Part shown: positions 1-64,000 of the stretch, in pieces
How the letters are laid out: every line of letters starts with the position of its first letter
How positions within the stretch are numbered: position 1 is the first letter of the stretch
Source: Trileptium ribeirensis
Taxonomy: Eukaryota; Nematoda; Enoplea; Enoplida; Thoracostomopsidae
Reading direction: 5' to 3'
NCBI GenBank assembly: GCA_030248225.1
Contig: JASANE010012106.1
Location: forward strand, 1-64,000
DNA length: 64,000 nt
Program-made: the position numbers and the translations under genes
The notes under the pieces: generated by a model
Told to the model about the DNA's origin: nothing
Database searches by the model: none
The model's input: the letters and a program-made list of their open reading frames with translations, nothing else

Positions 1-102
1 GGTTATGAGTTCTTGAAAAGTATAAACACTTACCCCCTTGGCTACCACTTCCTCAACGGTCACCCCTAACTCCTCCCGCAAGACCACTTCCCCATCCCTC
101 AT
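1..102 (-). CDS. Possible partial coding sequence running off the left edge
   Basis: On the minus strand an ATG at 102-100 opens a frame of 34 codons that is still open at base 1. The frame is open upstream to about 131, where a stop lies. The residues (MRDGEVVLREELGVTVEEVV and on) have a balanced, coding-like composition with many Val, Glu and Gly. A GTAAGT follows an AAGGG run at about 30, so the reading frame could also be an exon that ends there. I recognise no domain. The frame is short, so chance is a real alternative. Confidence 0.25.
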   Translation of the reverse strand, partial: MRDGEVVLREELGVTVEEVVAKGVSVYTFQELIT

Positions 103-239
103 CCTCTTAAACACAATAGTACATCAATATCCATTCATAATACATTTCCATACATATTGTTTTGCCTTTTTTCCCTGGAACAACAACAACATAGTGACAT
201 GCTTTGCTGTCATTAGAAATTTTTTATGATTATTCGCGG

Positions 240-1265
240 GTCTTTCGGATCTTATATAGTTTCTATAAAAAAATTTGAAATTGAGTCTTTGCAAGTTTCT
301 TTTATTTTATATATTGGTAATTGTTTTAATCTACATACGTTAGAAGAGCCGTTTTGGAAAAGCCATTGCTGGAAATGTTAAAAAGATGAAACCCCCCAAC
401 GCTACGCGGGTTTTTGCGCATAATTGTAAAATAGCATAAAAAATCTTGAAAAGAATTTCGGAAAAAAGCACAACGATGCTTACAGGAAAAAACATAAAGC
501 TTTATACATTTATTGCTAAATTATTTTTGTGTACGTTTGAATTAAATGTCGCGATGGATCGCAAAATGGGTACTATTTTTTATATAACAATATAAATGTA
601 TGCATGATGTACTTAAAAATATATTTATACTATAAGTACACTAAAAACCGGATTGCTGAAACCGTGGAAGACATTATTGAGCAAAACAAATATGTAAAAA
701 GATAGTAGCTTAAGTTTTATACGCCGATGAGAAACATATCTCTGGAGTGAAAGAAAAACATATATTGACCGCAGAGAATAATATTGCCTGTGCTAAAATA
801 CATAAAGAGTCGGTGCAGCAAGAAAAACGACATCACAGCACTGCAGGTGATGCTGTGACCGTTGGCGCGGTAAAAAATTACATCCTTATAAACGCTTTTG
901 TCCGAAAATGTCAAGTATAGATCTCTCTGCTTCACAATCCCACGTTTTCACCTCAATTGATCAACCGCAATATGTGTCTTGAATCGAACCGAGTTTTCTA
1001 ATTTTTGCAGTAACTGTTTTTACAAAACATTTTTGTAAAGTGAACCACATTCTGCAGCAACGAACGATTGAAGTGCCACCCCGCCACAACCGAACTTTTT
1101 TTATATTTTGTTGAACCAGTTAACAACTCTGTATATAAAATATATACATTTATATTTCATAAGTTGGGAAAAGCAGTGATTCAAGTGCAAACACGAAAAT
1201 ATTGCGATTGCGCAAGTTTTCACGTACTATCTATATAGAAACTATTGAAAACGGAACAATCTGCT
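240..1265. other. No gene recognised
   Basis: AT-rich sequence without a coding-like frame, clear repeat or RNA gene. An inverted B-box-like string near 1003 has no A box at a suitable distance. Confidence 0.5.
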
Positions 1266-1269
1266 CACT

Positions 1270-1508
1270 TTGTGCTAATCCCGATTTCATCCTGGCTGTT
1301 GGTTGCACATCTCCACACCCCCACTTTGCTGGGCGAAAGGGCGCCGAATCCATAGGCATGGAAATTATGGTGCACCTCCATACCCCTTCTCTCCGCGGTG
1401 TCAAAGCTGCCGCACAACACGTCTCCTCTCAGGCGACCGGCTGTCCAGCCCAAAACGGCCCAAGATTAGCGTCCATTGGGCTTCGGACCTTTCGCATGTA
1501 TGAGGTAA
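1270..1508 (+). repeat. Dispersed repeat R1, copy a
   Basis: A GC-richer block sits abruptly in AT-rich surroundings. Its right end (1475-1505, TTGGGCTTCGGACC then GCATGTATGAGG) matches the right ends of blocks at 9380-9413 and 44150-44190, where the shared pattern is GGGACTTCGG followed by TGTATGATG. The reading frames across the block on both strands are by-products of its base composition. It is probably a non-autonomous element; its left end is uncertain. Confidence 0.4.
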
Positions 1509-1509
1509 T

Positions 1510-2640
1510 CTATGATAAATTCTGATGCTCCACATTGTTTGTCGAATTTATAGTTTTATTATATAAATTTTATGAACATTCTACATTAAACAGATTTAAT
1601 CTTATAACTTTGAAAAAAGATAAAGCAAATTTTCATAAAAAGGAAGCGGCAATAAGTAAAATTCTATAGCAGAAAAAATTCTCAAAAGAAAGCTTTACTT
1701 TATTGCGAATCTTTCCAAATAGGCCAAAACGCTGATAGTAAACGATTCACCGATTATAATTTATAAATGTATTGTCGAGCGCCTACGTATTTAATAGCAA
1801 TAAAGTACATGCACCATCACATTGCTCAAGTCTAGACTGTTAAGTTCACGTGCCAACGTGTGCTAAAAGGTGTGTGGCTGAAGTTGCATTAAATTTTAGT
1901 TGAATCCACCGTAGAAGTCCGTACACGCATCCACAGTAACACTTGTGAAAGGAAAGTCTTCGTACAAATTTTGAACTGCCTGTCAACGCATAATAATTTA
2001 AGACGCTGATCGCGAACACGAAATTTACACAACCACAGTATTGTATTGATATAAAATACAAGCTATAGTATACTTCAGAAAATATAATATTTTATCCGCT
2101 CAACATTTTAGTGCAAAAAGACAGAGCAAAGTTTAATGCATAAAATACCAAAATAATTCATGACAAAGTAAATATTTAATGGCATCATCGTTTAAAAGTG
2201 AATGTTATAACCGTTTCTAGCGTGCTTGCTACTCAAAAAGTTTACAATATTTCCAACAAGATTTTTGTACTGCACCAAACTGGATACCGACGATAAATTA
2301 ACAATAGTTTAGAGTATTTTTAGTTTGTTGTTTAAACATATAATCTGTAATGCGAACATGAGAAATAACCGGTCAACAATCTTTACAAAAATGAAATTTT
2401 TATTGAAGAGCAATAAGATTTCCTACAGCTCAACACGAAAAGTTTCCAGCTTATAAAGGACATTGTGAAATTGATCTATTCTTTTGTTTCCCTTGTTGCT
2501 GTTCTCGTCTTTGGTGTTCACTCTCTCTAACTTATCCTATTGCCTTACAATACTGTACACGTTGTCATTGTACAGTGACTAGACTGCACTATCGAAATTG
2601 TGCAGTCGAGTTATCACTAAAATTTTATTAAATTTGTTCA
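1510..2640. other. No gene recognised
   Basis: AT-rich, unstructured sequence. Nothing supports a gene. Confidence 0.5.
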
Positions 2641-2643
2641 GAA

Positions 2644-2716
2644 CTCGATAGTCGAGTGGTTAAAACTGAAAGAATCTGCAGCGGACTAAATCCTCCGTGC
2701 AGGATCGAAACTTGAA
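2644..2716 (+). repeat. tRNA-like sequence (tRNA relic or SINE head)
   Basis: The block has an A-box-like string (TAGTCGAGTGGTTAA, 2649-2663) and, about 40 bases on, a B-box-like string (GGATCGAAAC, 2702-2711), the spacing expected of a class II (Ser/Leu type) tRNA or a tRNA-derived SINE. Between them GGACTAAATCC could pair as a short stem. The B box departs from GGTTCGANNCC and I could not draw a closed acceptor stem, so a working tRNA is unlikely. Confidence 0.3.
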
Positions 2717-3139
2717 CAAGGGAAACTAAAAAAAGAGAGAAGAAAACAGTAAAACTCAAAGCACAGGCCTACAGAGTACATAGCCTAACGGGCAACCAGT
2801 GGTAGAACGAAAAATACTTAAACTCAGCGATCAAGTCGCTCTGAAAAGAAAACGGGGTTTTGCACTTACTGGGTAGGGGACGAAACGGGATTCGCGAATG
2901 GTCGCGATTTTACCTTTATTAAAATGGGAGTATTGTGATTTCATTTTGAACATTGCACACCCTATCGTGCCTTGAAAGTGTTTCTGGTGGCTGGTTTTTG
3001 GGTATCTAGCCATGCTGTCGGTTCATTTTGGGAGGAGGTGATATCCGACGTCCTGCCGTTAGGCTTAACCACGTAAGCGTGTTTTACTGAACGTTAGTAA
3101 ATTTAATAGTCGGACCAAGCCGATTTCGAAGTAAACTTT

Positions 3140-3361
3140 GTGGAGCGAGCGCCTAGTAAGTTGGTTACGAGGACTCGCGAAGTTGGGAGTTGGCCCTTAT
3201 GTGAAGCTGGTATTAATCGTCTTACTGGCGAGCAAATCGAACACTGGCAAAATCATGCAAAGATCTTATCAAAAATCGCTCCTTCCGGAGTGCCAATACC
3301 TTACGCTCAAACTAAGGTTCTTAGAATTTGTTTAGTCTTTTGTTCCCCAAATTTTCTTTAG
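3140..3361 (+). pseudogene. Coding-like fragment, 73 codons
   Basis: The frame has a balanced composition (MERAPSKLVTRTREVGSWPL and on) inside a GC-richer stretch of about 3.0-4.4 kb that also holds the frameshifted block at 4002-4393. No domain is recognised. It may be a remnant of a retroelement gag-like gene; chance is also possible. Confidence 0.15.
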
Positions 3362-3404
3362 CTCGATTGATAAATGAAACTTTGGGGGCTTTTTTATAAA
3401 GCCC

Positions 3405-3425
3405 GACGGAGGCTAATCCTCCGTC
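3405..3425. other. Perfect 8-bp-stem hairpin
   Basis: GACGGAGG, then CTAAT, then CCTCCGTC. The arms are exact reverse complements around a 5-base loop. No role is known. Confidence 0.6.
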
Positions 3426-4001
3426 TCTAATTGCAACGTCAGTCCGACCTCAAGCAGCGGCATAAGCATCGAACGGTCCACTAAGCTGTAATTTTGTAAA
3501 CCATAAGCATAAACAGAAACAAGCAAATAAAGCAAATTCCTTATGATTTCGTGGTAAAGTTTTACCGTGGTCAGCTCAGGAAAATTCTACAGCCCTAACG
3601 CAAACGTGAGAAGTCAAGAAAAACATGGACGAGAGGCTTCCATAATTTGTTTGTCCTACCTAAGACCACGGCGAATCAGAATGACCTCAACTTTGGTGTC
3701 CTGGCGTTTAGTACCTTCTGTTCTATCGCTCGAGGCGCCCAAAACGGAACTCAACAGAGGAGGTTTGTCAAAGGCCATGCAAAAGTGTGACGGACTAACG
3801 CGGGTGAACAAGACGTCCTCCGACAGGCGTCCAGTCGAACTAGCGAAACTAAAATCGTACTCCAACTAAGTAAACTTCGATGGTCTGTTACATTGTGATC
3901 TGGGGAAAATAAACCCCCACGCGCCTGGTTCACTTGCTGACTTACAAGATTCGGTCCGGGACAGCAACTGCTAGCCACCGTCCCCTTCCGCGAGACAGAA
4001 G

Positions 4002-4393
4002 ATGTCTGCGCGGGTCCTCTCAATGGACAATTTTCGTTCCAAACTCGAAGAACAAAAAGCACAAGAAAGCGAATTGAGGGACTACGAAACTGTAATAAAA
4101 AATTTGAACGTGGGAGCCGGTCAATAGAGTCGACCGAACTCCGCACTGCCGAAGTCGAACTGATTCCCAGAGACGACGCGGTAGTCGTCGCCTCAAAATT
4201 TTCAGCTATGTTGGAAGATAGCGATTTTGTCGCTATCCAATCGGAGAAGCTCTTTCAACGCCCACTTTTTCGAGTTCAAACCACGGCGCCCAATCGAAAA
4301 ATTCCCAAGATTTTATTTTTGACAGCTATCGTAAACCCTGGGTCCCCTTTAGACAGAGTCGGCTTCAATAAAAATAGCCGACATCAAATTTGA
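4002..4393 (+). pseudogene. Frameshifted coding-like block, probable gag-type remnant
   Basis: From an ATG at 4002 one frame runs about 41 codons with a charged, helix-prone composition (LEEQKAQESELRDYETVIKN) and stops at about 4125. A shifted frame then continues through the ATG at 4208 to 4393 (DDAVVVASKFSAMLEDSDF). One small deletion would explain the break. The coiled-coil-like start fits a structural gene of a decayed retroelement, but no diagnostic motif (zinc knuckle, protease, reverse transcriptase) is visible. Confidence 0.25.
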
Positions 4394-5144
4394 ACCCTCC
4401 AAATACTCGGAGGTCGACCATATGTGACTTTTCTCCCAAAATCTCAGATTTTACCCCATCTGTATTCCCAAATTCTTGTCAGAAACTTATCCAAAATCCA
4501 TTACTCAGATCTTTTAAACCTCTTACCTAACTTAAATTGGTAGTTATCCCCCAAATGTCCCACGAAAACGGTTCAATCACCTGTTAAATTTAAAATTTAC
4601 AAACCCAAGTTTGGTGCATAAGTGTGCTTGAAGTAAGCTGGAATCTCTCTTTTTGTCTTCTTGTCCCCATTCATCAAATTTTTCCCCAGCTAACTCACCC
4701 ATTTAAGGTCAAATTTCAGCTATTTGGCGAGTTAGCTGCCTCATTCATCACTTAACTAAGCTTATTTGGAGGCCATCTGGGGCTAAATTTTATCGCCCTA
4801 TCCATCGATAAACCTGCAAACATTGCACGCTTATATGTTGGCTTACAAGATAAAGCCAAACATTCCTAGCATTCCTAGCTGAATTTCAAATATCCCGACA
4901 GGACGTCTTTAGACGTCCCGGAGGGGGGAACCTAAGGTAGGAATGAACTTATTTCCTGTTCTGGGGCACACCACATTCCTCAGTGCCTTTTGATCTATCT
5001 GGGGTCCTATTCAGGAACTTCCGGAGCCCATGGGAGGGCCCTAAAACCTACCCCCATCTTTCCTAGTCCTATGCGTCCAGTCCGTCAGTAAAATTTACAA
5101 ATTTAGCGTCGTTTTGTACGTATTGTCCCTATGCCTCCTGTTTT
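4394..5144. other. Decayed sequence, no gene recognised
   Basis: Pyrimidine-rich on the plus strand. It holds an exact 18-bp palindrome at 4901-4918 (GGACGTCT TT AGACGTCC). No coding-like frame of useful length. Confidence 0.4.
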
Positions 5145-5168
5145 TTGTCATACATATATATAACATAC

Positions 5169-5227
<59 letters not shown>

Positions 5228-5232
5228 ACAAC
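5145..5232. repeat. (TA)n microsatellite with (CATA)n flank
   Basis: A few CATA units lead into an uninterrupted run of alternating T and A of about 50 bases. The 152-codon frame across it is a composition artefact. Confidence 0.95.
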
Positions 5233-5425
5233 ATACACATACACATACTCATGAGCACACACTACACATGAGACACACAGGCGACCTGAGCGACAGAAAG
5301 GTCGCTCAAGTTCACACTAGAAACACGCAGAACCACAACAACAACAACAACAACAACAGCACAACCACACAGCAACCACAAGAACAGCGACACATACACA
5401 CTCACAACACATCTACGACGACAGC
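5233..5425. repeat. CA-rich and (AAC)n simple repeats
   Basis: CACATA and CACA runs, then about eight AAC units at 5334-5360, then CA-rich sequence. Confidence 0.8.
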
Positions 5426-5689
5426 GACAACCGACCAAAGAAGTCGGTTAGAGAGAGTGAAAAAGAAAAAGGAAAAACGGGAAAGAAAGGGCATGGGAAG
5501 AGAGTCGGGACAGGGGTTCCCGAGGGAATTTCGAGGGGCTGGGGCGAAATTCGGTCCCAGGACGAAGAACGGGGCCGAACGATACCAAACACGAGGCGGG
5601 TAGACGCAGTGGCGGGTCGGGACCCAATTTTGGGTTCCGACATGTGTTAGCATACAGGGTTTCAGCGGGCTTTCCCGCTCTAACGGTTG

Positions 5690-6110
5690 GGCGGAGTGAC
5701 GCCCGCCGGGCATCGTTGAACTCGCCTTGGAAAGGCGATTCGATCGAACGAGGGGTGTTTTCCCTGCCTTACTGGCAGCGGGTAGAGGGGCACTAAAATC
5801 ACGACTGATAAAGAGAGTGTCGGTAATGGTGAGGGCGCGTTGTCGGCCGTCCCCGGTTAACGGGGCGACTGACGGAGGCCCGCCGGGCATCGTTGAAGAT
5901 GTCTCGACGTGGCAAATGCAATGAGGGGCGTTTTGCCTACTTTTGAGTTGGGGTTAAATTTTCGGTTGGACTGTACCCACTTTCAGTCGGTATGCCAGAT
6001 TGGGGGGGCACTTGGACGGTCATAACGGCTAACGCGAAGTCGGACACAGACCCGCTGGACATCGTTGTACTTCCCAGAAGCAGGCGAGTAAAATGATGGG
6101 TCGCATGAGG
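5690..6110 (+). repeat. Degenerate GC-rich tandem repeat, period about 175 bp
   Basis: The string CCGCCGGGCATCGTTGAA at about 5703 recurs at 5880 and, with changes (CCGCTGGACATCGTTGTA), at 6053. Each is followed about 40 bases later by a G-rich stretch (GGGGTGTTTTCC, GGGGCGTTTTGCC). Three decayed units of 173-177 bp are visible. The composition is far more GC-rich than the surroundings. Confidence 0.55.
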
Positions 6111-6119
6111 CTATTTAGG

Positions 6120-8080
6120 GTCAAGGGTCAAATATGAAGTTGGTACAAACAGACGGCATTTTGTGTGGAATTTTCGTAGTACATCATAAAACAGAGAAAT
6201 AAGTTATATGGCAGCGGGATGACTGGTCAGATCGAGACCCAGATGCCTAGATGGGTAGACTACTTGCAAGCATGCGTACTTTCAATCACTGATCCGAGGG
6301 CTACCAGAAAAACCAGTTGTTAGTATGGTGGTCAGGCAAATTTGGGCTTCAAAGGGTGCTATAAAAAGAAAGGTTTTGGTACGGTGGGGCGGACAAATAG
6401 ACACAGCGACTCACGAAGATCAAGCAGTACACATATATATGCATAACTATATTTCCATATAAGCCTATATCAGGTCCACTCGAGACCATGGTCACCAGCC
6501 AAACCTAACGTAAGTATTGGCTGTTAATTGACTGTTTACCCGTTTGTCCCTAGAATATCTCAGGAAATCCTCCAGTAATTTGTGATATCTTGGGCTCGTT
6601 CGAGAGCCTTGAAAATTCTCTACCAAAAAGTACTCGGGGCATTTCCGGTAAATCTGGGGCCGATAAACTGGCCCGAGGTCCGTTATTTCCGAATAATCGG
6701 AAACTACCGTAACCCATTTGTTTCAGCTTACTTTTGCGACCATTAGGCTATAGTTTGCTCGAACCAGGTAAAACTGATAGTCTTGATTTTGATTACTTCC
6801 CAATCCCTTAAATTGTCAAAGACCTCCTATTCCCGGACGGTCGGAAATTTGAAATTTCAATGAGGGAAGTAGGGGCTGGTGGTCGAGTTCCGTTCAGCTT
6901 CCCTATCCTAGCGCCAGTTAGGGACTGTTCCATCCTTTCTAGATTTGTACCTTCACCCTACTCGAACGTCCTACGTGTCTGGTTGAACTCGTCCGGAATG
7001 ACGCCCGATGATAAAAGATAAACATGCAATGGCAAAAATCATAACAACGGCAAACATGTAAATGACAAGCAAAGCAAATCAATGGCAAACAAAGCAATTA
7101 GCGATAGCCATGGCACCCTGCACCCATGAAAACATTATTCCTGTAAACCCTCTCTGGTTCGAGTTAAGGCATGCTTAAGCAGTTTCAGCGTCAAAATCAT
7201 GCGAAAGACACGTAACGGGCCGGAACGGGCCTGTTACACTAAGGCCCGTAAAGCTCGCGGAAGCGGGACTATTTTATTGCGCAAGCGTGTCATGGTCATT
7301 CGTTGTTTTCATAATGCGACCACTGTGTTATTGTTTAACGAAATTTATATTTAAAACGTAAAATACAAAAGCGTAAATCGTTGATCGCGCTGCATAAAGA
7401 AAACTTGTTATTTTTTATCGCTTATAACTCAGCTGATGATCTTGTAATTCCGGCGAAAAATACAATTTGTTTGAACAAAAAAGTGCGGATTTGTCCGATT
7501 AAATGCTGCGAATAAAACAGAAAAGTCTCTGATATGTGAGTAAACGTACACCATGTTTATTTTGTCAAAACAACAATATACAGTGCAAATATTAGTGGTC
7601 AAAATTCTGCAATCGGCATTCGCAGTATTGCGGCATTACCAATATGGCAACGTGACTTATAATTTGTGTACTTGTACATTTTCCGATTTCTCATGTTTGT
7701 TTGTGTTTCATCATATGATATGCTCGATCGCATAAATACATTTACCATCTATTAGTGTATTATGCAATTAAAAACGCGACGAACGAAACTCATTTTCAGC
7801 AGTATGCGGTCAATAAATTACGAAGCCAAATCGTAAAATTGTAACCACAACTAGCACTTAAATGTAGCATTATCGCAAATTGTGTCTGCATACGTAAGGT
7901 AAGACCGTCAGTTTTGCCCTGACATCGTTTTTGAAATTGAGATTTGACATAACGGGAGTAAATTCTAGGTGTTACTGCAAATTAAAGTTTACTCTGGCAT
8001 AACGAAAGTATCCAAAGTTTCCACAATATAAATATGAGGAACATTGATAACAAATGATAATATAGTTTGAGCGGTTAGAA
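6120..8080. other. No gene recognised
   Basis: Moderately GC-rich and decayed up to about 7.3 kb, AT-rich after that. A 60-codon frame at 7553-7735 has no recognisable content and I do not call it a gene. Confidence 0.4.
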
Positions 8081-8673
8081 TTATTTCCACAATATCATAG
8101 AAACCAAGTCCGGAGGCTCTTCTCTAAATTGTCTGTAGTATAATCCACGATGGATCTCGGGATTTAAAAACATAGTTCCTTTAAACCACACTTCTTTGAT
8201 TTGGTTTGCACGCTCTTCAGCCCTTAAATATCGTCTGACAAACTCAGACCAAACTGGACCAGCTGCTACACGACCATGCTTGTAGGCTTTAGTAAACGGT
8301 GGAGAGATAAAAAACAATTCTGTTGCGTCCCAAACGTCTGCATATTTACCGCAAGTACATTGTTGATGATCCCCATACAGGTTCAGACGTTGATAACTAG
8401 GCCCGTGAAGCCCGCATGATACGGACGTTGGCCGTTTCGCTGGTTCCAAAACATTACAGAACGATTCGTTTCCTTCACTTGGAGATGTACCCTCAAACAC
8501 GTTATAGGATTGACATTTACGATTATGAACTTCGGGGCTGGATTGGAGGGGTATCGATGAGCTAGGATTCGGGGTTTGTCGCGAATCTGACCAAACCGTA
8601 GAATTATCGCTAAAGAGATCGTCGGACGGATTAAAGTAAGACACCGTTGTGACCGAAGATTTTGTGTCGCGTT
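8081..8673 (-). CDS. Terminal exon of an unrecognised gene (unit 3)
   Basis: The exon starts after an acceptor (GTTTTTAG, 8679-8674 complement) that gives phase-1 entry, matching the three upstream exons of this unit, and ends at a TAA at 8083-8081. It encodes about 196 residues: a Ser/Pro/Asn-rich first half and a more globular second half with a Cys-His group (CGLHG, then CTCGKYAD) and aromatic-rich segments (GPVWSEFVRRYL, PEIHRGLYYRQF). I do not recognise the family. The frame is open further upstream to about 8818, so another acceptor is possible. Confidence 0.55.
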
Positions 8674-8968
8674 CTAAAAACCATTTTACAACATTTGTAT
8701 GAATGCATATATTTGGGGAAGCAGAGAACATGCTCGTCGAATTACAATGTTGATTGTTCGGTATTCTTCTAACATTATTTAAAAACCATGTAATATTTAT
8801 AAATAGCGAGATGCTCTGCTGGAACCGTATGATTTAAAAACATAGCTCCTATCAACTAACCGGGTGATAATTCCGGTGCAACTAATTTACATTTTTTTAC
8901 ATTAGATAAAGTATATATTGACAAACTTGAAAAAGTGCAGTCTTTGTAGAGTTATAGATTACAGCTAT

Positions 8969-9413
8969 ACATTCGCATGGGGGAGGGGTGGGGTTTATAC
9001 CTACCTGAGGCTCGGACTAAGGTATGTTCCTCCTCGTAGCGTTGTCGATATCCTAAGAGGTTGCCTGATCACCCTTAGACTCCTCACCTCCCTCCCAACC
9101 CTGTCCACCATGTTCCACAGACACATGAGAAAAAGTGTGGCAAAAATAGGCAAAAATCGATACAAAAATGCTAAAATTTTGGAGAAAATATTAAAACATA
9201 GGAGGGAAAATGCTAAAAAAACTGCAGGAAATTGGATAAAATCAGAGGAAAATTGGTAAAATTGAAATTGGCCAAAATTCAGAAAAATTTGTAGTCTCAA
9301 TATATTTCGAAAATTTATTTACACCCATATAACCTCCGAGATACGCAGACCGTCTGATTTTCCCCGAAACATTCCATAGGTCTGGGACTTCGGGCTTCCT
9401 GTATGTATGATGA
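8969..9413 (+). repeat. Dispersed repeat R1, copy b
   Basis: The block begins with CATGGGGGAGGGG, contains an A-rich stretch of AAAATTGG-like words, and ends with GGGACTTCGGGC followed by TGTATGTATGATG. Its start matches the start of the copy at 58825 (CATGGGGGAGTGG), and its end matches copies a and c. It lies in the intron between the last two exons of unit 3. Confidence 0.5.
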
Positions 9414-9441
9414 AAACTACAAATTTTCATCTCATTTTGAC

Positions 9442-9486
9442 CTAAACACAGAGTCATGTAGTCATCATAGACGTAGTTTGGATTAT
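9442..9486 (-). CDS. Small exon of unit 3 (tyrosine-rich cassette, copy 2)
   Basis: The acceptor TTTTACAG at 9494-9487 leads into an exon starting AT AAT CCA AAC TAC, phase-1 entry. It encodes NPNYVYDDYMTLCL and is closely similar to the exon at 9671-9751. The donor at 9441 (GTCAAA) is weak; a second option, GTAGTT about 20-25 bases further on, also leaves phase 1. It cannot reach past 9413, where repeat copy b ends. Confidence 0.45.
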
Positions 9487-9850
9487 CTGTAAAATTAGTT
9501 AAGGTAAACAAAGCTTATGACAAAGCGAAGAGGTCTGATGCTATAAAGGAACAATGCCGTTACCATATGAAGGCGTAAAAGGTTTATCAACATCTAAAAC
9601 TTGAAACCGCTAAAGTGAAATCAAAATTAACTTCTCCACATAAAAATGTTGTGTAAAAATTAGAGTCTACCTGGCGATAAAGACTTCGGAAGCCACGGCT
9701 TCGTTGGTGGCGGTGTAGTCATGTAGTCATTATAGAGGTAGTTTGGTTTATCTGTAAAGTATAAAGTTGATTAAGGTATTTGTAGATATACTATGTTTGT
9801 GGAGCAATGACAATGTTGCTTCCCAGAATGGTGCGTAAAAGCAAGGTAAA
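9454..9850. repeat. Partial tandem duplication carrying the exon pair
   Basis: The sequence around 9454-9575 (AGTCATGTAGTCATCATAGA) recurs at about 9717-9850 (AGTCATGTAGTCATTATAGA), offset about 265 bp. The match takes in the two small exons and runs into the intron sequence upstream of them (GTTTGG, TTATCTGTAAA, GTTAAGGTA). Confidence 0.6.
9671..9751 (-). CDS. Small exon of unit 3 (tyrosine-rich cassette, copy 1)
   Basis: This 81-bp exon is bounded by a strong acceptor (a T-rich run then TTTACAG, ending at 9752) and a donor GTAGAC after CCAG at 9671. Both ends are phase 1, so including or skipping it keeps the frame. It encodes KPNYLYNDYMTTPPPTKPWL and on, a tyrosine-rich start followed by a proline-rich tail. 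The start repeats in the exon at 9442-9486. Confidence 0.5.
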
Positions 9851-11320
9851 ATTAGATTAATTTTTGTTTAACTTCAGAAACTGTAAAATGCTAATTCTCG
9901 GAAAAATAACGTTTTTATTTTAACAAATGGTTAGTGACTTTCAGTGGCCGTTTATGCTAGCATCTCATTCTAAAAGTTATGACTGAAATAAAATATGAGG
10001 ATGCTAGAATACTTGAATTAAAAGACAATCAGAATGAATTAAATATTTTGCTACACGAAACTGCTACGCAATTCCTCTATATATCGTCACAGGAATTATA
10101 TCATCATGAAAAACAAGCAGTTTAGTAGAACTGTTCAGTGAGTACTTTATTACAATATTGTTTATTTTATTGCTTAAAATGTTTTGCGGCATTTTAGATG
10201 AATTTTATGTTTGAATAAATGGATGATAAAACCAAAAATATGATGTGTCTTCTTGGAACAGTTGAAACGATCGGTACAAAGACAAACGATTTAACTCAAA
10301 CGTCCCGCAGCATCAAAAGATTAGCATTGATATCACCTACAGCAAATGTAACGGTTTCACCATGTTTATGATTTTTATGGTGTTTCTGCGCTCATGACAA
10401 GTGTGCGGTGTCTCCTATTGTGCGAGATAACCTGTGATTTTCAAACGCGGAATACCCTGAATCAAGGAAATAATGTAGGACAGGACTGTAACGATTTGTG
10501 TGGTACTGGTTGCTGCATCAAAACCATGCTACTGATATACGTACACTTGCAACCCGTCACTCATCATTGTGCAAGCATAAAATATAACTATTTCGCCCAC
10601 AGAGTTTGTTTTTGCAAATATGTTAGTTCTGTAGAAGTCTAACCAAATATGGAGAGATCAAGCATAGATGGCATTCACAGTCCATTGAATACTACACACC
10701 ATGTAAAACGGTGGGACGGACTAGACGACTCACATCTTCGAAACGCTTTAGCGCTGCGTTTTAAGACATTAATGCATTTCGCGTTCTGAGAACGATGTTG
10801 TTAAACGCTGTAATATGTATATCTGCTACCATAATATGTGTGCAAACGTTGCTGTTCGGTATTCAAATGTACAACAATATGTTGTAGTCAATGCCGGAGC
10901 AGCCACCGCCATACCCCTCAAATGGGGCCCCACCACCCTGGCATGGAAAATCTGTTAAAACCCGCATGAATAGTTGCACTGTTAGGCTACTCTAACAGGG
11001 CCACCACCAACGAATATCTAAAAGCAGAGGGATGTCTCAGAATCTCAGAAGACCTCTCAGGTATTTATGCCATTTTCTGTCAGTCATCTGTGTGCTGACT
11101 GGATTATACAGATATTATTCAAACATTCATTGGACGAAACGAGGACAGACGAAGGCGGTTTCAGTGATTGAAGTTAGTATAATCTGTCAAGAAACTATGT
11201 TTGTTGTTGCTTCATTGATCTTATGAACAGTATGCCCGGTTTCGAAAATGGAGCCTCTACCCAGGGACTTTGGGAGGGGTGCACTCCTAGTTGCTTCGGC
11301 ACTGGTTCTAGGTACTTGAA
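9850..11320. other. No further exon recognised
   Basis: Intron of unit 3 if the model is right. AT-rich, with a short GC-richer, CCACC-containing block at about 10890-11000. Confidence 0.4.
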
Positions 11321-11324
11321 TTAC

Positions 11325-11678
11325 CTATATCGACATTTTCAAAGTCAGTACAAGATTCTTCGTTGTTGAGCATCTCACTACTCTCGTTCGAAATTTTATC
11401 ACAATCGACTGAGTGGTTTTCGTTGAAGTCGCATTTGGTTTTAAGTTGTTCGATCAATAGATTACAGCCGTCTTTGCTGCCCACCGAGCGCTGGTTTCGG
11501 GCATTTGAGATTTCGCACGATTGGTCCACACATTCGACTACACATCGATCACCACGTGTTGAAATATTATCTTTAATTACGCTGCACGTGTACCTACTAC
11601 GGTGACAGCTACGACTTTTAAAAGTTAGTACGATTCGTCTTGTTGAAGCTACACTTGACTGGCTATGCGACACAGTAT
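11325..11678 (-). CDS. Internal exon of unit 3, acidic Ser/Asn-rich
   Basis: This 354-bp exon has a strong acceptor (TCATTTTACAG, ending at 11679) and a donor GTAATT after ATAG at 11325. Entry and exit are both phase 1, as in the exons at 9671-9751 and 9442-9486. It encodes 118 residues rich in Ser, Asn, Asp, Glu and Cys (SHSQSSVASTRR near the start, NEESCTDFENVDIG at the end), probably disordered. No domain is recognised. Upstream exons were not found. Confidence 0.5.
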
Positions 11679-11689
11679 CTGTAAAATGA

Positions 11690-13510
11690 TTTAGTTTTAA
11701 AATATTTCGCCCAGACGTTATCAATCATGGTAAGTTTCGGTCTATATATTCATCTATTCTATAATTTTTTTGAACAAATTTAGAATACCGAAGTTTATTC
11801 TCCATAATGATTTTATCACATATGCATTTCGTTTTGTGTAAAGATTTTGTAGCCGATGTATTTTCAGGCAGCAGAGAAACAAGAGAAGTGAAGTCTTATT
11901 GGCTACCTACTTCCCAAATTGCAAATGTCTCATTTCTTAATTTACTGGTTTCCGATTTTCATTTTCATTTTAATTTTCATCAAACTTTCGTTATTTCATC
12001 AGTGTTGTTTTTACAATTGTCTATTTTTTATCATTTCTTTCTCCCGTTTCGCTTTATCAGCATCAGGTGTCGCACGCCCGTAGGGTTAGGGGTAGATTGT
12101 CTTGGCGTAGAGGATGGGGTGTAGGTCAGGGGGGGTTAATTTTTGAAAAATTTCACACCAGTTCTTGCCAATTTTCACCCAAATTTTTTGTAATTTTGCT
12201 ATAATTTTCCCCGCGAATAACTCTGGGGCTTCCCACCGTGTGCCACCTTCTCCACCGATACAGGATTGTTCACCGCCACAAGGTCCCACGGGCTCAGAGG
12301 ATTTTTTCAGGTCCGCGAAGCCCGCAAATTACAAACATATATCGTGCATCACTATTGACTTTAAAGTATTCTTGTACATTCATTCACATTAGCTAATTTC
12401 TTGCCAGTGGCATTCGTCGGCCAGGCTGCATAACAAAGAAGGTTACCCACTTTCGCCATCCAACTTTTTACCTACCAAACAACCGTCTTAAATGAAACGT
12501 TTTCCGCTTAAGGATGTTGTGCTATTGATCAGAACCCTAACCCGTTCAATAACCTTCACCACAGCACCGATTGCACAGATCTCTTAGTTTTTAGGACGGA
12601 TACCCATAACTGACAGTCTTTTAAGTAGCATCTATTAAAGGAAACAATCTTTCCGCTCTTTTAAAAAGCAGTCACTAACGAGAACAATTAAGGGCGCCCA
12701 CTGTCCAATAAAGGGAGCCACGGAGCTAAATTCACTTCCCTATTGTGATAGCGGGTGATAAAGAACCACCATGATTTCAGGACATCGTTCAGTAAACGTG
12801 GCTAATATGACTTTTTGACAGCGCTAACTATACGGAACCATCTAATCGTTTCGAATCGACAATAGCGATGATTGCATAACATGCTAAATCGTGAACGTTA
12901 CGGGTACCCACTACCCTCGTGTATATCTGCAGGTATTCTATACTCGCTGGATCAAGATTTCAAACCGTACCCGCCCTGGCCCGCGGATACTCGTAGCTTA
13001 ACACAGCCCTGGATAATCGCCCCCTGTCCTCTACTCATATCGACATCTATGGTCAATATGCTGTGTTTCAGAATGCATATATCCGAATTTAACCTCCGAC
13101 GCCGTTCAGGCTTACCATATTCCCAACTTTTTCCGTGACGCAAATTACAAATTTCTATATCTTTCCTGTTTGGGATTACCTATTTCCTCAATTTTATGTG
13201 TTCAAAATTTTCTAGTTTGCAGTCTTCCTATTTTTATTTCATGCATTTGATATTATTCAATAAGCACGAACACACAAAATTATAAGTGTGCATTTGCATC
13301 AGGCACACAAACACAAAATGAAATAGATACGACATACGTTATGCACTGGCAAAACGACAAACCATTGGAATCAAGCATTATGTTCAACTTACAAAATTTT
13401 CTCTTAGACTTGTTTGGCATTACAGCAGGTCGATCCTTAAATGTTTTAGAATTGATGGCAAGATAACGAATAATCTGCAACAAGCAATGAATTGTTTTAT
13501 TAAATCTGGC
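11690..13510. other. No gene recognised; possible repeat at 12070-12310
   Basis: Mostly AT-rich. At 12070-12310 a G-rich start, a run of AATTTT-like words and a C-rich end resemble the blocks at 28258-28510 and 51945-52200, possibly one low-complexity repeat family. Confidence 0.3.
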
Positions 13511-13516
13511 ACAGAT

Positions 13517-13780
13517 CTCAGGTCTTTTCGGTTATCCGCCGGCCAAGTCAAGCCAGCTTTTTAGCCAAGTCGAACGGACTCAACATGATCATATTTCGAA
13601 GAAAAATTTTTTGGGTTCCCAAGGGAGGGAATATTGGTACCTCAAAAAACCGAAAAAAGCTTCAGAGATGTGGACAAAATGGGCATTTTTTGAACCGCCT
13701 CATCGAGCTGAATTGATTGATACCAAAACCAGCCCTGTAAACTTCAAAATTGATCAAATTCGGGCTCTGGAGAAAACCGA
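13517..13780 (+). mobile_element. Decayed MITE, same family as 57076-57330
   Basis: It begins with GGTCTTTTCGGTTATCC and ends with GAAAACCGAAACC, with internal words shared in order with the copy at 57076-57330 (GGTACCTCAAAAAA, ATGTGGACAAAATGGGCATT, CAAATTCGGGCT). The long inverted arms of the other copy are here mostly eroded. Confidence 0.55.
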
Positions 13781-16700
13781 AACCTGCGTCGCGGCTAAGA
13801 ATTCTGACGTCCGCGGTCGATTCCAAATGCATAATTTTTTATTTTATTTACTTTTTGGACGCCTTAATGTTTTAATTTTTTCAATTCTTTACTGCATGGC
13901 GCAGATATAGTTTATTTACTCCAGAATATACAATCGAAAATAAACACTGATTCAATGTTTGAGAGAGGAAACAGATCCCAAAAATTTCTGATGGCAGACT
14001 TTCTACCGTAACCCTATTTTCGCTTACAACGGTGTTTAGTGAAGCCGCGGGTGCTTTGGCAGGCAGTCAACAGTTTGCCACTAGGCCGCCATTCTCTGGA
14101 TTCTACTGTCGCACCCTCCAGTAGCTATATTCCTGAAGACCTATAATATAATAAACGGTGTTACCGTAGATGGGCTCAGGAGGGCAGCATGGGTTACCCA
14201 CAATACGGTCCGGACACCCTCCCAGGCATAGTTCATTAGAATTTTATGGCTAAAGTTTATCAAATAATTTCTAACATTTCGGAATATCAAATAATTTGTG
14301 CTATAGGTCTTGGAGAATTTACCTACGAACACATTTTGGAGGGAGGATGGGCGCTTGGGTGAGTGGCAGGTGTGCTATAGGGAGTGTGAGATCGAGGGAC
14401 CACCGATGGCCCACCCCCAGTAGTAAAATTCTCAAAGACCTAATAAACAAACAATGTTTACATAGCATATGCTATCCAAACCTAACCCACCCTGTCCTCC
14501 CGATGGCTCACCCCTAGAGCCCACTGCCACCGCCCCAAGAGCCTACTCCTTCACCAATGGCTCATCCCCATCCCATTGCTGTGTTAACTCGCGAGGAAAG
14601 CCGCGGGCGACCTTATAACCATGTGCTACCCTATTCATGTTCTGCTCAACAATTAGACTCGGCTCCTATTCTTGGAACGCAAAAATCACGCCACACTGAA
14701 GCATTTTCCGATGATCTAACAGTCCACTATGCCAGGCAATATTTCAAACTTTCGACAACAATGTCCACGTTTATGCTAGGGTTCGATCCTAGGTTGGATT
14801 GAGAAGCAATTGAGAAAAAACTACATGACTCTGTAACCGTTACAGTTTGTACGTATGTACGTCCTAGGCAGCTGCATCATAACCAATTGCTTTTAGAATG
14901 AGAACTTGATGTACTAAAATACAGCACAAAATGAGCCGGCTCGACCGTTTTTGGCGAAGCTTGGCTCAGCTTGAGACACATTAGGCTCGGCTCGACTGGA
15001 AAGAAAATAAAACTGGCTGAAACCGGCCACGAAAACAAATTCTCGCCATTAAATATACTACACAAGCAGGGTGCTTTTCCAGTTTATCTATTAATGAATC
15101 ATATCGCTCCAAAGCACATTTTACAAAATAGATAACGACAGACATTAAATTTCACACCCATAACCGTTTACTGAAAGATGAATTGAAATAACAAAATGTT
15201 TATGAAAAGAATCTGATGCCACTTTGCCGTTAAACTTTAATATAAAAACTGTTAATTCATTTTGTACTGACTAGTACCGTAAACGTTTGCTGGTGCACTA
15301 TGTGTTTGACAAAGCCATTAAATGTCATTTCTTCCGCAATATTTAAAAACCAAAATATCCGAGACGCGTCGTGTTCTGCAATACTTTCACGATTTTGACA
15401 ACTTTTCTATATCTATGTCCTCTTTAATACCAGCAGCATTATGAACGTTCACATTGTGAGCAGTTTTAATGCTTGTTTACCCAAAATGGACGACTGTCTG
15501 GTGAAATCGTAGAATTGAGTTTCGTTTGTTCAGGTATAAAAAATGAAAAATTATCAGGCCATAAACGCTTTTTAATACGCAATGTTCTACAACAGATTCA
15601 GCAAGGGCTTTCACTGGTCAGTGGAATATTCATTTCATGTAAAAATTCGAATATATTTGTTTAGATATGAACAACTGCTGCCGCAAATAAAAAGATATAC
15701 AAATGTTGCTATCAAATAGGTGAAAGTAGGAATTTCCGGCGGGACGTGTGGGGTCACGCCTACTCCGTATCATACCACTGTGGAGTTTTACGGTGTTTAG
15801 CGTAACCCGTGGAGAATTTGACAAGCCACACTCACTCCGTGACGAAGAAAAGGTTAGTGGGACCCCACCCCTCTGCTCTCGCCGTGCTGCATTCGGTTCC
15901 AAATGTAAGCGTAAACACAGTCCCCCTTTTAAGCCAAAAAGTTAAAATATTTTAATAATAGAATCGTTTTTAATGAATAGACTTCCATTGCTGCCGCCTC
16001 AATAAACCAACAATCGCAATAATTATGTTTTTTATGTGTTTCGAGCTTTAAAACATTTCCAACTTTTAAAAAGTAAATGTATTTACCGTTCCAGAGTTTG
16101 TATAAAAACAAATAACTTTTTTATAAGCACACATGTGAAAATATAATGATAATACAATAAAAACAATGAGCGTGTATTTTTCGTTATAGTTTTTGAACAA
16201 ATCCGCTTCAATAATCGTTCAAAACTTATAGTAAAATTTAAAAACTTGTCGCGCAACTATGAAATGCTTTATACAGTTCATGGAAAGAAATATAGGAAAA
16301 CGAGAAAGCTATTAAAACATATTTTTAAATATGCCATAGCGTATTCAGCAAAGTGGAGCGAAAGTAAAAACTGCCAAGCCGGAATTTTGCATTCAGAACT
16401 ATTGGTGGTCGATAGGCATACAAAACATTTTAGACTCATAATATGCGCTAAATGGAACCCGTTGCATGTTTTTTGTTAGAATGAATAAAAGATTTAAAAA
16501 CTAGAACTGAGGTAAACAACGAGCAAAAGCTGTTTGAAATTAACATATTCGCTCAAGATTAATGACAGGTTTCTTGATAATGTCGCGCTTGACGCCTTGT
16601 GACTCACATATTGAAGCTTTCTTCGCAATATCTGAAACACGGCTAATCAATGACCACATCACAAAATATAAACATATACATCATGCTGTGTAGCCGTTCG

Positions 16701-17470
16701 CATGTTTTATATATCAGATTTTAGTAAAAGTAAACATTCAATTAGAAGTTATCATCAGTAAATTCGTGTGCCGACTAGTAGTATCGCTATATCGACACAA
16801 CCCTCGTACAAATATTTACGTTTAACCGTAGCCAGAGCAACTAAGCACATTGGGTTGTGCGAATTTGAAGGGAAGCTAGAACTTTGCTATATTGGTATCA
16901 AAATGAATGTAACAGTTTTTCTCCAACACAGCAGTGTGCTCATGCTGCAGCAGGAGGGGATAATTATTGTGGGCACGGAATATTAATTAAGTGAAGTATG
17001 AGGAATTTTTGTATATAATATTCTGTATATAGACTAAATTCCAAAAGCACTACACGGTTTATGATTTTAGGTATGACATACTTGAGAACACGCGCTGGCC
17101 TTTGCGACAGCGCTTGATATCAGTAATATAGTAATATCTTTATGATTAACAATATGATTAACACATTAATATATATCAACCAAACTAAGCAACTTTAAAA
17201 CACCATTAATAGTCTAACAAAAATTAAAGCACATATTTAACAGTAAAATTATTGGTTTTCAGAATATTTTGATTACGCGATTGAACTAACGCACTAAACA
17301 GCGCATGATCTGTCTTTATGCAAAAAACCCGCAGAATTATATCCTAGTTCACTCACCGCACTAAAACTGCCGTAGCACAATTTTTATTGATTAGCGTGTG
17401 TTTAGATAACGAATTTGAAATTGGTAATCGAAAGGATAACAACCCGCCCCTGATTTATGAAGAATATATG
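13780..17470. other. No gene recognised
   Basis: AT-rich. A GC-richer block at 14160-14600 and another at 15715-15905 may be eroded repeats. A B-box-like GGTTCGATCC at 14780 has no A box upstream. Confidence 0.4.
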
Positions 17471-17473
17471 ATT

Positions 17474-17760
17474 TTATGTGACTGCGAGACTTTGAAAGCC
17501 TAAAGCAGTAATAAAAAGCGTACTTGTCTTTTTGTCAAGTTCATGCTTTATAACCATTCGCGCTTGCCATTCAAACAGCAAACACTGTTTTCCAATGCAA
17601 ATAACATCTGCTAAAGGATCAATCCCATTGTGTATGCATGTGGCTATGTGATTCTTGATCAAGTACGACGGTGGCTTTTTCATCTGCACGCTGTCGTCTT
17701 CCAATGCCCTTGAAATACTTGCGTTGCCTAAACGGTAATTTGATCTATATCAATTTCACT
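17474..17760 (-). CDS. Coding-like terminal frame, unrecognised
   Basis: On the minus strand a frame of about 95 codons runs from near 17760 to a stop at 17476-17474. Its composition is protein-like (KPPSYLIKNHIATCIHNGID, then GKQCLLFEWQARMVIKHELD). A possible acceptor ending GATATAG lies at about 17757, but its pyrimidine tract is weak. There is no convincing ATG in the first third, so a last exon is the best reading. Low certainty. Confidence 0.25.
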
Positions 17761-18503
17761 TTTAACACAATGTGCAAGTATGTCTGAATCCAGCTGAAAA
17801 ATATCACATTCCAAAATTGTTAGTCCAGCTTTGTAATGATATGAGATAAATCGATAGTCTCAGTGCGGTTTGTATCTGTCGTGGAAAATAAAACCGTAAA
17901 GTTTTCTCTCAAAACTCGAAGAGATACACTGGTCAAATAAGATGCAAACAGTTCTGAAATCACAGCCACCCACGTTATTAGACGCTGCCACTAGGCGCGG
18001 TAACAAGAAATTTTTAAATTTTTAGGCCGCCAAACTATATCGCATTGCGAACCTATATGTGTGATAGGGTAAGTTCGCCATTTCCCACTTGCAGCGATAC
18101 TACTGCAACTGCAGGTAGCTTTTCGCGCATAGTGGCGTTTATGGCAGTGGATTTCGTTTCACAGGCTACAGTGCTCGTGATCTACTTGCGATGCTAAATT
18201 CTCTACTATACAACAAAGGATTATACACATGTACACAATAGTTGCTCAAAAGCACTTATTTATCTTTCAGTTGGTGAAGCGCGTTAACATCTATATTCTA
18301 TTAATCAGCATAAATGGCTAACTGTTTGACAGTATATGTGAACGCATAGCTATAATGTTTAGCAAAATAAGACATATAATTTAAATAATGAACCAATTTT
18401 TACCAGACAAAAAATGACCCCTGCATGGCCGGCCTTTACATTTTGCGCAGTCTTTCATGCCCCAAGTATATTTCGGGTCAGCAACAGGGTAGAAAATTCT
18501 TGT

Positions 18504-18657
18504 TATGCATCATTCACAGAGAAGCGCGTGCACGAATTGCACACCGTAAGGTATTGCAGCGACCATGTTGTAAGAAAACAATATTGCCATGGCATTATGT
18601 TATTGCAAACACAGCGCAATCAATAGCACAAACTAAAATATTGCTGCTACAATAACA
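18504..18657 (+). repeat. Left terminal inverted repeat
   Basis: Pairs with 20053-20206. It includes GAATTGCACACCGTAAG, GCAGCGACCATGTTGTAAG and ACAGCGCAATCAATAGCACA, all found in reverse complement on the right. Confidence 0.85.
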
Positions 18658-20052
18658 ACACGAGTTGCGCGTGTTACAGGGACCAAATTGGGTCCGCAGT
18701 ATATGATGCTATTTTGGCGAAGTTGCTATGCTTATACGAACATGTACGCTTTGTAATGTAGGAAGACATGTGATTAGGGCTAATTTTTATGTTGTCGCAG
18801 TATGGTAACATTCTCTCAGCCTCAGAATACATACGCCTAGTTATGCCTGCATATAACGTGCCTGCAATCGAGGGTATCTGTGTAGCCCATAACACCATAA
18901 CAGTTTCTACAAATGAAAGGCAAAGTTTAATCCGACCATCGATATATATTTATCAATATATTGCAATATCACATATGCTTTTGTCAGCGTCATCCTGTGC
19001 ATAATATTCGTTGTTTACACATGTATTATAAGTTAAGAAGTCAATATTCGAAAATTTTACATTTTACATTGTACAGGCGTTACATATTATTACAGTGAAA
19101 ACTGTTGACATGTCGCCCAGGAAATGTACAATACAGACATTTTAGGAAATGAGTGGTCATTGGTTAACAATCAAACTTACATATTATTTGAAATATTTTT
19201 AATAGAACTTAAATTGTAATGTATGAAATATTTGTATTTGGCGATATCACTACATGAGGTTGCTGGATCGGTGGACTTGTATTGCCAGCAGCTAGTTATA
19301 ACCTAGTTTCTGAGCGTTATATTGCCTTATATATGAAACCTGTATTGAGTGCTACACCTAAATATCTGCGTTAATTATTCAAAAATACTGCATCCTGTAT
19401 AGATATAGGAGCAACAGAATAATACCGTAATTAGCGGTTTGTCGAATTTCTGTATCAAAGAGGTAAAACTGAAAATATCAGATACTATGCCGATTTCCGC
19501 TCAAATCCACAGTACAGCTTGTATTGTCTAGGCATTTAATAACTTCATATAAGGATAAAACGTTGCTGTCAAATTAATCGATCTCTACTGAATTTGTGCT
19601 CAGATATTATGGGTGCATGTAACGGGCAATCATAGTATATAATTTCTATGATATAATTTCTACAGAACTCTCTGTACACATAACTTTGTGGTTGCGTAGC
19701 TCCAGTGATGTATGCTTTAGTGCAGACTTACCACACTGTCTCTATTTCGTCTGGCCGAAAGAAGTAATAGAGTATCGTAACGTTACAGGTAATAAATAGC
19801 TAATATTCTGATATTTATTTATACCTTTCTCCATTCTTTGTGTGAGCGTATGATAATTTTGCACGATTACATATTACAAATGTGGGTGGCACCATTATCT
19901 ACCTCAATGAGCATTATATCTTTGCTACAGTACCAAATAGCTGCTTTTGACGCAGCAATATCTAGACCGTTCTACGGTTGTGCAACACACGCCAATATTT
20001 ATTGTAGCGGCAATATCTTTGTTTCTGCTATTGACGGTGCACTAAACAACAA

Positions 20053-20206
20053 TGTTATTGTAGCAGCAATATTTTAGCTTGTGCTATTGATTGCGCTGTG
20101 TTTGCAATTACATAATGCCATGGCAATATTGTTTTCTTACAACATGGTCGCTGCAATAGCTTACGGTGTGCAATTCGTGCACCCACTTCTCTGTGAATGA
20201 TACATT
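20053..20206 (-). repeat. Right terminal inverted repeat
   Basis: Reverse complement of 18504-18657. Similarity stops at about 20207, beyond which the flanks differ (ACCGGGGGACC here, AGAAAATTCTTG on the left). Confidence 0.85.
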
Positions 20207-20209
20207 ACC

Positions 20210-21090
20210 GGGGGACCGTCTTTATACCATCGGTAATTTTCACTGAAATATTGAAACATGCAGGCACAATACATAAAATAACAGGTCAGAAACAGTACAG
20301 CTAACAAATACGGAACCGTTGAAATCAGCAGTAACCTACTCAATAGCACTCAGAAATTTTATTTCACAACCGTTCAACGTAAGTGATGATCTAAACTATA
20401 TTTCCATATATTAGCGTTGTACCGTAGATTTGCAAACAATATATTAAAGTCAGGCAGTGGAAAAAACTATTATTCATATACAACAGTTGAACTATGCAAT
20501 TAGCATCGTATGATAACTTTTCTACGTGCAAATATGTAACCATACTGAGGTTTTTTGCAATCTCAGAAGAAACCGACTTCATAAATTCTAAAACAATAAA
20601 CGTCCCAACAACGTCTTCTGTTTTTATTCATTTCGTAGTACCTAACGATACAGCCATCGCTGCGATAAATCGCCAATATCTTCATAACGTTTCATACCAT
20701 ATCACGCATAGACAATCTCTATCTTTCTTACAATGCAAATGCCTAATAGAAACCCGTCGATCAGAAAACATTTTTAGGAACCACGTATTATGCAAGTACC
20801 GTTGTATTTAGCAAAAAGTCAATAGTTATCCAACGGAAATAGAAGCTATAAATGATAAATTAATACTAAATTATTCACATAATGATTAATAGTCGTAATT
20901 ACCACCATAATTGCCAAAATGCGAAAAAAATCTGCACGCGGAATTATTCAAAACAGAAGGCGTTTTGTACCAACCATCCCTTGGAAACAAATAATCAGTA
21001 GTCCAATTACTTTAATAAGTTCGACAAACTTGTGCATGTGAAAAATTCTTTTTTAAATCTATTAACTTGTTTAGCTACAACCGTCTCAGA
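20210..21090. other. No gene recognised
   Basis: AT-rich. A hydrophobic minus-strand frame at 20349-20161 overlaps the right inverted repeat and is probably chance. Confidence 0.4.
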
Positions 21091-21095
21091 ATGAC

Positions 21096-23642
21096 TTAGA
21101 ATTGTCCTACAAAAATGCGCAAACAATTAAGCCCGTACACTTCTCTCAACAGGATTGGATCGTTTACGACTTGCCTGCAAATTGGATGACAGAAATGCGA
21201 TTGTAAACACAGCTTTAGGCCATAGAAATACTGCGACGCATCATCTTTCATTTCGTGGTGTTCCATAATCTGCATAACCGGGCTGATTTCGTTCCAAAAC
21301 TCTGGATATAACCGCTGCAACTTTAGACGTTGCTTTTGACTGGCGCGAAGGAAAGATAACAATTTTTCAATGTCCCATGTGCGGCGTTCACAGCCCTCAA
21401 TAAGCCTGATTTGCAATGAGCGAAAAGGTGCATTATTACAGTACTTGATATAGAAATCTACAGCGGCTGCCATATTCTTGGCCAACAAGGCATTGCCCTC
21501 GGCAGTTTCAAATCGAGTATTTGGACCAAGAATTGTTGACGGGATATACAAATTTGAATGACGCATAGCAAGAGCACCGTTCATAAGCTCAACAATGTTC
21601 AAGTACGATCCACCTGGCCATCTGGTGGTTAAAATCGATAGCCATTGCCTTTTCTCAAAATGCTTTAAAGCAATGAAGAATTTTACCAATATTTTTGTTG
21701 GCCCCTCATGTGGCCCTGCATCACGTCGATACAGAACAAGCCTGTAGTCGTCGGTAGTGAATCGATCTAGTACTTGACACAAATCGTTATGGTGCATTAC
21801 AGCCGAAGGACGAAACCTAAATGTATCCTTCACCACTCCGATAGCCATAGGATCTACATTTGGTCTTGCGGGTATGTAATAACTAGACACCTGGATATTA
21901 CATCTGTATTTGTTAGGGTAATCGGTACGAGGCCGCTGCGGCGGTGCGCAACTTAACGTTACCGATTTATGTTGACAGTGGGTCGCAACTGTGTCGCAAC
22001 GTATAGCAGCACAGTCGTCACTGTCTATTCGAATGGAATGTTCTGTATGCTCTTCCAGTTCGTCTTTTATCGCATAGAAGGCGTTATTCCACATAATATC
22101 GGCACTGAATCGAACCGTAAACCCTTTGTAGCTACGTTGGGAAACTACATCGGCAAACGCGTATCTTTTGCGATGCCGCGAAAACGTTGTTTTTGTTCTG
22201 GGACCACAACATAGCCAAACTAAAGACTGTGATAACTTAGCGCCGAGCATCGTATGCAAATCATTCGCAATTGACTGGTACGTTACTTTAGAAACACTAC
22301 CGTCACTCTGATCGTGGTCGGCACCGATACCGATGACCGTGGCTGATATCTGCCTCCAACGACTTGCACCACAATTATTTTTGCGCACTAATTCTTCGAT
22401 CACTTTTCCAATTTTAGGATATTTTTTATATACACATGGCACGCGATTGGGCCTCACCAATCGTTTTTTACGCATGAGATCAAGCATGCGAATTCGACTA
22501 CGCAAAGTGTATGCTACCATGTGATGCTTTAATTTGGAAGCGAGCGCCGCCAGTTTTTTAGCGTCGCGAGAAGCTTCAAGTAGATCAATAGGATTGTTTC
22601 TATAAAATTTGTCTAAATTGTCGAAATTGAAAGCGAAGTCCATACTGTTTAACAACTGTCTGAATCCATTTGGTACTGGCTCATTTTGGTTCTCCGCGTA
22701 CCATAAAATCTGGTGAAGAAGAAGATGCATCATTTCAGGATCTTCTTCAGTTTTGGTAATAACTGCAAATTCTGTAGCATTGAACTGGTTCCTGCGCTTT
22801 ACGAAATGATAAAGCCTTTGCACCGAGTTTGTGCTGCAGAACTTGGTCATCAAGTCTTCAATGAATTTAATAATACCTGTTATCGGGGTATCCGTAGAAA
22901 TATCTCGCTTCAACAACGCTTGGAGAGCCTTATCAGCTGCCGCCACTTGATTTAGCCGGCGTTCTACGTTCTCAGTCACTGAAATAGGCTTTGCACCTGT
23001 ACCAAGCATTCGCGATTCCCGATATGTTACATTTCGATAGCATTTTAGCAGCGCGTATTTAAGGACAGGTTGCAATGTCATCGGTAAGACTTGTAGCAGC
23101 TGTTTGACAAGTTGGGTATCTAGCTTACACGATGTGGAGACCTTTCCGACAATGTCTATAAGACCAGAGAATCGATCACAATACGCCATTTCTTGATCAT
23201 CACACTGAGATATTTTTTGGAATACTAATACTTCATTCTCAACTTCGATGGAATACGCTACAACTGGAAAATGCATTGCGAAATCAATGGCATTGATCCT
23301 TCGATATCGCTGATTGTAGCAAAGACCCCAGATTTGCTTTAATGTCGCAACAGGATTTGTCATTAAGAAAAGACCCAACTTCACGAGCTGTTTACATCGA
23401 TTTACAAGTCTTGTGTCCATATTATGAGTTTGATAGCGAAGGAACTGTATGCAGTAGCAAACCAACATTTCCTCCACAGTTGTTATTTTTGACACGGTGG
23501 CATTACCACGAGTGACATAGCGCCGTGACCGCACATTTGATGTACAACCACGTAGTTTGTTTGTAGGTAACCTGCAATGCAACGAAAAATGAATTGTTCT
23601 CACCAATTTGCAGAGCATTAATGATGGTGGCGTGTTTTTCAT
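21096..23642 (-). CDS. DDE-type transposase-like protein, 848 residues
   Basis: This is one long uninterrupted frame from ATG 23642 to TAA 21096. The C-terminal half has the spaced acidic blocks of a DDE catalytic core: RIDSDDCAAI (D542/D543), RDAGPHEGPTK (D641) and NIVELMNGAL (E685), with D641 to E685 44 positions apart. The wording resembles a eukaryotic transposase-like family with DDK, then DGGPDENPRY, then NRVERRM blocks; this comparison is from memory. A Cys-His group (SHFCHPICRQ) lies near the end. Upstream of the core are LVRPNRVPCVYKKYP and a basic GPRTKTTFSRHRKR segment. A good splice acceptor (CGTTGCATTGCAG, then 23571) lies inside the first 24 codons, so the true start may be in an upstream exon. 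It lies on the same strand as the protease-SET gene, 3.6 kb downstream of it. The open frame suggests recent activity or selection. Confidence 0.75.
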   Translation of the reverse strand: MKNTPPSLMLCKLVRTIHFSLHCRLPTNKLRGCTSNVRSRRYVTRGNATVSKITTVEEMLVCYCIQFLRYQTHNMDTRLVNRCKQLVKLGLFLMTNPVATLKQIWGLCYNQRYRRINAIDFAMHFPVVAYSIEVENEVLVFQKISQCDDQEMAYCDRFSGLIDIVGKVSTSCKLDTQLVKQLLQVLPMTLQPVLKYALLKCYRNVTYRESRMLGTGAKPISVTENVERRLNQVAAADKALQALLKRDISTDTPITGIIKFIEDLMTKFCSTNSVQRLYHFVKRRNQFNATEFAVITKTEEDPEMMHLLLHQILWYAENQNEPVPNGFRQLLNSMDFAFNFDNLDKFYRNNPIDLLEASRDAKKLAALASKLKHHMVAYTLRSRIRMLDLMRKKRLVRPNRVPCVYKKYPKIGKVIEELVRKNNCGASRWRQISATVIGIGADHDQSDGSVSKVTYQSIANDLHTMLGAKLSQSLVWLCCGPRTKTTFSRHRKRYAFADVVSQRSYKGFTVRFSADIMWNNAFYAIKDELEEHTEHSIRIDSDDCAAIRCDTVATHCQHKSVTLSCAPPQRPRTDYPNKYRCNIQVSSYYIPARPNVDPMAIGVVKDTFRFRPSAVMHHNDLCQVLDRFTTDDYRLVLYRRDAGPHEGPTKILVKFFIALKHFEKRQWLSILTTRWPGGSYLNIVELMNGALAMRHSNLYIPSTILGPNTRFETAEGNALLAKNMAAAVDFYIKYCNNAPFRSLQIRLIEGCERRTWDIEKLLSFLRASQKQRLKLQRLYPEFWNEISPVMQIMEHHEMKDDASQYFYGLKLCLQSHFCHPICRQVVNDPILLREVYGLNCLRIFVGQF

Positions 23643-23649
23643 AAATTAG

Positions 23650-25290
23650 CTTAATAAGCCGGGATGGTCCTACTAATCAAACCTAGAAAAATAGAACCGC
23701 ATATAGTTGATCTAAATAGTGGACGTATACTGCATACTGTTCCACGCCAGCGGCACACCGTCGCCTTTTAGTTATAGTATCTAGACAACGTGAGCTCCTG
23801 TACATACGACATACGTAGGTAATACATAGGTACATCTTAATCTGATACTGATGAAATTGATCTGCTACTTTAATTGAAGTGTAATAATCGTTGTGTATTT
23901 GGAAAAGGCAATGCTAGCCGACTTTACGAAAGGGCGTTACACTCTTTAGTTTTTTACATGCAACTACCGTCGCGGTTGATTTTGGCCTTACCCTATTGTC
24001 CCCTCACAACTTTATGACCGTCTGTCTGCCAATCATGACCCCGAAAAATGCCCTTGGACTACCAAATCCAGAACATCCGGTCGAATGTCGATGTTAAATT
24101 TATATACAATTTACTCGATCTCTGGCCACGAATTGATGGACTAAGAACGTGGACGACGTGGATTTAATCAGAAATTGGAGACCAAGAACGGAGTGTGAAT
24201 TTGATGGTCCAACAATATGATGGGAGGCAAAGCCGGCTGTCCGACAAACCTGTTGTCCCAAGTCGGCGGTTCAAGAAGAGGGTGGGTGGTGTATGTCAAG
24301 TTTAGGACTTATAAATGTAGGTTATAACATGGGAGGAGTGCAAGACCGATATTGACAGCAATGTACCGCGAGTGATAACTGGAGAAATCTGAAAGGAGCA
24401 TATTCAGTATATATAGTCGACAAGCAAATGGACAATTTGGGTGGCGGACATAGCTGAACATTAAACAAAACAATCTGCGCAAAGCTTTCAACCAGTACCA
24501 CATTCTGACTAATACTAACTTATTCGCAGTGCGACCACGGTATCTACATCCAGCCTGTGTGAATTGTGAATTATCACATAATACGGTCATTGCAGAACTC
24601 TGATTATTGATATGTTAGCCGTAAAGTTAACGAATATTTACAAGCTTAGATTGCGAAAATTTTGTACTACTTAACGGTGGTTTCAGTTAGCAAATATGAT
24701 AAGAAACTCAAAAAGAATCTACTGCGAATCCTGTTGTTTTTATTAAAAGAAACTTCCTAACCATGAAGCAAACAGATAAGGCACCAGTGTTGCAAAGTAA
24801 ACGAACATAATAATTTTATGTAACGCATTTGATTATCAAAAGCTCCACAAAAAGTTATTAATTAGAAAATGCGACACAAATATAACAGTACACTTGTCAT
24901 AATGAAAATGTATAAAAAATGGAGGTGTTAAAATCGCAAAGATGCACAATTAACAGTAAAATAAACTTTCATTATGGTTAAAAATCTATCAATGTTAAAA
25001 ATAATAAATTTCTAGAAACCACGCTGCGATATCCGAGATATAAATCTTGGAAGCGTGATACATATTTGAAGTGCTTCTGTATAAAGCAAGAATGCAACGT
25101 GGCCACCAGAGATAAAACCGGGTCACCGGGTCGTCGGGTAACAGAATCATTTTGGGTGATATCTGTAGCCAGGTCACGGGGTTACGGTGTGTCACTCAGT
25201 GGTGATCCGGCCTGATTCAGTGTCTGGAGACACGCTCTTCTGCATTGTAATCAGCGTTAACAGCGGTTATTGTCTTATTCTTTGTCTGAT
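23650..25290. other. No gene recognised
   Basis: Intergenic between the SET and transposase genes on the minus strand. At 25105-25165 a cluster of GGGTCA-like words (ACCGGGTCACCGGGTCG) resembles one at 25720-25800. Confidence 0.4.
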
Positions 25291-25299
25291 CAGTTCAGC

Positions 25300-25505
25300 A
25301 CAGTGGAAACAAAAGTGTTGGTAAAGCCAGCTATGTGGCGACGTTCCCTAAGTTCGAAATAATATGCCAACCAGATGGGTGGAAGGTTGACAAAAACGTT
25401 TGGGGCTTAATTTTGAGACACATCCACGCTATGCATCTAAAAGCAAGATTTAGAGCCCTGCATAACAGCCTACCATTCTTCTGTCATCATTCTTATATGT
25501 AATTA
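25300..25505 (+). pseudogene. Possible retroelement gag fragment
   Basis: One plus-strand frame of about 65 codons reads ATFPKFEIICQPDGWKV then LRHIHAMHLKARFRALH before a stop at about 25500. The order of an aromatic P-K-F start, a Trp and a helical LxxxxHxxxMHLKAxxRAL part resembles the start of gypsy-type gag genes. No zinc knuckle or polymerase follows. Speculative. Confidence 0.2.
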
Positions 25506-25509
25506 TTTC

Positions 25510-26660
25510 GAAATTGCATGTAATTCGCGTGGAAACAGTTTCCACGGCACTGTCAAGTGGCTTATTTGTGATTCGGACTGTGGCCTATGGTTAAGGCAAT
25601 AACAAAAACAATTCAATGGGTCAAAATAGTGGTTTACCAAGCAGATATTGAATTGTTTACCAAAATAGTTTCCTTTACAGATTTGCAGAAAATTATACAC
25701 TGACTCCTTTGATGGCATGTCACTGGGTCATTACTGCAACCGGGTCACTGGTCAATACCATAACGGGTTCACTGAGTCAATAATGTGACCAGATCACAAA
25801 ACGGTGCCATCTATGTCTGGTAAGGGCGCCAAGCGACAAACATAGTAGGAATATTTTTATGAAACAAATAACAACGACTACAACAGATGCAGCACAAAAC
25901 AACTATGAATTCTGGACATAGTACTTCTGAGTAGCGTAAATAACAAGCTTTTTGACTACGTTGTACTACATCAAACCTTATCATTTCAACCTAAACTGCT
26001 CATATATATAAGTATTATATGTCGCGAGCCATAAAGTAAGTGCCGCCGTGTTACAAAATAAAAATTGCTTGATTTTTGTTGCACAATGTCTATTAATCTC
26101 AGCGTGCAGCAGAAGCAATAAAAATCAAATGCTAGAATTAGAACCAGTTGCCCCTGTTGCAAAGTGAAGGTCAATTACCTTTTGTTTAAACGAGATAACA
26201 ATTGCACAACGAAGATTTTCAGGTCCTGAAACAAAAGTTTTCATTTTTCCTTCCAACCATAACAATATCAACTGAACATTATAGCAATTAGGCATAGTGT
26301 TAGCCGTAATCATACCAATAGCAATAGCAATCAATCTCAATTTCAAACAAGTTTTTTAGATGATTCCAAATTTTAGCTTTATTTTGCATCTTTGATATGA
26401 CTGTTCCCAAAAAGCCTAAAAACACAAAACCTTAACACAATAATTTTGAGATGCTGATCACGAAAACGAAGTTATTTTGCCCGCATGCTAACTAGAATTC
26501 TAGTTATGACCAGCCTCGTTACCCTGCACTGCTTGTACCTACCGTTAACAACAACATTAATAAACTGAATTGCTTACTGTGCGGCATAGTGGTATGTTGT
26601 TTACTTCTGACGCAATATGACGCTTGTTTTATTTAATCTTGGTGGTTTAAGAAAATGAAG
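25510..26660. other. No gene recognised; exact palindrome at 25528-25546
   Basis: CGTGGAAAC A GTTTCCACG is a perfect 19-base palindrome. GGGTCA-like words cluster at 25720-25800. The rest is AT-rich. Confidence 0.5.
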
Positions 26661-26664
26661 TAGT

Positions 26665-27105
26665 TTTTCTATTAAACAGTTTTTGTTGCCATAAACACTT
26701 TTATTGTAAATTATCGTTATTGTTCGTCATATTTCACCCTACACCCAGGAACATCGAAACTCGAGAATGTATGCTTATTTTGCTATATGTATCACTTTTC
26801 ACGCGGCTTACAGCCGGCGCACGAGCCTACAAGTCACCCGCAGCGGCGCCCTGCTATACAACCCTTCCGAAAATCGCAAAAGCAAAAACTCTGTGTGACC
26901 ATCTGCCCACCCCCATATGCTGCGCCTCTGCGAGAAGTTATATCATTTTACAGAATGAAAAATTTCTTATTTGAAGGAATGGGAGCCAGTGCGTGCGGGT
27001 ACTTTGTGTTTTTGATTTTGCGATTTCCAAGAGTGTTAGATTGCAGCTGTGCCGTTGCCGACGGGTTGTACGCCCGTGCGGCAACAAAAAACTGTTTATT
27101 AGGAA
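26665..27105. mobile_element. Fold-back element with eroded inverted arms
   Basis: TTAAACAGTTTTTGTTGCC at 26671-26689 is matched in reverse complement near 27080-27105. The inner segments are inverted with respect to each other at 26812-26900 and 26990-27085: GCCGGCGCACGAGCCTACAA against GCCGCACGGGCGTACAA in complement, and AAATCGCAAAAGCAAAAAC against AAATCGCAAAATCAAAAAC. The block is GC-richer than its flanks and carries no gene. Confidence 0.5.
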
Positions 27106-27266
27106 ACAACTTAATTTTTTAAAATTACCAAGATGGAATAGAACAAGCGGCATATTGCGTCAGAAGCAAACAACGTACCACTATGCCCCACAAAATTTTG
27201 TAATGCACAAACTTTTGCAAGAAAACTGTAATATACGAAAAATGGAAATCTTTACTCCTGTATAGA

Positions 27267-27826
27267 TTATTTTCCTAACCATGGAAATGCACGAACTATT
27301 TCTTTCCGATTATCGTCGTAATTATAATATAGCTCCATTCCGGCCGAAATATTTGCAAGCGCTTTAAAGAAAATGTACGGTACATTCAGAACAGTATCGA
27401 CGTAGCCATATATATTCAAATTCGTTTTTGAATGGTTAATGTAGCGTCCGATACGACGGCTATTAATAGCGTCGATGCAATATTTATGTCCATCCCAGGT
27501 GAAGAAGAATAAAAAGCACATTCCGTTGCTGCAATTCTTAGCACGCTTATTTTCTCGGCGAACTCCCTCAGCTCTAGTGATTAATTCACCTAAATATGCG
27601 GCCACTACTTCGCCTTTCTTGATATCACGGACGGTAAAAACGCCACGTCCCTTTGCACCAGCGCTGTCGATGTACAGATAATCCGGATCGCGATCTGGAT
27701 TTATGAGAGTTTGGTATAGTCTGCTAAGTGAGAACTGTGGTTGTCGCCTTCGCTTAGATACACGACTGATTTCACGTACCTGGTTGTCCATGGCTTCCAT
27801 AACATTGTAGTCGAATGAATCGAGTT
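27267..27826 (-). CDS. Terminal exon encoding a KMT5A/SET8-like SET methyltransferase domain
   Basis: The exon begins after acceptor TTATTGTTGCAG (AG at 27828-27827) and ends at TAA 27269-27267. Counting from the ATG at 27800, residues 44-177 form a complete SET domain: AKGRGVF (49-55, cofactor-binding start), KKGEVVAAYLGELI (61-74), GHKYCIDA (104-111), RIGRYINHS (116-124, the NHS knot) and MELYYNYDD (155-163), ending PWLGK. The order, the short post-SET end without a Cys cluster and the final PWL match KMT5A (H4K20 monomethylase), where SET lies at the C-terminus. The first Tyr of YNY aligns with the residue held to limit KMT5A to monomethylation. A basic KRRR run (16-19) precedes it. Entry is phase 1, compatible with exon 35065-36549. 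Substrate is inferred only. Confidence 0.85.
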
Positions 27827-27829
27827 CTG

Positions 27830-29390
27830 CAACAATAATATATTAAGCATGAATATCCAGTATCGCTCGTATTAAATTAAGCACACGGTATCATACTAAA
27901 AAGGCACATAAAAGCTACGATACGTTTAAACGCGTCGTTTTCAGCAATGTCTAAATCGGTTAAATAGATTTATATTACGGCTATCTCAACTAGAACATAA
28001 AACAGCTTTACCAGTTGGCTCAAATCATTGCATAAACGTTTGCTTTAGGCAATGCGATGCGTTAGCTCTATTGCATTATGTACTAAATGCACTACAGCAA
28101 CTTCTCAACCACGTACGAAAGTGTAAAGCAGTTACCGCAAGCCTACAGCATAAATTTCGCAGCTACATTTGCAGAAGTTGGACTCAATTCTTGTCGTATG
28201 TTCATACACCCTTGAAATTTAAAACTGTTTCTATACTTAAAAGTCATACATTCTTACGCATCGAGGGGTGGACGGGCGGGGTTTAGAAGCCTTCGAAGGA
28301 AGAGGGAGGTCGTCCAGGCGTGCTGATAAAAGTGGACGGCCTCCTTTGTCAACGACCAATTTTTGGGCCGATTTTGCCACTATTTTGCAAATTTTCACCC
28401 TATTTTGCCACATGTTGCCGAAATTTCCCGTGCGCCAAAGGCAAAACCAAAGCCTCGATAGGGAGTCCGGCTCCTTTGGGAGAATGGGGTACACCAGAGC
28501 ATCTGGAGAGGGAGGCCCGAAGCCTCAGGAGGTAGCTCCTGAACTATTGATCGTTGGGCATGTATGCTCAACGATCAATACTTAAATGATGTTCCTGAAG
28601 AAAAATTGGAGGATCATGCGACTGTGTTTTCTAAAACGAGGAGAAAAATGAGCGTGTAGCCAGAGATGTTTGAATGTAAAATATTCGAGCATGCGCCTGC
28701 GCGTTTCTCTGCGCCACGAGATTCAAACTCGCAGGTTTAGTCCTTTCGTGCCCATCAAGTCCTAAAGTACTTCGCACATATTGTCAATGGTTGCGTTAAT
28801 TAAGTTGATCGCATATGTTTGAACGAGCGATATATATATACTCGTATATACTCGATATATATATACAGGTATATACTCGTTATAAACAAGCTGTCAGAAA
28901 ACAAGCTGTCCGGGCATTGACGTACCCAGAGACAACGTTTAGAATTGGAAGGGGCTTGGAAATAGCTAGAGACTGTTAATTACTAATGACCGTTGATCGT
29001 AACTGAATGTAATAGTTTCTACTACATAGTTCATCGGATTGAGGGTGCCTAAGCCCTATAAAGCCTCTCCGAGTATACCCATGATTGTAGGTCAGCGTAG
29101 GAATGGCAGATATTTTATGCTATTTGTTATCTGTCAGCCGTTTCAACACTGGGTACAAATTTTGCTATTTTGAAGTAAATTTCTTTTGAAGTTTACGTGG
29201 CGAAAATGTCTTGTATGAGCTCATATTGAAACTAAGAGAAAGTAAACGTAGAGATCTCTAAAATCTCAAAATTAGGTTATTGATGAACAAACTATTAATA
29301 CTTTTCACTGCAGAGATAAAATTTTAGGATCAGGCAACCAAGGCAACACGGGACGAGGCGGTCCCAACAGCGGCGCCAGTAGCGAGAGCC
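27830..29390. other. Intron sequence with repeats, no gene recognised
   Basis: Contains a GC-richer block at 28258-28510 with AATTTT-like words (possible relative of 12070-12310), a 36-bp near-perfect palindrome at 28545-28580 (TATTGATCGTTG at one end), and TATA-rich sequence at 28830-28880. Confidence 0.4.
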
Positions 29391-29391
29391 A

Positions 29392-29769
29392 CGTTTTATA
29401 ACTAAACGCAAGAGTTGAAAATGGTGTTTTACTTCGCTTTCAAAACATTTCTACACGCTCTTCACTGTTTCGCCTCTTTTATAATTGAGACATAGCGACT
29501 AGAATCGATAGAATTTCTAAAAAAAGGTTCTACGCAGCAATGGTGCATCCACAGTTTCACGTTGGGGAGACCCCGAAATGCGTTTTACAACTAAACACAA
29601 GAGTTGGAAATAGTGTTTTACTTCGCTTTCAAAACATTTCTACACTCTCTTCACTGTTTGCGCCTCTTTTATAATTGAGACAAAGCGACTAGAATCGATA
29701 GAATTTCTAAAAAAGGTTCTACGCAGCAGTGGTGAATCCACAGTTTCACTTTGGGAAAACCCTGAAATG
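29392..29769. repeat. Tandem duplication, 2 x 189 bp
   Basis: The block starting CGTTTTATAACTAAACGCAA at 29392 recurs at 29581 as CGTTTTACAACTAAACACAA and stays aligned to about 29769 with few differences (CGACTAGAATCGATAGAATT in both). Confidence 0.9.
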
Positions 29770-32610
29770 TGCCAATCCCCCCCTCAAACCCGAGAAGCCG
29801 CACTCTCCGCTCTCCCCTCCATCGCCTCTGAGGCACTGCAACACCACACTCTTGAGGCGCGCACAACCTGACGAGGCGCTCCAAAGGAAAAATTTTAGCA
29901 ATACTAGAAAAATTTTAGGGCGAAATCACTGACTATTATAGGCAACATTGCGGTGCCTGCAGAAATCTTTTCGTTACTCCCTTGGCGTTCTCCCGCATAA
30001 AAATTCTACATTTTCGTCGACTGACCGTGCTCAATTGTGCATGTTGTAGTGAGGGATGCGACATACGGAATATCATGGATCCAATATTGCTGCGTACTAT
30101 TCAGCAGATCCGGTATTACTGTACTAGATTAGATTTCCTGTTGTCCGCTTGGGCAACACAAAAACCCTTAAATCGTTCACATTTACCATTGAAGTCTTTG
30201 ATAAAATCTTTTAACACCAAAATAAGAGTATCTTGGATCAAAACAGTTAACGAAGAGCTACTTTATTAGAAAAGACTCCGATTTCTAAGCTTAGTATATT
30301 ATATACACAACATTTTGCAAAAGTTGTTTTCAAACTATAAAACTTTACATAAAATTTCGTTTTCAGAAATGATACATTTTCTTTAAAACATTTATAATAT
30401 AGGTTGTATAAATATCAAATTTACCACGATTAGCGTCAAAGGATACACATAAAAACTATCTTATGAAAAAATTATTAAACAGATAAAGACAAAAGTAGAA
30501 GTTATATTCTGTAAAATAGATCCGGAGTCCTTGGCAAAAAATTAATACATGCGAATAATTATTTTCGTCAAAATCCAAGAAAAACATTTTCCTCTTGCTT
30601 TTGTGTCTCGCGTATTTAACTTTAGGTCCCTGAATTTATGATTATCCTTTTTCTGTAAAATGTTTATTGTATTTGAAAAAGCAATTTTCCTAACTTGAAA
30701 AACAACACATGTCAAGATAATATGTAGTTCAACAAACTTTATTACAATCTAGAGAAGTATACTGTAAATAAAAGGTTACTAATTTCGGACCTCAATGCCA
30801 CAGTCAACAGGTACTCGCACCAGCGTGCAGGGTACCATTCCAAAAACTGCCAGCGAATCTATCACCGGATGTGAAATACAACGTTAACTTCATAATACAG
30901 CACATAGGTTACAAAAATTATTTTTGAGTTTTCTTACATCAATATAATCTCAAATTTACAACGTTTTTATGGTTTTCAATTTGCTTGTGAATTCAATACA
31001 AAACATCTATTCTGCTGTTTAAATTCGGGGTTTGACAGAAAAATTATGGAAAGTTTTTCTTCCAAACGAACTTTTTCTTCTTTTTAGATTTTTAATTTGA
31101 ATTTTATAGCATTGGCGGTCGCGTTCTAAAATTTAGGTTCAAATTTTACAAAAGTGCTTAGTTAACAGTCTAGATTATTACTCTTTTCAATCTCACGTAA
31201 ACGAAAATACCAAGTTAATATTCTGTAAATATAGCAACATATTAGTTTTTAAGCAGAATATCAGCACATACCAGCAAAATATTCCGGTAAAGATATATAT
31301 ACTTTAATTTACATGCAAAGTAACTAATTACTCAGTGAAAAGAAGCATAAACGTAGCCCCTATTCTGTTGCACCCCTTACTCTGAAATACATCCGTTCCG
31401 AGGTTATTGTCATCTTAAATAAGTTAAACGATTATAGCTTTCACAGCTTTCCTTTACTTGTTTCGGAAATCTGCACCTGAACTCAAACATAGCTCGATTC
31501 ACTGTTTGGAGGTTCAAAACTGAGCTCTCTCAATCCGCTTCAAAGTCACAATAAATTAAACAATGCGTCTGTAATATGACGGTTTTCTTCAAAGCGTTTT
31601 TCGTAAACCTTGCACTGTTGAGTTCTTCTTCAAGTAACCAAAACCTCTGTAATATTCCAAATTTAGCAATCAACTTTAGCCATCAGAATTTTAAAGGCAA
31701 TAACGACATCTGTAAACATATTCAAGTGTTAGTACGCGACTCCGCAGCATCAATAGGACTTCATGCTGCATAAATTCATCCCAAAATTGAAGTAAATTAC
31801 ACTTGCCAATAAATGAGCTTGACGAGTCTTTCGTTTTATCTGCAGTTCCACATGTTGTTGACAGCTGTTCATCCTCTAAAAATTATTATTTATACAGGAT
31901 GCAATAAATAACCCTTTTAAACATAAAACCTTAGTTTATCAATACCGGGAAGTTTTACAACGCAACATTTTTTAGTAATAATTTTAATCAATCTATCGTC
32001 GCCATGAGGAGCCGAACACTGTACGTAATTGATTTAGGGTCCAATTCCGAATCAGCGAACACCAGCGGACACTCGCTATATAAGCATATATTTGATAAAA
32101 AAGGAAATAGCAATCACACACGCTAGCTTACGACGCACAGCTAACTGATTTCGCGCAACACTTCTCATTGTATATTCCATAGGGTTCAATCCGTCATTTG
32201 CGTCTGGCATAAATGCATATGAATGGTTGACCTTGCGATTCCGAAATAACGAGAGGCGGAAGGGTCATATTATCCCATCTGGCCAACTGCTGCACCTACC
32301 GGCAGCCGGCTTCGAAAAATCGTGATTTCTTCAGTGATCACAATCCGCCTCGTCATTTTTTGGTCGACCACGAAAAATGCGGCATTGGCAACGAAAGTTC
32401 GATAATAAACAACAAATTTGGGTTAAACATAATCAATCATGTAGTGCTGATGGTGCAGTGACTGATTACGACTGGATTTTAAACTGCTTTCGCAACCTAT
32501 GAGTTTTTGAATAAATAACAGTTTTCACCTGCGACTATCATTTGGGCCGCCTGCCTTCCCATCATGTCTCGGTGGCATAACTGGGTCCGAGTTCGCGATC
32601 GCCATTTGGT
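29770..32610. other. Intron sequence, no gene recognised
   Basis: A short C-rich block at 29770-29880, then AT-rich sequence to 32 kb with no coding-like frame or repeat. Confidence 0.45.
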
Positions 32611-32611
32611 A

Positions 32612-34488
32612 GGTTCGCCGTAACCTCGTAACGTTTTGGTTTTAGCTTTTGGGGCTTCAGAATATGTTAAAAAACAACTACATGTAGGGCAAGTGAAAAG
32701 TATATACGACATGAACAATGATACTTAGAAATCTAAAGTTTTCTTGAAAGTAATTTATAAGTTTGGAAAGGTTTATCTGAAAAAAGGCATAAAGGCCCCG
32801 TTAGTTTTATTTATGATAGATATGAAACGTTACACGTAATGGGAGCTGTTGAATTATCTTGTTTGTATGTAAAACTAAATCTGGAAATGCATTGCAGATT
32901 GAAACAATTTTTTAAGTATGATATACCTATCATTACATATTTTGATAGTGTTTTAGAGAGCCTTTCAGTGAAATCGTTCTATTGCGCTGCAGTCACTCTC
33001 GATAACACTTATGTTACGGTTAAATGTTCTCTCATGTTCGTTGCTAATCATAGAGGTAGAACATTGGATGTTGACATGAGACTCCTTAAGATATGGCGTA
33101 AAAGTTTTTTGTACTGCTAATCACAACTGACTTCACTATTCGCTAAAAATTTTGCCAATTAAACAAGAATTGACCGAGGAGTTTCGCAATCTGTAAATTT
33201 TCAAATTTCAATGTTTTTTAAGAAAAATGCTAAATATAGGTTTGCCGCAACCAGGTAACGTTTTGGTTTTGGCTTTTGGGGCTTCAGAATATGTTAAAAA
33301 CAACTACATGTATGGAAAGTGAAAAGTATATACGACATGAACAATGATACTTAGAAATCTAAAGTTTTCTTGAAAGTAATTTATAAGTTTCGAATATCTG
33401 AAAAAGGCATAAAGGCCCCGTTAGTTTTATTTATGATAGATATGAAACGTTACACGTAATGGGAGCTGTTGAATTATCTTGTTTCTATGTAAAACTAAAT
33501 CTGGAAATGTATTGCAGATTGAAAACAATTTTTTAAGTATGATATACCTATCATTACATATTTTGATAGTGTTTTAGAGAGTCTTTCAGTGAAATCGTTC
33601 TATTGCGCTCCAGTCACTCTCGATAACACTTATGTTACGGTAAATGTTCTCTCATGTTCGTTGCTAATCATAGAGGTAGAACATTGGATGTTGACATGAG
33701 AGTCTTTAAGATATGGCGTAAAAGTTTTTTTGTACTGCTAATAACAACTGACTTCACTATTCGCTAAAAATTTTGTCAATTAAACAAGAATTGACCGAGG
33801 AGTTTCGCAATCTGTAAATTTTCAAATTTCAATGTTTTTTAAGAAAAATGCTAAATATAGGTTTGCCGCAACCTGGTAACGTTTTGGTTTTGCCTTTGGG
33901 GCTTCAGAATATGTTAAAAACAACTACATGTAGGGCAAGTGAAAAGTATATACGACATGAACAATGATACTTAGAAATCTAAAGTTTTCTTGAAAGTAAT
34001 TTATAAGTTTCGAGAGGTTTATCTGAAAAAAGGCATAAAGGCCCCTTTAGTTTTATTTATGATAGATATGAAACGTTACACGTAATGGGAGCTGTTGAAT
34101 TATCTTGTTTCTATGTATAACTAAATCTGGAAATGTATTGCAGAATGAAAACAATTTTTTTAAGTATGATATACCTATCATTACATATTTTGATAGTGTT
34201 TTAGAGAGCCTTTCAGTGAAACCGTTCTATTTCGCTCCAGTCGCTCTCGATAATACTTATGTTACGGTTAAATGTTCTCTCATGTTCGTTGCTAATCATA
34301 GAGGTAGAGCATTGGATGTTGGCATGAGAGTCCTTAAGATATGGCGTAAAAGTTTTTTTTGTATTGCTAATCACAACTGACTTCACTATTCGCTAAAAAT
34401 TTTGCCAATTAAACAAGAATTGACCGAGGAGTTTCGCAATCTGTAAGTTTTCAAATTTCAATGTTTTTTAAGAAAAATGCTAAATATT
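32612..34488. repeat. Three-copy tandem repeat, period 621-627 bp
   Basis: The marker ACGTTTTGGTTTT occurs at 32631, 33258 and 33879, and the copies match almost base for base, ending AAGAAAAATGCTAAATAT. Each copy contains a frame of about 92 codons on the plus strand (32839-33120 and 34105-34380 open, the middle one broken by a deletion). Differences in it are not of the synonymous type expected of a gene, so I do not call it coding. The array lies in the longest intron of the protease-SET gene. Confidence 0.9.
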
Positions 34489-34489
34489 G

Positions 34490-34990
34490 GTCTTTTATAA
34501 ATGATACACAGTTAATAATATTGGTCTTAGAAATGCTACACAAAACTCTCAGACAAAGTCTCTAAAAATATTAAACGGATTTCTGCTTTTTAAAGAGTTT
34601 TTACCTAATTTAATCGAATTTTTAACGTCCAATAGGTATTTTAGCCGAAAATTTTAACAAAATGTATATTAGCTGGGGTATTATAACCGGGCGATGAAGA
34701 AATTTCGCCGTAGGATACGAATCAATGAGTATATATCAAAAATGTCAGTGGCCGTCAACACCCCCATTTTGAGAAACCAGTGACAGAGTGCAATATTGTG
34801 TATAAAATACATACCATTGCGATAGTCACCATCACGGAAAAAACGCGTCCGCGCCCAATTCCCCTCTCCCCTTACGGTAAAAACACGCGTGGTCGTCTCT
34901 ATTACAGTAGTAAAAATATTAGAACTGCACTCAACCTTTTGTTTGGAATGTTTATGCAAACTAAAAAATAATGGCCTAACTCAATCCAAT
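34490..34990. other. Intron sequence, no gene recognised
   Basis: AT-rich sequence between the tandem array and the preceding exon. A minus-strand frame at 34681-34959 has no splice sites that fit. Confidence 0.4.
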
Positions 34991-35029
34991 TGATCAGCAC
35001 AGAAGACCCTTTAAATTTGGTTCTCTTAC

Positions 35030-36549
35030 AGTAAGATTACAATAGATTGTAAACATAGGCACACCTTGTTGCGTTACACCTTGGGAAACAACATTGTCTG
35101 TTGGTGCTGCAGCACGTGGACAATCAGAGTCGTCACTATCTCGTATTCGAATTTCGGCGGAATCCACCGTTGACTTCGTATGACAGTTTCCATCTACGCC
35201 ACAGTCATACCGATCAAGAAATCCACTGTCTACCTTGTTGGTCAAATCTTCGTTGTGGCATTCTTCTTCATCGCTTTCGTCAATTACCAGCGAATTGTCA
35301 CGGTTGTCCACCTTCAAATCTTCACGCGCAATTTCGCCCCCATTTTTATTGCTGTGGTTAATGTTGTCTACGCTCATGTATGATACTCGGCGGCAAATTT
35401 CTTCCTCAGGTGAAGGATTGTTGCCATCAACCTGGTTATCCCACCTCAAATTATCGCGCGCCTCAAGTGCATGATGAGCAGTCTTGGCTGTAGCAGCTGT
35501 AGTGGAATTGTTAATATTAACAACAGCAGAGCACTTTGTAGACATAATAGGGCTTGTTGTGGACATTTGTGTTATGATTTCATTCGTCCCTGAAAGACTG
35601 CCACAACCGAATTTAACCATCGTAGCATCATCGGATCTATGAATATCGACAGGCAGCGCATAATGTGCTGTGCGGCGGCTGTGGTCGTCTGCAACAGGCT
35701 TGGTGAAGTTGTGTTGTTGCGGAAACAAACTGTCTGATGCAGTGCTACAGCTGAGAACGTTGTTACCACCGATTTGGCTACATTCAACAGGTTTAGCAAC
35801 CGTATCAACAATGATCGGACTACATACGACTGGCGGATGCACGTTCATAAAATACATGTTACCGTCAATTATAAGTAAACTACCACTACACAAACCGCCG
35901 ATACCTGTTGGGTTCTGGAATATTTGAATGGCCGAAATTAAACCGCTTGCGTTAGCGATAATGACTTCACTGTCTTTTGCACCCTGGCGAACATCTCGTT
36001 GACCGTTTTCACAATAATTAGTTACCGGACTGTTGATTATATAACTAACATATTTGTTGCCGCCGCATTTCAACTCATTTTCTGATAGTGACCCAACATA
36101 GTGATCTGTAATTTGACCCAGTTGGTCATCAACGACTCTAACACAACGCGTATCGGTTACTGGCGATTTTTCTCTTCGTAATTTCATTTCTTCAGGCGGT
36201 CGCTGAAGCTGAGTTGCCAGATGAGTGTCAAATTCGCTTTCACCAACATTTTGTATTGTTTTGGCAGCTTCGCAATACTGAATTATTCTATCAACACCAC
36301 AAGCACTTTCAGCGCTAGGTAGCACATAATCAGCCGATTTGTTGACTGACTCAGCTAAAGGCACCGATTGGATGTCAAAGTTTGCCACGGAGACGCTGCT
36401 TTCGGGGCTGGGCAACATATAATCAACCGACTTATTGATCGACCTGAAAAGAGGCTTCGACAAGTTTTCCACAGAATTGTGGCGTTTGACTCCTTCAACG
36501 ATGAATGGTTTCTGGATACCAACTTCAGTAACAGCCGCGCAAGCTTCAA
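35030..36549 (-). CDS. Internal exon of the protease-SET gene, Ser/Asn/Asp-rich linker
   Basis: The exon starts after a strong acceptor (TTATATTACAG, then 36549), phase-1 entry. Three donors are possible: GTAAGA at 35029 (best sequence, phase 0), or GTGTGC after CAAG at 35065 and GTGTAA after CAAG at 35080, both phase 1. Only the last two fit directly to the SET exon at 27826; the first needs another exon. About 495-507 residues, rich in Ser, Asn, Asp and Val, with no domain I recognise and probably largely disordered. A short duplication is visible near the start (SINKSVDYMLPSPES, then SVNKSADYVLPSAES). An acidic segment (DESDEEECHNED) lies toward the end. Confidence 0.65.
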
Positions 36550-36892
36550 CTGTAATATAAAATATATTACAATGTGTATTATGCACTAGAATATAATAAC
36601 TGTGTAGACACGTTTTAATAAACTAAAAGTTAACGAACTAATGATCGTATTCCGATCGCATGAATCTAATTCCGTTCTGGATTGTTACGAGACAGATTAA
36701 TCGTCACCACAGCGTAAGGGGCAACATTATCGCACTCTAAGCCCATGTCCGCTATATGAATTAGCACTAAAATTACCACTTGCCAACAAAATGCACATTT
36801 CACTAAAAACAACGATCCGACGTTAAGCGGCTAGGGATTGCCCATCCTTAGTGGGGGCTACACTAGTGATAAATAAAATTCAATCAACACTT

Positions 36893-37297
36893 TCAGTTCG
36901 AACCAGAATAGGGAATGGCCGTATGACCTTCTTGACCTGGAGCAAGTGACAGAGGCAACCTCCTTGAGACCTCAAAGGTAGTTCCACATAGATTACGTAC
37001 GCAACCCATCTGGCAGCATTCGAACAAATCCTGCAAAGCACTCCTGCAGCTCATTAAACGCCGTAGTTTCTTGGGACCGACCGAGAGAAATGAATCAGTT
37101 AGACCTGTCCTTGAGATCACGATATCTGGGGTTGTATGGGCATTGCTTTTTAAGTATGCAGTGCACAGCGTAATGGCCGTGTTACAAATGCATATTTCGT
37201 ATCTGTTTTGAATTAGAATATTTAACCATCTAGCTTCAATACATTGGGAGAGTTTCGGTTGGCCGAAGTTGCTAACTTTCAAAGCATAAAAAAACAT
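36893..37297 (-). pseudogene. Fragment of an unrecognised coding repeat, copy 1
   Basis: A minus-strand frame contains SVGPKKLRRLMSCRSALQD then CCQMGCVRNLCGTTFE. It is clearly related to the frame at 47903-48310 (PVGPKKLRRLANRRDVSQD, CRMGCTRSLYDTTFE). Upstream of VGPKKL the match to copy 2 continues only in another frame and includes a stop, so this copy is broken. It lies in the intron before exon 35030-36549. The family is unknown to me. Confidence 0.5.
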
Positions 37298-37299
37298 GC

Positions 37300-37770
37300 C
37301 TCATCTACACATATTTATGCTTCAAAGCTAAATTTTTTTCTACACAAAAAAGTTCCACCACCAGCGGCATAATACGCTACCAGGCCTTTATTTAGTAAGG
37401 TTAATCATTTAATAATTAAAAAAATTTCCAAGCAGAGCACAGCCATTATCATTGTTTAAAGCCGTTTAAACCCATAATAGTTTCTTGAAAACGATCAGAT
37501 TAACAGCCGATGATTACATATCGTTACCCAGATCCACGTGATATTCCATGCATCCGCAGGTGAAAGCCGATACTTGAGCACCTCACCTGAACAATGGGGG
37601 CCCACTGGCTGCCCTCTAATTCTTTTCAAAATTGTGGGGAAGTCGGTGAACATTATTCATAATTTATGCGGCGTTTACGTTATAAAACGCCCGCCATGTA
37701 GAATATTTGTCCCTATGTGATCACGACCATAGTATGGTGCATGGTAGTCGGAAGGATATACTATGCAACA
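37300..37770. other. Intron sequence, no gene recognised
   Basis: AT-rich, followed by a short GC-richer part at 37530-37730 without clear structure. Confidence 0.4.
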
Positions 37771-37776
37771 CAAGTA

Positions 37777-38109
37777 ATGGTGTCTCAGACACCATGTACA
37801 TTACACTATGGTGTCTTCGACACTCTATGCTTAAAAAAGGCAGGGAAATTAGCTAAGTGAAGTTTTAAATTATTTAGGCCAAATCCAATAAATCATGCTG
37901 TATAAAATGTTGCGTAGGAAATGCAATGACAAATCTAGCACTGTATAAATTCGATACAACGAAAAGACAACAAGGCATCTTCCCAAAATCTTTCATCACC
38001 GCTAGCTAGAAGTTGATGGTATCGATTACATCATACATAAATGCTGATGGTGTCTAAAACACCATATATAATTGCTTAGAATACCGTGTTGGTGTTCTGT
38101 ACACTATAC
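37777..38109. repeat. Cluster of four related hairpins
   Basis: Variants of one palindrome occur four times: ATGGTGTCTCAGACACCAT (37777-37795, exact), ATGGTGTCTTCGACACTCTA (37808 on), ATGGTGTCTAAAACACCAT (38047-38065) and TGTTGGTGTTCTGTACACTA (38087 on). They form two pairs about 270 bp apart. Possibly remnants of short MITEs or recombination sites. Confidence 0.7.
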
Positions 38110-38291
38110 CGTTAACAGGGTTAAGCAGGCTGTACGCGGACAAAACTTCCACATGCTGGGCAACTGACAACGTAAACGCCGCATTATTAAAATTAATAAC
38201 TGCAGATTATAGTGCTTAAATTTATACCCGTAATCTTAGAGAGGCCCATTATGTTAAGGGCGTCTGGCAGACGGAGCTACGAAAATTTTAC

Positions 38292-38315
38292 CTGGGTGCA
38301 TCATTTGCACCCCAG
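38292..38315. other. Hairpin CTGGGTGCA / TGCACCCCAG
   Basis: CTGGGTGCA, loop TCATT, TGCACCCCAG, with one bulged C. A second small GGGGAA/TTCCCC hairpin follows at about 38341-38355. Confidence 0.5.
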
Positions 38316-38537
38316 TTCCGACCTGGGGAACTAAAATTATATGGGGAATTTCCCCACTGCATTAACGACTGATTGGAATTGTTAATATCTGACCGGAGAA
38401 TACGTATGCGAATGAAGAAATGTATAATAGACGAGTACTATATTTTAAATACATGCAAGATAAACAATTTAACTGTTGCGATTTTGCAAAGATGTAAAAT
38501 ACAATAAAATCTAATCAAATCATTAGGTAAAACATAC

Positions 38538-40067
38538 GTTTGCTCATGAACTGCTGACGTAAATTTTGGCGCCGCACATTACATGCTAATGCACTCATGT
38601 TGAACGGAAAGGGCATGCCATTTAGCGCACGAATTGCTGCTTCGATAATATATATTCCACAATTGTTTACCCCACATTGTTTGCCACAAATCGGCACCTT
38701 CTCAAATTCCCAGTTTTCGCCCCAACCAACAGAATCGGATATTAGGGTAACAAGTTTCTTAGCAAGGACTAAATTTGGGTGTCCCAAGGAACAGTATACA
38801 GCCGCATACTTTGTGTCCTTGTGCATCCACATCAACTGCCAATGATCTGGTTCTATGTTGTAATTGACACATCTGCTCTGCTGTTGTTGCTTTGAGTAGG
38901 AAAACGTATGCAATGGTAACATTATGCTTCGTTTCTTCCGGCATATATCTTGAATGCAGTGCTGAATATCTAGCAACTGTTGTGGTGGACCAGTTTCCGA
39001 ATTAAGTATAGCTATCCAATGAGATGTTTCCGCCGCACTTAAAAGCGCCCAATCAGGAAAATTTGTCATATGAAAATTTATTGAAGCTGCAATAATGTTG
39101 TCACCTAATAGCTGTCCATCTTGTAAGTCATTAAGGTCAGATTTATAAACAGTGAAACCAGCAACTTCTACGGAACTCGTTGTAATCTTATTCGTTGACG
39201 TAGATATTTGTAGATCCTGACCAGATTTCGACGAGTTACCACACGAGGTAGAAGTCGTGTTGGAAGCTCTCATTACATCAGCATGCATATTAACTGACTG
39301 CGACAGTGATTCCCCAAACAGAGTATGCCGCGAGCACGGGATCAATGAACAGCTGTCGATCGCAACAACTACATTATTTTCAGCCCCTGTATCATTGTAT
39401 TTCTGAACAACAGTTGCTGCTCGTACGCTGGCACAAGTAGATGTCATGTCAAGAAGTAAAGCCCTCGACGTTTGATCATAACTTTGGCGGATATTACCAT
39501 CTGTCGTAAGACTGGATGTTGCAGTAGTTGCAAATTTTTCGGGCACTGCGGTCGATGCATAATCCTTATTTGGAAACAGCTCTTTTGACAAATCTAAAGA
39601 CGACAGCTGGTAATTCGTGTCGTGTTCAGATTGTGTGACATCAGCTTGAGACGTGACTGTCAGGGTAGTTTCGTGAGGCGGCAACGGCACTGATGTTGCA
39701 GCAACTACAGTTTTGTCTCTAAATGTCTCGATGTGTTGCAGTTTGCTAGATGCATTGCTAATTACTGACGCAGATGTCGCTTGATCACGATGTTGGTTGA
39801 TATGGCAATGCGGTTTAAGTGTGGACGTCGTAGTAGTTGCAGATAATACATATTTTGCAAGCCCTCCAGTCGATGCATAACCCTTATTCGGGAACAGCTC
39901 TTCCGATAAATCTGAAGATCGCTCGAAGTAAGCAGACGACCGCTGGGAATTCTTAGCGCTGTCTGATTGAGTGAACCCAACCTGAGACGCAGCTGTCAAA
40001 TCAGTTTCGTACTGAGACGACTGCGAAGGTGTTGGCGTAGCGCAATTGCTATGAGGCAATGGTTGAC
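38538..40067 (-). CDS. Internal exon encoding a Ulp1/SENP-like (C48) cysteine protease domain
   Basis: Acceptor TTTTAATTTAG gives phase-1 entry at 40067; donor GTATGT after AAAC gives phase-1 exit at 38538, compatible with both neighbours. If the donor is not used a TGA ends the protein at 38515. Counting from 40059, residues 1-300 are Ser/Thr-rich with an internal duplication (LSEELFPNKGYAST near 55, LSKELFPNKDYAST near 165). Residues about 315-500 resemble the Ulp1 protease fold: a WALLSA/SHWIAI part, DHWQLMWM (H406), YCSLG (421-425), and KQCGVNNCGIYIIEAA with Q461 and C467 as in the Q-x5-C block of SENP proteases. Ulp1 enzymes cut SUMO precursors and remove SUMO from proteins. The Asp usual in the YDS block is Cys423 here, so full activity is uncertain. 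Confidence 0.7.
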
Positions 40068-42010
40068 CTAAATTAAAACAACAACCATTTCTCTAGTTAA
40101 CGTTCTGGCGGGTCGCAAATTCGGAATTAATTGCGACCCTAAGGAAGGGGCGAGCCCCGAATAGCGGTCGCATCTAAATGTTCGAGGTGTATCTACCTAT
40201 GAGTGCAAATGAAGCTGTATAATTGCGAGGTAGCCATCTTTACAGTCACAGATGCGTTACAGTAAATTACCTCACAGTCTTTAGCAACGTCGAAAATCTT
40301 CATAATCACTAATAAAACAGGAACTTAGAACATCAGGTTGAAAACCTTTACGTTATTTACTCTTTGCCTGCTGAAAGTTCATATTTCGGCAGGCCAGGAA
40401 TTATTTTTCTTTAAGTGAATGGTTGAAATTAAACGAGCTATATTAAGCTTGGTTATAGCGGTTTTAAAACGATCATTTTTAATGCCATTCCAAAATGCTG
40501 GGTGGTGTTGGGGGCGATATCTTGGGAGAGGTCAAAATTCAGGGGATCCCTTATCCGTTATAAAGAGGCCAGATTCCTGAGAGAACTGGTGATTTTTAAC
40601 GAATAGAAGCCAAAAATCCCTGGTTTGTACAAAGGGTCTCCACATTTTGGCAGGGTGTGCAAGAAACCGGAAGTACCTTTTAACAGCCCAAAATATCCGA
40701 CCCTCAACATACTAATTTGGAAAGCCTAGTGCCTTTCAGCACACACGTTTATAGCAATAATACAAAATATATAGCTACTACTTTGAAAGATAAATTATTT
40801 CCCACTCAATCATTTTGAACGTCAAGATTGATCGCAAAAGACTCACTTATTCTTTTATAGTAAACTACACAAGTCATTACTACCTTGTAAAATTCATAGA
40901 TTTCTCGATGAGTGAGGAATGCCGCACTGGCAAAATTTACAGGGATTTAATGCGCGAGTAATTTATGGTGACCCCATTAACCATTCTATTTTACAATTTC
41001 AGATAAAAATTGTTACGGAACACTTTTGGGTTGATTGCAATTCGGCGCAAAGGCTCACCTTAACCCTTTCATGCCCGAATTATATTTCGAACAAGGAAAA
41101 ATGTTTGTTCATATACAAACTGTGTAACACCGATTATACATCCAATAAGAATAAAATTTGTTGAAATCTGTTTCCCTCTAGTAAAAATGGGAGGGGGGGC
41201 TTACCAAACGACATGTCCGAGTGATCTTGGAACCTGAAACACGTCACCTGAGATCCAAAAAATACAACGTAAATATGATAGAAGAAATTAGCAAAATTTA
41301 TGGTATTGTGCGCTAAATCGCAAACTACACTAAACAGTATTGTCGAAAACAGCTTGCTACATATCTGTTAGAAACTGAGTTAGAAGCGCATTGATGATTT
41401 GCCGCTAGCTGTACACGACCAGCGAGGGTTATTATTTGGCAAACCCGACACAAATTACCCATTACCCGCACACCATCCGCAGGTGTTTATTATCTAGTAC
41501 ATACAATTGACTTTTGTAGTGATCGCTATGAGATACATCCTCTGAACATGAGAAGAGTTCTTATTGCATATTTTCTAAATCGGGCGCTGCTCTCCTAGGC
41601 CTCAACAGCATAAAGAAATGTCACCACTAAACGAATAAGTGCGGGTGTGCGCAGCGCCTCTGCTTAGTAAAAACAATACATAAACTTCGAGGTATTCTTC
41701 CCATGATCCAAATCGAGTCTATTCGGTGTGTTTCGCACTTATGCCTTAAGTTTTTGCCCATACCACATTTTGCATTTACGCGTTGACTGCGGATGCTTCT
41801 GGGTGTTACTTATGATCTGCATATAAAGTGTTTCAAGCTAGAGAACTGCATTTGCTGTAACTGCATATAGTGTGTTGAAATTCTCAAACATGGAAGATTA
41901 TTTTACACATCAATACATGACCAACATGTAAGCAGACATAGTTGTCTCCGGTCGTTGCCCTGTATATTGGTATAATATTACGAAATTAACGTTTATTGTT
42001 AAGTGGCCAA
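40068..42010. other. Intron sequence, no gene recognised
   Basis: Holds a hairpin at 40110-40139 (GGGTCGCAA at one end, TTGCGACCC at the other) and a GC-richer repeat-like block at about 40490-40700. The rest is AT-rich. Confidence 0.4.
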
Positions 42011-42015
42011 TAATT

Positions 42016-42650
42016 CTACAAATAATCGTGTCTTTCATGCCCTGGTTCAAATGCACAATCTCTCAACGCAAGGTGTTTCGAGGTTCCGTTTTTACTAAAC
42101 CGTAAAGCTGTATTCCCGTGCCTCACAACGCGGACCGCAAGCACTGATTTAGTAAATTTGAAAACTCGACAATTGCTTAGGATATTGTCCATTTCATCCC
42201 CGGAAACAACTTCAGTTGTAATATTTTCAATTACAGTGATAAGCAATAAAATAATTGGTATTTTTGTTGAAACATAATCCAACACTCTCTGAAGCCCGCA
42301 CTAAGTTGACTTCCCACAAATTCCCTTTGCGAGTGGCGTGGGGATAGCAGCATCCCGGCTTAGTAAATATGAAATGGTAATCAATGCAACCAGAAACTTC
42401 AATGCATGAGCCAAAACGTAAATGAATTCGCACAAATTCTATTTGTAAAGACTAATGCGTGCTCGGAAATGCTGTAATTGAGCGGGTTTGCTGGAATTGT
42501 GCGTATATACGACATATAGGATACTTTTTGCTATCTGTTACCTGAACTCGCTTACACGTCCTAGTTTTACCGAGACATCCCGGAAATGCTAGTTGGCATG
42601 CATGAATTAAATGATAAGTGTACTCTTCCCATCGACAATGCAACAAGATT
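42016..42650 (-). other. Cluster of coding-like frames, possible decayed exons
   Basis: Three overlapping minus-strand frames have protein-like composition: 42646-42452 (HACQLAFPGCLGKTRTCKRV, followed by a CAG/GTAACA donor), 42433-42227 (after acceptor CTTTACAAATAG; FTKPGCCYPHATRKGNLWEV) and 42285-42016 (FTKSVLAVRVVRHGNTALRF). The last two share a weak FxFTKxxxxxxxxxRxGN pattern, suggesting an old duplication. Phases of the first two do not join directly. They could be an alternative last exon or a dead inserted gene. No family recognised. Confidence 0.25.
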
Positions 42651-43022
42651 TATATTTTCACATTAAAGTACGACATAATCTCAGAAAAAATTAAGTTCAA
42701 CCTTGAAAATCACAACACAAAATTGAGGCTGTAAAATACACATGCTTTGTTGTTTTCCTCGTTAGGTATATAATTATACTGTGCTGAATGTTGCCAATTG
42801 GCATGAACGGGCGCTCGGGTGGTGGAGATTGAAAATTACAGATAATGAACAATTTAACCCTGAATTCCGATCGGCATTTCTGTGCATGAAAGGGTTAATA
42901 TTACTCACGCATAAAGAAACCAGTGTATATACTACTATTGTATCATGTTATCCAGTTTAAATCAAGGCCTATGAATTTAAACCTGTTAAGATGTATATGT
43001 GCTAAAGAACAAACAGCATTAC

Positions 43023-43806
43023 CCATGATGGTTATACGACTATCTTGGACATTGTCGTGGATTGTGCTAATTTCCCCAAATATATTGTCGATGTCATCAT
43101 CAATGTTCACTGCTGGAACCGCATTTTTGAACTGCTGATTAGTCATAGACTCCACATCGCGAACTCGCTGTGCTAGCCGCCATGCACGCTTTCGAGATCT
43201 CTCGGTCGCTTTCTTTCCCATTTTCGCTTTCTCGCAGTCAGTCGTTTCTTTAATTCTCTGCAATTTTTTGATTGCCTGCTCGACTTCAGGGTCTTCCGAA
43301 CAGCGTCGCCTCAGTAGAAGTCGTTGGATTTCGTCCAGGTCAGAATATTGGTTTTCCATTTTGTGAACGTAAATTTGAGTACGCCTATCTATTTCGGTTG
43401 AAACATCTGTCTCTGGTGACGTTTCCACGGATTCTGTATCGGAATCTTCATCGTCACTGTCACAATGCAATATATCTTTGAACGCATTTCGAACTGCGAA
43501 CGGAACATACACGCAAAACATGGCGTCGTTTGTCAGCACCAATCTTACGGCTTTAGCGTTTTTCTTCAAAGTTTTTTTTCGTCGCTGGCATTTCATAATT
43601 GTTCGCATCGAAAAAAACCGAACATGTGGATTTGGATATCTGAGTTTTATCTCGGCGCTGAGCACAAATTTTTTTGGTAAAAAAGGTGCTAGTATATCGG
43701 GCACACCTGATATTGGATTGGTTTCGCAAATGTCAATGCCGTAAAAAATGCGCTCAAAATCTCTAATGGACTTCATATTATTCCAATAATCGGCTTTCGC
43801 CACAGC
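43023..43806 (-). CDS. Internal exon of the protease-SET gene, charged N-terminal part
   Basis: Acceptor ACGTATTTTCAG leads into phase-0 entry at 43806, matching the phase-0 exit of exon 45105-45356. Donor GTAATG after ATGG at 43023 leaves phase 1, matching the entry at 40067. It encodes 261 residues. An early part is globular (YWNNMKSIRDFERIFYGIDI, then PHVRFFSMRTIMKCQRRKK). Next come an acidic segment (DSDDEDSDTESVETSPETD), a Glu/Arg/Lys-rich helical part with nuclear-localisation-like basic runs (KKATERSRKRAWRLAQR), and a tail (NIDDDIDNIFGEI). No known domain is seen. The frame itself runs on to a stop at 42943. Confidence 0.65.
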
Positions 43807-43931
43807 CTGAAAATACGTAATAAACAGCGATATACTTTATTGTCTTGCAAATTCTATTTGCTACAGAATCATTAATATCGCCAAATGTTTGCCATTTTGG
43901 TTTGCTTTTCCAGAATTTAACATATCTACAA

Positions 43932-44190
43932 TTTATGCTCGCCACCCAGCCGCCCATCCCACGTGCCGAACGCGCGCTGACAATTTTGGCAGCAATAGTT
44001 TAAAATTAGGGGATAAATCAGCGAAAAAGGAGAAATTGGGACAAATTGTTAAATGAGTGCCAAAAAAATTGAAAATTTAACTTACCAAAAACTTCAAACA
44101 TGCATCACCCTCTGACGGCCTCCCCCGCCAAAACTCTTCCCCCGTCGCACCCGCTATCACCCTGGGACTTCGGACTCGCCCATGTATGAT
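43932..44190 (+). repeat. Dispersed repeat R1, copy c
   Basis: It ends with CCTGGGACTTCGGACTCGCC then CATGTATGATG, as in copies a and b. The middle has AAATTGGGACAAATTG-like words. It lies in the first visible intron of the protease-SET gene. Confidence 0.5.
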
Positions 44191-44539
44191 GCAAAATACG
44201 CGAAAATTTAAATATTGTTGATCATTAAACAAACAGATCAGTTTCGAACAATTTTTTACTTTGATAATCATTTTACTAGATGATACAACAAAGCTATTAA
44301 TGGGTCACAAAGAAGACCAGGTTGCCGTTTCGCAATAGGAGACTACATTATGTTGCAATCTAAAACGTGAAAAATGGGTGTTGAACGAAATATAATGTTG
44401 GTTAGTAATCTTCAAAATTTTAACTCTGCTTGGTTCCTGAATAATGTACTAACAGGTTTCATTGCCTGCATTCGCACCAAAAACGGCCATTCAGTTAACT
44501 TTCAAAAATACTGATTGTATAATGTGTGAGTCCACTTTA

Positions 44540-46110
44540 CATGCATACACCAAGGCTGTTCTTTCGTCGAAATCACGAACTGATTCGCGCATAAATTCGC
44601 CTTCACATTTTTCCATTGGTATTTGCAGTTTTATGAACGCGATGAGCTAGCTAAGCGAGGTACTAATAAAATTAGCGTCGCGGACATAATTGTTTCTTTC
44701 GCATGTTTGCTCGCGTACATCAAATGACATTCTGAAACAGACAGTATTTTTCGCGGTCTACTAGCATACGACAAAAACAACGACTGGTTGTCGCGTTCTG
44801 ACTTGTGCGCAATGAACAAAATGCGATGCTATATCGAAAAATAATGACCGCGAGGAAAGCCTACGCGTTGCTGTATTTGCAAATCGTGTACTCGCATATA
44901 AGGGACAATCGTGATTTTTTCGCGTTCATAGGGTTTGCGATGGTGAACTGACTTGAAACTCAGGTGTACGCACCAAAAGCGGACTCGCGCATGAATGCTA
45001 TTGTTTCACCAGGCATTCAGGGGTTTAGTAACTTTAACTTAAAACTTTTATTTCCCTTTTCGCACGAGTAACTAGTGAATTAAATTTAGATTTTAGGTAC
45101 TTACATCTATAATTGATGTCACCTCTTGATATTGTGTATTTGCTGTTTGTCGCGAGTTTTTCGGCGTCGTTGTCATTTTTCCATGTTTAAACTTTCGCTT
45201 AATGTCTGGTGGTGTGAGCTTGCTAGTTTGAGCTCGTTTTAGAGTCAAGGCCATGTTTCGTGCAACTCCAGCTATCGATGTGGCTACATTACGAGGTGTA
45301 CTACAACTGAAGCGATTTCTATTACGACATCGTTGTCCGTCAGGTGACATTTGTACCTGCAAATATGTCAGGAGCTTGTTTTAACAAAATTACTTTTGAA
45401 ATATTCCATTTTGTTGTCCAACTATCTGCTGTACATTATGAAGTTAACATGTTTATGGATTGAGTTAAACGCCAACTGACAGAATACAAATAACTGTTGC
45501 ATATATTACTACGTTATTGTAACCTAATACAATATTCCAACATTACTGCAGGAATGTTTGTTAGGCGTTACAAAAAACGCATTTTCCGCTCCAGAAGTTT
45601 TGTCGTAGTAAAAGACAGCGTCAAAAAATTAAAACAATTCAAACCTTAAAACATTGAAAACCCAAATAATTACGCCCTAATGTGCTCAAAGAAAGGCAAC
45701 GCGTGGTGTACAACAGTTTATAACCAGTGGCTATACATATTCCAAATGGTTTTAGAAAGCGACAGGCTTTGTATTCAATCCAAATTTTATTCGCAGACAA
45801 ACCCACTCGCGAGGATTCTTTTAAAAATTATCCGGACTGCAGATTCTAACAAAACAAAATGTAAAACAATCACACGAAAATCAAAGTGATTATGCACGTC
45901 CACGTTATGCGTAAATCGTGGTTGTTCCTCCGTCAAAATCGCGAACTGAAGCGTTCGAACAGCATATACATATTGCTTTGCTACATAAGGCAAATTGCAA
46001 TTTAGTAGCGATCATGACTTTTACAGTCTTGAACTGACTTGACAAACCTGACGTACGAAGCAAAAGTGGATTCACGTATTATTCAAACAGTAAATAATAA
46101 ATGCTGACGA
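44540..46110. repeat. Diverged duplicated segments flanking the first visible exon
   Basis: Sequence at 44870-45010 (GAACTGACTTGAAACTCAGG at 44945) recurs at 45900-46110 (GAACTGACTTGACAAACCTG at 46031), each followed by a CAAAAGCGGACTCGCGC or CAAAAGTGGATTCACGT string. A third, weaker relative is at 44550-44640. Exon 45105-45356 lies between them. Confidence 0.45.
45105..45356 (-). CDS. Most upstream exon found of the protease-SET gene
   Basis: This 252-bp exon lies between acceptor ATATTTGCAG (AG at 45358-45357) and donor GTAAGTACC after ATAGAT at 45105. It is read in phase 0 at both ends and encodes 84 residues of basic, Thr/Ser/Arg-rich sequence (SPDGQRCRNRNRFSCSTPRN, then KLTPPDIKRKFKHGKMTTTP). 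No domain is seen; the basic runs suit a nuclear or nucleic-acid-binding tail. The splice sites are the best in the window. The start codon must be further upstream, beyond 45356, and was not found. Confidence 0.6.
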
Positions 46111-47440
46111 TTGCCTGGCAACTGTTCTCTTAGTTTACATTATAGTAACATGACTTCACGTCAGTTCGATCAGGCGATTCTAAATATTCTATCGTTTATT
46201 TTATAGGGATAGGGACACAGAAACACTGTGTGGTTTTATATCCTATGTTTGCAACACGAGCGAAATATCAAATGCTATAAGTATATAATTGAAATGATGC
46301 GCGCATAACGGCCAGTGTCCTCAAATGGTAGTTAATTATACAACAAAAATTTTTGTCCATGTCAACTCATCAGTGGAATAACAAATATTAACAATTTGTT
46401 ATCTAACAAGCAATAGAATTTGTTGTGGAACTGGAATTGCGTTTCTTTAATAATTTACCGCCCTCAAATACTCAGAAAATCGATACGGATTGGAAGCTTT
46501 TCGTTTTGGATCAGTTGAGATCACTAACATTTAAGATATAACCCTAGCCCAGGAAGCAGATCTAGAAATGCACATCATTGCATCAGAAAGCGGTGCTTTA
46601 TCATTAAGAGGTACATTTTATCTTGTAAATGTTATTCGTTTAGCTATGAACTAAAAATAGATTTTGTTTGCTTTTTCCGTGGTGAACTTATTTGGTTGTT
46701 TAACCCAGAAGTGTTGTTCTAGTGTTGAAAAGGGCTCAATAAACTTAATAATAACTGAGCGCTATACATTATGTTCTCTTTGTGTTTTCACGTCATCGCT
46801 TGCTGAAAATCAAAAACTTATACTTTCACAATGCTCATTTGACTGGTCCGAATTTCCGCTTGTATTTTGAACGGTTACGTGCTGGTCCATTTCATTGTGG
46901 CTAACGATGCGGCATGTGTATGTTTTATTTAACTTATTGTTGCTCTTGAATTGAAGCACAATTCCCTCGCGATTCGACGAAATCAGTTTTGTTTGTTGGT
47001 TGCCTTGCCCACAGTCTTAAATTTAGTTAATCATACTGTTTAGGCTCAATCTGATGTCACGATTATAACTTATATAGCATTTGTACTGTCAGTATTTGAG
47101 AGCACATTACTGCCCCAAATCTTTATCCTTAATACTGCATCGCATTTGCCGCTGTCGCCACAATTATTTGCTGTTATGTGCTTTACGACACAATATGAGG
47201 TCATAAATTTAACCAACGTTCAATATGGAAAACATTGAACCAATGTCACTACATAATTACATGTTCCTGTTTCTGTAAAATCGCCTAATTACCAAAAGAG
47301 GCAATATACCAGTTTGAATGTTACATATCGCCAACTTATTACTTAAAATATAATTGCGGACAGTTACTAATCTTTATCGCTCTTATCAGGATATCTTTAG
47401 TTTCGCCCGTAGCCGTATTAATAACATCACTTAGTAATAA
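46110..47440. other. No gene recognised
   Basis: AT-rich sequence with no supported frame, repeat or RNA gene. Confidence 0.45.
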
Positions 47441-47444
47441 ACTG

Positions 47445-47715
47445 GTTCTCCAAAACTGGGCTCTGAAAATTTTCACAGAGGGCATGAACCCCCACCCCTG
47501 GTTTCTAATCTGAGGCGCCCGATTTTACATGAAAAACGGTTATAAATCGTGTTTAAATACTGCCAGGCGATTTTAAAGTAACTTTTGACAAAATTTGGGA
47601 AATTTTTGGCTTCTGTTCGAAATTTTAGTGCTACAAATTTTGATGAAATTCTATGTACGTTGACCTATTGGAAGCAAAAAAAATTTAAAACATACTAAAA
47701 ATTTGCCAGGGGTCA
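47445..47715 (+). repeat. Dispersed repeat R2, copy 1
   Basis: Words in order: CTGGGCTCT, GAAAATTTT, GGCATGAACCC, GAGGCGCCCGATTTT, GGAAATTTTTGGCTTCTG, CGAAATTTTAGT, ACAAATTTTGAT. They recur in reverse complement at 51490-51850. Confidence 0.65.
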
Positions 47716-47902
47716 CTAACCGGGAGCACTTAATTGATTTGACCTATACGGCTGTGATTGTTCCATTAAGAGGGCGTGGAATTCGCTATTATGACCCAGA
47801 CCCTAACCGTAGTTATAACGTACAAATACTTGCGATCCGAATTAATTGTATTATCCTATTGCCCTAACCGCTTCCCTAGTGTATGTGCGATTTGTTTATA
47901 AA

Positions 47903-48310
47903 TTAATATTGATTGAAAAATCCATGGTGTTGCTGTGCTGTCATTTTCAACGCCCTATGCACCGATACATATTGAAAGTGTTTGAAATCGTCGCCCCAGT
48001 CGACGACCTCAGTCAGCCTTGACGTCAAAATGTCGCAAGCTTTAGTGTGGTTCGCCGATTCTTCAAGGTGATAGTTCGACTCAAAGGTAGTATCATACAG
48101 ACTACGTGTGCAACCCATCCGGCAAGAGCAGAACACATCCTGTGAAACGTCCCTGCGGTTTGCTAATCTTCGTAGCTTCTTGGGACCGACTGGAAAAACG
48201 AACCAATTTGGTATACCCTTGAGGTTACGATAGCCGGGATCGTATGGGCATTGCGTTTTGGAAGTGCGCAATGCAGCAGCGTAACAGCGCAGTTACACAA
48301 GGTTTAATGA
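47903..48310 (-). pseudogene. Fragment of an unrecognised coding repeat, copy 2
   Basis: A minus-strand frame of over 120 codons with no interruption contains QCPYDPGYRNLKGIPNWFVF, then PVGPKKLRRLANRR, then CSCRMGCTRSLYDTTFE and VVDWGDDFKHF. It pairs with 36893-37297. The Cys-rich CSCRMGC and the conserved GPKKLRRL suggest a small folded unit. Copy 2 is intact over the shared part, but no start codon or splice sites could be assigned. Confidence 0.45.
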
Positions 48311-48441
48311 AATTTTCGTTAATTTTCCCTTTAGAACGGTATTTTCAAAAAGGAATAACACATTTTTGGTCACAAATCAGAAACTTGCATCGGGGAAGCT
48401 AATATGAATTACTAGCGATACTCTGACATGGCAGCCCAATG

Positions 48442-48740
48442 AGTTGACACGAGGCATCTGGCCTGAATCAGAAGCAACCGAAAAAATACGTATTTTAATA
48501 TGACTAAACAATTAAATTTATAAAAAATTTCGTTGAATTTTTTGCATTTTGCGGTAGCAATGCACAGAAATATCCAATTCAACACGCTGATTTTACCGTT
48601 TTAAATATACAAGGGATGTGCTGTTTACTCTCAAAAGCCTAAAAAGTTGTCACGGAGCACCTGGTTTGAACCAGGAGGAATCGAGAAATGACAATTTTAA
48701 TAAAACCAAAAACTTAAATTTAATAAATTAGATGAATATC
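48442..48740. repeat. Degenerate direct repeat, offset about 204 bp
   Basis: GTTGACACGAGGCATCTGG at 48442 and GTTGTCACGGAGCACCTGG at 48646, each followed by CTGAATCAG/TTGAACCAG and later an AATTAAATTTATAAA-like stretch. Confidence 0.5.
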
Positions 48741-49041
48741 GTGTTTGTTCGTTTATTATGGTAACGCATCCGCGGGTTTATTTGTTTAGGTGAACACCAT
48801 TACGTCATTTTAATCTTACTATGAGTGTGTGGTTATTGGTCTGAGATGCAGATGCGGTTTCCAAACACTAACCTGTGGCAACAAAAATTGTAAAAAGTAC
48901 TTTTACCAACTTTGCTGTTTATACTCAAAGATAGAGCGGATCTGTTCTTTTTTAGGTTATGTGCGACTAAACGTAATACAGATAACCGATCTAACCATTT
49001 TATTTTGCAATACCTGATGCGGAATCTACATCCATTGGTAT

Positions 49042-50254
49042 TAGAGTTGCAACTTTTCAAAAATATAATACCCTGACTCTGAACCAGAAACTTGCAAAAT
49101 AAAATAGCCGGAACTGGGCCTGTACCCGAAATTTTTGAAAACGAATACCCGGAGCCGGACCCGGATTTTCTGAAAACCAATACACAGAGCGGGAGTCGTA
49201 CCCGGATTACGCAGATAAATGATAAATATACATATATATATTATATATAGTTTTATAAATATACATGTTATATATAACAATATGGCAGGTAATATATATG
49301 TAACTCGAAATGGCTCGGAGTCCTTAGCAATCATTTCAAAAATTGCCTCATCAATATTGGCGCTTTGCTGTGGTGTCAATTGGAAACAATTGAATTCAAC
49401 ATGTAACCAAAACGTGCTCTCTGATGTAATGTTTAGATATAACTGTTTGACGTTTAACGTATCTTCTACTAGTTCAACATCTTACACTAGTTCTACTTTC
49501 CCTATACAGAATGGTAGGATTTGCTTTAAGGTACGCTCGAAGTACACCCATATTGTTAATGGTACGAATTTCTACCCCTCGATTTTTAACATGGCTGGTC
49601 TATTATATAGTAATTTAACATTAAGAGTAAATCATTGAACCCTCTGTAATATAAAGTTTTCTTTTCAACAAGGTAAAATTGTGTCACCTTTTACGTGTAA
49701 GTACACTTCAGCTAAATTTGTGTGTGGCAACATATTATTAAAAGTTCCAGCTACAGTTATACACTGACTGCGTCTTTAGTGAGATATAGCATCGTTTGAG
49801 CAGCGAGCAAGCATAATATTTATAAAATTAATTTTTTGACCAGATTCTCACCTCGAATGGAAGATCGATAAAATCAGAAGCGGCTATTTTCAGAGACTAT
49901 TAAATTTTCCAACATAACAATCGCATATCTGATCACCACTTAATTTCACATTGTAATCAGTCATCAGATGGTTCTTTTTGGCGAGCATGACTATTAGTGA
50001 ACATAATTTGTCACTTGAATTTAAATTGAGCGAGCTAGAACGAGAGGGTTTTGAATTAAAATTCGTCATTGGCATGGCAGACAAGATTTGTCGGGTACTT
50101 TTGGCAGTACCCGGACACGGACCCGGACCTTGGAAAATAAAATAATCGAAACTGGACCCGGAATTTTTGAAAACGATAACTAGGATCCGCACCCGGACCC
50201 CCCATTCAATTTTTCGCCAGAAATACCCGGGAACAGGACCCGAATACAACTCTA
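49042..50254. mobile_element. Decayed hAT-type transposon
   Basis: The ends are the inverted 8-mer TAGAGTTG (49042-49049) and CAACTCTA (50247-50254), fitting the YARNG start of hAT ends. The 8 bases outside each (ATTGGTAT and ATTGTTAA) agree at six positions, as expected of an old 8-bp target-site duplication. Just inside both ends lie stretches dense in ACCCGG words (49100-49205 and 50098-50245). The interior has, on the minus strand, a remnant like a hAT transposase start. Confidence 0.6.
49290..49600 (-). pseudogene. hAT transposase N-terminal remnant
   Basis: On the minus strand one frame reads VYFERTLKQ, a stop, then, after a degenerate stretch, LTPQQSANIDEAIFEMIAKD followed by SEPF. 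BED-finger hAT transposases have a W/Y-F start, a finger, then an EAIxxMIAxDxxPF block; only the last block is well preserved. It is cut off at about 49290 by TA-rich sequence. The long plus-strand frame here is its antisense. Confidence 0.45.
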
Positions 50255-50259
50255 ATTGT

Positions 50260-51485
50260 TAATGAACGAATACGAAATTCGATGCAGTTCATTACTAGCC
50301 CTAACTTAACGATTTCCAGGAACTAATAATGTAGTAATTTTTGATAGGTTTATAATTTGATTCGTCTCTGATCGCCAATTGTTCTGTCATCTATTGTCTG
50401 GGAAGAAACTTCTTTTTACTCAAGTCTAATGTCTAATCGTGTTTCTCGCGTAAGGCTTTCGCTAACAGAAAATAGGTTTTTGGCTTACTAGAAACTGTTC
50501 GGTAAGACAATTTTCAAAACATATCAAAATAAAATTGTAAGCAGAGTCATCTTAATTGTGCATTACTGAATACGATGAAATGAATTATAATTGCGTCGTA
50601 CGCATCCAATTTTGGCAGGCGGCGCGTGCCTACAAAGTTTAAAAACATTAGAAAGTAATATCTTTTCATAACCTTTGTCATCTTGTAAGTTTATAAAGTT
50701 TCAGTTGTTATCGTTGAAGATAGAAATACGTTTTCTGGATATATATGTGTTATATATGCTAGCATCGTACACAAGTAGAGCTGTATACTTTGGTGCAATG
50801 TCCTTCTGTACAGCAGGCTATATGACCGATACTAGCAAATTCAGTAAGATGGCATTATTCTTTACCTTCGGCATTTTCAACGACCTGTAAATTTTCAAGA
50901 CTCTGGGCAAATAACCTTCTCCGTTGTGACTTGGCATCTTGGCGCTTATCGTTCGACGAATATGCAATCTATAAGATAACTACGTTCAAGCGTTAAAAGT
51001 TTGCAGCATATACCAAGACTGTATGACTTTTATTTTGTTTCTTCACCACAACGGTGAAATTTGAAATACACCTATTTATGAACTGATTGCGCCACAGTGT
51101 GTCGCCACAACATGGTTCAGACTGGTTTCTTCACGAAACAAGAATTTTGTCTGAACGCATTTTCTGGACCGAAGGTCCAACCTGATTGAAATCAAGAATA
51201 CACATACATATGAATATTTTACCACTATACAGTACTAGGAGGCAATCATTTGCCCGCGATTACTAGATTTGGCTTGTGAAGACGCATCTTGTCGTGTTGC
51301 GGTGACTTTGTAACATGATTGTTATCGTGTTTAACTATATAAGTATAATGTATGAACATGAACTATCATAATTTACATTTTCGTGTGTCCGCTACATTGG
51401 GTTCCGTCTGCATTTATTGTAAATGTTTATCCAAAATAGTACTGTTTTATCGTTATAGAATAACCCGCCGTGAACGTAACAGACT
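50260..51485. other. No gene recognised
   Basis: AT-rich, no supported features. Confidence 0.45.
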
Positions 51486-51489
51486 GTCC

Positions 51490-51850
51490 CCTTCCCTACG
51501 CATTCCTCTCTCTGTGTACGCTTCTGGGCTCTCCCTGGCAAAATTTTGGGCTCCTCCGGTTCACCGCCTGTTCGAAAATTTTTTGTTTCCAATCGGTCCA
51601 AAGCACTTTGATCAAAATTTGTACTAAAATTTCGTTATGAAGCCAAAAATTTTGTAAATTTTGCCAAAATTTGCTTCAAAATGGCTTTTTCTCTTCATCA
51701 AACCCATTTTGGCAGCGTTTCTGACACGATTGTTAACTTCTTGAAAAAATGTCCCCTGGCAAAATTGGGCGTCCTCCGGTTCGGAACCGAGAGGCTCCAT
51801 GGTTCATGCCCCCTGGCAAAATTTTCAATGAATGGAGAGCCCAGCTTATA
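51490..51850 (-). repeat. Dispersed repeat R2, copy 2
   Basis: Reverse complement of the pattern at 47445-47715, with a further internal GGCAAAATT repeat (CCCCTGGCAAAATT occurs at 51752 and 51810). The better preserved copy. Confidence 0.6.
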
Positions 51851-54800
51851 ATCTGTGTTAAATATCTATCTGTGTCTCTGCGTATGTGTATACATGTGAG
51901 AATGTTTAAGTATTATCCATACATGTTCGAGCTACAAAGTTCCGTGAGGATAATGAGTGCCACCAGGGTGGGTTCCTACCCAGTGATGAACCGCTCGGCG
52001 AAAGGTCACCTGGGGATACATTTTTGAAATATTTTGTGATTCAATATCGGGTAAAATGTTCCCTCGATTTTAGCCAACTTTTCCCAATTTCATTCAATTT
52101 TTACCAATTTCGCTCAATTTCCGCAGTGTTTTTCCAAAATACTCCGTGCACCGTCAGCGCGGGGATCGCGAGCTTGTAAAACCTCAAGAGATCATGCTGC
52201 CTCCCAGGGGGAATTGCAACAACGTAATGGGGCAGTGGTCCTTGCTTCATTGGGACAATCCCACTCCTTGTCATCAATATGATAGAAGCTGACTATGAGG
52301 ATCCTCCTTCCATATCAGATGCGAGCTAGAGGTTAGAATTGCCTGCTGCACGCATAAAACCAATAAAAGTTTATATGATAAAACAATAAAATTTTATCGA
52401 GTTTCTGGTTTAATCAAGAAATGCAGATATTTTACTGCGGTTTTCAAATAACTATCAAAATACAATAGATATACAACTAACCTTATTACGAGATTTGAAA
52501 AATCTATTTTCATTCATTATCGATACGATTATTTCAGTAATGATGCCGTCTATAAAAACAAAAAACTGGCATAATTGTACATTATGATTATATGATTATC
52601 ACCAGCAAGTATTATGCGGGATCTATTCATCTGCAGAGATCGATGGTGACACCCCGGCTAAGTGCTGCGATTAAAGGCGCGGGCTGGTGTTCTCAACGGG
52701 GTGACAATTGAGAGTAATTAAATGAACGATTCATTACGTATGAGGCACATTTTGTGAGCATTGAAACGCAGGTTAAAGCTAAGGGTAATAGGTTTGATGT
52801 AGACAATCCTCCGGTAGAGCTCAGCCAATTCCAATCATCAATCCAACCGTTTCAGCAAACATAAGCAATTGCGGGGTTGTGTAAAGGATATTTCAGTTCT
52901 TGGATTTAAAGAATGTATTTGGTTCTAAATGAACCCAATGGGCGCATGCATCTCTGCCGTAATGTCATTATGCGGAACATCGGAGAATGGATGGCTCCAT
53001 AAAGTGACAACTAACAGCGTAAACGGACAAGGATAAACTGTGCCTCGTTCTACAATCTGTTAGTGTTGCTCTAGCGCCATTGATTGTTGATTGTCTTGGC
53101 AATTACGGTCCTGAAAAGTTTCACTCTATCCTAGAGCGCTTTATTGACGAAAGCACGTCGATATTAAGTCGCTAGCAGGGCGTTAGTGTGTGACCACACG
53201 TTACCGACTGGCGAAAAAAGGTTATTGTGCATCACGTTCAGACAGTTCTTGAACGTCGGCGATTTCAGAATAAGATTAAGGCAACAGACTACCAAGTTAA
53301 GCGAGCACTGGTAGATACAAGCGTCACGGTACACTGATCTTCCGTCGCTCTTCCGACAAAAGTAATAGTACTCGCAATAACGGCGATCCTATGATAGCTC
53401 AGCACCACCCTTTGGGAATGTGCGACGATTGATCAATGATCCAGTAACTGGTAGAGACATCTCTCCCCCTCCCGATTAACGTTATCGGTGATGGCACGGC
53501 TGATGCGATTGCGGATGAAGTGGAATTTTTCTGAGAATATTTGCTAGTCCAAATGACAAAGCTTTCCGCGAACAAATCTACGATAGTGCAACTATAAAAT
53601 TTTCCTTCATGGCTTTCCCTTTAGTTGCGAAGGTGTCGTTTAGAAGGAAACTGACTTGCTGTATACTGTAAATTCAGCTATACTAGACTTGAAACATATG
53701 AAAGATGAGACACTAGTGACCTATTGGTATTGTGTTTTTCTAACGGTGTTAAGAATAGCATCACAAATGCACTGAAAAAGAGTGCAAATTACAGCATGGC
53801 GTATGTAGCCGAAATTATGCAACACTGTAAAAAATTGGATCATGTCAAACTTTACTTCAGCTTTATTGGGAGAATTTTACATGATAAAAAGTTTTGGGGT
53901 AGTTTACATTACTCTATTACGACATCTTCTCGAATTAATGTGTTAATACTATCAAGAACACTATGACGTCAAAGACATCGTATAAATTGATAGAGGTGAA
54001 GAGTTAGCCTGGGAGCACGATGTATGTTCATACTCCATTTCTTCATGACATAAATGTCGCGTAATAGTTTTCTATCTTAAATGTAATATTAAGTTTTGGA
54101 AAAAATTGTTGCCATTAAGATCTATTAAAACCAGTAACTCGCAAAGCAAGTGAAAACAGAGCGAGTGTAGCTACTGCGCGGTTTTTAATAACACTTTTTC
54201 CAAAATCTATTTCCCTAACCCCGCTTAAAATCTCATGACAGCATTTATGCAACGACAATTATATTTCTATAGCAACGCTACTGTCATTCCAGTCTTCAAA
54301 CTTAACTGTAAATGTGTACGTATGCGTGTGGGGTTGCCATCAAAGTCACTTTCTCAGTCATTACTTAGTCATCAGTCATCATTTACTTTATGCACTGCCC
54401 CACAACTCATCAAAACATATGTGTACTTTTAAAAAATTTACAGCATAAATTTATACTTGCATATCTTTCGAGAGCTGCATATACCACCAAGCTTATAGCC
54501 ATAGTACACATGGATAGGGTAGGGGCATATCCTCAGGGTGTGCTGAAAAAGTTGACACCCTCCCCCTTGCCACGTGGCAGCCAGATGACTTGTTAGGGAG
54601 TCTGAAGACCGACCCCTTCCAAGAAGTCGGTCTCCCCGGGCGCAGAAGTCTGGCTACATGCCTACCTTCCTAGCCCCTTGTACAGTATAAATTGTACTGC
54701 ACACCATGAATTAAAGATTATAATAAAATATAACCGATTGTGAAAAAAATTAAATTAGATATTAAATCCAAAGTTATAAAATTCACTTTCCACCGACTTT

Positions 54801-54900
54801 TCTCTATTTGCAAGACCCACAGATGTATATACCTATCTTCAAGTGAATTCGCTACGGCTACATATTATCAGGTCTAATTAGCACACACTTTGTTCAAGTT
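51850..54900. other. No gene recognised; eroded sequence
   Basis: A block at 51945-52200 has G-rich and AATTTC-like words resembling the other low-complexity repeats. The stretch 52600-53640 is GC-richer and reads like an eroded coding element, but no frame stays open for more than about 50 codons and no motif is visible. An 80-codon frame at 53724-53966 has no recognisable content. Confidence 0.35.
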
Positions 54901-54903
54901 TTG

Positions 54904-55543
54904 TTAACTGGAGAGGGCACCACCATCAAACTAGATGGGGCGCAAATAACAAACTGGAGGTACACACCAATATCAAACCGGAAAGGGGAACCACCATAAA
55001 ACGGGAGGGAACACCATTATCAAACTGGAGGGAAGGACCAATAACAAAGTGGAGGGGACACCAATATCAAACTGGGGGAAACTACTATCAAACTGGAGGG
55101 GGCACCAATATCAAACTGGAGCGAGACACCAATAACAAACTGGAGGGGGACACTACTATCAAACTGGAGTGGGACACCAATAACAAACTGGAGGGGGCAC
55201 CAATAACAAACTGGAGGGGGTCACCTATAACAAACAGGAGGGGCATCAACAAGAAACAGGAGAGGGACACCAATAGCAAACTGGAGGGTCACACAACCAT
55301 CAAACTGGAGGGGGCGTAACTATCAAACTGGATGGGGGCACCACCATAAAATTGGAGGGGGGCACCACCATCAAGCTAGATGGGGCATCAATAACAAACT
55401 GGAGGGACACACCAATATCAAACCGTATGGGGGAACCACCATAAAACGAGTGGGGACACAACTATCAAACTGGAGAGAGTACCAATATCAAACTGCAGGG
55501 GGTCACCACTATTAAACTGGAGGGAGCACCAATATTAATACTT
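54904..55543. repeat. Minisatellite, unit about 24 bp, with 445-bp higher-order period
   Basis: Units of the form ACCAATAACAAACTGGAGGG are repeated about 25 times with variation. Variants recur in the same order 445 bp apart: CTAGATGGGGCGCAAATAAC at 54931 and CTAGATGGGGCATCAATAAC at 55376, each followed by an AACCGG/AACCGT unit, then CCACCATAAAACG. The array was therefore duplicated as a block. Confidence 0.95.
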
Positions 55544-55553
55544 CAAACCGAAA

Positions 55554-56535
55554 TGGTATAAACGGTACATAGTTGACACGTTTGCAGTTTTCGACAATGA
55601 AACTCAATGTCAAACATTCTTACAATACCTTAACGATCAGCACCACCTGATAATGTTTACAGTCGAAACTGAAAGCGACGGCACTATTCTGTTTCTAGAC
55701 GTAAAAATCTCTAAGAACAATGGTAAAATCACTGCATCAACGTTCCGCAAAGCCACTTTTACGGGCCTCTTAATGCAGTACGATAGTTTCATTTTACCAC
55801 GTTATAAAACAGGACTAATCCAATGCCTGCGTCATCGTGCGTACACTATCGGCTCTAATTATCATACCATCGACACGGATGTCCGGTTTCTACATAAAAT
55901 GTTGCACCAAAACGGGTTTCCAAGCAATATTTTACATAAATCAACTAAAAGCTTTTTCAATCGCATATTTGAACGTTCTAACAGTTCAGCTTTGCAAAAC
56001 AGTCTCTCGGAAACTCAACCGGGCACCACTGAACCACCAGAAACTAAGTTCTTTGTGCTCAAGTTGCCTTTTTTGGCACATTCACACATAGACTTATGAA
56101 ACAACTTCTTAGAGTACTAAAAGCTAAATTCCCAGACAGTAACTTTCGAATAGTAATCGAAATAGGGCATAAGCCTAAACATCAGTTTGCCTTCAAGGAT
56201 CGAATTCCGGATGAACTAAAGTCTGCAGTTGTCTACAAATTCTCATGTTCTGCTTATGAAGCAGACTACATCGGTAGTTCGTACCGACACCTGGCAACAA
56301 GGACTGAGGAACATCTTGGAATCTCGGCCCGGACGGGCAGACGGCTTAATAATGCACGGCTCTACAATTCCGCTGTATATCAACACATCATGTCATGCGA
56401 TGCTGAGCATAGTGCTATTTCTCAATTTTAGCGCAAGTTGGCAATACTAGGCCCCAATCGGAAAGCTTACTCGGGATATTGGAAAATCTCACCATCAGAC
56501 ACAAGAACCCAACGCTCAATGACGTATCCGCCTAG
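55554..56535 (+). pseudogene. 5'-truncated Penelope-like retroelement (reverse transcriptase end plus GIY-YIG endonuclease)
   Basis: The frame from 55554 (in frame with the ATG at 55653) shows the end of a reverse transcriptase: RYIVDTFAVFDN, where active elements have a YVDD-type block, then FTVE, FLDVKIS and TFRKATFTGLL. It stops at 56097. Overlapping by four bases, the next frame (56096-56431) gives PDELKSAVVYKFSC, then ADYIGSSYRHLATRTEEH, a GIY-YIG nuclease core. A third frame supplies the end, ILENLTIRHKNPTLND, to TAG 56533-56535. Breaks: one catalytic Asp replaced (V in YIVD), two frameshifts, and loss of everything upstream, where the element abuts the minisatellite. Confidence 0.85.
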
Positions 56536-56539
56536 AAGC

Positions 56540-57070
56540 CCTTGCTGTGGTTTCCCAATTAAGTATCGGTTTGTTAATTTCGGCGTAATGTTTAATTCTA
56601 CTATCTTTATGATGTTTGTTTTTTATTGCCTTTTGCATTTATTGCATTTAATAGGCTATATATACCTACTGGGGGGCCTCGAGCCGTTGGAGCCCCCGTT
56701 GAAGTTGGCACCTCTATGGCCAAAAATTATAATTTAAACTCCCGGGACAGTTCAATATCAGCAATGAGCTTTTTCCGCTTAAAAAGCGAAAAAACGTTTA
56801 TTTCCGTTTCCGCTCAATTGGGTATGTTGGTGGGTGGTGGACTGGACTCTACTTTAATAACATCAGCATGAGCATAGTTTTATGATTATATTTGAAAGTC
56901 TCAATAGTATCAGAAAAATTAAATAGTCACCACTGCAAATGGAACAAAAACTTTAATATAAAATAGTGCACTTTTTTGAAAATGAAAGCTTTACCAGTAC
57001 GCTGCGTTTAGCACGAAATTTTCCCATCTCAACATAGGCGCAATTATAGGGGGAGACGGGGGGGACAAAT
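56540..57070. other. No gene recognised
   Basis: Probably the 3' flank of the Penelope-like element followed by AT-rich sequence. GGGGGCCTCGAGC and GGAGCCCCC at about 56670-56700 can pair. Confidence 0.35.
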
Positions 57071-57075
57071 ATTCC

Positions 57076-57330
57076 GGGTCTTTTCGGTTATGCCCCCCCC
57101 AGCCCGAGTTGCGTCAATTTTAAAGGTACAGATGAAATTTTGCAACCAATCGATTCAGCTCGAAGGGGAAAATTGGGACCTCAAAAAATCGAAAAAAAAA
57201 TTTTGTCAGGGATGTGGGTAAAATGGGTATTTTCTGAACCAGCTCGTCGGGCTGAATCGATTGGTACCAAAATTTCATCTGTACATTTAAAATTGACGAA
57301 ATTCGGGCTAGGGGATAACCGAAAAGACCC
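57076..57330. mobile_element. MITE with long inverted repeats
   Basis: It starts GGGTCTTTTCGGTTAT (57076-57091) and ends ATAACCGAAAAGACCC (57315-57330), exact reverse complements. The inner arms pair as well: CAATTTTAAAGGTACAGATG with its complement near 57280, and CAACCAATCGATTCAGCTCG with GGGCTGAATCGATTGGTACC. Total 255 bp, no coding capacity. An eroded copy is at 13517-13780. Confidence 0.85.
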
Positions 57331-57334
57331 CAAT

Positions 57335-57840
57335 TCCTTCCACTTTTTGGCACTTAACTAATCGTCCGCCCACTTTTTTGACTGATAAAATTTTTAGTGC
57401 TCTGTAATAAACGGACGTGATTATAGATTATATGTTTTTGCCATAACCTGTCCCCCCACTTTTTGTGGATTTGCGCCAATACATCTCAACAAAAAAGTTT
57501 AGTTTTTGAAGTGGTGAAACTAACTGTAAAAACTTCAATATCTCGGTGCAAATTTATTTTTTGCACGGACACGATACATCTCATGCAAGCGTGAAAAGCA
57601 ATATAAATATGTATTTAGAAAATTACAATACAGGGCTGGCCTCGCCATTCTACCTGAGAGTCCGTGCGTCCACCTGTAGGTGTCACGTTTATAGCCATGC
57701 ATAGTTGTAAAATAGGGTTGGGGATTATATGTCTTTCTCCAGGACTCGGACCTCCCTTTGGACGATACCGATTCCCCTGGGAAGTAGTCGATACGCTCCT
57801 AAGGCGCCGCATCACTCAACGCGCCCCTCCTCTCTGAAGT
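57335..57840. other. No gene recognised
   Basis: AT-rich, then a GC-richer block at 57630-57840 that may be the left part of the next repeat. Confidence 0.35.
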
Positions 57841-57841
57841 T

Positions 57842-58016
57842 GCAATGATTGAGGTAAAAAGGCTAAAAACGGCGGAAAGTTGGCAACAATAAAGAAAAAT
57901 TATGAGCCCCCAAAAAATTTCTCAAATTCATCTCCCCCTGACGACTTTCCACCGCTGAAGCAGGCACTATCACCTACCTGAAATTTCGAACCTCGTGCGA
58001 ATGTATGCGCATGCAT
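57842..58016 (+). repeat. Dispersed repeat R1, copy d (partial)
   Basis: CCCCTGACGACTTTCC, a CACCCGCT-like part (GCAGGCACTATCACC) and an end (TTTCGAACCTCGTGCG then AATGTATG) follow the order of copy c. Diverged. Confidence 0.35.
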
Positions 58017-58824
58017 GCTCATAAGGTGGTCACAGGTCACATGATCTTCCCCATCCTTGAAGGCTACTCAACCTAGGAGCTCAGCTGCTCAGACATTGAC
58101 GATGTATGGTGGGGGAGTTTAATTACACAAAATGTTCCAGCCGAGACAAATGACTGACAAGTGACATGGTGTGATGATACGTGTCCATAAGGGATAGAGC
58201 GCTACCTTTTGAGGGTTGAATATACCTTCATTCAATATATACCCACAACTTCCTTCTTCCTCATCTCAAGCACGCTGAAGACACGCGGAAAACGATAGCG
58301 AAACCACTACAGATAGCTCAGCAAACCATCACAAAATGGCGGTTGTTCCAATATTTATGGAAACGGAGCAAACCCAGCGGATTTTGCGAATAATAGATTG
58401 CTAGGAGCGAAAATAGCAAAAAATGCTTTTTGTCGGTTTAAGGAGATCAAAAATTCGTCACCGAGTATTATTGGATCTTTACAGTTCTTTTATTTGAACA
58501 CAGACTTAATCTATTTGTACTTTTTCATTCATGTAAACTCTCCGACTACATCTTAAAGTCAAAATGAGATCTAAAGAGTCATGGGTCATATTTTCCGAAA
58601 TTTGAACATATCTTTCGAAAATCAGCTCATAAACAGTTATAGCTTTGGTGAACTTACTCTTTGTCAGGTGACTGCCATGGCTATTATGTGTCTAAAACGG
58701 GTATGTCGAACTATGTATTTTCCAAACAATTAGTGATTGATACAAACATGGATTAGAATTAAAACATTGAATCGTAACGATAGCAATGTGTACACACTCA
58801 AAGCTGAATTTAGGCCATACTTTC

Positions 58825-59192
58825 TCATGGGGGAGTGGAGGATTGGAAGCTCTCAGGGAATCGCTAAACACTACACCCAGAGCTAGCTTTATTCCCACTA
58901 CACCGCAACTCCACTCTCTCACATTCTGTGCGCCAACTGTGCATGGAAAATTTGGCCCCTAAAGTTGACATGTGCGTTGGAAATATTGAAGGAAATTGGC
59001 AAAAAATAAAGGAAAATTGGTAAAAATTAAGAACAATAATTTTTAGTCGCACAAAATTTATTCAGGGCCATTCAATTTTTTCTGACGACCTCATCCCCTG
59101 CGAAGGACCCCCTCCACGACACCCGCTACCTCATTTCCTCCCTTGCCTGGGACATTGGTTGGCTCCCCGAGCTCGCTTGTATGCTTTTTAAA
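58825..59192 (+). repeat. Dispersed repeat R1, copy e
   Basis: It starts CATGGGGGAGTGGAGG, has the GGAAATTGGCAAAAAATAAA middle, TTCTGACGACCTCATCCCC, ACACCCGCTACC, and ends CCTGGGACATTGG, then GCTTGTATG. Start and end match copy b, and its middle matches copy c. Confidence 0.5.
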
Positions 59193-59199
59193 AACTTCT

Positions 59200-59770
59200 A
59201 AAAGTATTTAAAATTACTCCCGATTACAGTAATCCAGAAAACTAAACTCTCAAAAGCAATACTCTGGAAATAAAAAAGGTTTGCTGCTGCCTGGATGCGA
59301 TGGAATAGTCACACAAGACAACGAAGGTTCAGCTATTTAACCCTGTGGGGAAATACGTTTTATAAAAATAACAGCTTAAAGCGGGGGGTACGAGGCGGCA
59401 GCCGCGGACCTAGTTTTAGTGCATGTGTAAACATGTAAAGCTATAAGCAATAAGCTTAATAAAAGGCGTAGGCGTTTGAGAACGGCAAGGCATGCATTTA
59501 CACTAGGCCACAAATTACGATAATTTCGGGTAGTTTTGGTTTAAAAATAGTGAAGTAATAGCTTTTAAGGGCGCAACAGGCATCTCGAAACCGTAGGGTC
59601 AAACCTATGGCCCACGTAAACTTTATGGGCCGCCTTTCTGGTCTTTTGATAATCGCTCAAAATGTACAATGTTAATGTATATATCAGTAAGAACTCTCGA
59701 GAGTCAGCAAAAATAGTTTTAATACGCATACACAATATTAAGCAAAATCAAAATTATGTAGCATACCACA
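59200..59770. other. No gene recognised
   Basis: AT-rich, with a short GC-rich stretch at 59380-59420. No supported frame. Confidence 0.4.
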
Positions 59771-59773
59771 AAA

Positions 59774-59995
59774 CAGGGGCGTAGTCAGAGGGGGCGCGGG
59801 GGGGCAGGCACACTTGAGGATGAAATTTGAAGGCACTTCCAAAAACAAAATATCGGGGAAAAATAGTGCTTGTCGCGCGGTTATTTTAATTCACTGCAGT
59901 TGAGGTCTTGACACTGATATACAAAAACTGCCCATAAAAACATTCCAAAAAAGTTTGTCAGCCCCCTCCCCCCAATCAAAAAGACTGGCTACCTC
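59774..59995. mobile_element. Short element with GCGTAGCCAG-type ends, copy 1
   Basis: The left end reads CAGGGGCGTAGTCAGAGGGG then a G run; the right end reads CCCCCAATCAAAAAGACTGG then CTACCTC, roughly inverted. Ends of this kind (GGCGTAGCCAG followed by G-rich sequence) are familiar from non-autonomous elements in animal genomes. Confidence 0.45.
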
Positions 59996-60198
59996 ACCGA
60001 CCCGAGCTCCAAGAAAGTAAACTACTTCGATAAATGTTTATATTTTAATCGATTTCTTGTATGATGGATCCCAGTAATATTCCCAGCATGTATGAATTTA
60101 TTTATATAGAAGGCAACGCCAGTTTCAGTCTTTTACTAAAAACCACCACAATCGAGTCCCAAACCGAGTCAAGTGGAGTTCTTACATTCGGCTCCTAG

Positions 60199-60990
60199 CA
60201 GTTACAGTTGCGTCCTTTCGAAAAAGAACAGAACGAGGCTATGAAAAATTGTGAAGCCTTGATAGCTATTATTGACACAATATCAACATGTGCCCTACAG
60301 ATTATAGTATTTCGCGGTCATCGTGTGGAGGACGCTTCTATGCCTGACCCACAGCTGGAACCAAGTGAAAACGATGGGAACTTTTGTGGCCTGCTGCGTT
60401 TTCGAATACGCGGTGGCGGCACACGTTATTCAACCATATCAAGGTGCAGAAGCAAACGCCACATATATACTTGTCACCAATAATACAGAACGAAATCATA
60501 GCCGCGGTTTTAAGAAATAGTGTGGGCAGGATTACAAAAAGTATTGACAAATCTCTTATTGGGCTCTTATTGCTGACGATACAACGAATCGGCAGAGGCG
60601 CTAGCGACTTGTGATTGCAGTTCGTTGTGTGACGAATGATCGTGGCAGCTATCAGTTGCGCGAAGATCTCTTATTTAATTGGGAGCATTACTGCAAATGA
60701 CGAGCTTCACGACTAAGCTAGGTTGAGCGGGAAGTCCATAGCAGACGCAATTATGAATGGCATTTCTAACCTCACCCTCGATCTTGCCAAATGCGTTGCC
60801 CAATGGTACGATAAAGCCAGTGTAGCGGCAAGCGACTGACGAGGCGTTGCAGCGCATATTCTGCAACATGCAGAACTAGCGGAGTATCCACACGGCATTC
60901 TTATGGGCTGAACTTATGCGCGGCGTAGGCTATTAAAGTCCCTGCACTACGAAACGTACGCTCTGCTGCATAGTGACATCTTCAAGCCCA
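60199..60990 (+). pseudogene. Decayed hAT transposase of the ZMYM1/DUF4371 type
   Basis: Pieces in successive frames follow the order of this family: ALQIIVFRGHRVED and SENDGNFCGLLRFRI (60208 frame), HVIQPYQGAEANATYI (60323 frame), SPIIQNEIIAAVLRNS (60384 frame), LIADDTTNRQ, a stop, RLVIAVRCVTNDRG, then further on LTLDLAKCVAQWYDKAS, a stop, and RGVAAHI. The DD of LIADD corresponds to the start of the hAT catalytic domain, and CVAQWYDKAS to the C-x-G-Q-x-Y-D-G block. Several frameshifts and stops show it is dead. The family comparison is from memory. Confidence 0.65.
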
Positions 60991-62490
60991 AGCGACGAAA
61001 AGTATCTATACGCATGGTGTAAAACAGAAGATTATCTTTTAGGGTACAATTTGCGCATATATACACCAAAAAAATTGCGTGGTCTGGAAAGCCCGCTGCA
61101 CCTTGCTATAAAGCTTCATGGTGCACACCGTCGAAATTTGAAAGGTAGCTTACCTTATACCTATCTGTTCTTGCTAGCATGGCACATCACGATACGTTTT
61201 GCCCACACGCTATATATCCACTGTGAGCAAAACCCGCACCTCGAAACTCAGTGGTAACGTGTATACACCTCGCATATCTGCGACAAATGCCATTAAACAA
61301 TTATACAATACACTACAAATTTATTCAGTTCCTATGGTACATACGATCGCGCCCCCCTAATCAAAGATACTGAATACGCCACTGCCACAGAATCACTATG
61401 GACTAAAAATTATATATTTAAAACCTTTCTTAGTACAAGCCTACTATGTTTACCTTTACATCAGCAAGTTTCTTTCAGTGCATATACCAACTTTTTCAAT
61501 TATTTATGCCCAAAAGCAAAGAACTAAAAGTAGCAAGAAGATTAAAGGTCCTGCAAAATTATAGAGCAGCGTCATAGCAGGGCTCGACGTAACGTTTGCT
61601 TGCCGACCGGCAGAAAAAACTAATCATAAAACGTGAATTAACACGTCTGATTTTGAGTTCAAAAGTTGATTCCATTTTGGGCTCACATATATATTGACCA
61701 AAAGGTAATACCATTTTTTTGCATTTTTTGGTGAAATTTTAAGCATGCTAATACTGATCATACTTTTGCACAGTTTTGTTTCAGCCAATCAGGAACAAGA
61801 AATATATATACTATATACTTAAAGCTAAAAATTTTAACTAAAATTATTATCTCATGAGGTATATATATTATATATTTTACAACAAATGAGTTGCTTAACA
61901 AATCCCAGTTCGGTTTCATTCGTAAACGATCCAGTGAACTTCAGCTCTTAGTTTGCATTGATAGCTCGTTGATATAAGCGTACATTGTAACAGTAACGGC
62001 TCCCTCGCTGAAATAACTTTGAAAAAAACGACTCCGTGCTTCGCAAGCATTGCCTGGGCTCTGATATTTGTACTGGTTGTCTGCTGCACGTGTTGGACGT
62101 CATTTTAGCATTACGGGATTTCTATACGAAGGACAGCATCAGACAGAACTAGCCGATTTGAGTATTGGGTCTGCTAACCACTTTTCAGTTACACCAAATC
62201 TCGTATTTTATACTGATAAATATACTGCTAGATCGTGGCGCCGTTAAGTGCGTTATATATAATTGTGCTATTTTGCAGTAGAAAATCAGTAAAAAAATTT
62301 CGCTACATATTTTTTGGTGCGGACTGCCGATAGACCGGCCGTGCCTACCACTAACAAAACAAAAATAAACGCAGTTCGCTACGTTAACAAAAACACAAGA
62401 AAATGTTGCATTATTCATAACAAAAACTATTAACATCGCTGGATAATTTTATTTGACATTATATACTTCGCCTTTATTTATATATACAAG
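60990..62490. other. No gene recognised
   Basis: A 94-codon frame at 60973-61257 shows nothing recognisable. CCCCCCTAATCAAAGATACT then GAATACGCC at 61351-61380 resembles the right end of the element at 59774-59995. The rest is AT-rich. Confidence 0.35.
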
Positions 62491-62496
62491 GAACAA

Positions 62497-62939
62497 GGGG
62501 GTAGCCAGAGGGGGGTGCGGGGGTCGCGATCAGCCTTTTGGTTCTACCCGAATCAATTTTTTAAAGATTTCGGCTGAAAATCATGTTGCAAATATCTTTC
62601 TAAATCTAGCCCCTCTCGCAGTAAAAAACACTTACTTTCAAGTTTGAACCATATTTTTGGCCAAACATCACATTTTTGTATAAAAATTCGCTATTTGGCC
62701 AACAGTTCCAGTTTTTACTTGTTTACGGCAAGCATGATATACCAATTCTTAGTTTCTGAAGGGTTTCTTTCAACTTAACATATATATTATATGCTTAACA
62801 CGAGTTTTGTTTATGGCACATGCTTGCCTTGCGGGACAGTATTTCGCATAAATAATTGGCGTAACCACCCCCCCGGTCCCCTCGCTTGTAGTCACCCACT
62901 GTGGGCCGCGACCCCTCTTTCCAAAATTTCTGGCTACGC
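62497..62939. mobile_element. Short element with GCGTAGCCAG-type ends, copy 2
   Basis: The left end reads GGGGGTAGCCAGAGGGGGG, then GGGGGTCGCG; the right end, in complement, reads GCGTAGCCAGAAATTTTGG, then GAGGGGTCGCGG. The ends are inverted and the outer 12 bases match well. 443 bp, no coding capacity. Confidence 0.5.
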
Positions 62940-63040
62940 TTGGACCAGGTATATATATTTTGTGAGCTATTTTCAAAATATTTTTGTACTTTGCTGTACA
63001 CCCGTTGTTAATTGTTTATCCTGCCACGTGTCCACAGTAT

Positions 63041-63378
63041 TTACTGCTTCTTCTTGGCGTCAGAAGTGTAAAAAACAAGTGCCATTGAGCCGTCTTGTCT
63101 ACTTTCCATCCGGTAATCAGCTCCGAATAGCAATATTCGGCTAATTACCACACTGCTACCTCCAGGCGGCGAAAAACTGTTGTTTGTAAGTCGGCAAGTT
63201 GGAAGGAGCCGTTTACGCTTCCGTCTATGTCGTTCTGATTCTACAGAGCTGCTGCAGCTCGACGAAGAATCATCGCATGAACCGCCGTTATTGCTGCATT
63301 CCAAGTATTGTGTCGGTTGCGATCCTTTTTCATTATGGAGAGGGTTCCGTCGTCATCAGAGTTTTGGATGTTACTCTG
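63041..63378 (-). CDS. Possible exon(s), unrecognised
   Basis: An acceptor TATTATTACAG ends at 63379. From it one frame (SNIQNSDDDGTLSIMKKDRN and on) runs to a stop at about 63241. In another frame a longer block continues to 63041 (GGSCDDSSSSCSSSVESERH, then RRKRKRLLPTC, later SRILLFGADYRMESRQDGS). The Ser-rich acidic part followed by a basic run looks like a nuclear protein, and the strand is that of the protease-SET gene. The switch of frame is unexplained, and no donor fits the phase-0 entry of exon 45105-45356. A start exon of that gene is only one possibility. Confidence 0.25.
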
Positions 63379-63743
63379 TAATAATATATATATATATAAA
63401 TCAATAAAATAATAACATATAGTTGATAACATTTTACATTCCAAATGTCAGGTAAGCAAAAAATATAAAAAGTGACCACGAACAGTGAACACCACGAAAT
63501 AAGCGTAAGCGCCACGCGTAGCGAGATCGCAACTACCGTTCGTAGAGAGTCGTTGAAAATATTAAAAATGAGTTTTTACAGGCGCGCCGCTAGTGGCCCA
63601 CCCCACATCCAACTCTGTTTATACGTATATTTACGAAGCGATAGTATGACTATATGGCTAAAAAATTTTAATTGTATATATCTTTTGGTCATGGTTCGAT
63701 CAGCATTTTTCAAACCGCAGCTTGAGATTTAATAAAGGATCGT

Positions 63744-63980
63744 TTACTGAGCGCCGCGTCCACCTAAGAATATCGGCTCGTTCAGTGCTCTACTACGTGA
63801 CCAAGCGGGAAGCGGTCGCACAAACCCATCATATCGTGTTGTAATTAGTACCCTACAGCAATTAATATTAGCGAAGAAATATTTGTCGTCCTTAATGACA
63901 TTGTTTTTGAAAGTGTTAGTTAACGTTATATTTAATTGCATGAATACACCACAAAAATGTAAGCTAAACACAACAGTCAA
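63744..63980 (-). other. Coding-like frame near the right edge
   Basis: A minus-strand frame of 78 codons has protein-like composition in its second half (FANINCCRVLITTRYDGFVR, then ALNEPIFLGGRGAQ) before a TAA. A possible acceptor (GTGTTTAG) lies at about 63970. No domain. Could be a terminal exon or chance. Confidence 0.2.
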
Positions 63981-64000
63981 AAATAACGTGTAGGTAGCAA

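Follow-up and report, generated by a model that had tools for sequence, protein, structure and literature searches.

Introduction

KMT5A (SETD8, PR-Set7) is the H4K20 monomethyltransferase. Published data give 65 KMT5A-like genes for Hydractinia and 61 for the sea urchin, describe an N-terminal SET domain in most of the Hydractinia genes and most of those expressed in the urchin embryo, and report that the longer genes have C-terminal ends common to both animals (PMC10368294). Ulp1-type proteases are also known from mobile elements. Ginger1 and Mutator elements carry Ulp1 domains (PMC2836005), oomycete Cryptons carry C48 (PMC3212892), and both SET ORFs and OTU-protease ORFs are described in Helentrons (PMC4067079).

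Here we analyse a locus of the nematode Trileptium ribeirensis in a window of 64,000 nucleotides (contig JASANE010012106.1, positions 1 to 64,000). Along one strand it appears to carry a Ulp/SENP-fold domain whose catalytic triad is altered, then a stretch with no recognised domain, and then a SET domain of the KMT5A type.

Results

Coding Blocks of the Locus

Five minus-strand blocks totalling 4,611 nt (Table 1; the first extends to 45356) can be joined and read from the ATG into 1,534 amino acids and a stop, with no internal stops. The five-exon, phase-consistent frame of this length proposed by the initial annotation was confirmed: the blocks are open and coding-like, splice-like sites are present, and the phases fit. 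Ranked by length, the top five frames in the window encode 849, 542, 525, 297, and 250 amino acids, and the maximum in five first-order shuffles was 208. Under a leave-one-out codon model applied to six long blocks (the five exons and the 849-aa ORF), the own frame had the top score in all six, and each whole block exceeded all of 243 intron values (maximum 0.080). When the blocks were cut into pieces of at most 600 nt, 4 of 22 fell below that maximum, one from exon 3 and three from the 849-aa ORF.

In exon 3 the first methionine comes 207 residues in, and in exon 4 it comes 44 residues in; an upstream exon is therefore certain to be needed for the former and probably for the latter. A serine/threonine-rich N-terminal part precedes the C48-like domain in exon 3. 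Exons 2, 3, and 4, the 849-aa ORF, and the 8.1-kb ORF have no mutual similarity (best E 0.081 in 10 pairs), and RNA-family and tRNA searches found nothing.

Table 1. Minus-strand features of the locus; a slash marks the exon end at donor-like sites.
Feature	Positions	Strand	Evidence
Putative exon 1	45105..45350	-	Open frame; ATG at 45350; donor GAT/gtaagt (top 1.1% of GT); codon score above introns
Putative exon 2	43023..43806	-	Open frame; acceptor in top 3.2% of AG; weak donor TGG/gtaatg; no recognised domain, no family over its Pfam cut-off
Putative exon 3	38538..40067	-	Acceptor at 40067; weak donor AAC/gtatgt at 38537; in-frame TGA ending at 38515
C48-like domain and remaining frame to TGA	38515..39159	-	hhalign to Ulp1/SENP1/SENP8
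C48-like key codons	38844-38842 (His); 38793-38791 (Cys replacing Asp); 38679-38677 (Gln); 38661-38659 (catalytic-type Cys)	-	
Putative exon 4	35065..36549	-	Open frame; donor AAG/gtgtgc (top 0.7% of GT); no recognised domain
Putative exon 5, KMT5A-like SET exon	27267..27826	-	Ends FPWLGK-stop; in-frame ATG at 27800
SET domain proper	27318..27650	-	Pfam PF00856; residues 65-175 of the frame
AATAAA	27095..27100	-	166 nt beyond the SET stop; strand background 0.98 AATAAA per kb
849-aa ORF, rival SET partner	21096..23645	-	Downstream of SET; acceptor-like site at 23571

Splice-Like Sites

All four joints have phase-consistent splice-like sites. The five frames each open 16-73 nt ahead of an acceptor-like site, and the first four each close 8-79 nt past a donor-like site of fitting phase. 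The initial annotation had taken the intron between 35065 and 27827 for the weakest link and 35029 for its best donor. With simple generic matrices, whose ranking could differ from that of a model trained on this species, the opposite was obtained: the phase-correct donor at 35064 scores 8.4 and the one at 35029 only 4.9. Of the four joints, the one into SET thus has the highest-scoring donor, and the claim that it is the weakest was rejected; the weak donors, at 43022 (4.1) and 38537 (4.4), flank the protease exon.

With the joints treated as independent, and for boundaries that had already been selected, the chance of an equally good right-phase donor in the tail of the ORF is 0.0017 for joint 1-2, 0.136 for 2-3, 0.034 for 3-4, and 0.0098 for 4-SET. 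Two of four joints (1-2 and 4-SET) pass a strict site threshold, and both joints flanking the protease exon fail it. In-phase joints are easy to find: among 342 ordered ORF pairs, 164 can be joined in this way under loose settings, 99 with shorter search stretches, and 48 strictly; these pairs come from 19 chosen minus-strand ORFs, namely the six blocks and 13 others of about 100 aa or more, with at least one such ORF omitted.

The KMT5A-Like SET Domain

That the last exon encodes a KMT5A-like SET domain, as first proposed, is strongly supported. It matches Pfam SET at E 8.3e-18 and SETD8 in PDB at E 6.5e-24, and chains of KMT5A/SETD8/SET8 are the first 14 among the best 60 of 102 PDB matches, the top one reaching 87.8 bits vs 65.1 for the first chain of another protein (an EZH2 chimera). 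Over a stretch of human KMT5A 59 of 169 residues are identical, and KGRGV, INHSK, and the final FPWL are conserved, as are two tyrosines of the ELxYxY stretch; we assume for the individual GRG, NHS, and tyrosine residues their usual roles in SET domains. The single NCBIfam match of the exon, to a bacterial SET protein, lies far below threshold, at 34.8 bits against a cut-off of 550. The domain is of a divergent KMT5A type and looks intact; it is a putative methyltransferase. The introns and the KMT5A-type domain by themselves point to a probable animal origin of the sequence.

The C48-Like Domain

The claim of a Ulp1-like protease stood only in part. Against our own three-sequence profile of Ulp1, SENP1, and SENP8, hhalign aligned residues 20-206 of 233 with a probability of 68 and E 4.8e-5, and shuffled sequences never matched the score (0 of 20000 with hmmsearch, 0 of 200 with hhalign), which supports a remote homologue. 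However, no C48 family was found in Pfam at E<=1, or at E<=10 in a repeat, nor by phmmer in PDB, nor in NCBIfam, and the Asp of the triad is lost. His and Cys of the His-Asp-Cys triad are aligned, and the Asp column holds a Cys, 17 residues past the His as in Ulp1. A Gln stands six residues ahead of the catalytic-type Cys (QCGVNNC here vs QPNGYDC), and we take it to be the oxyanion residue. WLND of Ulp1/SENP reads LLGD here with loss of the Trp, to which we presume a functional role. The change of Asp to Cys and the loss of this Trp argue against a working SUMO protease. An active protease is thus doubtful from the sequence, and we rejected a description of the domain as an active C48 peptidase. 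Prediction of the protease region alone by AlphaFold2 from a single sequence gave an unusable model (mean pLDDT 33.8).

A motif scan detected four SUMO-interaction-like patterns, two each in exons 3 and 4, including LVIDESDEEE in exon 4. This is weak evidence because the pattern is common.

Searches for Homologues

The joined protein, with the SET region scored, drew 197 candidates from the protein collection, none at E<=0.001, and the SET exon drew 76, none of which passed either; canonical KMT5A was absent both times. For the 849-aa ORF 8000 candidates were scored, none at E<=0.01, and it has no match in Pfam, NCBIfam, or PDB. Nothing was found in viral contigs for the SET exon, the 849-aa ORF, or the protease exon, in prokaryote genomes for the 849-aa ORF, or in PHROGs under E 0.013. 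As ordinary KMT5A did not surface, the collections or the word filter seem blind to such animal proteins, so these misses say little. Likewise, no homologue with C48 and SET together was found in the collections that also missed canonical KMT5A, nor a protein with both among the matches listed from the open-licence literature.

Discussion

Are the C48-like and SET exons parts of one gene? We consider this possible, and one five-exon transcription unit that may alternatively stop at the TGA at 38515 is the likeliest single model. With a probability of about 0.42, the five exons form such a unit, in which the C48-like part would be a SUMO-binding or weakly active module that brings the SET methyltransferase to SUMO-marked chromatin proteins. 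The frames, their coding character, the two domain resemblances, and the altered residues are what was observed; splicing, SUMO binding, methyltransferase activity, and its targets are inferred. More tentatively, the product would be a protein of about 1,534 amino acids, in which the Ulp/SENP fold with Cys for Asp, acting either to read SUMO or as an altered protease, directs the C-terminal KMT5A-type SET domain to SUMO-marked chromatin.

Less probable again, yet a real competitor, is a pair of neighbouring genes, the C48-like one comprising exons 1-3 and ending at the TGA at 38515, the other consisting of exon 4 with SET, or of SET alone from the ATG at 27800. The aligned protease part is complete whether the frame splices at 38538 or runs to that TGA, and the longer frame continues for 47 residues past the Cys, 27 of them past the aligned part, which is enough for a normal domain end. 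Exon 3 has a weak donor (7.7% of GT score as high), its joint with exon 4 fails the strict threshold that the joint 4-SET passes, exon 4 could begin at its own Met 44, and the SET exon trimmed to 27803, just ahead of its ATG, is still recognised as a complete SET domain. Against two genes stand the right-phase donor 22 nt ahead of the TGA (chance about 0.034) and the lack of any AATAAA or ATTAAA for 1.1 kb past it. The five-exon unit is further favoured by the AATAAA past the SET stop; with a background of 1.8 such words per kb, the lack of the one and the presence of the other are only mild evidence. The SET exon could also be joined to the downstream 849-aa ORF, placing SET ahead of a large unrecognised region of a long protein and leaving the protease exons as upstream parts of that gene or unrelated to it. 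The donor ATG/gttagg at 27279 (5.8% of GT score as high; right-phase chance 0.014) is in phase with the acceptor at 23571 (top 1.3% of AG), FPWL is kept across the joint, and the layout resembles the N-terminal SET of KMT5A-like genes as outlined for Hydractinia and sea urchin (PMC10368294). However, the T at +3 is unusual for a donor, this joint also fails the strict threshold, and the unspliced frame stops two residues past FPWL, as the human enzyme does. We regard this arrangement as the least probable of those considered.

It is unlikely, though rather less so, that the entire stretch represents a large mobile element, or what is left of one, in which the protease, the methyltransferase, and the 849-aa ORF would be cargo or transposase; this reading is compatible with the other models, and the odds do not sum to one. 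The end of the 849-aa ORF may resemble DDE-type transposases. Precedents are the Ulp1 domains of Ginger1 and Mutator (PMC2836005), C48 in oomycete Cryptons (PMC3212892), and the SET and OTU-protease ORFs of Helentrons (PMC4067079). However, the stretch has no terminal inverted repeats around it: the inverted matches across the flanks that outscored all five shuffles (maximum 34.6 bits) came down to a simple repeat of AT type and a dispersed repeat. Nor was a transposase family matched, either in Pfam with nine ORFs, five pieces, and 137 further ORFs (of 198 listed, at least 66 aa long) or in NCBIfam; among the 137, Pfam gave one marginal family, in a single ORF (E 0.0057).

If the five exons are indeed one transcript, the locus would encode a SUMO-pathway fold naturally fused to a histone-type lysine methyltransferase, which is an unusual combination. 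Should the proposed function also hold, this new domain combination would tie SUMO to lysine methylation, and the fusion of C48 and SET perhaps arose in expansions of KMT5A-like genes in some animals. Even as neighbours, these genes would make the locus a testable case for the diversification of KMT5A-like genes.

Comparison with Known Systems

KMT5A/SETD8/PR-Set7 is the best PDB match, and its catalytic and cofactor motifs and C-terminal FPWL are kept here, but identity is only 35% and, if the exons are joined, a long unrelated part lies upstream. The Ulp1/SENP proteases (MEROPS C48) share HW and the QxxxxxCG spacing, and the profile alignment spans residues 30-198 of 219 of Ulp1 as typed; they differ in the triad Asp, which is Cys here, and in WLND, which is LLGD, and the domain lies under Pfam detection. 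With Ginger1, Mutator, Crypton, and Helentron the locus has in common a Ulp1/OTU protease or SET tied to large unusual genes, whereas neither bracketing terminal repeats nor a recognised transposase or Rep/helicase was found here. The KMT5A-like genes that have expanded in Hydractinia, Hydra, and sea urchin likewise combine a divergent KMT5A-type SET with unusual long genes; compared by description only, their SET is mostly N-terminal, and the text of section 9 of the source names no Ulp1-like domain (PMC10368294), whereas here a C48-like domain would precede a C-terminal SET.

Coding Character of the Reading Frames

The initial annotation described five minus-strand blocks that can be joined in phase to 4,611 nt. 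This observation is confirmed: re-read and re-joined from the sequence, the blocks add up to this length, and the product from the exon 1 ATG has 1,534 aa. The frames look coding rather than accidental because of their lengths and codon-model scores. The five longest in the window have 849, 542, 525, 297, and 250 aa, against 208 aa for the longest frame in five first-order shuffles. In a leave-one-out codon model, all six long blocks scored highest in their own frame, and each, taken whole, exceeded every one of the 243 intron values. Of 22 pieces cut from the blocks, 4 fell under the highest intron value.

Coordinates of the putative exons, repeats, and other features
Feature	Positions	Strand	Remark
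Exon 1	45356-45105	-	ATG at 45350
Exon 2	43806-43023	-	
Exon 3 (protease exon)	40067-38538	-	
Exon 4	36549-35065	-	
Exon 5 (SET exon)	27826-27267	-	
849-aa ORF	21096-23645	-	downstream of SET exon
Internal duplication, S/T-rich part of exon 3	39518-39600 / 39836-39918		79% alike
Head-to-tail repeat, last putative intron	32610-34491		three copies, unit ~620 bp, ~96% alike
Tandem repeat, last putative intron	29392-29769		189-bp unit, two copies
Dispersed repeat	36971-37186 / 48080-48297		between exons 3 and 4 / upstream of exon 1; 73% alike
Inverted repeat	18502-18657 / 20053-20208		156 bp, 96% complementary, arms 1.4 kb apart
24-bp minisatellite, then ORFs	54882-56431	+	

Domains of the SET and Protease Exons

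The KMT5A-like SET domain proposed for the protein end was recovered by Pfam (E 8.3e-18), and KMT5A/SETD8 chains were the first 14 of the best 60 PDB matches (E 6.5e-24, 87.8 bits), ranking before an EZH2 chimera (65.1 bits). BLASTP gave 59/169 identities with a stretch of human KMT5A. The exon retains KGRGV, INHSK, tyrosines towards its C-terminal side, and the final FPWL; judged by these residues, the active site looks intact. The frame stops two residues past FPWL. Trimmed to 27803, just before an in-frame ATG at 27800, the exon keeps the full SET domain score.

The SUMO-protease-like domain placed in the middle of the protein stood with a caveat. The C48 (Ulp1/SENP) family was absent from Pfam matches of the whole protease exon (E up to 1) and of the domain alone (E up to 10), and searches of PDB (phmmer) and NCBIfam with the exon gave no C48 match. 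However, our own profile of three sequences (yeast Ulp1, human SENP1, and SENP8) detected the domain by hhalign (probability 68, E 4.8e-5, 157 columns), aligning residues 20-206 of the 233-residue region. The hhalign score was 38.0, against at most 22.3 for shuffles (n=200) and at most 20.1 for nine other blocks of the window; hmmsearch gave 17.9 bits, and the top of 20,000 shuffles 11.8. In the profile columns His-Trp is retained, as are Gln and Cys with the spacing of Ulp1, while the triad Asp is replaced by Cys at unchanged distance and WLND by LLGD. By these residues the domain is C48-like with a changed triad. An AlphaFold single-sequence model of the region (mean pLDDT 33.8) was set aside. 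The SET domain is thus confirmed; the protease domain is supported as a remote C48-like one, qualified by the lost Asp and the missing database matches.

One Gene or Not

That the five exons can be joined in phase says little by itself in favor of one transcript, because in-phase joints are common among control ORF pairs and joints 2-3 and 3-4 fail the strict threshold, which joints 1-2 and 4-SET pass. Of the 342 ordered pairs that 19 selected minus-strand ORFs can form, 164 were joinable in phase at the loose threshold, 99 when the search stretches were shortened, and 48 at the strict threshold. Expressed as the share of the strand's GT sites scoring at least as high, the donors of exons 1 to 4 stand at 1.1%, 9.0%, 7.7%, and 0.7%. 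The two weak donors lie before the protease exon and at its end; the last joint, into SET, had been judged the weakest, but its donor is among the best.

Can the five exons form a single transcript? The first Met lies 207 residues into exon 3 and 44 into exon 4, and a fitting donor lies 22 nt before the TGA ending the exon 3 frame at 38515; these features count for it. The lack of poly(A) words for 1.1 kb past this TGA and the presence of one 166 nt beyond the stop codon of the SET exon count mildly in the same direction, against a background of 1.8 such words per kb. The aligned part of the protease domain ends 20 residues ahead of the splice point and 27 ahead of the TGA, so that its completeness favors neither the splice nor the TGA. 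Alternatively, a splice from 27280 to 23571 could carry the SET exon into the 849-aa ORF, across a joint that has a strong acceptor, preserves FPWL, and passes the loose threshold but fails the strict one. This ORF had no family match at all; its end, with SYLNxVELxNG and IPST, may resemble a family of DDE-type transposases known from marine invertebrates.

We hold a single gene joining the C48-like and SET domains to be possible, with a probability of about 0.4. If they form one protein, the C48-like part would likely bind SUMO rather than cut it, and may place the methyltransferase. Predicted fusions call for caution: among predicted animal proteins, the available text of PMC3927609 states, gene-prediction errors contribute to domain-architecture differences at least as much as true rearrangements.

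Comparison with Known Systems

Inverted repeats bracketing the stretch were not seen in the window, and Pfam and NCBIfam gave no match to a transposase family. The 156-bp inverted repeat is likely a small DNA element. The plus-strand ORFs after the minisatellite, without significant Pfam match, look like the terminal part of a Penelope-like reverse transcriptase that carries a GIY-YIG nuclease.

According to the accessible parts of the sources, Ginger1 and Mutator transposons carry Ulp1 domains (PMC2836005), oomycete Cryptons carry C48 (PMC3212892), and Helentrons carry SET and OTU-protease ORFs (PMC4067079); those of PMC8885841 and PMC12062965 contain nothing on a C48-SET pair. KMT5A-like genes number 65 in Hydractinia, 24 in Hydra, 61 in sea urchin, and one in Nematostella; SET is N-terminal in most Hydractinia genes, and the longer Hydractinia and sea-urchin genes have C-terminal ends in common (accessible text of PMC10368294). 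Likened by description only, the SET exon with the 849-aa ORF would match this N-terminal-SET architecture of the Hydractinia and sea-urchin KMT5A-like genes.
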